A stretch of DNA of 48,241 nt from a virus: IMG/VR virus record IMGVR_UViG_3300028829_003582, positions 1-48,241 of that record. One strand, written 5' to 3'. Positions 1-48,241 of the stretch are shown here, in pieces; position 1 is the first letter of the stretch, and each line of letters opens with the position of its first letter. The position numbers and the translations under genes are program-made. Below the pieces are notes generated by a model. It was not told where the DNA came from. It saw nothing but the letters and a program-made list of their open reading frames with translations, and searched no databases.

Positions 1-416
1 GGATAGTTGTTGTGCGGATACTTGTTGATCAGTACCTGCGGCAGGGCCCCGCCTGGAGTGGCATCAGGTATTCCCCAGCCGTCTGGGGCCCCGGTCCGGC
101 TCCTGGGTGTGCAGACAATACCCTGTGGCACCCACAGAAGCCGTGACAGCAATACACGCCTGCGCTCGGTCGGATTGTCTTTCTTCAGCGGGTTTTCTTC
201 GCTGTCACTGGTGTAACAGTCGATCACATTGATTGCGCCGATCTTGGCGGCACGCACAACGCTGCCATCATCAAGCTGCGCCCAAAGCGCATACACGGGC
301 ACACCGGCTGCATCTGCAACCTGGTGGACCCGCATCAGCAGGTTAGTGGCTACACCGATAAGGGATTGTGCCCCATCACCGTATAGCCGAACCCTTGGCT
401 TGACCGGCAGGCGCAT
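1..416 (-). CDS. Tail-region protein, unknown function (split by window ends)
   Basis: Leftward reading frame opening at ATG 414-416, two bases after the stop of the 193-residue gene upstream, and open to position 1 (138 codons). The protein begins MRLPVKPRVRLYGDG and has a mixed soluble composition with no recognised motif. If the window is circular, the frame continues without interruption at 48241 and stops at 48151-48153, giving about 168 residues. It lies at the end of the 398-residue and 193-residue virion genes, so a tail or tail-accessory role is inferred from context only. I do not recognise the family. Confidence 0.7.
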   Translation of the reverse strand, partial: MRLPVKPRVRLYGDGAQSLIGVATNLLMRVHQVADAAGVPVYALWAQLDDGSVVRAAKIGAINVIDCYTSDSEENPLKKDNPTERRRVLLSRLLWVPQGIVCTPRSRTGAPDGWGIPDATPGGALPQVLINKYPHNNY

Positions 417-418
417 CG

Positions 419-1000
419 TTAGCTGCTCTGCAGTCTCAGGCGGTAACCGAGCTGGTACACGTTACCGTTGTACTCAGTACGCTCATGGTTGAAGCGCGAT
501 GCCGAGATCAGGACGCCACTCGTTGAGCCTTTGCCAAAGTCAGACAGCAAAGCCGCACCACGGATAACGACTTCGCTGCCGGTCACGATATTGAACTCGG
601 CTTTGTTGTCGTAGTTGTCGATGGCGCCACTGGACGGGTTGCCAGGCTGCCACTGAGGCCGCTGGGTTTCGGCATACCCTTCACTTGCGCTCACGATCTC
701 GCCAGCCGTTGCAGCGAACTGTGCCGCCGTCAAGGTTGAGGTCGGGGTGTAGTTGTTGCTGTAGAGCGCGAGGTAGAACTGCCCTTTCTTCAACTGATCG
801 GACAGGGCTACATCAAGTATATGATTCAGACCTTCGATGGTGATCAGGTTGGTTTCAACGCCGTACCGGTCCTGATATTCACCAAAGGCTACTGCCTTCG
901 CCTCCGGGAACAGGATGCCTTCGTCGGTCTGCTCGTACTGGCCGTTTCGCAGGTATCGCCCAAACTCGCGGCCATGCTTTACCAGATCGGTATCAATCAT
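419..1000 (-). CDS. Virion/tail-associated protein, unknown
   Basis: 193 residues beginning MIDTDLVKHG. The start is supported by a GAGAGG Shine-Dalgarno (SD) sequence six to nine bases before the ATG. The sequence is Gly/Asn/Ser-rich and beta-like in its C-terminal half, with no signal peptide, membrane segment or enzyme motif, as is common in tail structural proteins. It lies between the 398-residue protein and the split gene at the window edge, in the same leftward unit as the terminase and lysis genes. Function is inferred from position; it could be a tail-completion or fibre-adaptor component. Confidence 0.65.
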   Translation of the reverse strand: MIDTDLVKHGREFGRYLRNGQYEQTDEGILFPEAKAVAFGEYQDRYGVETNLITIEGLNHILDVALSDQLKKGQFYLALYSNNYTPTSTLTAAQFAATAGEIVSASEGYAETQRPQWQPGNPSSGAIDNYDNKAEFNIVTGSEVVIRGAALLSDFGKGSTSGVLISASRFNHERTEYNGNVYQLGYRLRLQSS

Positions 1001-1017
1001 ATATGCCTCTCTTTGTA

Positions 1018-2214
1018 TTACAGCGCCGTCAGTGTGATTACCTGAACCGTGCCGTGGATGTCGGTAAGAACTGTTTTTCCCCGCCCGCTTACATCAATGC
1101 GGGCCCGCTTTGAATTGATACATTCTGTCTCCGCTGTTTCCGTTGCAACCATGTAGCCATCACTTGATAGCCAGATCACTGCTGCCGACGCGAGGCTTGT
1201 GCGCAATGAAGTAGATGCGGGCAGGCGGATAGAAGATCCGGCCATTACCGGCGTTGGGCTGATCAGCCGAAGCCGTGACGATACCGGGTCGTCGCCTTCC
1301 ACCAACCAGACGCCGCGACTGTCGGCCACCAGCAATCCTGTCGTGATCGGCTCTATGAAGCGAATATCACCGGCAAACTGTATATACCCATGCGCGGCAT
1401 CGCAAAGATGCGGACGCATCGGGTTGGAGAACCAAAGGGTGTTGCCTTGCGCTACGTATAGGCGCCCGGCACGGCCTCGAATGTACTGCCCGCCTGGCAG
1501 TGGTTTTAAGTGCTGGGTTTCAGTTATGGCGCCGTCCGGGAAGGTGCCAACAAGATACTGGCTGAATGCCGCAGAAAACTTCTCAGCCAGGTAATACGCC
1601 CCGCCGCTCTCTTGTGTTAGGTACACGTTAATGGAGTAATCAATCTCCATACCTGAAATACCGGACAGCATGATGCCGCCACCTGATTCAAGTGCCACCT
1701 GTCCCAACGGCAGTAATGGTGATTCTTCACCCCATGGCGAAACAATGGACATAGCCACGGCATAATGACCAGCAGGCAGCGCGCCGTTTTCATGCGCCGA
1801 AATGGCAGGCTTGGTGTCCGGCAGGCTCACGCCGCACGGCAAAAGAGTGTCGTGTTCGGCCGGTATCCACCAGACGCCTGAAGCGCCTGCAATATAGGTG
1901 TTACCGTTGTATCCGGTGAAGTCGAGCGGCTGGTACTGGTTTTCGATGATACCCAGCAGTTCCGGCTCACCGTTATCAGGGTCGATACGGAACAAGCCAT
2001 TACCTTTGCCAACCAAAATGCCGTGGTCGGTTTCGGCAATGCTATGGAAGCCGTAGCCCGGCCGAACGACTGCGCGGCCTTTGCGGCGACTGAATACCCC
2101 ATTCGATGAAATAACGACATTCTCAATGCGTCGTGCAAAACCGGCCGGAATGGCAAGATCATCACTTATCTGATCAATGCCCCCGGTTGGCAATGGAATT
2201 GGGGATCGGTACAT
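1018..2214 (-). CDS. Putative tail nozzle / beta-propeller-like virion protein
   Basis: 398 residues beginning MYRSPIPLPTGG. The protein is made of short hydrophobic beta-type segments separated by Gly/Asn turns, with repeated strings of the type 'NTYIAGASGVWW', 'GRLYVAQGNTLWFS' and 'GLLVADSRGVWLVEG'. This spacing suggests a beta-propeller, as in the nozzle and stabilisation proteins of short-tailed phages. The fold is inferred from the pattern only. No signal peptide or membrane segment is seen. The ATG lies five bases after the stop of a 23-residue ORF, suggesting translational coupling. Confidence 0.6.
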   Translation of the reverse strand: MYRSPIPLPTGGIDQISDDLAIPAGFARRIENVVISSNGVFSRRKGRAVVRPGYGFHSIAETDHGILVGKGNGLFRIDPDNGEPELLGIIENQYQPLDFTGYNGNTYIAGASGVWWIPAEHDTLLPCGVSLPDTKPAISAHENGALPAGHYAVAMSIVSPWGEESPLLPLGQVALESGGGIMLSGISGMEIDYSINVYLTQESGGAYYLAEKFSAAFSQYLVGTFPDGAITETQHLKPLPGGQYIRGRAGRLYVAQGNTLWFSNPMRPHLCDAAHGYIQFAGDIRFIEPITTGLLVADSRGVWLVEGDDPVSSRLRLISPTPVMAGSSIRLPASTSLRTSLASAAVIWLSSDGYMVATETAETECINSKRARIDVSGRGKTVLTDIHGTVQVITLTAL

Positions 2215-2219
2215 TCAGA

Positions 2220-2291
2220 TCACCAGTAGTCGGAGTTCATGCACACCTTATGGCGGCGATTGTCGGCGCGGTTGTCTTTCGGTTTATACAT
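2220..2291 (-). CDS. Tiny basic ORF (23 aa)
   Basis: ATG at 2289-2291 with an AGGAG SD about eight bases upstream. It encodes a 23-residue, very basic peptide (starts MYKPKDNRAD) and ends five bases before the ATG of the 398-residue gene. Its ATG overlaps the stop of the preceding reading frame as ATGTATAA. The good SD and tight packing argue for translation, but it could be a leader that only couples translation to the downstream tail gene. No function is recognised. Confidence 0.45.
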   Translation of the reverse strand: MYKPKDNRADNRRHKVCMNSDYW

Positions 2292-2418
2292 CGTCGTTGC
2301 TCCTATCAGCGAGGCCGAACCCGAATGCCGAGCCTGCGCCCGTTGTTGCAATGAGTCGTGGCGCCCCGTCCTTAAAGACCAATGCGCTTTGTCCTACCAG
2401 TGTAGCATCAATCCGCAC
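2284..2418 (-). CDS. Small hypothetical protein with uncertain start
   Basis: The frame encodes a protein-like sequence (…RIDATLVGQSALVF… ending SNDDV). The first conventional start is GTG 2416-2418, giving 44 residues, but the protein-like sequence continues upstream in frame to about 2475 (…GDRRWVVCAIHAD…) without ATG, GTG or TTG. A well-placed SD (GGAG) and ATG at 2477-2479, overlapping the Rz1 stop, open an 18-codon ORF in the neighbouring frame. Either the gene starts at GTG, or a +1 shift joins the two frames, or there is a sequence error. It sits between the o-spanin and tail genes. Confidence 0.4.
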   Translation of the reverse strand: MRIDATLVGQSALVFKDGAPRLIATTGAGSAFGFGLADRSNDDV

Positions 2419-2471
2419 TCTGTCAGCATGTATCGCACAAACAACCCAGCGGCGGTCGCCCGTATGGTGAC

Positions 2472-2738
2472 TTATTCATCGAACGGGTCTCCGCACAGCT
2501 CGTCCAACATTCCCTCCATCTCGAGCGCCCAGTCTACCAGCAACCCCTCACGGTCGCGTAGGGTAGTGAAGCGATGCGGCCCGATTAAATCCCACAGCTC
2601 TCCAGCATCAACTGTCGGGAGGTGAGGACGAGGAGGAGGATAGCACTGAACCTGAGCCGGTGCCACTGTCTGAGGACTGCAGCCGGCTGTCGCCAAAGTC
2701 GCCAGTAGGGCGAGTATCCACCAAGGTAGGTTGCGCAT
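2472..2738 (-). CDS. Rz1-like outer-membrane spanin lipoprotein
   Basis: 88 residues starting at ATG 2736-2738, with a GAGGA SD. It has a short hydrophobic signal (WWILALLATLATAGC) with a lipobox whose modified cysteine would be Cys20, followed by a proline-rich stretch (CYPPPRPHLP). These are hallmarks of o-spanins. The first part of the gene lies inside the end of the i-spanin gene in another frame (131 nt overlap), the classic nested Rz/Rz1 arrangement. Spanins fuse inner and outer membrane at the last step of Gram-negative lysis. The longer possible start at 2810 lacks a signal sequence at its N-terminus and is rejected. Confidence 0.85.
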   Translation of the reverse strand: MRNLPWWILALLATLATAGCSPQTVAPAQVQCYPPPRPHLPTVDAGELWDLIGPHRFTTLRDREGLLVDWALEMEGMLDELCGDPFDE

Positions 2739-2934
2739 TACGGTGATCCTCTGATTCCTTACGTGCACGTTGCTGGGCCTCGTTGACCTTTCGCTCAGTG
2801 CTGCGGACATTCTCTACTTCGTGCACAGCGCGGCGGGCCTCGTCACGCTGCTTCCGCGCCCGACTACCTGCTACGCCGACACCGCCCAGGGCGGCCAGTA
2901 GCGCCACTATGATTCCGATCAGTATCTCAATCAT
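2608..2934 (-). CDS. Rz-like inner-membrane spanin
   Basis: 108 residues from ATG 2932-2934. It has an N-terminal membrane anchor (IEILIGIIVALLAALGGVGVAG, roughly residues 2-24), then a charged helical region rich in Arg/Glu/Gln that is likely coiled coil, and a low-complexity Ser-rich tail. This is the topology of i-spanins (N-in, C-out, periplasmic coiled coil). The start codon overlaps the holin stop as ATGA, and the gene's 3' part contains the Rz1 start. The Ser-rich tail is where the two frames overlap and is probably constrained by Rz1. Confidence 0.82.
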   Translation of the reverse strand: MIEILIGIIVALLAALGGVGVAGSRARKQRDEARRAVHEVENVRSTERKVNEAQQRARKESEDHRNAQPTLVDTRPTGDFGDSRLQSSDSGTGSGSVLSSSSSSPPDS

Positions 2935-3125
2935 TTCAGGTTCTGCTTCCAGACACGGAGCACCGGTATCGCCAACGCCAACCCGATGGTCGCCCAAGGA
3001 GGCAGCGTTAACATGTGCATGCTCTGCAAGGCTTCGAGGAACGCGAGCAGCATGGCCGCTTGCACCGAGGTGAACTTGTACCAGTTACGGGCATCCGCAA
3101 CCATCGGAGGTCTTGGCCATTGCAT
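2931..3125 (-). CDS. Small holin (class II-like)
   Basis: 64 residues from ATG 3123-3125, which overlaps the endolysin stop as TGATG and has a GTGGAG SD. There are two hydrophobic segments (VQAAMLLAFLEALQ and WATIGLALAIPVLRVW) separated by a short polar/proline turn, and a basic C-terminus ending WKQNLK. Size, two-segment topology and position between endolysin and spanins are typical of class II holins that set lysis timing. The reading frame extends upstream of this ATG across the endolysin gene, but that part is out-of-frame shadow. Confidence 0.78.
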   Translation of the reverse strand: MQWPRPPMVADARNWYKFTSVQAAMLLAFLEALQSMHMLTLPPWATIGLALAIPVLRVWKQNLK

Positions 3126-3514
3126 CAGTAGCTCCACACGGCTTTTCGATTGGGGTTGATGTCCAGATGGATGAAGCGGGGGTATCCGTTCCGCTGGCTT
3201 ATCCCAATACCAGTGAACCCCATCTGCATTGCCAGCTGAACAATGCGGTACGCGTCCAGCCCCGGACCCACACGCAGATCGGCAGCGATCCCCATGTTGT
3301 GCGTGCCGGGCTTTGACTTCTTCGCCTCGGCAGGGTGCGTCGCGTGCCGCCATCCAGAATGAACAATCAGTGCTCCACCAAAGGCCTCGCGCAGGTTGTT
3401 CAGTTTTCGGATGAACTCTTCCCGCATGTGGTTCTCGCCTGTGTGTTTGCAGTCGAACTCCCACGCGTCAAAGTGCTCGTACTTGTCCCACCATGGGGGG
3501 TCATTTCTATCCAC
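3125..3514 (-). CDS. Endolysin, M15 family L-Ala-D-Glu-type peptidase
   Basis: 129 residues from GTG 3512-3514, with a GAGGTGA SD. M15/VanY-type zinc-peptidase motifs are visible: SGWRH near the middle, the zinc-binding SxHxxGxAxD-type segment (GTHNMGIAADL), and the C-terminal HLD within FIHLDIN. This family cleaves peptide stems of peptidoglycan. There is no signal peptide, so export would be through the adjacent holin. It opens the lysis cassette endolysin-holin-Rz/Rz1 and is preceded by a structured intergenic stretch. Confidence 0.88.
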   Translation of the reverse strand: MDRNDPPWWDKYEHFDAWEFDCKHTGENHMREEFIRKLNNLREAFGGALIVHSGWRHATHPAEAKKSKPGTHNMGIAADLRVGPGLDAYRIVQLAMQMGFTGIGISQRNGYPRFIHLDINPNRKAVWSY

Positions 3515-3749
3515 AACTCACCTCGTCCGATGCGGCGTGTCTCAACTATAGCACAGGGCGCGAACACAAATTACCGCGCCTGCGCCACGCCTTGGCCATG
3601 TATTGGGGGGCGGCTGTCCACTTGGACGTTCGGCGAGTCGCCCCAAATTTGCCCCCCCACGAATCTCGTTGAACATACCATAGGCGCGCAAGCATTTGGA
3701 GTGAATGCCCGCACGCCACTAACCCCGGCTGGCGGGGCTTGGTGTTGGG
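3515..3749. other. Intergenic leader of lysis cassette with structured elements and possible -10
   Basis: No ORF with coding character. Reading the minus strand toward the endolysin: a GC hairpin just after the upstream stop (about 3721-3741, no T-run); a possible three-way junction at 3605-3657 (closing stem 3605-3611 with 3651-3657; inner hairpins 3616-3627 and 3632-3642); a 6-bp stem 3557-3562 with 3575-3580; and a TATAGT -10-like hexamer (minus strand, 3545-3550) about 30 bases before the endolysin start, without a good -35. This may be a lysis-gene promoter/attenuator leader. Structures were paired by eye. Confidence 0.4.
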
Positions 3750-4604
3750 TTAATCAAGTAGCATCCAGTCTTCGGCAAGCGCATCGTTCACGCTTGGCAC
3801 CCAGGTGCTGACTGTGTGATTGACATTCTTGATAGCCATGTATGGGTTGTATGGCACCATTTCACCGAAGCAATCACGGGCCGCGTCTGTTTGTGCCGGG
3901 TAGCTGTTTTCAGGCACCAGGTACACAAACATGCCTTTTCCGTTCCAGCCAGCCCGGGCGATACGCTTGCCTTCTTTCAGCATCACCAGTGCATCACTGA
4001 AGGTCATATTAGCGCCTGCCGCCCGGTCACCAGGACTCGCAGGAGCAGTGGGCTTTTCCTCATGACGATCCTGCACCAGCTTGAAGCCGAGGAACGGCCA
4101 CAACTCGTGCACTGCGTTCTGGACAGCGATCTTAACGCCAACGTCGTCGTTATCATTCTCCGCCGACACGGACACACTCGGGCGACCGGTTACCGCGAAA
4201 CCGTTCTCGAGGATCAGTACCGCGAAACGAAGCACGTTACCAGTTGGGAGTGTATGGCGGATGATCTGAACTTCAGCGATGCTGTCGTGAAGATCATCCA
4301 GCGAGACGCGGCGGGCATTCAGGCCGCGAGCCTTAATCATTTCTTCGGTTACAACATCATCAGCTGAATACTCGGCAATTTCTGGCTGGGCCTGATACGC
4401 ACGCTCAAACACTGCTTTCGGTGACCAGCTGATATAACCGGCATAGTCCGGGTGGTTGGCTTGGCCGCCGTCGATGTACTCGACCAGATAGCCCTCATCT
4501 GCCGGGTTCTCGTCTGGTGGTACCGTCCAGCCGCGAAGGTCGTTGTATTCCTGGCGGGTCATGGGCTGGGCGTTGATCGTTTTTGTGCCGATGTACTTTT
4601 GCAT
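3750..4604 (-). CDS. Three-part phage protein with C-terminal Tad2-like (DUF2829) domain
   Basis: 284 residues. Residues 1-71 (MQKYIGTKTINAQPMTR…) form an N-terminal segment I associate with phage accessory proteins. Residues about 89-180 look like the Gp49/gp66 family (RVSLDDLHDSI…NAVHELWPFLGF). Residues 200-284 match DUF2829: a start like MTFSDALVMLKEGK, then RAGWNGKGM, a middle PYMAIKN and a terminal LAEDWMLLD. DUF2829 is the family of Tad2, which sequesters the cyclic ADP-ribose-type signal of Thoeris defence (established for other phage members). Activity here is inference. It lies between the two-HTH gene and the lysis cassette, in the late leftward unit. Confidence 0.75.
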   Translation of the reverse strand: MQKYIGTKTINAQPMTRQEYNDLRGWTVPPDENPADEGYLVEYIDGGQANHPDYAGYISWSPKAVFERAYQAQPEIAEYSADDVVTEEMIKARGLNARRVSLDDLHDSIAEVQIIRHTLPTGNVLRFAVLILENGFAVTGRPSVSVSAENDNDDVGVKIAVQNAVHELWPFLGFKLVQDRHEEKPTAPASPGDRAAGANMTFSDALVMLKEGKRIARAGWNGKGMFVYLVPENSYPAQTDAARDCFGEMVPYNPYMAIKNVNHTVSTWVPSVNDALAEDWMLLD

Positions 4605-4631
4605 GGGTATGGATCTCCGTTCGGTTTGAAG

Positions 4632-5054
4632 TTAGGCACCTGCTGCTGCAGATGCCGTCATACAGGTGGGCAGGCAGGGGGCGTCTGGCTGGTGTGTAGC
4701 CTGCTCCTTGTTGCGCCTGCGGGTGGCGTGCCCGGCTGATCGGTATCGCTGGATTAACCAGCGGTATGTATGCGGCATGTGTTTGCGCATGGCGATGCTC
4801 AGGCAGCCACGGTCACGGCCAAGCTCGGACGCAATCTGCCCAAGCGTGTGGCCGCGACTGGCAAGGCGCGTGATGGTTTCTTTGGGGAGGGGGGTCAGGT
4901 CGTAGCGGCGACCGGTTTTGCATGGGAGGCCAAGCCGCTTGGCGTGGTTGGTGACTGTCCTCCGACTTACGCCAAGTTGTTGCGCTATGGTCTCGCTTGG
5001 CTGCTCAAGCCACAGCTCGGTCAGTTGGCGATCATGTCGCGTGGTCCACTTCAC
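4632..5054 (-). CDS. Protein with two helix-turn-helix motifs
   Basis: About 140 residues. I favour GTG 5052-5054 with the GAGGGGG SD; a TTG at 5072 would add six residues. There are two HTH-type segments: SETIAQQLGVSRRTVTNHAKRL near the N-terminus, and HTLGQIASELGRDRGCLSIAM in the middle, followed by a basic tail. It ends 27 bases before the Tad2-like gene, recalling HTH genes that sit next to anti-defence genes. It could be a transcriptional regulator of the late left operon. A second protein of similar style lies at 19382. Confidence 0.65.
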   Translation of the reverse strand: MKWTTRHDRQLTELWLEQPSETIAQQLGVSRRTVTNHAKRLGLPCKTGRRYDLTPLPKETITRLASRGHTLGQIASELGRDRGCLSIAMRKHMPHTYRWLIQRYRSAGHATRRRNKEQATHQPDAPCLPTCMTASAAAGA

Positions 5055-5122
5055 TCCATCCCCCTCAGCCAAACTGTGAACAGCGTTATCAAATCGGGCA
5101 ACTGGCCAGGATTCACTGCTCG

Positions 5123-5515
5123 TTACTTCACTTTGGTGTCCGTTTCGCCATCCTGAAACTTGATGCTGATGCTGGCTTCATCAATGCCCAATTTCTTGGC
5201 TGAGAATTTGAATACGATGTTGGATGCAGCCAGGGCGATGGACCCGGATATGCCGGAGAAGAACCCGACCAACAAGGCATCCTCGAGCGTCGTGACGTGT
5301 AGCCCTGGGATGAATGGCGAGGCTACAAATACACCGAAAGCAACACCGCCTCCAACCGTCATATAGGCCAGGAGGACCGCCAGGCTGCGCCCAGGGCGTT
5401 TTATGAAATGACGGCCGCCCACGACCCCCCCTCCAACGCCGCCGCTCAGAAGCGCGGAGAACGCGAGCACGGCGCGTATCATGTCATGTAAGTTCTGCGG
5501 GTCGCGGTAAAACAT
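5123..5515 (-). CDS. Multi-pass membrane protein, holin-like candidate
   Basis: 130 residues from ATG 5513-5515 with a GGAGAG SD. There are three likely membrane segments: IRAVLAFSALLSGGVGGGVVG, AVLLAYMTVGGGVAFGVFV and LLVGFFSGISGSIALAASNI, many with small glycine faces, then a soluble polar C-terminus. Position between terminase and the lysis region, plus size and topology, suggest a class I or LydA-type holin or antiholin, but a separate small holin exists at 2931. A TATACT hexamer and small inverted repeat (5570-5584) lie in the 85-base gap upstream. Function is inference. Confidence 0.55.
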   Translation of the reverse strand: MFYRDPQNLHDMIRAVLAFSALLSGGVGGGVVGGRHFIKRPGRSLAVLLAYMTVGGGVAFGVFVASPFIPGLHVTTLEDALLVGFFSGISGSIALAASNIVFKFSAKKLGIDEASISIKFQDGETDTKVK

Positions 5516-5600
5516 GTCGTGCTCTCCATTCTGAAGGCAGCGCATATATCTCACCCTCATCGTGAGCTGGCGCCTAGTTGGCGCTAGTATACCATCTGTT

Positions 5601-7994
5601 TCAGGTCCAGCCAGCCGTGGAGATCCGCTGGATAGCCCGCCGTTGTGGACGCTGGTCAACACCAAAAGCCGTGGCTGTCGTGTGCAGAGCTGCGTATTGA
5701 TGGGCGTCACTCAAGTGAGAGTACTCGTTCTTCTCCGGTTTGTCATCCATGTCCCCCGCCTTGCGGAGTTTGTACCGGTAACCGTTGGTCAATGCCTTGA
5801 TCAGTGTACGGCAGCTGGGGTCGATCAGATGCCGCGCCCCGCCGTCGATCTGACCGCCCAGCAGTTCCTCGACCGCCGCGATCCTCGCTGCAATGTTATT
5901 CGTCCGGGCCGGCATAACCTGATACCCGGCCTTCTTGATCACCTCGAACACGGATCGCTCGTCCGTCTGTGCCCGCTGCGCCCCCGCCGGGTCACCGATG
6001 ATGATCACCGGGTGGCCAGGGAAGCGCTGCTTGAGCAACGGAGTGAGCTTCTCAGCGAGGAAACGCGTAATCCCCATGTTGGATGAGGTCAGCTCCGCAA
6101 ACGTCAGGAACCGGCCTCGTGGATCCAGCTGGCTTATGGTACAGGCCGGCGTCAGCCCGAAGTCCATGCCGATGATCAGCGGGTGGTTCACACTGATGTA
6201 CGGGGTAAGGGTAGACTTACTGACGTGGAAGTCCCGACTGAACGTGGGGAACACCGGTTTACCTGACAGGGATTTGCCGAACTCCGACCGCACGTACACG
6301 TCGATCCATTCGTCGGACTTACCCTTCATCAGGTTCTCGTAGTAGTCGTCTGGCAGGTACTGCAGCCAGTCAGCGTCGGGACTCAGTCCGGAGGGCTGGA
6401 TGAAGATCGCCGCGTTCTCCGGTGGGCTGGTCATCAACTCTTCCCAGAACGACTCCGCATCGGGCGGGTTGGTCGCCCCCCACACCTTGAATATCGGTTT
6501 GCCGTTGTCATCACAGCAACCCACACCGTTCATCGACTTGTCGGGGTAACGCCCCAGGCGCCCGGTCAGCGCCTCGAAGATGTCACGGTGGATCTCTCGA
6601 TACTCGTCCATCACACCAAACGAGAGCTGCAGGGAGAGGAGTCGACGCACGTCGTTGGCGTCGTCCAGACCACGGAACAGCACCTCGCACTCCACGTCGT
6701 TGAACCGGAGCATGAACTTGCGGTTGGTACGCTCGAAGTGCCCGGCCTGGCCATCAGGGAACCACTTGAAGAAGTCAGGCAGGAAGGCGTCCGTCAGCAT
6801 CTGGTTCGTGTTTCGGATCACGGCACAGCGGGACCGGCGTATCCCGTCCGGGCATGCCGCCACGCGCGACGCCTCGTAGGCGATCTTGATGATCGACGCC
6901 GTTGTCTTGGTGCTGTTGCCTGTGATGAACACGCAGTTGTTGTGGCGCAGGATCAGGTAGCTGCTGGGCACCTCGAAGCAGTATTTGTGCCCATCGGTGG
7001 TCGGCACCAGGGTGATGTTGCTGCTCTGGCTGCCATCTTTCCGACGCCCCGCGATGCCGATGTGGTCGGCCTTGCGCGCGGATACGAGCACCTGCCACAC
7101 GAGCCCCGTGTGGTTGAGTGATGTTTTGTAGCCACAGGTCACGAATGCGTACTGTACGAAGTCAGCCGAGGCCTTGTCTGTGGTGCGATAGACGCCCAGC
7201 CCCTTGGCTGTGTGCCCGCCGTCCCAGTGGGTAACCTCGTCACAGATGATCTGCAGCTGTCCGGCAGATGCCTGCCACCATTCAGGGCCGAACACCTTGT
7301 CGCGGTTGGGGATCGTGAAGTAGAACCGAGTGTAGCCCGGTGCTGCCCGGTGCTCAGTGTATGCCACCTGCGCGTTGTCCAGCAGCATCTTCAGGCGGGC
7401 TTTTTTGCGGGCTTTCTTCAGGTTCATCGTGACCGCCTTGCGCCCGGCCGGGGCGTACCCGTCGGCCTGTACGGCAACCGCGAGTCGCAGCTGGTGCTCG
7501 TCAAGCGGCAGCCCCATTGTGCGTGGGGCTGCGAATGTCACCGGGATGCGGATCATGTCAGCACCGTTCCGCCAATGCCACTGTGCGACCTCCAGAGCGG
7601 TCTTCTCGCGGACTTTGTCCCCTTTCCTGCGTAACCGGTAGACCACGCGGTGCTCGGCGCTGAGGACCTGTGAGAGCCCTTCTCGGTGGTGGAAGTGCAG
7701 GAGCTGCTCGCAGGGGGCCTTGATGTAGCACGTAGGTGTGACGAACTCGGCCTGGCCTGTGGTGGCATTCCACTGGGCGATCTGCGGGTGTGCGTCCGCT
7801 GAGTACGCTGCGATCGGCACCCAACCGTGGGGGGTCAGGAACTCAGTCTCACCCGACACGCAGCCAACGGGACCCGACACCAGGTTGATGAACTCATCCG
7901 AGGTCAGGTACCCCACCAACGACCCAGGCGGCGTATATTCGCGCGCCTCCACGGTCGCCGTCTTGGCGCCGATCATTCCGCGCAGGTCAGCCAT
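5601..7994 (-). CDS. terL: Terminase large subunit precursor containing an intein
   Basis: 797-residue precursor from ATG 7992-7994, overlapping the TerS stop. The terminase sequence is split after GPVG (residue 44) by a 316-residue intein and resumes with STKTT, restoring a Walker-A-like GPVGSTKT. Downstream are a Walker-B-like segment (FGVMDEYREIH), the motif GATNPPD, and the RNase H-like nuclease acidic residues in IIGMDFG and IIIGDPAG, ending LSDAHQYAAL. After splicing the enzyme would be about 481 residues, normal for TerL. It packages DNA into the procapsid through the portal. Confidence 0.9.
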   Translation of the reverse strand: MADLRGMIGAKTATVEAREYTPPGSLVGYLTSDEFINLVSGPVGCVSGETEFLTPHGWVPIAAYSADAHPQIAQWNATTGQAEFVTPTCYIKAPCEQLLHFHHREGLSQVLSAEHRVVYRLRRKGDKVREKTALEVAQWHWRNGADMIRIPVTFAAPRTMGLPLDEHQLRLAVAVQADGYAPAGRKAVTMNLKKARKKARLKMLLDNAQVAYTEHRAAPGYTRFYFTIPNRDKVFGPEWWQASAGQLQIICDEVTHWDGGHTAKGLGVYRTTDKASADFVQYAFVTCGYKTSLNHTGLVWQVLVSARKADHIGIAGRRKDGSQSSNITLVPTTDGHKYCFEVPSSYLILRHNNCVFITGNSTKTTASIIKIAYEASRVAACPDGIRRSRCAVIRNTNQMLTDAFLPDFFKWFPDGQAGHFERTNRKFMLRFNDVECEVLFRGLDDANDVRRLLSLQLSFGVMDEYREIHRDIFEALTGRLGRYPDKSMNGVGCCDDNGKPIFKVWGATNPPDAESFWEELMTSPPENAAIFIQPSGLSPDADWLQYLPDDYYENLMKGKSDEWIDVYVRSEFGKSLSGKPVFPTFSRDFHVSKSTLTPYISVNHPLIIGMDFGLTPACTISQLDPRGRFLTFAELTSSNMGITRFLAEKLTPLLKQRFPGHPVIIIGDPAGAQRAQTDERSVFEVIKKAGYQVMPARTNNIAARIAAVEELLGGQIDGGARHLIDPSCRTLIKALTNGYRYKLRKAGDMDDKPEKNEYSHLSDAHQYAALHTTATAFGVDQRPQRRAIQRISTAGWT
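6915..7862 (-). mobile_element. LAGLIDADG-type intein inserted in the TerL Walker A motif
   Basis: 316 residues, from the Cys codon at 7860-7862 to the terminal Asn codon at 6915-6917; the next extein residue is Ser. N-terminal splicing block CVSGETEFLTPHGW, B-block-like VLSAEHRVVYRL, C-terminal F-block-like KYCFEVPSSYLILRHNN and G-block CVFITGN. Between them are two LAGLIDADG-like motifs (RLAVAVQADG and a second ending VTHWDG) plus a TTDKASADFVQ segment typical of this endonuclease family, so a homing endonuclease looks intact. The block G penultimate residue is Gly rather than the usual His, which may affect asparagine cyclisation. Confidence 0.85.
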
Positions 7995-8472
7995 GCTCAA
8001 GCTCCTCGTAGTCGGTCTCAAGGTCTGACGGGTCCCCGCCAATGGACTGCAGCTGGATGCTGCCACCCCCCGGCAGGTTGATGTTGATAGCGAACTTCGG
8101 ACCACCGGTGTTGAGGCCGGCACCTTTCGGGTTCAGGCGATCACGCCGGCGGGCAATCATCTTGTCCACCTGCTCCACGATCTTCAAGCGTTGGTCGAGC
8201 GTGGTGCGGGCGTTGTGGTAGGACTGCAGTATGGTGGCAATTAGACTGGGCTGGGCCTCCTGCAGCTGCAGCAGCTCCGCGTATTCCGGGGAGTACCCGT
8301 TCTCACTCAGCTCTTTCTCGGCCTGGGCCAGGGCGGATCGGAACGGCAGCGTGTCTTTGATCCGATCGTAGTCCGACGCGCGCATACCGCAGTAAGCCGC
8401 GAGGTCGTACGGATCGCCAAGTTCTGCGGCAATCAGAGAAGGGAGTCGTGGGTCAAAAGGTACTGTATCCAT
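7987..8472 (-). CDS. Terminase small subunit (putative)
   Basis: 161 residues from ATG 8470-8472, overlapping the TerL start (ATGGCTGA). The N-terminal half is helical with an HTH-like segment (LAAYCGMRASDYDRI), followed by a helical oligomerisation-like region and a short beta/acidic tail (INLPGGGSIQLQ…EELEHG). It matches TerS in size, in location immediately upstream of terL, and in this general order. No clear SD precedes the ATG, and a promoter -10 lies only seven bases upstream, so the message may be leaderless. Confidence 0.72.
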   Translation of the reverse strand: MDTVPFDPRLPSLIAAELGDPYDLAAYCGMRASDYDRIKDTLPFRSALAQAEKELSENGYSPEYAELLQLQEAQPSLIATILQSYHNARTTLDQRLKIVEQVDKMIARRRDRLNPKGAGLNTGGPKFAININLPGGGSIQLQSIGGDPSDLETDYEELEHG

Positions 8473-8479
8473 GGCGTGC

Positions 8480-8508
8480 AGTATGGTTGTGGCCGTTTAA
8501 CAGGTCAA
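8480..8508 (-). promoter_or_regulatory. Sigma-70-like promoter with operator half-site before terS
   Basis: On the minus strand, TTGACC (8503-8508), a 17-base spacer and CATACT (8480-8485). The spacer begins with TGTTAA, the same half-site that is repeated in the origin tract and in the small-RNA promoter. With this -10, transcription would start at or next to the ATG at 8472. Confidence 0.5.
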
Positions 8509-8611
8509 GATTTTCGGGGGAAATTTTGTGGGTGAGGTGAGTGGAATGGGGGTAGCGGGTGAGGTGTATAATGATTAACAAGTGGGTATTTTGGGGTGGG
8601 GGCGTTGTGCG

Positions 8612-8623
8612 GGTTACGTAAAA
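8612..8623 (+). repeat. Direct repeat GGTTACGTAAAA, copy 1
   Basis: Twelve bases identical to 8929-8940 in the same orientation, both in the divergent region between the terminase operon and the first rightward gene. The TTACGTAA core is palindromic, so each copy could be a protein-binding site. Confidence 0.5.
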
Positions 8624-8928
8624 AGGGTACCCCCTGCCCCCACCCCCCTGGTCCACCCCCACCCCCTACCCCTCATCACCCTCTGCCCACCAGCCAAGGA
8701 GTTTACCGAACCGCTATTGTGAAGGTAGCGGCTGCTGTCCACGTCCCAGCGCTACCCCTCGATCCCCTCGCTGACGCGCGGCCCTCTTTGGGCGACAGTG
8801 ACGGAGCAAGGGACCCAGATCGAGACTCTGTAGCCTGAGTATAAAAGTCTGCCACTGGCAGCGGCGCTACCACTGAGCGGCTGTGAAAGGCGCACACTAT
8901 CGGGAGATAAAGTGCGCAAGTGTAAGCC

Positions 8929-8940
8929 GGTTACGTAAAA
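8929..8940 (+). repeat. Direct repeat GGTTACGTAAAA, copy 2
   Basis: Second copy of the 12-base repeat at 8612-8623; it lies about 150 bases before the ATG of the first rightward gene. Confidence 0.5.
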
Positions 8941-9015
8941 GCTAAGGCGGCCGCGCGGTGCGTACCCAATGGCACGGGGATAACCGCGCGGTTTATAAAG
9001 TTCGGACATAGCACC

Positions 9016-9039
9016 AAAGCCCCAGCACGACGGGGCTTT
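9016..9039 (+). terminator. Hairpin in the leader of the 9092 gene (weak terminator/attenuator)
   Basis: Perfect 8-bp stem AAAGCCCC / GGGGCTTT with an 8-base loop. Only TTT closes the stem and no longer T-run follows, so it may be a weak terminator, an attenuator, or a 5' stabilising hairpin 52 bases before the next ATG. Confidence 0.4.
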
Positions 9040-9091
9040 CATGGTATGCCTGAGCATGCCCATAACTAAAAATCAAGTTGGAGAATACACC

Positions 9092-9661
9092 ATGGCTATC
9101 ATCAATAACCGCGCGTTCACTGGTAACATCGTTTGGATTCGTGGTCACGCTGAAAAGATGCGTGATCGTTTGGTTTCGTCTGTCGCATTCATGGCGTTCC
9201 ATGCCGCCAAGCACGGCAACAAGGAGCCGCTGCAGAAGTGGCAGGCGCCTGAGACCGGCTTGCCTGGCTGGGTGCGCGACATTGCCAAGAGTATTCCACT
9301 CAAGCGTGACAAGGCCTTTACGGAAGAACAGGCCGAAGAACTGGCCCTGCAGATTGTCATGTTTGCATACGCTGACCGAGAGGAGCGCAACGCGTTGCAG
9401 CGTAAACGTCGCGCTGCAGTGACTAAGGCGGCACCCGAGATTGGCGAAACCGCAAAATCCGTGAAAACCAGCACTGCAAGTGCCAAGCCTTCTGCAGGCA
9501 AGAAGGCCGACGTATCAGCCAGCGCGCCACACGAACTGACCAACGCCTTGTTGATTGGGGGCCAGTCGCACGAATTGACAGCGGCTGAAGCCAAGGCACT
9601 ACTGGCCCACCTGCAGCAGATGCGCAAGCCCGCTCCGAAGCGCGCTCGCAAGGCCAGCTAA
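9092..9661 (+). CDS. Early hypothetical protein, basic C-terminal tail
   Basis: 189 residues from ATG 9092, with a TTGGAGA SD nine bases upstream; an in-frame ATG at 9041 lacks an SD. The N-terminal 110 residues are helical and mixed-charge; a disordered Ala/Lys/Ser-rich linker (about 115-150) is followed by a helical patch and the very basic end KPAPKRARKAS. It is the only rightward gene between the two non-coding tracts and is isolated from the operon that starts at 10466. The composition would suit a nucleic-acid-binding early protein, but no family is recognised. Confidence 0.65.
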   Translation: MAIINNRAFTGNIVWIRGHAEKMRDRLVSSVAFMAFHAAKHGNKEPLQKWQAPETGLPGWVRDIAKSIPLKRDKAFTEEQAEELALQIVMFAYADREERNALQRKRRAAVTKAAPEIGETAKSVKTSTASAKPSAGKKADVSASAPHELTNALLIGGQSHELTAAEAKALLAHLQQMRKPAPKRARKAS

Positions 9662-9675
9662 CCAACCAAACTCTG

Positions 9676-9692
9676 GGGGGCTTAATGCCCCC
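9676..9692 (+). terminator. Hairpin after the 9092 gene
   Basis: Perfect 6-bp stem GGGGGC / GCCCCC with loop TTAAT, 15 bases after the stop. There is no T-run on the plus strand, so termination efficiency is doubtful. Confidence 0.4.
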
Positions 9693-9802
9693 TCTACCTG
9701 TTCACTACGCAACAGGTGTTAACCAGTGTACGTCTCAAGGCTAGGCGTATACCGCTTAACATCTATGCCCGTCTGTTCACCACTTAACAGGTGTTAAGCG
9801 AG

Positions 9803-9892
9803 TTAACACCTGCAGCTATGCAAGGCACCGACCTGTTAAACCGTTTAACACCTGCAGCTATGCAAGGCACCGACCTGTTAAACCGTTTAACA
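9803..9892 (+). repeat. 42-bp tandem direct repeat (two full copies plus start of a third)
   Basis: Units at 9803-9844 and 9845-9886 are identical; TTAACA of a third copy follows at 9887-9892. Each unit runs from TTAACACCTGCAGC to GACCTGTTAAACCGT, so each junction creates a TGTTAAA-CCG-TTTAACA inverted repeat. Confidence 0.85.
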
Positions 9893-9985
9893 ACTGGACA
9901 GGATCGACCTGTTAAACTGGACAGACGTTCGTATATTAGTGTCCAGTAACATAACGCAGCCATGCGGCCTGCAGAGGAGCAGTTG

Positions 9986-10026
9986 TTTAAACTGGACAGA
10001 AGGCAGGATGCTCTGTCCAGTTTAAA
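9986..10026. repeat. Perfect 14-bp inverted repeat combining both motif families
   Basis: TTTAAACTGGACAG at 9986-9999 is the exact reverse complement of 10013-10026, separated by 13 bases. Each arm carries one CTGTCCAG-type octamer joined to an AT-rich TTTAAA, just left of the AT-rich tract. Confidence 0.75.
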
Positions 10027-10408
10027 AATGCAGTAAGTGTTTGTTTCTATTATATTATTTAATAAATATAATATAACTGGACAACTGGACAGAGAATTAT
10101 AGCCGCCACACGCGCGCGCGCGACTCAGGTGCTAAGTGTTTAACGCTGCATGCAAGGTGTTAAGCCGCTTAACAGGTCACATGCCGCATAATTTTTTCTC
10201 TCTATATTATTTTTTTCTGTCCAGTTGCCCCCAAAAACGGCTCAAACCCAGCAACCACGCGGCCTAGAAACTGGACAGAGGTCTGTCCATTTAACACCTT
10301 TTCTGTCCAGTTGCCCCCATCTCTGTCCAGTTGCTCTGTCCAGTTGGCCCCCACATGCTAATTGGTTAACAACGGGCACCCCTGTCCACATCCGCCGCAC
10401 CCGCTAAC

Positions 10409-10461
10409 CATTGAACAGTCATTGCAGGTGTTAATCATTGAACAACCATTGCGAGGTGTCA
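10409..10461 (+). repeat. Imperfect 27-bp direct repeat before the early operon
   Basis: CATTGAACA followed by CATTGC and AGGTGT recurs with a 27-base offset (10409 and 10436). The second copy supplies the GAGG used as SD by the 10466 gene, and the first contains one TGTTAA half-site. Confidence 0.5.
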
Positions 10462-10465
10462 CATA

Positions 10466-10633
10466 GTGAACAAGTACAGCGACCCGAACGGCGACGGCTG
10501 CCTGAAGATCGTCGTGATCAGTTGTATACTGCTTATCATCGCCATATTCCTTGCCATGGTCGAATGGCAGGATCACATTAACGAAAAAGTGGGGTATAAC
10601 GTATGCCAGGCACACCCGAAGTCATGCCAGTAG
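10466..10633 (+). CDS. Small single-pass membrane protein (55 aa)
   Basis: GTG start at 10466 with GAGG ten bases upstream. A polar N-terminus (NKYSDPNGDG) precedes one clear membrane helix (IVVISCILLIIAIFLAMV, about residues 15-32) and a polar tail with two cysteines. It overlaps the next gene by 31 bases. It is the first gene of the rightward operon after the origin-like tract. Early position and size resemble phage superinfection-exclusion or host-takeover membrane peptides, but nothing specific is recognised. Confidence 0.55.
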   Translation: MNKYSDPNGDGCLKIVVISCILLIIAIFLAMVEWQDHINEKVGYNVCQAHPKSCQ

Positions 10634-10911
10634 CCACCGACCACACAGCCGACCATCTGGGACCCGCGCCGATCTGGGACCAGATCCACTCGTGCATTAA
10701 ACAAAACAAGCCCGCGCAGGCATGGTGGCGGATCTATATCCGGCGGTGCCTGAGCCCCGGCCACGTCGACAAACCCTGGCCGCACGAATCCATGACCAAT
10801 GAGGAGGCGGCTGCGTTGGTCAATGCCGCTATGAAGAACCAGATAGACACGCGGTACACGCTACCGTCACGCGACGGCGACGGCACCCCCACAACAGGAG
10901 AAAAGCCATGA
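10603..10911 (+). CDS. Early hypothetical protein (102 aa)
   Basis: Starts at ATG 10603 with GTGGGG as SD. The soluble protein contains a Trp/Arg-rich central part (AWWRIYIRRCLSPGH) and ends with a disordered Gly/Thr tail. Its stop overlaps the next ATG as ATGA (10908), so translation is probably coupled. No family recognised. Confidence 0.55.
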   Translation: MPGTPEVMPVATDHTADHLGPAPIWDQIHSCIKQNKPAQAWWRIYIRRCLSPGHVDKPWPHESMTNEEAAALVNAAMKNQIDTRYTLPSRDGDGTPTTGEKP

Positions 10912-11132
10912 CTCACATTAAGCGAGACCCAAAACTCAACGGGCGCCTGCCTGCAGGCGACATGACCAAGCTGGAGGCCATAGCGACCCAGCTGCTGGCG
11001 GCCCGTACTGCCCAACCAATCGAAGACCCGCTGCACGACTCATCATGGAGTCGAGCGTGTGACGCGGTGGCCGACGCCCACGAGTTGCTCAAGGCATTGG
11101 CAGAACACAACAACCAAGGAGAACAGCCATGA
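10908..11132 (+). CDS. Early hypothetical protein (74 aa)
   Basis: Starts at ATG 10908 with AGGAG SD and is stop-start coupled on both sides (ATGA at 10908 and 11129). Small, mostly helical, acidic toward the end (ADAHELLKALAEHNN). No motif recognised. Confidence 0.6.
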   Translation: MTHIKRDPKLNGRLPAGDMTKLEAIATQLLAARTAQPIEDPLHDSSWSRACDAVADAHELLKALAEHNNQGEQP

Positions 11133-11986
11133 AATTCGGACAGACGCTGCCAGCAAAAACAATCGCACAACTCGGACGCGTACCGGAGTACCCGGAGAAT
11201 CGACAGCACCTGCAGGTTCGTGGGTGGAGGGGGCGCAGCGAGGCGCTGGCATTCCCGCCCGACTCGGTCAACGGCCAGAGAATCCGCCGTGCCTCATCAT
11301 TCAACGACATGCTGTGCAGGATGACCGAGTGGGAGTCCTCACGGGCAGGGAACACTATGGTATATGTCGATCGAGAGGCGTCGGACGGGCCGGACATCGT
11401 AGGGTACTCATACAACGAGCCGGTGGTGCTGTACTGGCGAGGCACCACCCCGCAAACTGATCTGGCAGTCATCACCACACACGATTTCAGCGCCACGACC
11501 CGCCGCCACACCAACGAGATCTTGTATGCGGTCAGGGAGCGCTTGATGACGGGGGCCAACGACATCGTGTTCACCAACCACAACGCAGCGACGCAGGACC
11601 CGCCACAGGGGGACTTGGGCAAGGTCTGCGGGTATTGGCCGAAGCGGTTTGGCAACCAGCAGGTACCTAACATTCTGCGGGTGCCGTTGGCCCTGAGCAC
11701 CAACAACATGGTCGACCAGATCCCCGAGCTATGGGAGCTGGCGCGACTGGAGCTGACACAGGCTCAACGGGCACGGGAGTACTTCCCGCTGCGCTTGGAG
11801 TGGTACCAGCGCCACGTAACCACCCTATATGTCCTGTCCTATTGGTTCGGGGTGCCGGTGCCGGCGGTCATGCCATACCAGATGCTGGACCATGATGAGC
11901 AGGCGAAACTGTTGGCACGGGCAGTGAAGCTGCGACTGCAGGGCATCATCAGCGGCGACACCCTGGCCGCCCTGCAGAACCTATAA
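11129..11986 (+). CDS. Hypothetical protein upstream of the MoxR module (285 aa)
   Basis: ATG at 11129 with a GGAG SD, coupled to the preceding gene. Soluble, alternating beta and helical segments, no signal or membrane segment. Local strings such as YVDREASDGPDIVGYSYN and the aromatic-rich YVLSYWFGVPVPAVMPY are distinctive but not recognised. It is followed 25 bases later by another unknown gene and then the AAA+ ATPase gene, so it may belong to that functional unit. Function unknown. Confidence 0.65.
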   Translation: MKFGQTLPAKTIAQLGRVPEYPENRQHLQVRGWRGRSEALAFPPDSVNGQRIRRASSFNDMLCRMTEWESSRAGNTMVYVDREASDGPDIVGYSYNEPVVLYWRGTTPQTDLAVITTHDFSATTRRHTNEILYAVRERLMTGANDIVFTNHNAATQDPPQGDLGKVCGYWPKRFGNQQVPNILRVPLALSTNNMVDQIPELWELARLELTQAQRAREYFPLRLEWYQRHVTTLYVLSYWFGVPVPAVMPYQMLDHDEQAKLLARAVKLRLQGIISGDTLAALQNL

Positions 11987-12011
11987 CAACGCAAGACATT
12001 GGAGACTTACC

Positions 12012-12641
12012 ATGAGCTGGAACATACCAGATAAAATCGTCGGCATGCTGCAGCATGTCGAGTTTACAGTCGACCCGCACACTCTCGGTGATCGGGAGGC
12101 GAAGAACCTCCAGCGCTGGGCTGATAGCGGCGTCATCACGGCACGGGCGACCCGCACATCATTGCTTGCACGAGCCGTGCGAGTCGCCGAAGGTCTGCCG
12201 GTGGTGCGTGTCCTGTATGGCATGGGATCGTGCCGAATAATGCCCGGGGGGGCGGCGGTTGACGAGTATTCGCTTTGCATTGAAGTCTACACGGGCAACG
12301 ACCCCCATGCGGTGGAGCTTGTCGTTGAGCTGGTCAAGCAGCAGTACGTGGCACTGCAGATACGCAAGCCAGCACCCCCAGACGCAGGCGACATGTCGAC
12401 TGGGGGGGCGCGCCAGTGTCCACACCACGAGTGGCTGGCCAACCGGTTACAGCAAGGGATTGTGTCGCTGGCCATACCGAATAAGCATGTGTTCCTGACG
12501 CTCCCATACATGGAGCGGAAGGCGTTTATCAAGTGGGCGAAGGAAACATTAAAGCTACCGCCCCGGGCAGAGGATGCCCAACGACTTGACCAGATGTTCT
12601 TTATCAACATGCACCGTGACGAAGCGGTGCGCCTGTTCTAA
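12012..12641 (+). CDS. Hypothetical protein upstream of the MoxR module (209 aa)
   Basis: ATG 12012 with SD TTGGAGACT, which is exactly complementary to nine bases of the proposed small RNA at about 18237-18357. N-terminal half helical with basic residues (RATRTSLLARAVRVAE), a His/Cys pair (CPHHEW) near residue 137, and a helical end. No known family. It sits between an unknown protein and the AAA+ ATPase gene. Confidence 0.65.
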   Translation: MSWNIPDKIVGMLQHVEFTVDPHTLGDREAKNLQRWADSGVITARATRTSLLARAVRVAEGLPVVRVLYGMGSCRIMPGGAAVDEYSLCIEVYTGNDPHAVELVVELVKQQYVALQIRKPAPPDAGDMSTGGARQCPHHEWLANRLQQGIVSLAIPNKHVFLTLPYMERKAFIKWAKETLKLPPRAEDAQRLDQMFFINMHRDEAVRLF

Positions 12642-12692
12642 CTGCAACACAACCACCAATGACAGGGGCACAGACCCCACTGGAGAACTACC

Positions 12693-13694
12693 ATGCGTTA
12701 TCAATCAGCTGTGCAGATTATTAAATCCACCCTCGAGATGAACCCGCAGCAGGCGATCTACCTGAGTGGGGCGCCCGGCGTGGCGAAAACGTCAATGGCA
12801 TTTGACGTGGCCAAACAGTTCGGCCTGCCCGAGGACCGGGTCCTGTTGTTCCGCCCCTCACTGCGTGACCCGGTGGACCTGATGGGAGTACCATCAGTAC
12901 ACAACAACATGACCCACTGGAACCCACCGGCGGAGCTGATGCAGTTCGCTGAAGGCTCAGGGCCGGGCATGATTATCTGGGATGAGCTGCCGCAGGCGGT
13001 GACCCAGATGCAGAACGCAGCAGCAGGCTGCCTGCTGGACTGGCTGCTCGGGGACTTGCACATCGACAAGCAGGTGATGCAGATCGCCACGGGTAACCGC
13101 ACCAAGGACAAGGCTGGGGCCAACCGAGTGGTGTCGCAGGTGGGCAACCGAGTGAAGCACCTCGAAGTGGAAGCACATCTCGACGACTGGTGCAGCTGGG
13201 CATTCAGTGCGGGCATCGACCCACTGCTGATTGCCTTTATCCGTCTGCGCCCTGACCTGCTGCACGACTTCGATCCCAGCCGACTGAGCAACCCGACTCC
13301 CCGGTCATGGGAGATGGTCAGTCGCAGCTGCAACCCCCACCTGCCGGTGGACCTGTTCATGATGGACGTGCAAGGCCTTGTCGGTGAGGGGGCAGCGGCT
13401 GAGTACGTGGCCTTCCGAGATCTGGCAGCCAAGATGCCCAACATCGACGGCATCATGATGAAGCCGGACACGGCTGAGATCCCGTCCGATCCGGGCGTTA
13501 AGTACGCCGTGTGTGCAGCACTGGCGAACCGCACCACCAAGGATAACTTCGACCGGGTCATGAAATACCTTGAGCGCATGCCAACCGAGTTCGCAACCAT
13601 GACTATCAAGGACTGCATGACCCGGGATTCCAGCGTGACCAGCTGTGCAGCGTTCACAAAATGGGCAGTAGACAACCACCATGTTTTTATCTGA
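12693..13694 (+). CDS. MoxR-like AAA+ ATPase
   Basis: 333 residues; ATG 12693 with a CTGGAGA SD. Walker A is GAPGVAKTS (about residues 26-34), Walker B MIIWDELPQ (around 94-102), and a sensor-1-like IATGNRTKD follows. This spacing and the short N-terminus are those of MoxR/CobS-type AAA+ ATPases, which remodel client proteins together with VWA-domain partners. A DUF3150-like protein and a VWA-metallopeptidase protein follow on the same strand, as expected for a cognate set. The client in this phage is unknown. Confidence 0.85.
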   Translation: MRYQSAVQIIKSTLEMNPQQAIYLSGAPGVAKTSMAFDVAKQFGLPEDRVLLFRPSLRDPVDLMGVPSVHNNMTHWNPPAELMQFAEGSGPGMIIWDELPQAVTQMQNAAAGCLLDWLLGDLHIDKQVMQIATGNRTKDKAGANRVVSQVGNRVKHLEVEAHLDDWCSWAFSAGIDPLLIAFIRLRPDLLHDFDPSRLSNPTPRSWEMVSRSCNPHLPVDLFMMDVQGLVGEGAAAEYVAFRDLAAKMPNIDGIMMKPDTAEIPSDPGVKYAVCAALANRTTKDNFDRVMKYLERMPTEFATMTIKDCMTRDSSVTSCAAFTKWAVDNHHVFI

Positions 13695-13702
13695 GGTGGG
13701 GC

Positions 13703-13900
13703 ATGAACAAGTGGCTGGTCTGGTATATCAGCACCAAACACGAGCCGGTATACCTTGAGTGGCTGGAACTGTGGACAGCGGGCGAACTACCGCTGTCTCG
13801 CAGCACAGACGAACCCGGCGCGGTGTATGAGCGCGCCCTGCATGACTGGGTGAACGAGCACCACCCACACATCATCGTTGCATGGAGGATGAGCCAATGA
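13703..13900 (+). CDS. Small protein with terminal HPxxxVxWRM motif (65 aa)
   Basis: ATG 13703 with GAGGTGGGG SD, eight bases after the ATPase stop; ends in ATGA overlap with the next gene. The C-terminal HHPHIIVAWRM resembles the ends of two other tiny proteins at 16208 (HPDIWVEWRL) and 16294 (HHPAVVVEWRLF), suggesting a small paralogous family within this operon. Tryptophan-rich, soluble; no known function. Confidence 0.6.
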   Translation: MNKWLVWYISTKHEPVYLEWLELWTAGELPLSRSTDEPGAVYERALHDWVNEHHPHIIVAWRMSQ

Positions 13901-14172
13901 GCAGGCAACGCTTCAACAACATGACCCGCAAATGGCTGGCCGCAGCCAATAAGTTCAGGGAGATGTCGCCGCTGGCGCAGAGTGTGTTGGTACACCCTGG
14001 TGCTACCGACGACGACCTCTTGCGAGTGGCGCAGATCCAGCGCCGGCTGGCAATAGAGCTGGCCGGCGTGCGCAAGAAGCTCAACGACTATTACCGCCGG
14101 GACCGCAACGTCACCGATCCCATGGCACGCCGATACATCGAGCAAATCAATAAGACCGACCTGTTCGGCTGA
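13897..14172 (+). CDS. Small basic protein in the MoxR module (91 aa)
   Basis: ATG 13897 overlaps the previous stop (ATGA) and has GGAGG eight bases upstream; an earlier in-frame ATG at 13882 would overlap that SD. Helical, basic, no recognised motif (MSRQRFNNMTRKW…). It lies between the ATPase and the DUF3150-like gene, so it may be an accessory of the module. Confidence 0.6.
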   Translation: MSRQRFNNMTRKWLAAANKFREMSPLAQSVLVHPGATDDDLLRVAQIQRRLAIELAGVRKKLNDYYRRDRNVTDPMARRYIEQINKTDLFG

Positions 14173-14190
14173 GTAAATTGGAGCACTACC

Positions 14191-15048
14191 ATGAGCAATC
14201 TATCTGACAAGGCCATGCTGGTTAAACTGAAGCGTGGCATGTTCGACCCGAACGTAATGGACCGGACGATCACCGAGAACGTGGAGCACCAGACCGGCGT
14301 GAAGAATGGCGGGCGCTACAAGAAGCGCTTGCTCGCTGAGTCTGCCATGTTCAAGCGGGTAACCGAGGCATGGTCTGCCCTGTATACCTACCACCAGCAG
14401 CATACCCTGCCATGGACGGACAACGGGCCACGACTGCTGCCGTCCTGCATGTACCTTGAGTACACCGAGGCCATGCGTAACCTGCGAGGCGAGGCTGACA
14501 AACGCCTCAAGGTGTTGGCTGATAACTGGCTCCGTGAGATCCAGCACGACAGCGCCCGGCTCGGGATCATGTACAACCCCGAGGACTACCCGAGCGACAT
14601 AGCATCCCGGTTCTACCACGACATTCAGTTCCTGCCGGTACCCAACACGGGGGACTTCAGGGTACAGATCGACGATGCTGACCGCATGAGTCTGGAGCGG
14701 GCCATTGCTGAGGCTGAGGCCAACATCACCAACCACCTGATCACCGAGCTGATGGAGCCACTGCAGCGCATGGCAGCCAAGCTGGCCGTGCCTGCTGACC
14801 AGAAAGGTGGGGTGTTCCGCAACACCCTGATCGAGAACGTGGTGGAGACAGCCGAGCGGCTGAAGAAACTGAACGTGAACAACGACCCGGCCATGTCTTC
14901 GGTACTGGATCAGGTGGTGGGTGTTGCTGCCCAGTACCACGGCAAGGAGGACATGCTGCGAGGCGACACCCAAGCACGGCAGCAGGCTGCGACTGAAGCG
15001 CAGACCACAATCGACAACATCATGGACATCTTTGGAGGTGCACTGTGA
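14191..15048 (+). CDS. DUF3150-like protein of the MoxR/VWA module
   Basis: 285 residues from ATG 14191 with a TTGGAG SD. Mostly helical, with a central string …RLGIMYNPEDYPSDI… and then a PVPNTGDFRV segment that I associate with DUF3150, a family encoded between MoxR ATPases and VWA-like proteins in bacteria and phages. Its stop overlaps the start of the VWA gene (GTGA), which indicates coupled synthesis. It may bridge or assemble the ATPase and VWA subunits; that role is inferred. Confidence 0.7.
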   Translation: MSNLSDKAMLVKLKRGMFDPNVMDRTITENVEHQTGVKNGGRYKKRLLAESAMFKRVTEAWSALYTYHQQHTLPWTDNGPRLLPSCMYLEYTEAMRNLRGEADKRLKVLADNWLREIQHDSARLGIMYNPEDYPSDIASRFYHDIQFLPVPNTGDFRVQIDDADRMSLERAIAEAEANITNHLITELMEPLQRMAAKLAVPADQKGGVFRNTLIENVVETAERLKKLNVNNDPAMSSVLDQVVGVAAQYHGKEDMLRGDTQARQQAATEAQTTIDNIMDIFGGAL

Positions 15049-16208
15049 ATAGCGTAACCCCAAGCGCACACATCGAGGCGCTGTATCAGAAGGCACGTAC
15101 CCTGCTGGTGCTGGACCACCCTTTCTTTGCCAGTATCGTACTGCGCAAGCCACTGACGTGGACCACTGACATCCCGACAGCGGCCATGTCCTGCAAGACA
15201 GGCAACATCTACATCAACCCGGAGTGGGTGGAGGAGCAGAAGCTGACCGCCAAGAACATGGTCTTCTTGCTGGCCCATGAGTGCATGCACTACATGCTGC
15301 TGCACGGTGCCCGACAGGGCAGCCGCAAGGCCAAGGCGTGGAACATCGCAGCCGACAAGGTGATCAACGACACGCTCATTGACTGCAACGTGGGTGAGTT
15401 CATTGACGGCGGCGTGACCATGCCCGGTGCCCGAGACATGCGAGCTGAGGACCTGTACGACGATACCAGTGATGATGGTGACGGCGGTGAAGGTGAGGGT
15501 GAGGGTGAGGGCGGCATCGGTGGCTGCGGCGATGACCTGCTGGATGAGCAGATGACCGAGGGTGAGCAAGCCGCAGCCGAGGCACAGGCCAAGGTCGACA
15601 TGACCCAAGCCAAGCAGGCAGCCAAGATGCAAGGCAAGCTGCCCGGTGCACTGGAGCGCATGGTCGATGAGATCATCAACGTGCCAACCCCGTGGCACGA
15701 TATCCTTGAGCGGTTCATGGTGAGCTTCCGCAGGGATGACCTGAGCTGGTCACGACCGAACCGCCGGCACATCGCATCGGATATCTACATCCCCGGTACC
15801 AGCTACGTACCTGAGATGGGGCCGGTGGTGCTGGCAATCGACACGTCGGGGTCAATCGGACAGGCCGAGCTGGACCACTTCACCGGCCACGTTAACCGCA
15901 TCATTGAGGACTGCCGACCTGAGGTGGTGCATGTGCTGTACTGCGACACCGCCGTGGCAGGGCATGACATCGTGACGCTGGATGACCTGCCGTACAAGGC
16001 TACCATGAAAGGCGGCGGTGGCACCGACCTGCGGGAGATCTTCAACCATATCGACCATGAGGGCATCGAGCCTGACGTACTGGTGGTACTGACCGACATG
16101 TACACACCCTTCCCGAGCGAGGCACCGGGGTACATCACGGTGTGGCTGAGCACCAGTAGCGTGGACACTGCACCGTTTGGCGAGGTGATCCACTACGAGG
16201 TGGCGTGA
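15045..16208 (+). CDS. Metallopeptidase-VWA fusion protein (DUF2201-like)
   Basis: 387 residues from GTG 15045. A zincin motif HECMH (residues 78-82) lies in an N-terminal domain of the putative metallopeptidase kind, followed by an acidic Gly/Glu/Asp-rich linker (about 139-160). The C-terminal von Willebrand factor A domain has an apparently intact metal-ion-dependent adhesion site: DTSGS (266-270), GGTD with Thr327-Asp328, and Asp351 in VVLTD. VWA partners of MoxR ATPases work as substrate adaptors; the added peptidase motif suggests protein processing. Final gene of the AAA+ module. Confidence 0.82.
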   Translation: MNSVTPSAHIEALYQKARTLLVLDHPFFASIVLRKPLTWTTDIPTAAMSCKTGNIYINPEWVEEQKLTAKNMVFLLAHECMHYMLLHGARQGSRKAKAWNIAADKVINDTLIDCNVGEFIDGGVTMPGARDMRAEDLYDDTSDDGDGGEGEGEGEGGIGGCGDDLLDEQMTEGEQAAAEAQAKVDMTQAKQAAKMQGKLPGALERMVDEIINVPTPWHDILERFMVSFRRDDLSWSRPNRRHIASDIYIPGTSYVPEMGPVVLAIDTSGSIGQAELDHFTGHVNRIIEDCRPEVVHVLYCDTAVAGHDIVTLDDLPYKATMKGGGGTDLREIFNHIDHEGIEPDVLVVLTDMYTPFPSEAPGYITVWLSTSSVDTAPFGEVIHYEVA

Positions 16209-16297
16209 TGGACGACACGTTCGCTAGATCGTACGCCCTATGGAACTGGCGGATGACGCACCCGGATATATGGGTCGAGTGGAGGCTGCGCCAATGA
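16208..16297 (+). CDS. Tiny Trp-rich ORF (29 aa)
   Basis: ATG 16208 overlaps the VWA stop as TGATG, and its TGA overlaps the next ATG. The peptide contains HPDIWVEWRLRQ, similar to the ends of the 13703 and 16294 products. Tight coupling on both sides and the shared motif argue that it is expressed, possibly as a duplicated remnant of the same small family. Confidence 0.45.
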   Translation: MDDTFARSYALWNWRMTHPDIWVEWRLRQ

Positions 16298-16572
16298 CCT
16301 TCACAACGCGGCGTGACTTCGGGGCGTGGTCGCTGGAAAGGCACCCCAATCTGTGGTCCGACTGGGCATCCCACCCTGATACCTGGGTGGGTGACGGGTT
16401 CTTTGGGTGGTGCAAGGTGCACCACCCCGCAGTCGTAGTGGAGTGGCGCCTGTTCCAATCCACAACACAACACAACAGAAAACTGGAGACTGACTATGAG
16501 TACACAAGACATTGTTGCTTCGCTGGTCGCAGCCAGACTGGCGGGGGAGAATGGGGTCGTGATCAAGACTGA
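16294..16572 (+). CDS. Small Trp-rich protein with HHPxxxVEWRL motif (92 aa)
   Basis: ATG 16294, coupled to the 29-residue ORF. Contains repeated HP-W strings (RHPNLWSDWASHPDTWV) and KVHHPAVVVEWRLFQ, paralogous in appearance to 13703 and 16208. The last 26 codons read across the SD and start of the next gene (overlap 77 nt), so the end may be a run-on. No family recognised. Confidence 0.5.
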   Translation: MTFTTRRDFGAWSLERHPNLWSDWASHPDTWVGDGFFGWCKVHHPAVVVEWRLFQSTTQHNRKLETDYEYTRHCCFAGRSQTGGGEWGRDQD

Positions 16573-16882
16573 CCACCCGATCCCCATCGAGCAGGTGCTG
16601 GAGCTGGTCGAACCAATCGAGTACAGCGGGGCGATAGCCGACTTCTTCGACGACGGAATAGCTACTGTCACGGATGAGGATTACAAACCCTTCCGTGAAC
16701 GCTGGGCACCGGACACGGTTCCCACACTGTCCCCTGACATGGCGTTTGTGTGTGAGCTGGGGATAGGTGGTATAGATGCGGGTATCTGGGTCAGTGTCGT
16801 GAACCTGAACCGCAACGCCCCCGTCCGTAACCTCCCTCACGTAGTGGTAGAAGCGCCGGAGGCTGGCCATGTACCAGTATGA
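16496..16882 (+). CDS. Hypothetical protein (128 aa)
   Basis: ATG 16496 with SD CTGGAGACT. Acidic soluble protein beginning MSTQDIVASLVAARL; alternating beta and helical segments, no motif recognised. The SD shares eight bases with the complement of the proposed small RNA loop. Overlaps the preceding and following genes slightly. Confidence 0.6.
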   Translation: MSTQDIVASLVAARLAGENGVVIKTDHPIPIEQVLELVEPIEYSGAIADFFDDGIATVTDEDYKPFRERWAPDTVPTLSPDMAFVCELGIGGIDAGIWVSVVNLNRNAPVRNLPHVVVEAPEAGHVPV

Positions 16883-17117
16883 CGACGAGGAATCCGTACC
16901 ACTGGTGGTGTGTACGAGGCACGTCTTGCAGCTGGTGCATACCGTGACCATGGATGAGGACGCCGATCAGGCAACACTCGACATGGCGAACAGTCTACTC
17001 AGCGGCATCCTGCCCGAGCTGCGATATCCAACAACGACTTTGCATGAGGACCTTGAGCCTATGTTCAAGGCATTGAGTGATCGTTATGAACGAAGCAACC
17101 CAGAGCCAAGTGATTGA
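16869..17117 (+). CDS. Hypothetical acidic protein (82 aa)
   Basis: ATG 16869 overlaps the previous gene by 14 bases, with GGAGG upstream. Acidic, helical (MYQYDDEESVPLV…). The next gene begins within its last 32 bases. No recognised domain. Confidence 0.5.
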   Translation: MYQYDDEESVPLVVCTRHVLQLVHTVTMDEDADQATLDMANSLLSGILPELRYPTTTLHEDLEPMFKALSDRYERSNPEPSD

Positions 17118-17391
17118 GGAGCTGTGGGAATACTGGCGGCTGGCCATTGACGAGACCAAGTCAGTGGTGTCGCTGGTCGAGACCGGCAAGCCGGTCCCCC
17201 TCGACTCTGCCCGGCGCAGAGTCAACCTGCTCAACAGCTACTGGACGAAGTACCTGCTGCACTCAATAAGGGCCGAGTGCCAGCACACCAAGCTACCACA
17301 CGAGAGTGCCAAGGACTGGCTGCGAACCAAAGTCGTGATCCTCCGCATGGCGGGGGTCAAAATAAAAATACCTGAGAGGCTACTGGAATGA
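17086..17391 (+). CDS. Hypothetical helical protein (101 aa)
   Basis: ATG 17086 is chosen over GTG 17077; GAGTGA lies just upstream. Predominantly helical with a basic second half (NSYWTKYLLHSIRAEC…). No motif recognised. It is the last gene before a strong hairpin at 17418-17441, so it probably ends a transcriptional or processing unit. Confidence 0.55.
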   Translation: MNEATQSQVIEELWEYWRLAIDETKSVVSLVETGKPVPLDSARRRVNLLNSYWTKYLLHSIRAECQHTKLPHESAKDWLRTKVVILRMAGVKIKIPERLLE

Positions 17392-17417
17392 AGGAGTGCT
17401 GCTGAGGGAAAAAGACC

Positions 17418-17441
17418 CCCCGATCGGTGACCCGATCGGGG
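17418..17441. terminator. Strong 10-bp hairpin between gene groups
   Basis: CCCCGATCGG / CCGATCGGGG with a TGAC loop, 26 bases after a stop. There is no T-run downstream on the plus strand; on the minus strand the stem is followed within four bases by TTTTT. It could be a processing/stability hairpin for the rightward message or a terminator against antisense transcription. Confidence 0.5.
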
Positions 17442-17529
17442 TGGAGAAGTATGTCAAACCAAGGGGCCTCAACTATAGGCCGCCATGTGCAAATGCGCAA
17501 CGATACAAATGACAAAAAGGACCACAACC

Positions 17530-17904
17530 ATGATCACTTTCGCAGACGACTACAGCAAATATGTGTTCAGCAAAACCCTCCAGCACATGGCAAATGCTGA
17601 GGGCTTCAACCAGCACAGCAAGGACGGTCGCCGCACCTTCCTTGATTACGCCACGCAGTTCCTGATGATGCCACATCAGGATGTGACCCTGATGATCTCC
17701 CGTGCTGATGTCAGTGAGAACGGCATAGCCAAGGAGATCAGCTTCCGATGGGACGCCATCGACACAGAGCGCGTGGACAAACTGATCCACGACCCCGAGT
17801 GGTACTACCTCAACCTGAGCAACTACAAAGGTGGCCACCCATTGGTAGGTGCCTTGATCAACCACGGCACCTCCGATAAGCCAAACTGGAGTAGTCACAC
17901 TTGA
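17530..17904 (+). CDS. Hypothetical protein (124 aa)
   Basis: ATG 17530 with AAGGA SD eight bases upstream; a GTG/ATG-less extension to 17485 has no SD. Soluble, mixed alpha/beta, rich in aromatic residues near the end (DPEWYYLNLSNYKGGHP). First gene after the 17418 hairpin; a CTATAG-type -10 without a good -35 lies at 17473-17478. No family recognised. Confidence 0.62.
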   Translation: MITFADDYSKYVFSKTLQHMANAEGFNQHSKDGRRTFLDYATQFLMMPHQDVTLMISRADVSENGIAKEISFRWDAIDTERVDKLIHDPEWYYLNLSNYKGGHPLVGALINHGTSDKPNWSSHT

Positions 17905-17937
17905 GAAATTTCATCGAAGTATCAAAGGAGCTTGAAT

Positions 17938-18213
17938 ATGAAACGAAGTGAGCTGTACAAGCTAGTCAAGAACATCGACGCCTGCGAGGATGCCATCCGC
18001 GATGTGGTTAAGGCAAGGTCCCAAGGCCACACAGTAGGCACCGTCGTACTGGTAGCGCCTGAGCAACCCGGAGCCGAGCCAGTGCTCCGCATCGACGACC
18101 CCGACCTGCGTGATGTGGCGGTCGACGCCATCATATCGGCTGTAGCAAAACGCCTTGAGAATTTGAATGAGCAACTGATGTCAGTGTGCCCCTCAATTGA
18201 CTTGAACTGTTAA
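17938..18213 (+). CDS. Hypothetical helical protein (91 aa)
   Basis: ATG 17938 with AAAGGAG SD. Amphipathic helices at both ends and a short central beta part (GTVVLVAPEQPG). Its last codons are overlapped by the promoter of the proposed small RNA (18202-18230). No family recognised. Confidence 0.6.
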   Translation: MKRSELYKLVKNIDACEDAIRDVVKARSQGHTVGTVVLVAPEQPGAEPVLRIDDPDLRDVAVDAIISAVAKRLENLNEQLMSVCPSIDLNC

Positions 18214-18230
18214 GCGGTTAACACTATAGT
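18202..18230 (+). promoter_or_regulatory. Promoter with embedded TTAACA palindrome, drives proposed small RNA
   Basis: TTGAAC (18202-18207), 17-base spacer, TATAGT (18225-18230). The spacer contains TGTTAA-GCGG-TTAACA (18208-18223), an inverted repeat of the half-site seen in the origin tract and in the terS promoter, in the right place for a repressor operator. Confidence 0.6.
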
Positions 18231-18236
18231 TGTGTG

Positions 18237-18357
18237 GCGGGCATCGGGAGGTGCCCAGTCCTGAGCGCATTGACTCAGTGCGTTGAGGACTTAGCTCAGC
18301 TAGGTAGTAGTCTCCAACTACGCAGATCTTGGCCCCCCGTCTCAGGGGGGATTTTTT
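18237..18357 (+). ncRNA. Candidate phage small RNA (~120 nt)
   Basis: Non-coding stretch bounded by its own promoter (18202-18230) and an intrinsic terminator (18333-18357). By-eye pairing gives: stem GGGCA/TGCCC (18239-18243 with 18252-18256) with a GGGAGG-containing loop; an outer stem AGTCCT/AGGACT (18257-18262 with 18286-18291) around CGCA/TGCG; a hairpin GTAGT-CTCCA-ACTAC (18307-18321); and the terminator. The CTCCA loop region (18309-18317) is complementary to the SD of several genes of this phage. A role as a translational regulator is inference. Confidence 0.55.
18333..18357 (+). terminator. Intrinsic terminator
   Basis: Six-C / six-G stem (18333-18338 with 18345-18350), loop GTCTCA, followed by A and six T. 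The clearest rho-independent terminator in the window. Confidence 0.85.
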
Positions 18358-18417
18358 CTATCGCTAAGTGCACAGCACCTTGGTGTGCTCAGTCATGGGA
18401 AAACGCGGAGGCTAACC

Positions 18418-18591
18418 ATGCACGACAAAACAATAATCAAGCAGCAGCAGAAGACTATCACTGCACAAGCAGCTGAGATTCAAGCCATGCGTGAGTGCAT
18501 ACTTACAGCGCATCGGTACCTGCAGAAGGGCAAGAGTAACCTGGCGCAGGCACAACTTAGAGCGCTCCTCAGAGAGCGCAATTTACTGTAG
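18418..18591 (+). CDS. Small helical protein (57 aa)
   Basis: ATG 18418 with GCGGAGG SD. Glutamine-rich N-terminal helix (IIKQQQKTITAQAAEIQ) followed by a basic helix; likely a short coiled coil. It begins just after the small-RNA terminator and a small hairpin (about 18370-18388). No function recognised. Confidence 0.55.
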   Translation: MHDKTIIKQQQKTITAQAAEIQAMRECILTAHRYLQKGKSNLAQAQLRALLRERNLL

Positions 18592-18608
18592 AAACTGGAG
18601 GCCACACC

Positions 18609-19385
18609 ATGCCTATCATGAGAACGCTTTACATAACCCCCTACGAATTTTTTGAAGACCCCGCCGACACATACGAAGGTCACCTGCTGGTGGACTCCGA
18701 CAACCACCGCAATGACAGCGTACGGGATGACATCACATCCTTGGTTGGCGACGCCATTGACAAGGCCATGCAGCGGCGGGCACCCGCACTGTTCGAGCAG
18801 GGTTACAGCCACGATGATGAGTACCTGCCCGTGGGTAACAACGGCAGCGATCGAGAGAACCCATACTGGTTCGACGCCGGTAACATGGAGGAAGTAGTCG
18901 GGAAGTACCAAGAGTTTGAGCGGTACATCCCACTGGAAGATCGGCTGTTCATCTACGAGGGGTCCTTGTGCAGTGACTGCGCACGAGGCAGGGTCGATGT
19001 CTACTACGTCATGCCATTGCAAGAAGCCCTTGGCAACTTGGTAGCGCGCAAGCCGGGCGACACCAAACCCAAGCGCCTTACCCTCAAGCGGCGCCTCATG
19101 CTGGACACAATGTGCGAGGCGATAACGACCGAGTACGAGGCGTACATCAACGGCGACATGTGGACATTCGACCTGCACGAGCATGCAGTGGACGACGAGA
19201 GTTGGTACCAGACCGACCCGATTGATTCCTGCTGTGGGTTCATCGGCTACGACTACGAGGACAACGGTATTCTGGAGCATGTCAGCCCGGAAGATCGCAT
19301 CGACATGCGAGTGGTGCGTGGATACAACTCGGGACCATTGGAGCTGGTCGACTGCCCTGACTGGCTGCAAGGCGCACCAGTATGA
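18609..19385 (+). CDS. Hypothetical acidic protein (258 aa)
   Basis: ATG 18609 with CTGGAGG SD. Acidic, rich in Asp/Tyr, with several Cys (CSDCARG, SCCGF) that could bind metal. No membrane segment. Its stop overlaps the next start (ATGA). No family recognised. Confidence 0.62.
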   Translation: MPIMRTLYITPYEFFEDPADTYEGHLLVDSDNHRNDSVRDDITSLVGDAIDKAMQRRAPALFEQGYSHDDEYLPVGNNGSDRENPYWFDAGNMEEVVGKYQEFERYIPLEDRLFIYEGSLCSDCARGRVDVYYVMPLQEALGNLVARKPGDTKPKRLTLKRRLMLDTMCEAITTEYEAYINGDMWTFDLHEHAVDDESWYQTDPIDSCCGFIGYDYEDNGILEHVSPEDRIDMRVVRGYNSGPLELVDCPDWLQGAPV

Positions 19386-19708
19386 ACCCTCCCCGCCAGC
19401 ACCAGCAATACACTGAGCAGGAGATCGCCATCCTGCGCCGTTGGGCCGGGGTCAAGACCGCAGCCGAGATCGCTACGATGCTCGGACGCAGCGTTCGCAG
19501 TGTCGGATACAAGCTGCGTGACCTTGGTCTGAGCGGGCAGCTTTATGGCGAACACCACTGGTCTGCCAAGTACGCGGACCTGCTTATTGCCATGGTCCTG
19601 ACTCTATATGATGCGGGCTTCACCCCCGCCGAAATATACAACACGCTGTCCCGTGCCGAGCTGGACCACAAGGCGATCAAGAACATAATCCATAGGAGAA
19701 AAGCATGA
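19382..19708 (+). CDS. HTH DNA-binding protein
   Basis: 108 residues, ATG overlapping the previous stop. YTEQEIAILRRWAG followed by TAAEIATMLGRSVRSVGYKLR gives a Myb/homeodomain-like HTH common in phage regulators and in HNH-associated DNA-binding domains; a second helical part (TPAEIYNTLSRAELDHKAI) may form another HTH. Style resembles the two-HTH protein at 4632. It is a possible reader of the TTAACA or CTGTCCAG sites, but nothing in the sequence links them directly. Confidence 0.68.
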   Translation: MNPPRQHQQYTEQEIAILRRWAGVKTAAEIATMLGRSVRSVGYKLRDLGLSGQLYGEHHWSAKYADLLIAMVLTLYDAGFTPAEIYNTLSRAELDHKAIKNIIHRRKA

Positions 19709-20127
19709 ACGAGAAGCACATGCACCCAAGCATAAAGATCTGCGGCAGCAGCACTTCATGCCCGTACTGCAACCAGACGTGGGATACCAATGACCCACAC
19801 CCACCTGAGTGCACGGCTGAGGCACGGCTACTGACCAACCCTGTGGGTGGGTACGAATCGCTGGAACGTGTGTTGGTCAGGGCATATGAGCAGGCAGCCA
19901 TTGGCAAAGGGTCAGTGCGCCACGCACAGAACACACCCTTCAACGAGCAACCAATGCAGAAGATCATCGACCTGCATGGCGTAGGGTTTGCTACCGGACA
20001 GGCGACCAAGAAACTGCAGGAGTCCCGCCGCCTGTCCCGTGACGCAGCCATCGCTGAAATGCTGGGAGCCATTGTGTATATCAGTGGTGCCATCATTGCT
20101 ATTGAGCGTGGGGTGCCGCATGACTGA
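19705..20127 (+). CDS. Hypothetical protein with N-terminal zinc-finger-like Cys pair
   Basis: 140 residues, ATG overlapping the HTH gene stop, AGGAG SD. The N-terminus has CPYCNQTW and a further His/Cys (HPPEC), as in a zinc ribbon; the rest is helical with a conserved-looking string (LERVLVRAYEQAAIGKGSVRHA) that I associate with phage proteins of unknown role. Overlaps the next start by eight bases. Confidence 0.6.
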   Translation: MNEKHMHPSIKICGSSTSCPYCNQTWDTNDPHPPECTAEARLLTNPVGGYESLERVLVRAYEQAAIGKGSVRHAQNTPFNEQPMQKIIDLHGVGFATGQATKKLQESRRLSRDAAIAEMLGAIVYISGAIIAIERGVPHD

Positions 20128-20368
20128 GTTGTACAAGGTAGTCCCGACACCTTATCTGGATGAGGAGGTCGGCTACTACGTCAAGGCAGGCGAGGAGGAT
20201 GTTAAACAATGGGCGCACGAAAATGGTTTCGTCATGGTCCCGGTGGCCAACCGAAAGAACCTGAAGGTGGCGGTGGGTGCGATCAGCGACGCGCTGGGCG
20301 ACCACCCTGGTGGGTCTGGCTCCACCCCCGATGGTGGCGGCTCCGACATTCATGGGCCCACGCAGTAA
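20120..20368 (+). CDS. Hypothetical protein (82 aa) overlapping the next gene
   Basis: ATG 20120, near the end of the preceding gene. Short alpha/beta protein with a disordered Gly/Ser tail (DHPGGSGSTPDGGGSD). The tail is the region shared with the next gene in another frame (160-base overlap), so its low complexity may reflect the overprint. No family recognised. Confidence 0.5.
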   Translation: MTELYKVVPTPYLDEEVGYYVKAGEEDVKQWAHENGFVMVPVANRKNLKVAVGAISDALGDHPGGSGSTPDGGGSDIHGPTQ

Positions 20369-20604
20369 GGCGTTGGCGCAGCAACCGCGGCTTTCCTTTT
20401 GAGGGCGACAGGTTTGGGTGGGAGCTGGACTTGAGGATGTATGCGATGCGCTGCGGTGTGTCGCCGGGCAGCTGGACAACGGTTCCCCCTGTCGCAGGGT
20501 GGTACCCCCACCACAACATGCCTGATGACCTCAAGGTCTTTATCGTAACGCTACGGATGACGGACCCGCCGCGTTACAAACTAATCACAAAATTCTGGGA
20601 GTAA
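20209..20604 (+). CDS. Hypothetical protein (131 aa), overprinted start
   Basis: ATG 20209 with AGGAGG ten bases upstream, inside the preceding gene. The first 50 residues are Gly/Pro/Trp/Arg-rich (PPWWVWLHPRWWRLRHSW), the rest an ordinary soluble sequence ending KLITKFWE. An internal start near 20437 is possible but its SD is too close. It ends two bases before the DNA polymerase ATG. Confidence 0.5.
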   Translation: MGARKWFRHGPGGQPKEPEGGGGCDQRRAGRPPWWVWLHPRWWRLRHSWAHAVRRWRSNRGFPFEGDRFGWELDLRMYAMRCGVSPGSWTTVPPVAGWYPHHNMPDDLKVFIVTLRMTDPPRYKLITKFWE

Positions 20605-20606
20605 CC

Positions 20607-22541
20607 ATGGATACCATCACACTGGATTGGGAAACCTACTACGACAGGGAGTACTCCCTGTCGAAGATGACGACGCAGGCCTACATACTGGACCCTCGCT
20701 TCGAGGAGATCGGTATCGGCATCAAGTGGAACAACGAGCCAACCCGTTGGGAATCCTTCAAGGATCGGGATGGGTACCGCCGGCTGTTCGAGGAGTACGA
20801 GTGGGATAAGTCAGCGGTGCTGGCACACAACACCATGTTCGATGGTGCGATCCTGTCCTTCCACTATGGCATCGCCCCCAAGCTGTGGCTCGACACACTC
20901 AGCATGGCCCGCCCCTACTTCGGCACCACTGTGGGCGGATCACTGGCCCGGGTGGCTCAGATCCTGGGCATAGGGGAGAAGGGTACTGAGGTGGTGCAGG
21001 CGCTGGGCAAGAACCGTGCTGCGTTCAGTCCGCAGGAGCTGGCTCAGTATGGGCGGTACTGTGTCAACGACGTGGAACTATGCCGCAAGATATTCAACAT
21101 CCTGATGCAGGGTGGGCGGGCAGCTGACGGCACACCACTGCCACCCTTCCCGAAGTCGGAGCTGATGCTGGTCGACCAGACCATCCGCATGTACACCGAG
21201 CCGAGTATCGAACTGGACAAGGCGTTGCTGGTTGATCACCTCAAGTCCACCAAGCAGCGCAACCAAGAAGCACTGCGCTCAGTCATTACAGTGGCGGCGA
21301 AGAACAACCCCACTGTAGCCAACATGATTGTGAAGGAACGCATGAAGGGTGAGAAGGGCAAGTCGATCAGGCAGATGCTGATGTCCAACCCCTTCTTTGC
21401 TGAACTGCTGTACGAGGCTGGCGTTGAGCCACCGACCAAGATCAGCCCGACCACCGGTAAGACCACCCTCGCGTTCGCCAAGTCAGACAAGGCGTTCACC
21501 GAGCTGCTGGAGCATGACAGTGATGCAGTACGTGCGCTGGTCGAGGCCCGGCTGAAGGTGAAGTCCACTATCGAAGAGACAAGGACTCAGCGGTTCATTG
21601 ACATGGCGGACCACGGCCCCATGCCGGTGCCTCTGGCCTACTGCGGTGCCTACCAGACGTGGCGCTGGTCAGGTCAGGACAAGCTGAACATGCAGAACCT
21701 GCCCCGTGGTGGTGTACTGCGCAAGGCAATGCGGGCACGAGAAGGTGAGAAGCTGGTTGTGGTTGACTCATCCAACATCGAGCTGCGCGTGAACCACACA
21801 CTGGCTGGGCAGATGGATTCGGTCGAGGCATTCCGTGATGGTCGTGACCTGTACTGTGAGTTCGCATCCATCCTGTTCGGTCGCACTGTCACCAAGGCAG
21901 ACAAGGACGAGCGTATGCTGGGCAAGCTGGCCCACCTGTCGCTGGGGTATGGCTGTGGTTGGGAGAAGTTCAAGCACATCTGCCGCATGAACGGGGTGAA
22001 GCTGGATGACAGCGAGGCGGAGCGCATCGTGAAGTTGTGGCGCAACACCTACTCCAAGATCCCTGCCTTGTGGCGCAAGTGTGACCGTGCCCTGACCGAT
22101 ATGATGATGGGTGCCAAGACTCGGGTCGATGACAAAGGCCTGATCTGCACCACCCATGAGCGACTGATCACCCCACCCTGCCACTTCATCCGGTTCCCTG
22201 AGTTGGAGAAGGATGACCAAGGCGAGTGGACATACAAGAACCGCAACGCCCGCAAGAAAACCTACGGCGCCAACATCGTGGAGAACGTGTGCCAGCACCT
22301 GGCCCGCAACATCATCGCTGACCAGTGGTTGAGGGCCAGCGCATGGTGCGCCAAGAATGCACCGGGGTTCCGTGTCCTCCTGCAGGTACACGATGAGATC
22401 GTGTTGTCTGGCCCTGAAGAACAGGCCGAGGACGTACTGGCAGCGGTGATCAAGATCATGAAGACCCCGCCGGTATGGTGGCCAGAGATCCCGCTTGATG
22501 CTGAGGGTGATGCGGCCTACTGCTACGGTGACGCCAAGTGA
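20607..22541 (+). CDS. DNA polymerase, family A, with 3'-5' exonuclease
   Basis: 644 residues. Exonuclease motifs: TLDWE with Asp7/Glu9, AHNTMFDGA (Exo II), YGRYCVNDVELC (Exo III). Polymerase motifs: A, VVVDSSNIELR with Asp387; B, R436xxxK440…Y448G449; C, VHDE with His595-Asp596-Glu597. No 5'-nuclease domain, as in T7-type replicative polymerases. The position 440 Lys and 448 Tyr that contact the incoming nucleotide are present. First gene of the replication/recombination block. Motif B has Leu where many family members have Phe two residues before the Gly-Tyr. Confidence 0.95.
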   Translation: MDTITLDWETYYDREYSLSKMTTQAYILDPRFEEIGIGIKWNNEPTRWESFKDRDGYRRLFEEYEWDKSAVLAHNTMFDGAILSFHYGIAPKLWLDTLSMARPYFGTTVGGSLARVAQILGIGEKGTEVVQALGKNRAAFSPQELAQYGRYCVNDVELCRKIFNILMQGGRAADGTPLPPFPKSELMLVDQTIRMYTEPSIELDKALLVDHLKSTKQRNQEALRSVITVAAKNNPTVANMIVKERMKGEKGKSIRQMLMSNPFFAELLYEAGVEPPTKISPTTGKTTLAFAKSDKAFTELLEHDSDAVRALVEARLKVKSTIEETRTQRFIDMADHGPMPVPLAYCGAYQTWRWSGQDKLNMQNLPRGGVLRKAMRAREGEKLVVVDSSNIELRVNHTLAGQMDSVEAFRDGRDLYCEFASILFGRTVTKADKDERMLGKLAHLSLGYGCGWEKFKHICRMNGVKLDDSEAERIVKLWRNTYSKIPALWRKCDRALTDMMMGAKTRVDDKGLICTTHERLITPPCHFIRFPELEKDDQGEWTYKNRNARKKTYGANIVENVCQHLARNIIADQWLRASAWCAKNAPGFRVLLQVHDEIVLSGPEEQAEDVLAAVIKIMKTPPVWWPEIPLDAEGDAAYCYGDAK

Positions 22542-22744
22542 AGTGGAGCTGCGGAGTACACAACTGCGGCGACGGTAACTGTGTGCACAAACTGTTGACT
22601 GAATCGTGCCCCGTGTGTGGGCACCGGCTGGTCGAAGTCACAACAACGGGGTTCATATTCTGCAGCAACCATGCGGCGCTGTGTGAGTATGAACGCCCAC
22701 CAGAGAAGGAGGCATCATGCCTGCATGGTCATACTCAGCACTGA
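22538..22744 (+). CDS. Small zinc-ribbon-like protein (68 aa)
   Basis: GTG 22538 overlapping the polymerase stop as GTGA. Two or three Cys pairs (CGVHNC, CPVCGH, and a later Cys/His) suggest a zinc-binding fold; about seven Cys in 68 residues. Overlaps the nuclease gene downstream by 28 bases. Perhaps a replication accessory, from context only. Confidence 0.55.
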   Translation: MKWSCGVHNCGDGNCVHKLLTESCPVCGHRLVEVTTTGFIFCSNHAALCEYERPPEKEASCLHGHTQH

Positions 22745-23376
22745 GTTCATTTGAAACCTGCCCTCGTCGGCACTTCCTCACCCGGGTATCCAAGGCAGTT
22801 AAGGAACCTGAATCGGAGGCGCTGCGCTGGGGGAACTACGTACACAAAGCGTTGGAGGATCGCCTGAAAGACAGCAAGCCGCTGCCTACCACACTCAGTA
22901 CTCACGAGGCGTTCTGTCAGAAGGTCGAGTCGATTGAGGATGCCAAGCTGCTGGTCGAGTACGAGGCGGCCATCACCAAGGAGTTCCAGCCAACGGGTTG
23001 GTGGGATCGCAACGTGTGGTGCCGGTCCAAGTGGGACTTGGGCATCCTGAAGGGTAACGCCCTTGGGATCTACGACTGGAAGACAGGCAAGCGCAAGCTG
23101 GACATCGACCAGATGGAACTGTTCGCACTGAGTGCATTCATCCATATCCCTGACGTTGAAGTCGTGACATCCGGGTACGTGTGGCTGAAGGACAAGAAGA
23201 TCGACCGCGAGAAGTTCCGCCGAGACCAAGCCCCGGAGATCTGGAGCCGGTGGCTGCCGAGGGTTGAGCGGTTTGATCAGGCGTTTGCCCAGAACAAGTG
23301 GCCGGCCAAGCCATCGGGGCTGTGCCGCAAGTGGTGCCCGGTAGGCAAGCACAACTGCGAGCACTGCGGGGAGTGA
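22717..23376 (+). CDS. Cas4-like PD-(D/E)XK nuclease
   Basis: 219 residues. N-terminal SYSALSSFETCPRRHF with Cys15, His43 in GNYVHKALE, Asp107 (KWDLG), the catalytic pair Asp120-x-Lys122 in IYDWKTG, a QMELFA motif (Gln132), and a C-terminal cluster Cys203/207/214/217. These are the RecB/Cas4-type nuclease residues with a probable Fe-S cluster. No CRISPR array is near; like other phage copies it more likely serves recombination or end processing, between polymerase and helicase genes. Confidence 0.88.
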   Translation: MPAWSYSALSSFETCPRRHFLTRVSKAVKEPESEALRWGNYVHKALEDRLKDSKPLPTTLSTHEAFCQKVESIEDAKLLVEYEAAITKEFQPTGWWDRNVWCRSKWDLGILKGNALGIYDWKTGKRKLDIDQMELFALSAFIHIPDVEVVTSGYVWLKDKKIDREKFRRDQAPEIWSRWLPRVERFDQAFAQNKWPAKPSGLCRKWCPVGKHNCEHCGE

Positions 23377-23380
23377 GGCG

Positions 23381-23593
23381 ATGAACCGTAACCCCCTGCT
23401 GCGAGAGCACCACTGGAACAGCACGCTGCCACCCGTGGACGTGGATGTGTTGGTGGCGCTGAACGATGGCACGGTGTGGAAAGTACACCGCAAGACCTGG
23501 CTGCGCAGCTACAAGGACGACCCCGAGTACCGGTGCGCCACGACCGGCCACGCCATTGATGTAGAACAAGTGATTGGGTGGCGATATGTATAA
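23381..23593 (+). CDS. Hypothetical protein (70 aa)
   Basis: ATG 23381, four bases after the nuclease stop, GGAG in the preceding codons. Small beta-rich soluble protein (PPVDVDVLVALNDGTVWKV), ending GWRYV; resembles short phage 'DUF551'-like proteins in layout, but I am not sure. Overlaps the next gene by eight bases. Confidence 0.55.
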   Translation: MNRNPLLREHHWNSTLPPVDVDVLVALNDGTVWKVHRKTWLRSYKDDPEYRCATTGHAIDVEQVIGWRYV

Positions 23594-23882
23594 CCCACAG
23601 GCACAAGCATCATTCAATCTGGCAGAGCTGCTGGATCTGATGGTGACCATCGAGGTGGGTGTGCTGTTGCGCCCCATCGAGAACCCGCACACCGTTGCCC
23701 GGCAGATCAGTCGAGCACTGCTGGATACATGGCCCATCCGGGCTGTATCAAACCGAGAAACCCTTGTCGCGTTGTCAACCATGAGGCATGCGTACAACGG
23801 CGTGAAGGCAGGGACCAAACATCTGGAGACTGAATATGAATACTGCACACCTCAGGAATATGTCCGACGCCGAGTTCGTTAG
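23586..23882 (+). CDS. Hypothetical helical protein (98 aa)
   Basis: ATG 23586 overlapping the previous stop. Helical, mixed charge, no motif. Its last 47 bases overlap the start region of the next ORF, and the final residues (LETEYEY…) read through that gene's SD. Confidence 0.5.
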   Translation: MYNPQAQASFNLAELLDLMVTIEVGVLLRPIENPHTVARQISRALLDTWPIRAVSNRETLVALSTMRHAYNGVKAGTKHLETEYEYCTPQEYVRRRVR

Positions 23883-24009
23883 GGTCATCGGCGCTGACTT
23901 GGACAACAACGCGGACCCAGTGCTGGTTGAGGCCATCGACAGGTTGGACAACCACGTCCGCAACTGCCCACAGATCGAACCGGAGAACCCCAATGGCTCA
24001 GACACCTGA
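23836..24009 (+). CDS. Small acidic protein (57 aa)
   Basis: ATG 23836 with SD CTGGAGACT seven bases upstream. Acidic, helical peptide (MNTAHLRNMSD…) ending NGSDT, overlapping the VRR-NUC start by 17 bases. Leader nearly identical to that of 16496 (CTGGAGACTGA-TATGA). No function recognised. Confidence 0.55.
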   Translation: MNTAHLRNMSDAEFVRVIGADLDNNADPVLVEAIDRLDNHVRNCPQIEPENPNGSDT

Positions 24010-24352
24010 AGGCCGCGTCAAAGATGCGGTAAAGAAACTGCTGAAGTCCCGAGGCATCTGGTATTACATGCCAGTGCAGAATGGTATGGGCGTGGTTGGT
24101 ATCCCTGATATCATCGCCTGCTGGGATGGATTGTTCCTCGCCATTGAGACCAAGGCACCACTCAAAAACCCTACCACCCTGGCCCAGCGTTGGAACAAGG
24201 CCACCCCCAACCAGCAGCGCAGGATCGAAGAGATCAACGCAGCAGGCGGGCTGGCTTTGGTTGTCGACGACGTTGAGCAGGTACGTGCCATACTGGACCA
24301 CCCCATGATCGCTGCCGTTGCACGAGCATCACTGGGCGGGCAGCCACAGTAA
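23993..24352 (+). CDS. VRR-NUC domain nuclease
   Basis: 119 residues from ATG 23993 with GGAG SD. The nuclease signature is clear: GIPDI with Asp39, CWDGLFLAIETKAP with Glu52 and Lys54, and TPNQQRRI with Gln74. VRR-NUC proteins of phages are stand-alone PD-(D/E)XK enzymes, often beside SNF2-type helicases, and are thought to resolve or trim branched DNA. Directly precedes the helicase gene. Confidence 0.9.
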   Translation: MAQTPEGRVKDAVKKLLKSRGIWYYMPVQNGMGVVGIPDIIACWDGLFLAIETKAPLKNPTTLAQRWNKATPNQQRRIEEINAAGGLALVVDDVEQVRAILDHPMIAAVARASLGGQPQ

Positions 24353-24365
24353 CAGGAGGTTTATC

Positions 24366-25982
24366 GTGATCGTAGTCCCGCAGAAGAAGGCGCTCATCCT
24401 GAAGCTGCGCGACCCGAGCAAGGTTGTATCGGTACTACCAAAGTCCAAGGTGGTGAACTACAAGGGACAGCAGCTGCTTGCTGTCCCTCACCGCCGGGAT
24501 GAGGTTAAGTTCCTGCGCAACATTGGTCTGGATGCGCCCAGTCCCGCTGAGTATTACTACCAGTGGTCAGGGATGCGTGACCCATTCCACACCCAGCGCA
24601 AGACCGTAGGGTTCCTGACACTATACAGCCGGGCGTACTGCCTCAACGGCATGGGTACCGGCAAGACCTTGAGTGCGTTGTGGGCAGCGGATTACCTGCG
24701 CAAGCAAAAGCTGATCAAGAAGATCCTCGTGGTGGCCCCGCTATCCACGCTGGAACGGACATGGGCCGACGAGGTATGGCAGCACTTCCCCCATCTGGAG
24801 GCGGTGGTACTGCACGGCTCCCGGGATCGGCGGCTGAAGTTACTGGCGTCCGACGCTGACATCTACATCGTGAACCACCACGGTCTTGAGATCTTGGAGA
24901 AGGATCTGGCCAAGCGGGCGGACATTGACCTCATCATCATTGATGAGCTGGCTGTGTACCGTAACGCTCAGACCAAGATGTGGAAGGCAGCCAACCGGAT
25001 CTGCAACCAGCAACACCCACGTAGTGTGTGGGGTTTGACGGGCACACCGATACCGAACTCACCAACCGATGCGTTCGGGCAGATCAGGCTGGTTACCCCG
25101 AACCAAGTGCCCAAGTATTTCAACCGCTTCAGGGACATGCTGATGCGACAGGTCAACCAGTTCATCTGGGTACCACGCAACGACGCCGTGGATCAGGTGC
25201 ACTCCCTGATGCAGCCGAGCATTCGGTTCTCACTCGATGAGTGTACTGACTTGCCCCCGCAGGTTGTGGTGCAGCGTCAGGCTGAGCTGAGCCCCGAGCA
25301 GAAGCGGGCGTACAAGGACATGTTCGACAAGCTCAAGGCCGAGCACGATGGCGGCGAGATCATGGCCGTCAACGAGGCGGTCAAGGCAGGCAAGCTGCTG
25401 CAGATCTGCTGCGGTGTGGTGTACGACGTGAACGGCGCCGACGTGGTGCTGCCCATGCCCAACCGACTGGCGATCGTGGATGAGTTGATCGAGGAGTCAG
25501 AGGGCAAGGTCATCATATTCGTACCGTTCACCGGGGCGCTCAATGCGGTAGCCGAACATGTGTCCAAGACCCTGAGCGTTACACCCGAGCACAAGTCGCA
25601 GCTGTCAGCGGCCCGCATGAAAGGCGAGCGGGTAATCAACGAGACCACAGCTGTCGTCGACGGGTCCGTATCCAAGAACAAGCGAGACCAGATCTTCGGG
25701 GACTTCCAGAAAGCGCAGTACCCCCGAGTGCTGGTGGCCCAGCCTGCGACCATGAGCCACGGCCTGACCCTGACTGCAGGCACGACCATCATCTGGTTCG
25801 CACCGACACACAGCAACGAGACATTCGAGCAGGCCAATGCCCGAGTACGGCGGCCGGGGCAGACACGATCCACCGTGATCGCCTGCATATCCGGCTCAGC
25901 TATTGAGGACAAGTGCTACACCCGACTGAAGAACCGCCAGTCAACCCAGGGTGTGTTACTTGATATGTTTAAATCCACTTGA
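24366..25982 (+). CDS. SNF2-family DEAD/DEAH-like helicase
   Basis: 538 residues from GTG 24366 with AGGAGG SD. RecA-like domain 1: Walker A NGMGTGKT (about 94-101), motif II IIIDELA (Asp193-Glu194), LTGTP. Domain 2: KVIIFVPFTG, MSHGLTLT, and the arginine-finger region ARVRRPGQTR near the C-terminus. Phage SNF2 proteins of this size translocate on DNA in replication or recombination. Followed by a TTAACA-rich leader. Confidence 0.9.
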   Translation: MIVVPQKKALILKLRDPSKVVSVLPKSKVVNYKGQQLLAVPHRRDEVKFLRNIGLDAPSPAEYYYQWSGMRDPFHTQRKTVGFLTLYSRAYCLNGMGTGKTLSALWAADYLRKQKLIKKILVVAPLSTLERTWADEVWQHFPHLEAVVLHGSRDRRLKLLASDADIYIVNHHGLEILEKDLAKRADIDLIIIDELAVYRNAQTKMWKAANRICNQQHPRSVWGLTGTPIPNSPTDAFGQIRLVTPNQVPKYFNRFRDMLMRQVNQFIWVPRNDAVDQVHSLMQPSIRFSLDECTDLPPQVVVQRQAELSPEQKRAYKDMFDKLKAEHDGGEIMAVNEAVKAGKLLQICCGVVYDVNGADVVLPMPNRLAIVDELIEESEGKVIIFVPFTGALNAVAEHVSKTLSVTPEHKSQLSAARMKGERVINETTAVVDGSVSKNKRDQIFGDFQKAQYPRVLVAQPATMSHGLTLTAGTTIIWFAPTHSNETFEQANARVRRPGQTRSTVIACISGSAIEDKCYTRLKNRQSTQGVLLDMFKST

Positions 25983-26013
25983 CAAGTGGTTAACACCTGT
26001 TAACCTGTTAACA
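25979..26013 (+). promoter_or_regulatory. TTAACA operator cluster, possible promoter for the 26034-27981 genes
   Basis: TTGACA (25979-25984, perfect -35) is followed by TTAACA-CC-TGTTAA (25990-26003) and a further TGTTAACA (26006-26013). No good -10 is present at the usual distance (TAACCT at 26001 is the best), so this may be an activated promoter or an operator only. Confidence 0.45.
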
Positions 26014-26033
26014 CCACCACAAGGAGACACACC

Positions 26034-26429
26034 ATGAGCATGCGAGTCGATGACCTCGTAGCCAAGTACGTTGAGCTACGGGATAAGAAGTCTGCCATGA
26101 AGAAGCAGTTCGATGAGAAGATGAAGCCGTTGAACAAAGCGATGGAGCAGATCGAAGCGGCCCTGTTGAAGACCTCGATCGCCACCGGTATCGAGAGCTT
26201 CAAGACTGGCTCAGGCACAGCCTACGTAGCCACCCAGACCAGCGCATCCATCGCTGATTGGGATTCATACCGCGACTTCCTTGATTCCCTGCCGGAGGAA
26301 GAACGCTGGTACTACGTGGACAAGCGAGCCAACAAAACCGCCATTGAGCAGTACAAGCAAGACAACAGCGACCTGCCTCCGGGCATCAACTGGTCGGAAC
26401 GTCGCACTATCAACGTTAGGAGATCGTAA
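26034..26429 (+). CDS. Hypothetical coiled-coil protein upstream of SSB-like gene
   Basis: 131 residues; ATG 26034 with AAGGAG SD. N-terminal half a Lys/Glu-rich coiled coil (VELRDKKSAMKKQFDEKM), then a beta-type part and a DFLDSLPEEERW string. Coiled-coil proteins in this position are often called Gam-like in phages, but I see no proof. Directly overlaps the next start (TAATG). Confidence 0.62.
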   Translation: MSMRVDDLVAKYVELRDKKSAMKKQFDEKMKPLNKAMEQIEAALLKTSIATGIESFKTGSGTAYVATQTSASIADWDSYRDFLDSLPEEERWYYVDKRANKTAIEQYKQDNSDLPPGINWSERRTINVRRS

Positions 26430-26734
26430 TGAGCGCTGAACATGACAAAGAAGCACAGGCCCTGATGGATGCCCACCAAGCTGAGATCAGTCAGTTGATC
26501 GACGGGCTGAACGCCTTGTACGAAGGGCACGACATCCGCGCAGTAGTCGCCGCCTCTGAAGCAGGCTTCGCTGCCGCCCTGGCGCAGTTTATCGTCACTG
26601 CGGCCGAGTCCAATCAGGAGCGGCAGGAACTGCTGGAGCAGGTGGTGGGTAACCTCGTTGGTAACATCGCCCGCCACATCTTCGACGAACACCAGATTGC
26701 ACAGCCGCAGTCTGACATCATTCTGAAAGCATAA
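26429..26734 (+). CDS. Hypothetical acidic helical protein (101 aa)
   Basis: ATG 26429, coupled to the previous gene (TAATG), AGGAG SD. Acidic helices, no motif, ends 11 bases before the SSB-like gene. Perhaps a cofactor of the replication block. Confidence 0.58.
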   Translation: MSAEHDKEAQALMDAHQAEISQLIDGLNALYEGHDIRAVVAASEAGFAAALAQFIVTAAESNQERQELLEQVVGNLVGNIARHIFDEHQIAQPQSDIILKA

Positions 26735-26745
26735 GGAGCTACACC

Positions 26746-27981
26746 ATGAGCAACATCATTCCTTTCTCTGAGTCATCGCTGCCGGCTCACCTGCGCAAAG
26801 ATAGCAACGAGACCTTGGCTGATGACCTGATCGTCAGTGGCGGTGGGTTCCCGGTCATGTCCATCAAGGGCAAGGTGTTCACCATCAAGCGCGGTGATGA
26901 GGACACCATCCTGATGCGCCCGGATGACGACGAGACCCCGGCCTCCGGTATCGAGGTTGTGCTGCTGCGCGCCCAGAAGGCTGTGACCAAGACCTTCTAC
27001 TCCACCGGCTACACTGATGGCGCTGACGCCAAGCCGACCTGCTACTCCAATGACGGCATCGCTCCGGCGGCTGACGCTGAGGACCCGCAGTGCAACAAGT
27101 GCGCTATCTGCCCGCACAACCAGTGGGGTTCGCGTATCACTGACAACGGCAAAGAAGCCAAGGCTTGTCAGGATAACAAGCGTATCGCCATCGCAGCTCC
27201 CGGCACCATCAATGACCCGATGCTGCTGCGCATCCCGCCGGGATCTTTCAAGGCACTGACCGAGTACGCCAAGCTGCTGAAAACCCGCGGCCTTGACTAC
27301 AACATGGTGCTGACCCGTGTGTCCTTCGAGGCAGCGGCAGCGGTACCGCAGCTGAAGTTCAAGCCGATGGGATTCCTCGACGCCGCGACCTACGAGAAGG
27401 TCAAGGCTGAGTTCAATTCGGATCTGGTGCAGGACATCATCGGTATCACCGGTGCCCCGGTACCGCCCGTTGCTGAGGACACCCCCGCCGGCGACGCTGT
27501 TGACAGCGAGGCTGCACGCAAGGCCAAGCAGGACGCCATTGCCAAGGCCAAGGCTGAGGACGCCAAGGCCAAGGCTGAGGAAGCCAAGGCTGAGGAAGCC
27601 AAGGCTGAGGAAGCCAAGGCCCCGCCTAAGAAGCGTGCTCCGGCTAAGACAACTGAGGCGCCGAAGCGTGAGTTGAAGCTTACCCAGGCAGCCATCGACG
27701 AAGGCTACACACTCAAGGACTTCAAGGATGATGAGTGGCACGATGACGACATCGTGGCTGAAGGTTGGGCCGAGTGGGTTGAGGTAGAGGCCAAGGCACC
27801 GCCGAAGAAACGCGCGCCTGCCAAGAAAGCCCCGGCCAAGAAAGCCCCGGCCAAGAAAGCCCCCGAGGCTGAGCCGGAAGCTGCCGAGACCAAACAGGCA
27901 GACTCGCTGGTGGATGTGCCGGTCGATGACGCCCTGGCCGACGCACTGGCTGAGCTGGACGACCTGAACTTCGACGACTAA
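26746..27981 (+). CDS. SSB-like DNA-binding protein with lysine-rich repeats and acidic tail
   Basis: 411 residues; ATG 26746, AAGGAG SD. Globular N-terminal region (about 1-245) with a cysteine cluster at 99, 116, 119, 122 and 141 (CNKCAICPHN), compatible with a zinc site. Then AKAEE repeats (about 262-286), a small folded segment (YTLKDFKDDEWHDDD), KAPAKKAP repeats, and an acidic end (LAELDDLNFDD), the tail type with which SSBs recruit partners. SSB role inferred from tail and context. Confidence 0.65.
   Translation: MSNIIPFSESSLPAHLRKDSNETLADDLIVSGGGFPVMSIKGKVFTIKRGDEDTILMRPDDDETPASGIEVVLLRAQKAVTKTFYSTGYTDGADAKPTCYSNDGIAPAADAEDPQCNKCAICPHNQWGSRITDNGKEAKACQDNKRIAIAAPGTINDPMLLRIPPGSFKALTEYAKLLKTRGLDYNMVLTRVSFEAAAAVPQLKFKPMGFLDAATYEKVKAEFNSDLVQDIIGITGAPVPPVAEDTPAGDAVDSEAARKAKQDAIAKAKAEDAKAKAEEAKAEEAKAEEAKAPPKKRAPAKTTEAPKRELKLTQAAIDEGYTLKDFKDDEWHDDDIVAEGWAEWVEVEAKAPPKKRAPAKKAPAKKAPAKKAPEAEPEAAETKQADSLVDVPVDDALADALAELDDLNFDD
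27820..27854 (+). repeat. 35-bp dispersed inverted repeat (copy in SSB-like gene)
   Basis: Identical to the reverse complement of 41242-41276; encodes AKKAPAKKAP-type repeats. Together the two copies would form an inverted repeat able to recombine. Confidence 0.8.
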
Positions 27982-28031
27982 TCACCCCGATGGGGGGCTG
28001 CGCATCCCTTACCACGCAGACCGGAGGACTT

Positions 28032-28298
28032 ATGGAATACTCAAGCGAAGATATGGACCGGATCATGACAGCGTCAAAGCTGGGCCAGTCCGACGTAGCC
28101 CGCTTGCTGGGGGTATCACGCATCACCGTGTACAACTGGCTGAAAGGCGGCGAACCACACAAACTACTCCGCACCAAGGTGCACAAACTGTTCGGGGCGC
28201 TGGACCGTGCAACCGAAGCCGGAGACCTACCGATCCTCGACCGAAAGCTGGACGAGCGCAACACGAAACTTGTTGCCATAGTCCGCCGGCATCTATGA
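28032..28298 (+). CDS. Cro/CI-type HTH regulator
   Basis: 88 residues from ATG 28032, GGAGG SD. Classic HTH: GQSDVARLLGVSRITVYNWLKGGEPHK. Small size without a dimerisation/peptidase domain is Cro-like. As the simplest repressor in the genome, it is the best guess for the protein that reads the TTAACA palindromes, though only experiment can tell. Sits between the SSB-like and primase-helicase genes. Confidence 0.8.
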   Translation: MEYSSEDMDRIMTASKLGQSDVARLLGVSRITVYNWLKGGEPHKLLRTKVHKLFGALDRATEAGDLPILDRKLDERNTKLVAIVRRHL

Positions 28299-28334
28299 TG
28301 GCAGTTTAATCGGGGTTATTAGCGGGGTGATGTA

Positions 28335-31295
28335 ATGAAAACGAGGGAATTTTTGTCTCGGGTCGTCCCGACCGCTGGCATCAAGTACCTCGCTGAACTC
28401 AAGTCCTTTCAAAAAGACGGCAAAGACATATCCTACTTCAAGCACTACCCATACGAAAGCATAGGTGCCATGGCAGGCGCTGCGCTGGAGCTGGATGAGG
28501 AAGGTTGTGCTGTTTATTTTGCACTGGCTGGGTTCAGCGATCCGGTCGAGACTACCAACAAGAAAACCGGCAAGCCCAAGACACTGTACCGTACTCAGTC
28601 GCAGGCCGTTGCAGTCAAGGCATTCTGGGCTGACATCGACTGCGGTGAAGCCAAGGCCGAGACCGGTCAGGGGTATGCCACCAAGCAGGAAGCGGCGCAA
28701 GCAGTCAAGCGGTTCTGCCAAGCCACACAACTGCCGGTCCCGCTGATAGTAGACTCAGGTTCAGGCCTGCACTGCTACTGGACGCTGGCCTCCGAGATCC
28801 CGGGTGATCAATGGATCAGAGTTGCGCCCTACTGGCGCGCTGTACTGAACCACTTCCACTTGAGATCTGACCCGGCCCGTGACATGGACGTGGCCAGTGT
28901 CCTCCGCCCGGTCGGCACCACCAACCGCAAGGCGGGGGTGGATCGCACAGTCAAGGCTGTGGTTGTTGGGCAGGAGAACATCCCGCCCGGCGAATTCATC
29001 AAGCAACTGATCCGCCTTATCAAGAGCAGCGAGATCCCGGTGGCGCCGCGCAAGACACCGGTCCCGGCACACCTGCAGGGCCCCAGCCTGAACGACGACC
29101 TCGCGGTTACTCGGGAGTACCCACCCAGCTCAGCAACGCTGGTGATTGAGAAGTGCGCGCAGATGCGCGAGTTTGCCGATATGCGGGGCGATGTCAGCGA
29201 GCCTATCTGGCGACTGGCCTTGGGGCTAATCAAGCACACAGTGGAGGGTGAGGACCTTGCGCACGACCTCAGCTCGGGGCACCCGGACTACGACGCCGAC
29301 GAGACTCAGGAAAAACTGGATCGCTGGGAGGTAGGACCCCCGAGTTGTGCCGCATTCAGCAGCCACAACTGCAGCCACTGCGACGACTGCCCATATAATG
29401 GCAAGATCACCTCGCCAATACAGCTGGGTGTGCAGAAGTCAGAGGAATCCACTACAAAAACAATCGAGACCGAGAACGAGTCCATCGCGTTGGAGCTGCC
29501 GCCCGGCTTTTCTATCATGAATATGCAGTTGCACCGGGCGTTGGAGGATTCCGACGGGCTGGTGTACCACGTACCAGTGGTATCCAACGTCTTTCACGTT
29601 GTCGAGCGGGTGTTCCACGTAGCCACGGGGACATTCGACATGGTGTGCCGAGTGATCAAGGCACGGGGGAAAATCAAGACGTTCACACTGCCCACCAGTA
29701 TGGTGCAGTCCAGCAAACTGGCTGAGACATTGGCAGGATATGAGGTATTCGTCATGAGCAAAGCAATGGAGCACGTTCGAGAGTTCCTGCGCTTATCCAA
29801 TGAGATGCTGGCAGCGCAGACCGACGAGAGCCGCAGCGTACCCTGCATGGGGTGGAGCAGCGACATGTCTGAGTTCGTATTCGGCACCGATGTGTACAGA
29901 ACCGACGGCACCGTGGGTTCAGTGGTGCCGGACTCGCATTCCCTAACCGATGCGGCCGCTGTCGACATCAGCCGAGGGAATGTTGAGGGCTGGTCCGAGG
30001 GGGTGAATCTGGTGTACGCCCGCCCGGGTATGGAAGTTATGCAGTATGCTATCTGCAGTGCGTTCGGCTCCACGCTGGCTCCGCTGGTAGGCAGCTCCAC
30101 CTACAAGGGTGTGCTGCTGGCACTGTCATCGGTCGAGTCCGGCCTTGGCAAGACCACGGTGGCACACTTCGCCCTCAGTGCGTTCGGTGATCCCGATGCA
30201 TTGACCGTCGATGGCAAGGACGGGGCCACAGCCAACGCCTTGTTCGCTCGCATGGCCACGCTGAACAACCTCCCGCTGCTGCTGGATGAGTTCTCTGACG
30301 TGGACCCGAAGTTCCTGTCAGTGTTGGCCTACTCCACCATCAATGGCCGTGAGCGCCGCCGGCTGAAGCAGAGCGGCGAGCTGCGTGAGGAGCGCACCTG
30401 GGCCATGAGCCCATTCATCACCAGTAACACCAACCTCGGGCGTGTGCTCATGGCTGAGGGCGTGAACAACGAGGCGCAGGCTGTGCGTATCATGGAGTTC
30501 TCACTGGATCGCTGCCGCATACCGAAGCTGACCCCGCACCAGATGCTGGAAGCGGAGCAGTTGGTGCGAGACAACGTGGGTGTGGCCGGCCGCGCGTTCA
30601 TGGCAGCCGTTACGCAAGACCTTGACGGTATGGAGGAGCGTGTTGCCAAGTGGTTCACCCGTATCATCGAGCACGACCCCCGGTTCACCGAGAGCAAGTT
30701 CCGGTTCTACCGTGGGCACATGGCCACGACCCTGGCTGCCGGCGAGCTGCTGGTTGAGATGGGTCTGGTCAGGTTCAACATCGAGGCGGTGTTCAAGTGG
30801 GTCAGCGACTACCTGCTGGGTGTCATGGAGACAATTACCGAGACCTTCCAATCCCTGACAGACGACGCTATCAGTCGCATGATCGACAGCTTCAGCCCGA
30901 ACCTGATCGTGACGCGAGGCTTCAGTGACGGCAAGAAGGGTGTGGAAACTCCACTGCGCCCGGTGCATGGTGAACCGATGGGCCGCTGCATTATGGGCGG
31001 CGATCAGGTACCACGCGAGCTGCATCAGGTGTTGATGATCCCGCGTCAGCGAGTCCGTGCATGGTGTGTCGCCCACCGGGTCGACTACGATTCCATGATT
31101 GCCAACGGGCGCAACGAGGGGATGGTCATCGACTCACCGTTCCACGGCGAGGAGCGTGTCAGTATCAGTAAGGGCACTGACGTGGTAGCAGGGCGAGTAC
31201 GGTGTGACTTCTTCGATCTGGCGCGGATCTCAGGCGGTGTTCGCCTGATACCAGTGGCTGACAAGAAGGGTAAAGCTGAGGACTTGGCGGTATAA
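28335..31295 (+). CDS. Primase-helicase fusion (AEP-like primase plus DUF927-type ATPase)
   Basis: 986 residues; start ATG 28335 with a GGGGTGA leader. Primase part: WADIDCG with Asp100/Asp102, SGSGLHCYW with His146, then DMDVASVLRPVGTTNRK, matching the D-x-D, sxH and third acidic motif of archaeo-eukaryotic-type primases. A cysteine-rich segment near 335-360 (CSHCDDCPYNG) is zinc-finger-like. ATPase part: Walker A SGLGKTT (about 601-607) and Walker B LLLDEFSD, then ITSNTN (sensor). Probable replicative primase-helicase, last gene of the rightward operon, ended by a terminator hairpin. Confidence 0.82.
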   Translation: MKTREFLSRVVPTAGIKYLAELKSFQKDGKDISYFKHYPYESIGAMAGAALELDEEGCAVYFALAGFSDPVETTNKKTGKPKTLYRTQSQAVAVKAFWADIDCGEAKAETGQGYATKQEAAQAVKRFCQATQLPVPLIVDSGSGLHCYWTLASEIPGDQWIRVAPYWRAVLNHFHLRSDPARDMDVASVLRPVGTTNRKAGVDRTVKAVVVGQENIPPGEFIKQLIRLIKSSEIPVAPRKTPVPAHLQGPSLNDDLAVTREYPPSSATLVIEKCAQMREFADMRGDVSEPIWRLALGLIKHTVEGEDLAHDLSSGHPDYDADETQEKLDRWEVGPPSCAAFSSHNCSHCDDCPYNGKITSPIQLGVQKSEESTTKTIETENESIALELPPGFSIMNMQLHRALEDSDGLVYHVPVVSNVFHVVERVFHVATGTFDMVCRVIKARGKIKTFTLPTSMVQSSKLAETLAGYEVFVMSKAMEHVREFLRLSNEMLAAQTDESRSVPCMGWSSDMSEFVFGTDVYRTDGTVGSVVPDSHSLTDAAAVDISRGNVEGWSEGVNLVYARPGMEVMQYAICSAFGSTLAPLVGSSTYKGVLLALSSVESGLGKTTVAHFALSAFGDPDALTVDGKDGATANALFARMATLNNLPLLLDEFSDVDPKFLSVLAYSTINGRERRRLKQSGELREERTWAMSPFITSNTNLGRVLMAEGVNNEAQAVRIMEFSLDRCRIPKLTPHQMLEAEQLVRDNVGVAGRAFMAAVTQDLDGMEERVAKWFTRIIEHDPRFTESKFRFYRGHMATTLAAGELLVEMGLVRFNIEAVFKWVSDYLLGVMETITETFQSLTDDAISRMIDSFSPNLIVTRGFSDGKKGVETPLRPVHGEPMGRCIMGGDQVPRELHQVLMIPRQRVRAWCVAHRVDYDSMIANGRNEGMVIDSPFHGEERVSISKGTDVVAGRVRCDFFDLARISGGVRLIPVADKKGKAEDLAV

Positions 31296-31299
31296 AAGT

Positions 31300-31320
31300 C
31301 CCCCCCATCCCTGGGGGGGG
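31300..31320. terminator. Convergent hairpin between rightward and leftward operons
   Basis: Seven C (31300-31306) and eight G (31313-31320) around a six-base loop, in the 51-base gap between two convergent genes. The minus-strand side is followed by ACTTTTA; the plus-strand side has no T-run. Acts most plausibly as a terminator for the leftward virion operon and perhaps for both. Confidence 0.7.
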
Positions 31321-31346
31321 TGTCAACCACCACACAAAGCACATCA

Positions 31347-34300
31347 TCAACGGACGAGAGGCTCGACAAATCCAGCAGCAGAGTCGGTGGTACGGACACC
31401 ACCGACGACCTTCTGCTCCTCCCGCTTTCTTGCAAAGGGGGCTCGCCTCAGGTCACTGATCGGCTGTCGAGCAAACCCATTATTAACCCTGACGGCTTGA
31501 AGTTCAAGCCAATCCCGCTCCACCTCCCGCTTCTTGGCTGCGTCGTTGTCCTTGTAGGCCTCGATGAAGTCTCGTTTCAGCTGGCTCGACCGGCTGCTGA
31601 AGTGATCCTCGTACGTGCGCTTGAGCGCATTCACGTCCCTCGGGCGCGTCGTCCTCAACGTCGGCGCACCCATTCCCATCATCACTGTGTCATAGAACGA
31701 CAGCAGTTCAGGGTCCAGCAGGGTCCTGCCTGCTCGGTCTTTGATCCCCTCGTTACTGGCTTCGTATGCCCGGATCGCATCGCGCGCTCCCTTCGGCATC
31801 AACTGAGCCATACCTTGTGCAAACTCCCCTTGCCTCATCCGATTGATACCATCCAGTGCCTGCGGCAGTGTGCCTGACAGGAACGGACCAGCAGCGGCAG
31901 CCAGCATCTTCTCGTAGCTGTTGCGATCCAGCCCGTAGTCCGCGAACGGGAGCGGGTCGAGCATCTGTCCCGCCCCGATACGACCGCTGAAGTTGATACC
32001 CAGTGCGGTAGGTGCACCGTACAGCAGGAAGTCGGCCATCTTGTTGTCGCCCAGCGCCCGGCGTACCACCACCTCGAACTCGCGCGGGTCGTCATCGTCA
32101 CCACCCGTTGCCCACATGATCAGCGGCCAGATCAGACCCGCTGCAGGGATGCCCATGGCACCGGCGAACAGTGCGTGGGTACCGAACAGGTTGATCATCG
32201 TGGCGCGGGCGACGGCCCGTTCCTCCTTCGTTGCCCCGGCCAGAGCCTTGTGCATCTGGCGGGCGAACAGGCTGACTTGGATCACCTGGAACTTACGGAA
32301 CTGCGTCATGATCCGTGGCAGGTACCGGATCGCCGTCGGCGCGTTGGCGTTGGAGTAGTCACCATGGGTCTCGACGGTCACGCGGTCAGCATACTTCAGT
32401 GCCGCAGCGTACTGTTCCTCCGGTGTCAGCGCCGGGTCCGCATTCTCCATGGACATACGGAACCCGGCCAGCGCCGTACCCATGCGGTTGATCACCTCCA
32501 GCTTTCGCACCGCCATATTGCTATTGCGCATGACTTTGTTAATCAGCTTGGATGCCGGCCCGGTGTTCTCCCAGTACCCCAGCTCAGCGCTGATACCAAA
32601 GTCCAATGTGCCTCGGTTCTGCAGCTCCTCCAGCATGCGCTTCTCTGCGGCGGTACCCTTAAACGCGTCGAGGTTCGCGGCCTCCTGCCATGACGACACG
32701 ATCAAGGTCTTGCCCGCATCCTGGGTACCACGCAGGAGTTCCTTGGCGGCCTTGAACCGGCCGAATTTACCTGCCAGCACGGGCAGCGACATGATCCACG
32801 GTTGGAATGCGTTCTGCATGTAGTAGGATGGGCTGGTTACCAGCATCCAGAAGGAGTTGCCCGCCAGTATCTTGTCCTGCACCGGGCTGTCCCGGTAGTC
32901 GAGGTCCATAATCTGGCGCTTCAGCAGCTCGTTACGCAGCGCTGTCCGGGCGATGGTGTCCCGGTGTGTGTCACCTTCACGGCGCTGCTTCGACTCCTCG
33001 CGCATCATGGTGGTGGCCTGCACGATCTGGTCGCCGTACTCCATGGATGCCAGCAGGTGAGCGTCAGCGCGCCCCTGCGTGGCGAACGCCGCGGTCATGT
33101 CCTGACTTGCACCGGTAACCCTGCGTCGCTTCTGGGCGGCGTGGCGGGCGTTCTGCTCGGTCAGGGTTGAGATGTATAGATCCACCAGCAGCTTGTCGAT
33201 GACCCGCTTGGCTTTCTCGCTGCCTTCAAACTGCTCAGCAAACCGGGCTCGCAGCTGTCGGATGGCGTCGAAGCTGGTCTCACTGAAGTGGGTACCTGCC
33301 TCCTCTTTCTGCCCAGCCCACACACCTTCACGCCCGAACTGCGCTTCCAGCTCTTTGGCGCGGGCTTCGGCCTGCCGCTGGTTCTGAACGAACTCAACCA
33401 CGTAATGGTTTGAGTCTGCCTCCATACCCCGGGTTGATTCGTTGTTCGCCTGTGCCTGGCGGAACGCATCGGACTTGGCCACCACCACGTAGTTACCGTA
33501 GCGGCGCAGCGGTGCGTACGGACCCTGCAGCTGACCGATCAGCTCACCAGACTCACGCAGCTTGACCGCCCGCTCCCGCTCGATACGGCGCAGCTCAGCC
33601 GGGTCGGTTGTTTGTGCGGCCAGGGCGTCATACTCACCGGCCACCACGCGCTGGAGCTGCGCGATCTTGGCGCGGTAGATTCGGTCGGAGTACCGGAACG
33701 CTTCGACCAGTGCTTCCCGCCCTTCCTGCGGCAGTCGCCTGAAGGCCGCGGCCATCCCCGGGTCAATTACTGCATCGTCCCGCCAGTCAGGCTCGAACCC
33801 CCACTTACCTTCCACCGTCATGCGGTAGATCAGGCGCTCGGTCTGGGTGCGTACCGCTTGTGGCAGGGTACCCAGCCGGGTAACCACCTCGTCCACTTCC
33901 AGCTGCAGCTCGTTAACGCGGGTAGCCTTACGGCGGCTCGCTGCTTCCAGTCGTTCGGCTGAATCCAGACCCAGCTCCTTGGCTGACTGCACAAGGTCTG
34001 AGGTAAATGACAACCCGTTGGTCACCCAGCGGGTGAACTGGTCCGCTACCGGGCGAACCGTGGCGAACAGCTCGCTGCCCAGTCGGTTGAAGTCACCCCG
34101 GTTGGCGTTGCTGTTGTCGCCTACTATGTCGACCTGCTGCGAGACACCCTCAACCTGCATCGACAACCCGACCTCATTCCCTACATCCACCAGGTCCAAG
34201 GCATCACTGTTCAGGACACCTTCGATGGCAGCCAGTGTGCGGGCCAGCGCATTCTCAGACCCAGCGTCAATGCCAAGGAATCGGCCCACCGCATTCACAA

Positions 34301-37300
34301 TGGCGTCCCACATTGTCTGCCACTTGGACTTCGGCATGGGGATGCTGCGCAGGTAGTCCTGCATGTCCCGGTTGGTCAGCGCCCATGCGATGAACTCGTC
34401 GAGGTCAGCCCACGCGTTGTTATAGCCTTTGGCCGAACGCGTCTCGAAATCAGTGAGCGTCCCTCCCGCGTATTTGGCGTTGCGTATCCGGGCGTTTATG
34501 TAGTCCACAACGTAGTTGCGCACGGCGTTCAGCTCGCTGATAAGCTGCCCGACCTCAGTATTCTGAGCAGCTTGAAGCAGCCCGATCCTTACGGCAGACC
34601 TGGTGGCAAGGTGGGCTGCTTCATGCAGTACAGTCTCAAAACTGGTACCCACCTTGCCGGTTACGTCTGGGCCGTTCAGCATCATGAACGATGTCTCGCC
34701 GCCCGAGGACGCGATAGCTCGGGCACCAATCAGTTCTACTGGTACGCGGTCGCCCACTTTCACCACCCGCACTGGCTCGAACACCACACCCACACTCTCA
34801 AGCTCTCGGATGCGCATGGCCAGCTGCTCAGCAATGATCGCTTGGTCTTCGTACTGCGTGTTCTCTGCGATCCAATCGAGGGCGTCGGCCACCGACTTCC
34901 CGGCCACATTTTCTGCTACCAGCTGGGCTTCTTCCGGTGTCGGGTCGAGGTTATCGAGGCGGTCGCCTTGATTGAACGACTGCTTCACGATGCGGCGTTT
35001 CTTCTTGACCTTGATCTTCGCGGTGCCTTTGGGCGGCAGCGGAGGCGGCAGCGAGTCAGCCGGCACAAACAGATCGTCCGCCTCAGCAGCAGTTTGACCG
35101 ACCTCGACTGTTTCGGCGCTCTCAATATCCGCTTTCTGCGACTCAGTGAGCGCGGCTAACTCGGCGTCTGGGTCTGCAAGAAGGAGAGAAGATCTATTGG
35201 CTCGGGCTGTGCTGCGATCCTGTCGAGTAAGTCGGCTCGCCGTAGCTCTCTGGACTTCTGTGAGTCGGGCAAGCTCTTGTCTGAGTTCACGTACTCGCGT
35301 GTCAACCGAGCCAGTTGTTCTGCGTCCATCAGTAAAGTCCTCGTTAATTGTTTCCATCTCCAGCTGGATCTCAGCAGGAGTCATTTGGTTATTCGGGTCG
35401 GCCGCCGCAGATGCCAATGAGTAGAAATCCAGTAGGGCCTGAGTATCCAGCTGACTACCCAGCACCCAACCAGGGCCGCGCCGCTGGTCCCAAACAACAC
35501 GCAATGATTCGACCACGGTGTCGCCCAAAGACTGCAGCTGTGCTTCCTGGGCCGCAATCAACTCCTCCGCGCGGGCGATGGCGACCTCGGTCATGCTCAA
35601 CTGTTCGTTTGTCTCCTCAAGGAGCTTCATGTCTTGGGTCAAGACTGGGGCAGGGACCGCCCCCGGGCCACCGCTATTTGATGAGGGGGTGTCGATCACG
35701 TTCAGGTTACCGGATACCAGCTCAGCGACATCCAGTTCGTTACCCGCTGCGTCCGATCGCGCAGCCACCGGCACGGTGCCCGCCACGTTTTCGTATGCCT
35801 CGACTTTGCGGTTCTCGCGGGCAGATTCTTGCAGCCGGTCACGCACTGTTTCCGGGTCGTACCCCAGTTCTGCTGCCAACGCATCAGCGATACGACCCCG
35901 CGATTTATTTATCATTTGTCGACTGATGCCGAACCGGCTACCAATCTCCTCCAGCATTAACCGGCCCTTGGTGTCGAGGATGTCTACACCGTTGGCGATC
36001 GCACCGACGATGTAGTCGTACATCATGGCGATTTGTGGTGCCCCGGCCTTGCCACCTTGCTTGCCCAGCGTACGGTGCGCACCGTACGATTCCAGCACCT
36101 CAGCCACAGGCCGGCCAGTCAGCCGCTCAATCGCTGTCGTGATAGCTGACTTGTTGATCTTGCTCGCGCCGTCGTAGGCACCCACCAACGCAGCAACTGC
36201 TTGGCTAGTGGTTTGGGCTTTCTTCAGCGCGTTAACCAGCGGCTTGTGTTTCAGCCCGGCGGTCTCTACCTCCTCAGCGATGTTCACGTCACCGAGTGGT
36301 ACGTTTAACCCAGCCCGAATCGAGGAGTTGGTAGCCAGCATCGCCGGCGTGGCACCTACGGCAGGTACTTCCGCAGCAGGCGCAGCCTCAGCGGGTGCCG
36401 CCGGTACTTCCGCAGCAGGGGTAGCAGGCGCAGCCTCAGCGGCGGCTTGCTCGGCGGGTGCAGCCGGTACTTCTGCAGTGGGGGTGGGCGTGACCTCAGC
36501 GGCGGCTTGCTCGGCGGGGTTCGCGCCAATCGGGTACCCGGTGATCTCCTGATACATCGCATCCAGTACAGCGGCGGTACGCGCGCTACTTGTCGACTCG
36601 TAAAAATCCTCCATCGTCTGCAGCAGCTCGCCAGTGGTGGCGGCTTTACTCAACCGCGTGGCGATGCGGTCATCCGGGCGGCCGGCGTTCTCGGGCAGTG
36701 CGGCACCCACTTCACGCACGCGTTTGCGCAGCGCGGCTACGTCGGTGAACGGGCTCGGTGCGGCGGGGTCTACTACAGGCAGTGGTAATGGTGCAGTATC
36801 ACCAAAGTCGAACGTACCCTGGGCATCAGGCGCTACCGCCGGCTCAACCGGCGCGTTGGGCGCAGCTGGCTGCGGCCACTGCTCAGCGACCAGTGCAGAC
36901 AGCGACGCTTGTTCCTGCCCCAGCGCAGCAATGCGGCGCCATGATTTTGCAGCTGCCTCGGGGCTGGTCAACGGGTCAATGTTTTTACCACGCTCTTTGG
37001 CGATCTCTGTGGCTATCGTGTTCAGCCGCTTGTTCGCCTCAGGCTCCGTCATCTGACTTGGCTTCACACCACGTTCTTCGAGGGCAGCGCGGACCTCACC
37101 CATACGTTCGGTCGCTTGGATGGCCGCTTCATAATCCCCCGATTCAGCCAGCTGCTGGGCCTGACTGGCCAGTTGGCTCAGCTCCACACGGAGCAAGGGC
37201 ACTGGGTCGGGAGCGTCCAAATCCAACTCAGTCTGCGCACCGTCAGGCTGCACTTGAGGTGTGACTTCCGGGTCAGCGATGAGATCTACCGGTTCGACGC

Positions 37301-38702
37301 TGGTAGGCTCTGGCTCCGCGTCGAAGTCAAACGACTGCTGTGGTGTTGATGGGTCGCCATTCAGGAACTGCTCAAGTTCACCCTGTTGGCGCTTGGCCTT
37401 GGCCAGTTCGGCCATCGTCTTCTTCGCTTTATCCGGGTCGGCCGCCAGCAAGTCACCGTTCAACTGGCCGGACAGTTTGTTGACCTGTTTCTGTATCGAA
37501 TCCAGCTCCTTGGCCGCCGCTTCAGGCGACAGCAGCGAGGGGTTCAGATCGTTGGCTTCGGCCTCTTTGCGGATCTCGCTCATGCGGTCCAGCAGCTGCA
37601 CCGCCTGTTCCGGGTTGGTCTGATTCAGCTCCTGTACCTGGCGGGCGAGAAGACCATACTCGCTGCGCGCCGTGTTGATGTCGAATTGGGGTACCGGTGC
37701 GTCCGGGGCTCCTTCCGGCGGCGTCAGTTCAAACTCGGTGTCAGTGTTGCCACCGCTGGCCGGGCGTTTGGGGGGCATCAGGTTGATCGTGCCGCCCATC
37801 ATGCCGCCAACGACAGCACCGGCAGCCATGTTCTTGCCAAGGTCCTGATCCCACTCGTCATCGCGGGCCACGTTACCAATGACGGTTTCTATGGCTGACT
37901 GCGGCATCTCCTCAAACAAACCTTCCGACACCACACCGCCGGCGACACGACCAGCAGTACGCGTCGCCGCTGCCCGAATACCGGGCTGCAGTGTGCCAGC
38001 GGCCGCATCGGTTGCGCCTCGACCCAGGCCACCCACCAATATGTCGAGGTCAGTCAGCCCCATGCGTCGGGACGCAGCTCCACCGGCTACACCCAAGGTA
38101 CCACCAAGCAAACCGATCCCCGTACTTGCCAGAGCGGCCTTGCGAGGGTCGACGCCGTCGCCAACCAGATCGCCCATCGCCTGACCGGCCATGACCGCAC
38201 CTTCACCGGCACCGACACTGGTCAACCCCTTCAACCCCGCAGCGCCACGCAATGCCTTCCCGTACACACCGCCCAATGCCATACCGGGTAAGGATTCAGC
38301 CCCCATGGAAAGGGCGTAAGTCGGGTTACGCAGCAGCGCCATGGCACTGTCACCGAAGCCCTGAGCTTGTTGGAACTCCCGCTCCCCCTGCTGGTGTGTC
38401 TGCGAGAAATCGCGCTGCGCGGCTTCGTTGGCCCACGTATCGAAGTCCAGACCGGTCAGGTCACCGATCGCGTCCCATCCTTCAGACACCATGGGGCGAC
38501 CGGTCACGGCGGCGACAGGGATATCGAGGAGGCCAGTCACGGCGGAGGGGGCGCGGAGTACGCCGACCTTCAAGGCGGTGCCGAGGTCGCCGAGGAGGCC
38601 ATCGTTACGTTCTGAGTCGAGGCGGCGTTGTTCGCGGGCAGCGGCCCGATCCGCGAGGGCCTGCCGCTGCTGTTCGTAGAAGTTGTTAGGGCCGGAAGCC
38701 AT
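31347..38702 (-). CDS. Giant internal virion / polyvalent protein (2,451 aa)
   Basis: Start ATG 38700-38702 with CAGGAG SD. Segments: a Gly/Ala-rich hydrophobic N-terminus (about 30-310); coiled-coil and Ala/Pro low-complexity linkers (AAPAEQAAAE repeats, about 727-783); an HTH similar to sigma-70 region 4 (LEEIGSRFGISRQMINKS, about 905-940); a coiled coil (about 1020-1064); a zincin motif HEAAH (His1360/Glu1361/His1364); and a C-terminal part (about 1930-2380) with YMQNAFQPW and a hydrophobic helix near 2170-2200, resembling the large polyvalent-protein-associated family LPD38. Likely ejected with DNA, for wall and membrane passage; the role is inference. Confidence 0.8.
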   Translation of the reverse strand: MASGPNNFYEQQRQALADRAAAREQRRLDSERNDGLLGDLGTALKVGVLRAPSAVTGLLDIPVAAVTGRPMVSEGWDAIGDLTGLDFDTWANEAAQRDFSQTHQQGEREFQQAQGFGDSAMALLRNPTYALSMGAESLPGMALGGVYGKALRGAAGLKGLTSVGAGEGAVMAGQAMGDLVGDGVDPRKAALASTGIGLLGGTLGVAGGAASRRMGLTDLDILVGGLGRGATDAAAGTLQPGIRAAATRTAGRVAGGVVSEGLFEEMPQSAIETVIGNVARDDEWDQDLGKNMAAGAVVGGMMGGTINLMPPKRPASGGNTDTEFELTPPEGAPDAPVPQFDINTARSEYGLLARQVQELNQTNPEQAVQLLDRMSEIRKEAEANDLNPSLLSPEAAAKELDSIQKQVNKLSGQLNGDLLAADPDKAKKTMAELAKAKRQQGELEQFLNGDPSTPQQSFDFDAEPEPTSVEPVDLIADPEVTPQVQPDGAQTELDLDAPDPVPLLRVELSQLASQAQQLAESGDYEAAIQATERMGEVRAALEERGVKPSQMTEPEANKRLNTIATEIAKERGKNIDPLTSPEAAAKSWRRIAALGQEQASLSALVAEQWPQPAAPNAPVEPAVAPDAQGTFDFGDTAPLPLPVVDPAAPSPFTDVAALRKRVREVGAALPENAGRPDDRIATRLSKAATTGELLQTMEDFYESTSSARTAAVLDAMYQEITGYPIGANPAEQAAAEVTPTPTAEVPAAPAEQAAAEAAPATPAAEVPAAPAEAAPAAEVPAVGATPAMLATNSSIRAGLNVPLGDVNIAEEVETAGLKHKPLVNALKKAQTTSQAVAALVGAYDGASKINKSAITTAIERLTGRPVAEVLESYGAHRTLGKQGGKAGAPQIAMMYDYIVGAIANGVDILDTKGRLMLEEIGSRFGISRQMINKSRGRIADALAAELGYDPETVRDRLQESARENRKVEAYENVAGTVPVAARSDAAGNELDVAELVSGNLNVIDTPSSNSGGPGAVPAPVLTQDMKLLEETNEQLSMTEVAIARAEELIAAQEAQLQSLGDTVVESLRVVWDQRRGPGWVLGSQLDTQALLDFYSLASAAADPNNQMTPAEIQLEMETINEDFTDGRRTTGSVDTRVRELRQELARLTEVQRATASRLTRQDRSTARANRSSLLLADPDAELAALTESQKADIESAETVEVGQTAAEADDLFVPADSLPPPLPPKGTAKIKVKKKRRIVKQSFNQGDRLDNLDPTPEEAQLVAENVAGKSVADALDWIAENTQYEDQAIIAEQLAMRIRELESVGVVFEPVRVVKVGDRVPVELIGARAIASSGGETSFMMLNGPDVTGKVGTSFETVLHEAAHLATRSAVRIGLLQAAQNTEVGQLISELNAVRNYVVDYINARIRNAKYAGGTLTDFETRSAKGYNNAWADLDEFIAWALTNRDMQDYLRSIPMPKSKWQTMWDAIVNAVGRFLGIDAGSENALARTLAAIEGVLNSDALDLVDVGNEVGLSMQVEGVSQQVDIVGDNSNANRGDFNRLGSELFATVRPVADQFTRWVTNGLSFTSDLVQSAKELGLDSAERLEAASRRKATRVNELQLEVDEVVTRLGTLPQAVRTQTERLIYRMTVEGKWGFEPDWRDDAVIDPGMAAAFRRLPQEGREALVEAFRYSDRIYRAKIAQLQRVVAGEYDALAAQTTDPAELRRIERERAVKLRESGELIGQLQGPYAPLRRYGNYVVVAKSDAFRQAQANNESTRGMEADSNHYVVEFVQNQRQAEARAKELEAQFGREGVWAGQKEEAGTHFSETSFDAIRQLRARFAEQFEGSEKAKRVIDKLLVDLYISTLTEQNARHAAQKRRRVTGASQDMTAAFATQGRADAHLLASMEYGDQIVQATTMMREESKQRREGDTHRDTIARTALRNELLKRQIMDLDYRDSPVQDKILAGNSFWMLVTSPSYYMQNAFQPWIMSLPVLAGKFGRFKAAKELLRGTQDAGKTLIVSSWQEAANLDAFKGTAAEKRMLEELQNRGTLDFGISAELGYWENTGPASKLINKVMRNSNMAVRKLEVINRMGTALAGFRMSMENADPALTPEEQYAAALKYADRVTVETHGDYSNANAPTAIRYLPRIMTQFRKFQVIQVSLFARQMHKALAGATKEERAVARATMINLFGTHALFAGAMGIPAAGLIWPLIMWATGGDDDDPREFEVVVRRALGDNKMADFLLYGAPTALGINFSGRIGAGQMLDPLPFADYGLDRNSYEKMLAAAAGPFLSGTLPQALDGINRMRQGEFAQGMAQLMPKGARDAIRAYEASNEGIKDRAGRTLLDPELLSFYDTVMMGMGAPTLRTTRPRDVNALKRTYEDHFSSRSSQLKRDFIEAYKDNDAAKKREVERDWLELQAVRVNNGFARQPISDLRRAPFARKREEQKVVGGVRTTDSAAGFVEPLVR

Positions 38703-38706
38703 AGGG

Positions 38707-40569
38707 TTACTCCTGTGGCGACGCCCCCTTCTGCTGCCGGGCGGCGTCAATCATCTTATTGAGCTTGTCGGTGCCGAAGTGCATGACCACGTCGGCCGGG
38801 ATCACAAACTCACCACTATCTAGTTTGGCCGGGCGCTGCCCGTCAATGACCGCAGGGATGGAGTCAATAGGCGCCTGCGGGTCAGGGTCCACCACAACTT
38901 TACCACCGACGCTACGCGGGTCGCCATCTTCCGGCACCAAACCGCCATTTGCGAAAGCCAATGCGCCTGCCGGCTGTTGCATTGCCCGACCACCGTCACC
39001 CACGTTAAGGAACTGCTCCAACGAGATCACCGGCAGCCCCAGGGACTTAGCCCCTATAGCGTACTGGCGGTAGCGGTTGATCTCGTCCAAGACGGCGGGG
39101 GCTTCCGGGGCGTCGCCGTAACCGGCACCACGCACCAAACCGCCTTCCGCGTATCGGTCCTCGGGAGCGGCCTGCCCTGACTGGAACCGCGACTCCAGTG
39201 CACTCAGACGGTCCCCATAGGTCTGCTCGAGCAACTCCCAAACGGGGTCGTCTTCGGTGTAGCCCTTGGCCAGGAGATCCGCCTGGGCATCTGCGAACCA
39301 GTCCGCCAGCTGCTGCTGCTGCGCGGGCTCGGAGTTCTGCAGATCGTAAGCAAACTGCACCTGATCCCGCGCCCCTTGGTTTGTCAATGCTGTGTTCGCG
39401 AGTTGGTTCGCGCCCTGGAGACGTGTGTTCGCGAGTTGGTTCGCGCCCTGGAGACGTGTGTTCGCGAGTTGGTTCTGGCCTTGTCCCTGCAAGTACCCCA
39501 ACTGGTTCTGGCCCTGCAGCTCAGTGTTGCGCAGACCGTACTCGCCACGCAGGCGTGCCAGATCCAAGGCGCCGCCTGCTTGGTCGGCGTTGCTCTGCAT
39601 CCCGAAATAGCCCTGCATGGCCGCACGGATCAGTTCGTTGTTGTATTGATTGTCCGCCCGGATGGACCGAGCGTTCCGGGGCCGCCCGTTGATCTCGGTC
39701 TGAACGTCGAGCAGCGGGAGGGATGAGATCAACCTGTTTAAATTTTGGGACACGTCGCCCACGCCCACGCCACCGCCGCCACGAGTACGGCCCCCGCCAA
39801 TGCCGCCCGAGGTGTAAGTGCCAGGTTCGACGCCGTCCATCATCTCCATACGCATCAGCCGGGTCTGTGCGCGGATCGCGTTGGCTCGTCGCATCGCCTC
39901 GTTTACAGCGGCCATGTCGCCCGCAGAGTTGACCCGGATGCCCGTAGTGTTCCGAGCAGTCCGAGCATTCCGGCGCTCCGGTGACTCATAGTACACGCGT
40001 CCGCCCGCAAGCCCCTCATTGCCGGGAGCCGTATCGGTGCTACCGGAACCCCGATTACCGTACCCGGCCAACGCCTCTGATACCATTCGCTGCGCGATCT
40101 CGGGCGTAACAGCATCGGCCTTGTCCTCATCACTAAGGACCTCAAACGAACCGACGGTGCGCGGGACCGATCGAGACCCAGGGCGCCGAGTACGGTTAGG
40201 CATTTGTTCCGGGGTGTAACCGGCGGGAACGTCGGTCGTCGGCAGCTCTTTGGGTGCAAACTTGCGCAGGAAGTCCCACTGCGACCCCGCGACGTGCGGC
40301 TCTGCGTTAGTGAACGCGGCACCGACTCGGTTCATCGCAGACACAAACGCGGTCGGTTCCTGGGCCGGTCTCCCCAAAGCCACCTCACGCTGGGTTTTAA
40401 CTGTCGACGGCGTAGTGGGTGCGTTAACTGCAGCCCTGCGAGAAGCCGCCAGCTGCTCAGAGCGCTGTTGCTGGGAGGCGAGGTTGGGGTCAATCGGGTT
40501 TCTGCTACCATCATCCCGATAGCTACTCATTGAGCCCAATGCACCAGCCTGGTCAGGATAAAGCGCCAT
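38707..40569 (-). CDS. Virion protein with glutamine/asparagine 11-residue repeats
   Basis: 620 residues from ATG 40567-40569, AGGGAG SD. Low-complexity, disordered N-terminus, a Gly-rich turn (GGIGGGRTRGGGG), then tandem LQGANQLANTR repeats near the middle and a beta-type C-terminus (EFVIPADVVMHFGTDKLNKMID). Lies between adaptor and giant internal protein, so probably an internal or tail-associated virion protein. The stop is five bases before the giant protein's ATG and carries its SD. Confidence 0.65.
   Translation of the reverse strand: MALYPDQAGALGSMSSYRDDGSRNPIDPNLASQQQRSEQLAASRRAAVNAPTTPSTVKTQREVALGRPAQEPTAFVSAMNRVGAAFTNAEPHVAGSQWDFLRKFAPKELPTTDVPAGYTPEQMPNRTRRPGSRSVPRTVGSFEVLSDEDKADAVTPEIAQRMVSEALAGYGNRGSGSTDTAPGNEGLAGGRVYYESPERRNARTARNTTGIRVNSAGDMAAVNEAMRRANAIRAQTRLMRMEMMDGVEPGTYTSGGIGGGRTRGGGGVGVGDVSQNLNRLISSLPLLDVQTEINGRPRNARSIRADNQYNNELIRAAMQGYFGMQSNADQAGGALDLARLRGEYGLRNTELQGQNQLGYLQGQGQNQLANTRLQGANQLANTRLQGANQLANTALTNQGARDQVQFAYDLQNSEPAQQQQLADWFADAQADLLAKGYTEDDPVWELLEQTYGDRLSALESRFQSGQAAPEDRYAEGGLVRGAGYGDAPEAPAVLDEINRYRQYAIGAKSLGLPVISLEQFLNVGDGGRAMQQPAGALAFANGGLVPEDGDPRSVGGKVVVDPDPQAPIDSIPAVIDGQRPAKLDSGEFVIPADVVMHFGTDKLNKMIDAARQQKGASPQE
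39391..39489 (-). repeat. 33-bp tandem repeats encoding LQGANQLANTR units
   Basis: Three copies with exact 33-base period (39391, 39424, 39457), the third diverging near its end. They encode 11-residue repeats; tandem identity at DNA level suggests recent expansion or contraction by slippage. Confidence 0.85.
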
Positions 40570-40638
40570 GGTTATCTCCCTTTCAGCGTCCAGTTAACGG
40601 TAGCCCTTGGGTGTGGCCCCGTGTTCAATTGATAAATG

Positions 40639-41151
40639 TCACGCTTCATATCCCGCAGTGAATGCGCGGTAGGCCGCCCAATCAACCAACGCCAGGCGCC
40701 ACTGCACCGGCACTTCAGGCTCACCCCCCTTAGCCATAGACTCGAGTGGGTCGCGGGCTACCCGCAGGCGCAGGGTGTAGGTGTTGTCCGGTACGGGGAA
40801 TACCAGCAACTCCCCCGCGTTGTCGATCGACGCGCGGTAAGCCTGCGGGGCCCCATGCCCCGCCGCGAACGGGGCGTAGGCTGCCGGGCTCAGCTCGCGT
40901 CGCGTCTCTTCACAGTACACCGCAGAAACGTGCAGGACCGCCGGATGTAGTGGGTACGCGCTCACCCCGGCAGCCGTCGTGATCTGACTGGCGCCCCCGG
41001 TCGTGGAGACTAGGCAGTGCGTGAAGCGGGCCATAATCCGCTGGGCGTCGTCGAGATAAGCCAGCAACTCCTCGTCGCTCCACAGGGGTGGCACCGCCTC
41101 GTCCCGCAAGATGTTAACCCGCAGGTGTTCGAGGAGTTCCTCGGTGGTCAT
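40639..41151 (-). CDS. Head-tail adaptor-like protein
   Basis: 170 residues; ATG 41149-41151 overlapping the preceding stop as TAATG. Helical N-terminus (TTEELLEHLRVNIL…LLAYLDDAQRIMARF), a central beta segment and a helical end (ALVDWAAYRAFTAGY), the shape and size of head-tail adaptor proteins. Position after the capsid gene block supports this. Family not confirmed. A 69-base gap follows. Confidence 0.62.
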   Translation of the reverse strand: MTTEELLEHLRVNILRDEAVPPLWSDEELLAYLDDAQRIMARFTHCLVSTTGGASQITTAAGVSAYPLHPAVLHVSAVYCEETRRELSPAAYAPFAAGHGAPQAYRASIDNAGELLVFPVPDNTYTLRLRVARDPLESMAKGGEPEVPVQWRLALVDWAAYRAFTAGYEA

Positions 41152-41396
41152 TACTCAGCCTCGTCGCCGCCAGTACCCAGATCCCCCAGCAAGTCATCCG
41201 CGACTGCTGCGTCTGCTGCCGGAGCCGGCTCTACTGCGGGTTTGGCCGGGGCTTTCTTGGCCGGGGCTTTCTTGGCCGGGGCCTTACGGGCCGGTTTCTT
41301 GTCGTCCAACTCGACCTCAACCATGTCGTTGCGGCGGGCCAGGTCAACGTTATATGGGTACATCTGGCCAGTGCCAGTATGCTTCAATGCTTTCAT
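41151..41396 (-). CDS. Small KAPAKKAP-repeat protein (81 aa)
   Basis: ATG 41394-41396, CTGGAG SD. N-terminal short globular part (MKALKHTGTGQMYPYNV), then KAPAKKAPAKKAP repeats and an acidic, disordered end. The repeat DNA shares a 35-base identical segment, in inverted orientation, with the SSB-like gene at 27820-27854. Could be a histone-like DNA-contact protein in the head; that is a guess. Confidence 0.6.
   Translation of the reverse strand: MKALKHTGTGQMYPYNVDLARRNDMVEVELDDKKPARKAPAKKAPAKKAPAKPAVEPAPAADAAVADDLLGDLGTGGDEAE
41242..41276 (-). repeat. 35-bp dispersed inverted repeat (copy in virion gene)
   Basis: Reverse complement is identical to 27820-27854 in the SSB-like gene. Both encode AKKAP repeats. 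The partner copy lies about 13.4 kb away on the opposite strand. Confidence 0.8.
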
Positions 41397-41423
41397 GTGC
41401 TAACTCCAGTGGTGTAGGGGGAA

Positions 41424-41439
41424 GGCGGGTTGCCCCGCC
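41424..41439 (-). other. GCAA-loop hairpin between capsid-associated genes
   Basis: Perfect 6-bp stem GGCGGG/CCCGCC with a GCAA loop on the minus strand, just after the 140-residue gene. No T-run, so probably an mRNA processing or stability element rather than a terminator. Confidence 0.45.
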
Positions 41440-41444
41440 CACCA

Positions 41445-41867
41445 TTAACCCATGTGTACGACAGCAGCCGACACGCGCACGCGCAGGGTTGTGTACTCCA
41501 TAGTGGCCGGGCACTCGATAACGAGTTTGTCAGCGGTATCGTAGAACTTGCCAGCGGCAGTAGCTGCGCCCATAAGGCGAGTACCAGTGGTCGATACATC
41601 ACCAGCAGCCACAAAGGCATCAGGGTCAGCCACATCACCCACGTTCATGGTCTGCGCTGCTTCGCCTGCCAGAACCTCGACGAATACTTTATGTACGAAA
41701 GTACCGGCCGGGATCTCCATCAGCTCAACGGTGTCAGCGGCAGCCAGGTTCTGGCGACCCGCGTCGAACTCGTTGGTGATGATGGTGTATGCCGGGGCAC
41801 TGGCAGCGTTGGAGCCTGCACTACGGGCGACCGGCGTACCATCGGTATAAGCAATAAAGTTAGCCAT
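41445..41867 (-). CDS. Capsid decoration-like protein
   Basis: 140 residues; ATG 41865-41867, AGAGGATG upstream. Beta-rich, Ala/Thr-rich sequence with no charged clusters (MANFIAYTDGTPVAR…). Size, beta-rich nature and location immediately after the major capsid gene suggest a head decoration or head-fibre protein. Other head proteins cannot be excluded. Confidence 0.55.
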   Translation of the reverse strand: MANFIAYTDGTPVARSAGSNAASAPAYTIITNEFDAGRQNLAAADTVELMEIPAGTFVHKVFVEVLAGEAAQTMNVGDVADPDAFVAAGDVSTTGTRLMGAATAAGKFYDTADKLVIECPATMEYTTLRVRVSAAVVHMG

Positions 41868-41893
41868 TATCTCATCCTCTCAGTGTTCAGAGT

Positions 41894-41915
41894 GTGAGGG
41901 GGGCAACCCCCTCAC
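41894..41915 (-). other. Hairpin between major capsid gene and decoration-like gene
   Basis: Perfect 9-bp stem (GTGAGGGGG / CCCCCTCAC) with a four-base loop, starting three bases after the capsid stop in the direction of transcription. No T-run. Suited to partial termination or mRNA stabilisation, hence to setting capsid stoichiometry. Confidence 0.55.
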
Positions 41916-41917
41916 CC

Positions 41918-42838
41918 TTAGGCCTTGGTAACGTAGCCCGCAGTCAGGCATTCGCCACGCAGCACTTCATGACCATAGACCATCAGACCACGCATGATGT
42001 TGCCGAAGGTAGACTCGGCGCGCAGCTGCTCAGTCTTGGTCAACTGGGTAGCGAAGGTCAGACCTTTGTTGGTACCGGCCAGGATGTGGGTAGTCGGAGT
42101 ACCACCATCGTTGTAGCGCGGCAGCAGGTTGCTGTTGTAGATGGTGAAGCGGTCGATCACACCGACACGACCGTTACGCAGCGCAGATGTGCTGTCGCCC
42201 ATCATTGAAGCGTTCTGGATATCGGACATCTTCAGCAGCGTGGTCGCCCAGTACGGCAGGAGCAGGAATCGACCGGTCTCCTCCACGTTCTGTTCATCCA
42301 GCACCTGGCCCATGTACAGGATCAGGTCGAGGATGTTGCTCTTGTCCAGACCGATCGGGCTGCCGAGGCTACCCAGGTCGATGTTGCCAGAGATGCGACC
42401 GGCAGTGGCACCCTGGTTTTCGGGCGCGATGTCAGGAACGATGGAACCCAGCACGCGGGTGTCGAGCTTGATCTTCATCTGCTCGGCGGCGTCCTCAGCC
42501 CACTTGTTCATCTGATCCACGTCCTGCTGCTTCTCGACGATGTCGTCGATGATGGCGGACCAGTAGAAACCCTTGTCGATCAGTAGCTCCTTGGTGTCGC
42601 CGTTCGGGCGCTGGTGCTGCAGGGTCTGACCGATCTTGTACTCATGGATATCCAGAGTAGGCAGAGTGCGGATGATTACCTTATCACCCTGGTTGCGGAT
42701 CTCACCTTCGTAATCGGTATTCGAGATCTGCGACAACACCGTGGAGTCGTAGTACTTGTCGATCAGTTTGGACGACCAGATCTCAGGAATAAAAACACCA
42801 GAGTATTCCGGCTGGCCAGCTACCTTAGGATAAGCCAT
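41918..42838 (-). CDS. Major capsid protein
   Basis: 306 residues from ATG 42836-42838, GAGGAAG SD. Begins MAYPKVAGQ, then GVFIPEIWSSKLIDKYYD, YEGEIRNQGDKVIIRT and a long helical segment (DDIVEKQQDVDQM…AEQMKI), a pattern I know from phage major capsid proteins, presumably HK97-fold. Lies between scaffold and decoration-like genes and is followed by a hairpin. Directly upstream scaffold gene supports the call. Confidence 0.85.
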   Translation of the reverse strand: MAYPKVAGQPEYSGVFIPEIWSSKLIDKYYDSTVLSQISNTDYEGEIRNQGDKVIIRTLPTLDIHEYKIGQTLQHQRPNGDTKELLIDKGFYWSAIIDDIVEKQQDVDQMNKWAEDAAEQMKIKLDTRVLGSIVPDIAPENQGATAGRISGNIDLGSLGSPIGLDKSNILDLILYMGQVLDEQNVEETGRFLLLPYWATTLLKMSDIQNASMMGDSTSALRNGRVGVIDRFTIYNSNLLPRYNDGGTPTTHILAGTNKGLTFATQLTKTEQLRAESTFGNIMRGLMVYGHEVLRGECLTAGYVTKA

Positions 42839-42853
42839 GATTGCTTCCTCACA

Positions 42854-43846
42854 TTACTTTGAGTAGTCGACACGGCCTTCGCGCTGCGCAGCCATGATGT
42901 CCTTCTCGAGTTTAGCAAACTCTTCGGGCTTCATCGCCTTGCGGTTGGCATAAGCCTGCGCGATTTCAGTACGTGTCCACTGTTTCTTTTCGTTCGGGTC
43001 ATCAACGACCGGGGCCGGAGCCGCCTTCGTCTTGCCCGGGGCTAATTGTCGTTCCAGTTTGGCACGGTTCGCTTCAACCGCAGCCTGCGCCTGTGCCGCC
43101 GGCTTGGCCTGCTTGCCATCCCATTCATTATAAAACTCCGCCAGTGTCACTGCATCCAGTGATTGCGCTGCGGTACCGAACACCCTGGCGCGGGCGCTCG
43201 AAGACTTCAGCCAATCAATGAACGCCGGGTCGGTGTCGGTTTTCTGCCAGTTCGGGGCGAGGCGTCCCAGCTCTTGCTGGAACCGTTCCTGCTGGGTCTC
43301 CTGCACAGACTGCTGGGTCTGGGTAAGGTTACCCTCCAGCTGTTTGATTCGGTTCTCCATGGCGTTGATCAGGTCTGCCTGTTCTTCCCGAGCTGCGCGG
43401 CGGGCGAGATCAATCAAGTCCGCACCAAACGCGTCAACATCCTTTTCCGAGATCAATGCAGAAGGGGCGGGTTCAGGCTCAGTAGGCTTGGCGGGGCCAG
43501 CCTGTGCCAGGGACGCCAACATATCCTGCAACTGCTCGATCTGACGATCGCGGGCCTTGATCATGCCATCAAGACTGCGCCAGCGCTGCTCCCACTTGGC
43601 TGCCTCATCGCGGGCTTTGGCCAGTGGGTCGTCATCTCCGAAATCCAACTGCTGCTGTTGACCACCCTCGGGTGCAGGCACACCTGGATCGGCCTCAGGG
43701 GGAGTACCTTCTGCCGGCACTGCCGGATCTGTACCCTCTGAAGTATCCAGCTCTGCCTCCGGGGTCTGTTGTTCCCCCGCAGCCATGCGGCGGATCATCT
43801 CATCAGCAGCTTCAGCGTTCTTTCGGATTGCTTGGGGACTTGCCAT
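42854..43846 (-). CDS. Scaffolding protein
   Basis: 330 residues; ATG 43844-43846 with GAAGGAGAT SD (the upstream in-frame ATG overlaps the SD region). Acidic, disordered N-terminus (Pro/Glu/Gly-rich), long coiled coil in the middle (RIKQLEGNLTQTQQSVQET), and a basic helical C-terminus (EGRVDYSK). This is the classic arrangement of an internal scaffold that binds coat through its basic end; located directly upstream of the capsid gene. Confidence 0.82.
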   Translation of the reverse strand: MASPQAIRKNAEAADEMIRRMAAGEQQTPEAELDTSEGTDPAVPAEGTPPEADPGVPAPEGGQQQQLDFGDDDPLAKARDEAAKWEQRWRSLDGMIKARDRQIEQLQDMLASLAQAGPAKPTEPEPAPSALISEKDVDAFGADLIDLARRAAREEQADLINAMENRIKQLEGNLTQTQQSVQETQQERFQQELGRLAPNWQKTDTDPAFIDWLKSSSARARVFGTAAQSLDAVTLAEFYNEWDGKQAKPAAQAQAAVEANRAKLERQLAPGKTKAAPAPVVDDPNEKKQWTRTEIAQAYANRKAMKPEEFAKLEKDIMAAQREGRVDYSK

Positions 43847-43894
43847 CTCTATCTCCTTCACGGTGCCGCCTACCGGCGCTTTCCGTTTCTCTGA

Positions 43895-44092
43895 TTACGG
43901 GCGGATAAGCCCAAGGTATTTACGAAGCAACCGCGCCTGCCCCTGGAGGATGCGCACGTCGGTCTCTTCGCGCTGGTTAACAAGCATTTCTTTTATCTCA
44001 TCGAATTGAGATTGCAGGTACTTCTCTACCTCGGTTCCCCGTAGGTGTAGGAAGGCCTGCTGTTGTTCTGGTGTAGGGTCGAGTCGGCTCAT
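43895..44092 (-). CDS. Small helical protein (65 aa) between portal and scaffold
   Basis: ATG 44090-44092, GAGGG SD. Almost wholly helical (TEVEKYLQSQFDEIKEM…); may be a coiled coil. Conserved place between portal and scaffold suggests a head-assembly factor. No name recognised. Confidence 0.6.
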   Translation of the reverse strand: MSRLDPTPEQQQAFLHLRGTEVEKYLQSQFDEIKEMLVNQREETDVRILQGQARLLRKYLGLIRP

Positions 44093-44146
44093 GTAGCCCT
44101 CTGCCTGTGGTGTATGTCCTTAACTATCATAGCACTTTTTCAGGTG

Positions 44147-46204
44147 TCAAGGAGTTAACGCATTGGGTGAAAAGTTATCAGTCACCGCGGCGCCATTCGC
44201 CAGCTGCTCGTCGCTCCCGATCTGGGGCTGCTGCTGTTGCGCGGCAGCTTGAGCCTGCATCTGTTGCGCTTCCATCGCTTCCATCGCTTCAGATGGCGGT
44301 ACAATTTTCGACACATCCATCTCCAAGCCTTTCGCCACTTCGCGCAGTACTTCTGCACGGCCCTGGGGGCCGATGATCTGCGAGTCGAGCGGGTTGGCTG
44401 TAACCTGCAGGAACTCATTGCGCCGCAGCTGCAGAGATTCGAGCTGCATGAGACTGACCGCGCCGCGGGCTATAACCTGAGCGTCGCCCTTAACTGCCGG
44501 GTCCTCTGAATAAATCATGTTGTGTGCGTACAGTTTCTCAAGCAGCGGCTTGATCACACCCAGGTCGATGTTGGACACCACGCCCTTCAGCCCTTTGTTG
44601 GCCGCGTCCATCAGCATGGATAAGCCTGAGGCAGTACGACCAGCGCCGGCCACCCGGTCGGAACCGGCCATGTAGCGGGGGATCAGAGAGAAGTCGTCCG
44701 CAAACTGGTAGAACTTCTCGAGCACCGCCAAGAGTTCGTGGACGTTCATGTTCGGCTGGAAGAAGTCGATCGCTGGTGCTTGGTTGCCGCCCATTTCAGG
44801 ATCGCGCACCTGCCAGATCTTCCATGGGTGTAGGTTGGTGATGTCCTCACCCGGGGGGAGGCGGTCGACGTTGACCGCAACCTGTGGTCCCGAGGCCAAT
44901 CCCATGTTGTTGACCAACGCACGCACCGTAGCGTTGGCTACACCTTGCACATCATCCAGGATGTCCGGGAGCGACATGCCCCAGAACTGTCCGGGCAGCT
45001 CCTCGTATGAGGTTTTGTAGTAGGGGCGCATGCCCAGCGGGTCGTAGTTCAGCTGAGCCTTGATCACCCACCGGTCGATCATCCATACCGTGGATTCATA
45101 GGTAGCCTCGGGGTCGTCGATGTCTTCCTCCACCCCCCATGCCAGCAGGTCACGTCCTTTGATCGGGCCGTGGAACTCCAGGCAGTCGTAGCTGAATACC
45201 TTGTCCTTGAGGGGGTGCGGGATCTGATCTTCCTCACTGGCGTCCTCGGTGCGCAGGCCCAGCCAGCTGTCTCCGCCACACCCTTCGCGGAGCACGGCAC
45301 GAATCGCGTCCTCGTCGAACCCCGGTGACCCAATCAAATCATAGAGGTCTTGATAGCTGAACGTCAGGTGCTCGATGAAGTACCCATCCTGCGGAGTGAG
45401 CGCGCCCGGTGCAGGGTATGCGCGGAACGGATCAACAGCCTCAAACTCCGGGGCGATTGAGTTCTCCACATTCGGAGCCATGTTCCCAGTGGCGTCGGTC
45501 GCCCACTTCAGGGATTTGCGCCGGCGCAGCACCGGACCTTTCATGATGGCTGCCGGGTAGGTGGTAAGGTATGCCAGAAACTCCGCCACTGCCGTGGTAA
45601 ACCCACCCTGCAGAAGCTGGTCTGACATCAAGCGCTCCATACGGGCGGTTGTTTCTCGCGACTGCTCACGCAGGCGCTCCTCAGCGATATCATACTGAGT
45701 CGCGTGGATCTTGCGGACCATCTCCGGCGGCGGCATTTGCTGGGTCTGGCGGAACAGAACCGCCACTTCCATCGCAATCTCGCGCTCGATGTCGTCTTGG
45801 ACATCAGGCGGAAACGTCGGTACCGGAGTAGGGGTCAGGGTCCAGGGTTTCTCGGTCTGCCCGAGGAACACGTCACGCAGCCACGACTCGACGGTGCGGC
45901 ACTTGTTGGCAGTGATCCGGCAGTACTCCTCAGACCCACCAAACTGCTTAATGCTTGCCAGCTTGGCGTCGTCGTACTCACCAAGTCGCGCCCGCCGCGC
46001 TCTACGCAGTCGCGGCAGAACCGCGTTCTTCGCGTCCCGCGCGTCCCGCCAACACTCCATGACGTGACCCGCCAAGCCTTGGAGTAAGGGTCGCTCGTTC
46101 GCTTCATAAGCGGCCTGCTGGTCCCGCTCCGCCTGCTCAGCCCGCTCAGCCCGCTCCAAATCCGCGTTCGACGCTACCCGGATTAAGCCTAATGCACTTG
46201 CCAT
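44147..46204 (-). CDS. Portal protein
   Basis: 685 residues; ATG 46202-46204, GGAGAA SD. Helical N-terminus, a central region with alternating beta and helical segments (FEAVDPFRAYP…GYFIEHLTF), and GSDRVAGAGRTASGLSMLMDAANKG near 530-560, which I associate with podovirus-type portals, then a Gln/Ala-rich tail. The dodecameric portal receives the terminase and adaptor. Adjacent to scaffold and capsid genes. Confidence 0.82.
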   Translation of the reverse strand: MASALGLIRVASNADLERAERAEQAERDQQAAYEANERPLLQGLAGHVMECWRDARDAKNAVLPRLRRARRARLGEYDDAKLASIKQFGGSEEYCRITANKCRTVESWLRDVFLGQTEKPWTLTPTPVPTFPPDVQDDIEREIAMEVAVLFRQTQQMPPPEMVRKIHATQYDIAEERLREQSRETTARMERLMSDQLLQGGFTTAVAEFLAYLTTYPAAIMKGPVLRRRKSLKWATDATGNMAPNVENSIAPEFEAVDPFRAYPAPGALTPQDGYFIEHLTFSYQDLYDLIGSPGFDEDAIRAVLREGCGGDSWLGLRTEDASEEDQIPHPLKDKVFSYDCLEFHGPIKGRDLLAWGVEEDIDDPEATYESTVWMIDRWVIKAQLNYDPLGMRPYYKTSYEELPGQFWGMSLPDILDDVQGVANATVRALVNNMGLASGPQVAVNVDRLPPGEDITNLHPWKIWQVRDPEMGGNQAPAIDFFQPNMNVHELLAVLEKFYQFADDFSLIPRYMAGSDRVAGAGRTASGLSMLMDAANKGLKGVVSNIDLGVIKPLLEKLYAHNMIYSEDPAVKGDAQVIARGAVSLMQLESLQLRRNEFLQVTANPLDSQIIGPQGRAEVLREVAKGLEMDVSKIVPPSEAMEAMEAQQMQAQAAAQQQQPQIGSDEQLANGAAVTDNFSPNALTP

Positions 46205-46216
46205 TCGTGGTTCTCC

Positions 46217-48154
46217 TCACCATCCAGAAGGGTAGGCGCCGCCGCCTTCGACCTCGAAGGTCGCCTGGTAGTTTTTAGATCGCTGTTCGATGTCCGTGTT
46301 CTGGTTAGACCCGCTCGCGCTGAGCTGGCCACTACCCGACAACGTCGCCCCAATGTGCATACCAGCCATCGCACCGGCCGCTATGGTGGACGAGATTTGG
46401 CCGGTACTACGCAAGGACTCGAGCTGGATCTGAGCCTTACGTATCAACATCTCAGTATCCGCCTCGTATTGCTTCACTTTCGCCTCGAACATCGCGATCG
46501 CTGTACGTGTTTCCGCTTCGCGCCCGGCCAGATCTACCCGGTGCTTGGTGCCTTGCGCCTCGGCGGTTGCGGTAAACCGCTGCGTGTCCGCCATGTACGC
46601 ATCCGCAGAAGCCTTGATCGCGGCTACCTGGGCCGACATCTCCGCTTTGGCGGCTTCCAACCGGCCAAGGTACTCTTGCAGACTCTGCTCGTTTTGGCGG
46701 ACCACGAGGTCAGCGCGCTTGGCGTGTACGTCTGCCACCGACGCCTGTCCAGACACATACGCCGCATACGCGCGGGCTTCAGCGTCCAAGATCTGCGCCT
46801 TACCCAGCTCCCCACGGACCCGTGCCTCATACGCCTCGAAGCGGGTTTTGTCCGCGCTGATCTGCTGGGCGTAGGCGTTAACTTCTTCGCGGAACTGGCT
46901 GATCAGGTTCTGGTTCAACTCCGACTCAACCTTAGCCCCCTCCATCTCGGCCCGATAGATCTCAACGCGGGACAGTAGCGCGCGCACTTGCTCGCTGAAA
47001 GCACGTACTTTCAACTCGTTCAGCGCACCGCGGGCCTGTGCCCCTTCCAGTGACATCCGCAGGACTTGGAGTTCCCCGTCGAGCTGGGCCTTCCACACCT
47101 CGGCGCGGGTGGCGTAAGCCTGTTGCTTCGCGCGGAACAACTCCACGCGCACACCGTAGGCGGTCATCTGGGCTTCGAGCTGGGCCTTAGCCGCATCGAA
47201 TGCCCGCGCCGCGATGTTGTTCCAGATATTGAAGTACACATTCTCTGCGGCAATCCCTTGCTCACAGGCAAAGCGCACGTTGTCGATGTGTATCTCGGCC
47301 ATTTTGATGGCGAAGTCCCGGCTCGCGGTCTGCTTTCGCAGCATCGCTTCCTCACGAAGTGCCTGCTTGCGGGCCGCCAGTACGCCCGGGGGCTGCGTAA
47401 ACCCGCGACTGGCGTACTCCACGTCCAGCTCGGACAGCTGGCGGCGCAGGTCCAGGTCTTCACGTTCCGCGGCGCGCTCCCAAAGGGCCTGCTCCACAGC
47501 CGCCGGTATACCGTTGCCGCCACCCCAGATGTTACGCAGTTGGGCAACCACATCCTCGATAACTTCGGGGCGGTACGGTTGCTCGCTCCACTGAAGTACG
47601 TCAACTACCGCCCCGCCATCGAAATCCTTAAGCTCCCCATCAAACGCAGGTAGCGAAGTGAAGTCGAACTCGGGGATGGTTATCTGCTCCAATACGGGGA
47701 GCAAGGGAAAGTCGAGGGCGGGCGCGTCCGGGATGTCTACCGGAGACAGCGTCGGCGCGACGGGCGTCGTGAATGTCCGTAGTTCCGGGGCGTCAGGAAT
47801 CACCAGCTGCTGGATACTAGGGTTGTAGTCCCGCAAATTCAGGCCAGGCAGCGGGGGGACCGCTGCATATTGGGGACGCGTGGGTGCCTGGAACTCCACC
47901 CTGCCGAAATCGGTCGGCGAGATCTCCGGCAGCTCAAACTCTCCCGGGGTGTATGGGGTTATTGGCGGGAGTTCTGGCGGCGCCACCGACGTGTAGTTGG
48001 GGTTAAATTCCCCCAACAACCCCAGCACACTCTGCGCGTGCTGCTGCGCCTGCCGCGCCCAATCTCGGGCGTCCGTTAGTTGGTCTGTTACGAACTCGCG
48101 AACCCCATTCACATGCGCGTAGGCTTCCGAGTACGGGTTAGGTCTGTAGCTCAT
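46217..48154 (-). CDS. Long coiled-coil virion protein
   Basis: 645 residues from ATG 48152-48154 with AAGGAG SD; an in-frame ATG-like start at 48178 has none. Proline-rich N-terminal third (PELPPITPYTPGEFELPEISP), then about 350 residues of continuous Ala/Glu/Gln-rich helix with many coiled-coil heptads, and a Gly/Ser-rich end. First gene of the leftward virion operon. Might be a tail-needle, ejection or head-vertex protein; not recognised. Confidence 0.62.
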   Translation of the reverse strand: MSYRPNPYSEAYAHVNGVREFVTDQLTDARDWARQAQQHAQSVLGLLGEFNPNYTSVAPPELPPITPYTPGEFELPEISPTDFGRVEFQAPTRPQYAAVPPLPGLNLRDYNPSIQQLVIPDAPELRTFTTPVAPTLSPVDIPDAPALDFPLLPVLEQITIPEFDFTSLPAFDGELKDFDGGAVVDVLQWSEQPYRPEVIEDVVAQLRNIWGGGNGIPAAVEQALWERAAEREDLDLRRQLSELDVEYASRGFTQPPGVLAARKQALREEAMLRKQTASRDFAIKMAEIHIDNVRFACEQGIAAENVYFNIWNNIAARAFDAAKAQLEAQMTAYGVRVELFRAKQQAYATRAEVWKAQLDGELQVLRMSLEGAQARGALNELKVRAFSEQVRALLSRVEIYRAEMEGAKVESELNQNLISQFREEVNAYAQQISADKTRFEAYEARVRGELGKAQILDAEARAYAAYVSGQASVADVHAKRADLVVRQNEQSLQEYLGRLEAAKAEMSAQVAAIKASADAYMADTQRFTATAEAQGTKHRVDLAGREAETRTAIAMFEAKVKQYEADTEMLIRKAQIQLESLRSTGQISSTIAAGAMAGMHIGATLSGSGQLSASGSNQNTDIEQRSKNYQATFEVEGGGAYPSGW

Positions 48155-48241
48155 GCGGGCACTCCTTGGGTACGCCACGTCTTACTTATATACCATGATA
48201 CGGTTCGTGTGCGCGCCCGTCTATCAGGTAGGTGAAAAGTC
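48151..48241 (-). CDS. Probable 3' end of the gene at 1-416 (if the window is circular)
   Basis: The minus strand from 48241 continues the frame that leaves the window at position 1: CC at 2-1 plus G at 48241 gives a Pro codon, then 29 sense codons (TFHLPDRRARTRTVS…) and TGA at 48151-48153. That stop overlaps the ATG of the next gene as ATGA. Without circularity this would be only an anonymous 5'-leader. Confidence 0.55.
   Translation of the reverse strand, partial: TFHLPDRRARTRTVSWYISKTWRTQGVPA

Follow-up and report, generated by a model that had tools for sequence, protein, structure and literature searches.

A predicted small RNA with an operator-bearing promoter and a candidate anti-Shine-Dalgarno loop in an uncultured phage

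The whole 48,241-base IMG/VR virus record IMGVR_UViG_3300028829_003582, from an uncultured phage, was analyzed (hereafter "the window"). At 18202-18358, between two early genes, it contains a promoter with an operator, a folded non-coding stretch of about 120 nt, and a terminator. The best reading of this anatomy is an independently transcribed small RNA (sRNA), which we consider probable from the arrangement of its sequence elements. More tentatively, the locus may encode an operator-controlled, trans-acting phage sRNA whose anti-Shine-Dalgarno (anti-SD) loop silences the phage's own early genes. The initial annotation had proposed such an operator-controlled sRNA with anti-SD targeting; the sRNA gene is well supported by the anatomy, whereas the support for targeting is statistical. 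Least certain is that the RNA truly targets genes of the phage itself, as opposed to host mRNAs or a protein.

Promoter, operator, and predicted fold

The elements of the locus, and the features elsewhere in the window that bear on its control, are as follows.

18202-18230, + strand: sigma-70-type promoter TTGAAC-17-TATAGT (-35 at 18202-18207, -10 at 18225-18230), third-highest weighted score
18208-18223, no strand assigned: operator palindrome TGTTAAGCGGTTAACA, occupying the whole promoter spacer; the window has six exact copies, none of them within a gene
About 18236-18237, + strand: predicted transcription start, placed from the promoter
18237-18358, + strand: predicted non-coding RNA of about 120 nt (122 nt); fold z -4.9/-4.7, six frames non-coding
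18239-18256, + strand: hairpin H1 of the predicted fold, GGGCAUC-GGGA-GGUGCCC
18257-18291, + strand: long hairpin H2 of the predicted fold (AGUCCU...GCGCAUUGACUCAGUGCG...AGGACU)
18292-18302, + strand: short hairpin H3 of the predicted fold
18304-18321, + strand: hairpin H4, GUAGU-AGUCUCCA-ACUAC, whose loop (18309-18316) is the candidate anti-SD element; from the predicted fold and complementarity
18333-18357, + strand: intrinsic terminator CCCCCC-GTCTCA-GGGGGG-A-TTTTTT, from terminator scans
9792-10174, no strand assigned: early control region, in which the operator scan gave four exact matches (9792, 9834, 9876, 10158)
25979-26013, + strand: second operator-bearing promoter, before gene 26034, with TTGACA at 25979 and operator TGTTAACCTGTTAACA at 25998-26013
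19382-19708, + strand: gene for a D5-like (phage T5) transcriptional regulator (phrog_323, E 1.1e-13), just downstream of the RNA

The promoter sequence singled out in the initial annotation is present at 18202-18230 and is the best promoter-like site outside one AT-rich island. Its weighted sigma-70 score ranks third in 48 kb, behind two overlapping matches in that island (10.04-10.08 kb). A plain count of promoter-consensus matches in the window is not above chance (3 observed vs. 6.3 expected). The TGTTAA/TTAACA palindrome described within the spacer is an exact TGTTAA-N4-TTAACA at 18208-18223, within which the upstream gene 17938-18213 ends at TAA (18211-18213). With a gap of four or five bases, the window holds six exact sites (9792, 9834, 9876, 10158, 18208, and 25998), all intergenic. 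Four lie in the control region at 9.66-10.47 kb, the fifth is in the RNA promoter, and the sixth is at the promoter before gene 26034. About 0.003 such palindromes would be expected by chance, as we estimate from base composition with gaps of 2-7. Given an exact, wholly intergenic set against so low an expectation, the RNA gene is probably wired into a phage regulon through the shared operator. The D5-like regulator encoded at 19382-19708 is a candidate for the operator-binding protein, by position only.

Two of the other operator-bearing regions have features of their own. At 25979-26013, before gene 26034, a perfect TTGACA is accompanied by two or three TGTTAAC palindromes that overlap one another, making a second operator-controlled promoter. 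The region 9660-10470 is intergenic between leftward and rightward genes; besides its four operator palindromes, some ten copies of AACTGGACAG/CTGTCCAGTT facing either way surround the AT-rich island, which gives the region the appearance of an early control region or a replication origin.

The stretch 18237-18358 has a negative codon-usage score in all six frames, in contrast to every neighboring short gene, for which the score is positive; the earlier description of about 120 bases without coding character thus holds. A coding alternative, ORF 18234-18476, was rejected: its codon score is negative and its GTG lies upstream of the predicted transcription start. A tRNA or tmRNA was likewise rejected: TTAGCTCAGCTAGG resembles a tRNA D-arm, but neither ARAGORN nor Rfam returned a tRNA, and no tmRNA was found.

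The minimum free energy of 18237-18358 is -58.6 kcal/mol (z -4.9; z -4.7 in a repeat with 300 shuffles), and the RNA minus its terminator still scores z -4.5 vs. shuffles. In an unaligned sliding-window fold scan, the best window near the RNA ranks 21st of 1606; the RNA is among the more structured stretches of the window, and is not unique. The several self-complementary hairpins noted earlier correspond to four hairpins plus the terminator in the predicted fold. The sequence GUAGUAGU at 18304-18311 permits two registers of H4, one with the 8-nt AGUCUCCA loop and one with a 5-nt CUCCA loop, the latter arising once the terminator is blocked. The loop region had been given as 18309-18317; the loop proper is 18309-18316 (8 nt), with A18317 in the stem.

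The terminator had been called textbook for its six C, six G, and six T, and no other + strand site in scans of 1-10500, 9000-26000, and 26000-45000 combines six GC pairs with T6. Elsewhere, at 17418-17441, a ten-pair GC-rich hairpin that reads as a minus-strand terminator lies within the rightward operon, and an antisense transcript may end there.

Complementarity of the H4 loop to early ribosome-binding sites

Four sites are candidate targets of the loop.

11999-12007, + strand: SD TTGGAGACT before gene 12012-12641; match of 9 bases, net -9.1 kcal/mol
16484-16491, + strand: SD TGGAGACT before gene 16496-16882; match of 8 bases, net -6.1 kcal/mol
23824-23831, + strand: SD TGGAGACT before gene 23836-24009; match of 8 bases, net -8.9 kcal/mol
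9076-9084, + strand: candidate target AGTTGGAGA of gene 9092-9661; 9 bases vs. UCUCCAACU, net -4.1 kcal/mol

The matches at 11999, 16484, and 23824 bear out the complementarity reported by the initial annotation before 12012 (nine bases) and before 16496 and 23836 (eight bases), and the shorter match of CTCCA to the TGGAG-type SDs of 9092, 12693, 14191, 18609, and 41396 was found as described. The nine-base match at 9076 had been overlooked; there the UCUCCAACU/AGTTGGAGA pairing requires partial opening of the H4 stem. The three best predicted accessible interactions all run through the 8-nt H4 loop, and every one of the eight starts that match the 9-base loop segment over at least six bases lies on the early (+) strand. 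A further copy of TGGAGACT occurs at 41004 (+ strand), away from any called start. Gene duplication as the source of the ribosome-binding site (RBS) shared by 16496 and 23836 was rejected, as their proteins fail to align.

Any CTCC loop matches some SDs, as had been cautioned at the outset: in a random-loop control (NNNCTCCNN), CTCC loops averaged 1.2 starts with at least 7 matching bases per loop, and 0.5% of them hit at least three starts over at least 8 bases. When RBSs were compared instead, at least 8 bases of AGTTGGAGACT were present in 4 of 36 in the window vs. 20 of 1101 in relatives without the RNA (p = 0.006), and within the T-GGAG subset in 3 of 15 vs. 4 of 341 (p = 0.002). Accessibility-weighted duplex energies for the best four targets averaged -7.4, vs. 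-6.0 ± 1.0 for dinucleotide-shuffled RNAs (P = 0.07), and target counts at fixed cut-offs, weighted in the same way, gave P values of 0.05-0.28 against shuffled RNAs. Some other phages, which lack the RNA, also reuse one RBS octamer three to six times (up to 6 of 12), so that the recurrence of TGGAGACT is not unusual in itself. The SD match was spotted post hoc, and the controls gave p of about 0.002-0.006 in two cases and 0.07 in the third. Taken on these terms, they are moderate evidence that the match of the H4 loop exceeds that of a generic CUCC loop.

In the most probable of the alternatives, the locus encodes a real, stable phage sRNA with another role (acting on host mRNAs, sequestering a protein, or serving as a structural RNA) and the SD match is a by-product of the CUCC loop. 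We regard this as possible but somewhat doubtful. The protected ends, the fold z of -4.7, and the operator control do not depend on the SD match, a CUCC loop will in any case encounter many SDs, and the energy-based test is borderline; on the other side are the excess of 8-base matches relative to two controls and the confinement of the best matches to the early strand.

Related loci and the terminator within the early operon

The sole other copy of the RNA is in a 99.97% identical contig, with zero changes inside the RNA. Alignments of the primase and metallopeptidase led to 160 viral loci, which apart from that contig are distant (primase 25-32%, metallopeptidase 43-54% identity); the helicase and gene 18609, used as single-protein baits, recovered zero relatives among viral contigs. 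No RNA homologue beyond the 99.97% identical contig was found in ~1.7 Mb of related loci, phages, plasmids, or Rfam, and covariation of the helices is for this reason not measurable. BLASTN of the RNA against phage and plasmid records gave chance matches only, as did Rfam at gathering and relaxed thresholds. A single-sequence covariance model run on 52 primase-linked, 26 whole-record, and 77 metallopeptidase-linked viral sources returned, besides the RNA itself, the antisense of the palindromic hairpin and weak matches in two loci (11.7 bits in L031, 9.4 bits in L105). A stronger match (19 bits, in L085) spans the end of an ORF plus its terminator and was judged to be chance, and an exact 18-mer match in an Armatimonadetes MAG was set aside, its flanks being without similarity.

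Several relatives have an intrinsic terminator in the equivalent interval, directly after a short ORF, mostly the ORF 3' of the metallopeptidase gene; the metallopeptidase gene that flanks this interval is of the VWA/DUF2201 type. Their terminator abuts a coding ORF, without a 120-nt structured RNA and without the operator, and TGTTAA-N4/5-TTAACA was absent from every relative examined. Part of the group thus shares the habit of a mid-operon terminator; special to this phage are the operator-promoter and the structured 120 nt ahead of it. In one relative, Rhizobium phage RHph_TM3_14A, about 400 nt without an annotated gene (10092-10490 of locus L004) follow the metallopeptidase gene, with inverted repeats and a minus-strand stretch resembling part of a tRNA.

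The terminator also raises the alternative of a cis element, in which the promoter, a structured leader, and the mid-operon terminator set the level of transcription into the replication genes 18418-25982 by attenuation or antitermination, with no independent RNA function. The early genes at 10.5-31.3 kb are co-oriented and the terminator lies inside the early operon, as in the equivalent interval of several relatives. The interval 18350-18418 has no top-scoring promoter; downstream expression therefore probably includes readthrough, which suggests that the terminator is leaky or overridden. Against this alternative, blocking the terminator in folding replaces H3 by a helix of RNA positions 63-68/92-97, and since this 6-bp helix shares only a single base with the terminator, it does not amount to a strong antiterminator; a mutually exclusive antiterminator helix, as expected of an attenuator, was not found in this folding. 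The relatives' terminators, directly behind coding ORFs and lacking both structured RNA and operator, also argue against it, and we consider it rather unlikely. That there is no functional RNA at all, and that an ordinary terminator merely follows the remnant of a decayed gene and a promoter-like site arisen by chance, draws on the single species available for conservation and on promoter-like matches that are not enriched, but is very improbable in view of the exact operator common to five other intergenic sites, the z of -4.7, and the sharp order of promoter to terminator.

Proposed action and relation to known RNAs

From the sequence elements, the non-coding character, the stability of the fold relative to shuffles, and the complementarity with its statistical excess, we infer transcription, the sRNA boundaries, operator occupancy, and repression for the preferred reading, a trans-acting sRNA that silences early genes. 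A phage repressor or activator would bind TGTTAA-N4-TTAACA in the promoter spacer, and the operator would place the RNA in one regulon with the early control region at 9.7-10.4 kb and the promoter at 26.0 kb. Transcription would begin at ~18236 and end at the GC-rich terminator, giving a stable ~120-nt RNA with a buried 5' end, four hairpins, and the terminator. H4 would expose the AGUCUCCA loop to pair with (U)UGGAGACU at the SD of 12012, 16496, and 23836, and more weakly with the SD of 9092 and others, and the loop-SD duplex would block ribosome entry in trans. Still more speculative, and in our view unlikely, is that the RNA is a timer, by which dispersed early genes with a dedicated (U)UGGAGACU RBS are silenced by a repressor-switched RNA at a set stage of infection.

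The closest mechanistic parallel is bacterial. In the alphaproteobacterial alpha-r14/NfeR1 ("cuckoo") sRNAs, anti-SD hairpin loops occlude the RBSs of several mRNAs with about eight paired bases (PMC10746234), and the phage RNA similarly has a candidate anti-SD motif in a hairpin loop, about eight bases able to pair, and several candidate target mRNAs. Unlike those RNAs, which have three hairpins with an identical CCUCCUCCC, the phage RNA has one AGUCUCCA loop, and its terminator loop has only GUCUC; membership in the family was rejected, as the CCUCCUCCC motif is absent and there is no Rfam match.

Among phage RNAs, VpdS of phage VP882 is a trans-acting sRNA reported to affect phage and host mRNA levels (PMC12197685); it belongs to an Hfq-dependent Vibrio system, and the comparison is one of described action. 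P22 sar acts on ant, phi24B 24B_1 on d_ant, and lambda OOP on cII, all repressing phage mRNAs, and sar interferes with translation initiation (PMC12197685). The view that a phage RNA timing its own early genes would be new was therefore too strong. These RNAs nonetheless differ from the candidate: sar and OOP are antisense RNAs with long complementarity and one target each, and 24B_1, a processed RNA of 20 nt, has a single proposed target. Phage lambda PreS, an sRNA between ea10 and ral whose target, host dnaN, is encoded elsewhere (PMC12197685), resembles the RNA proposed here in acting on a distant target, and differs in that its known target is a host gene and not a phage gene. By analogy, the best reading is that the candidate RNA would work like NfeR1/alpha-r14 and be of the same kind as the phage RNAs that repress phage mRNAs, while being a recognizable homologue of none.

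The less usual part would be the silencing of several early genes of the same phage by a single trans-acting RNA through an anti-SD loop; the literature consulted has few phage sRNAs with trans action on more than one gene of their own phage. If the proposed reading is true, early genes would be sorted by a code in their RBSs, consisting of an octamer in SD sites and its complement in the loop of an operator-controlled RNA, and legible directly from genomes.
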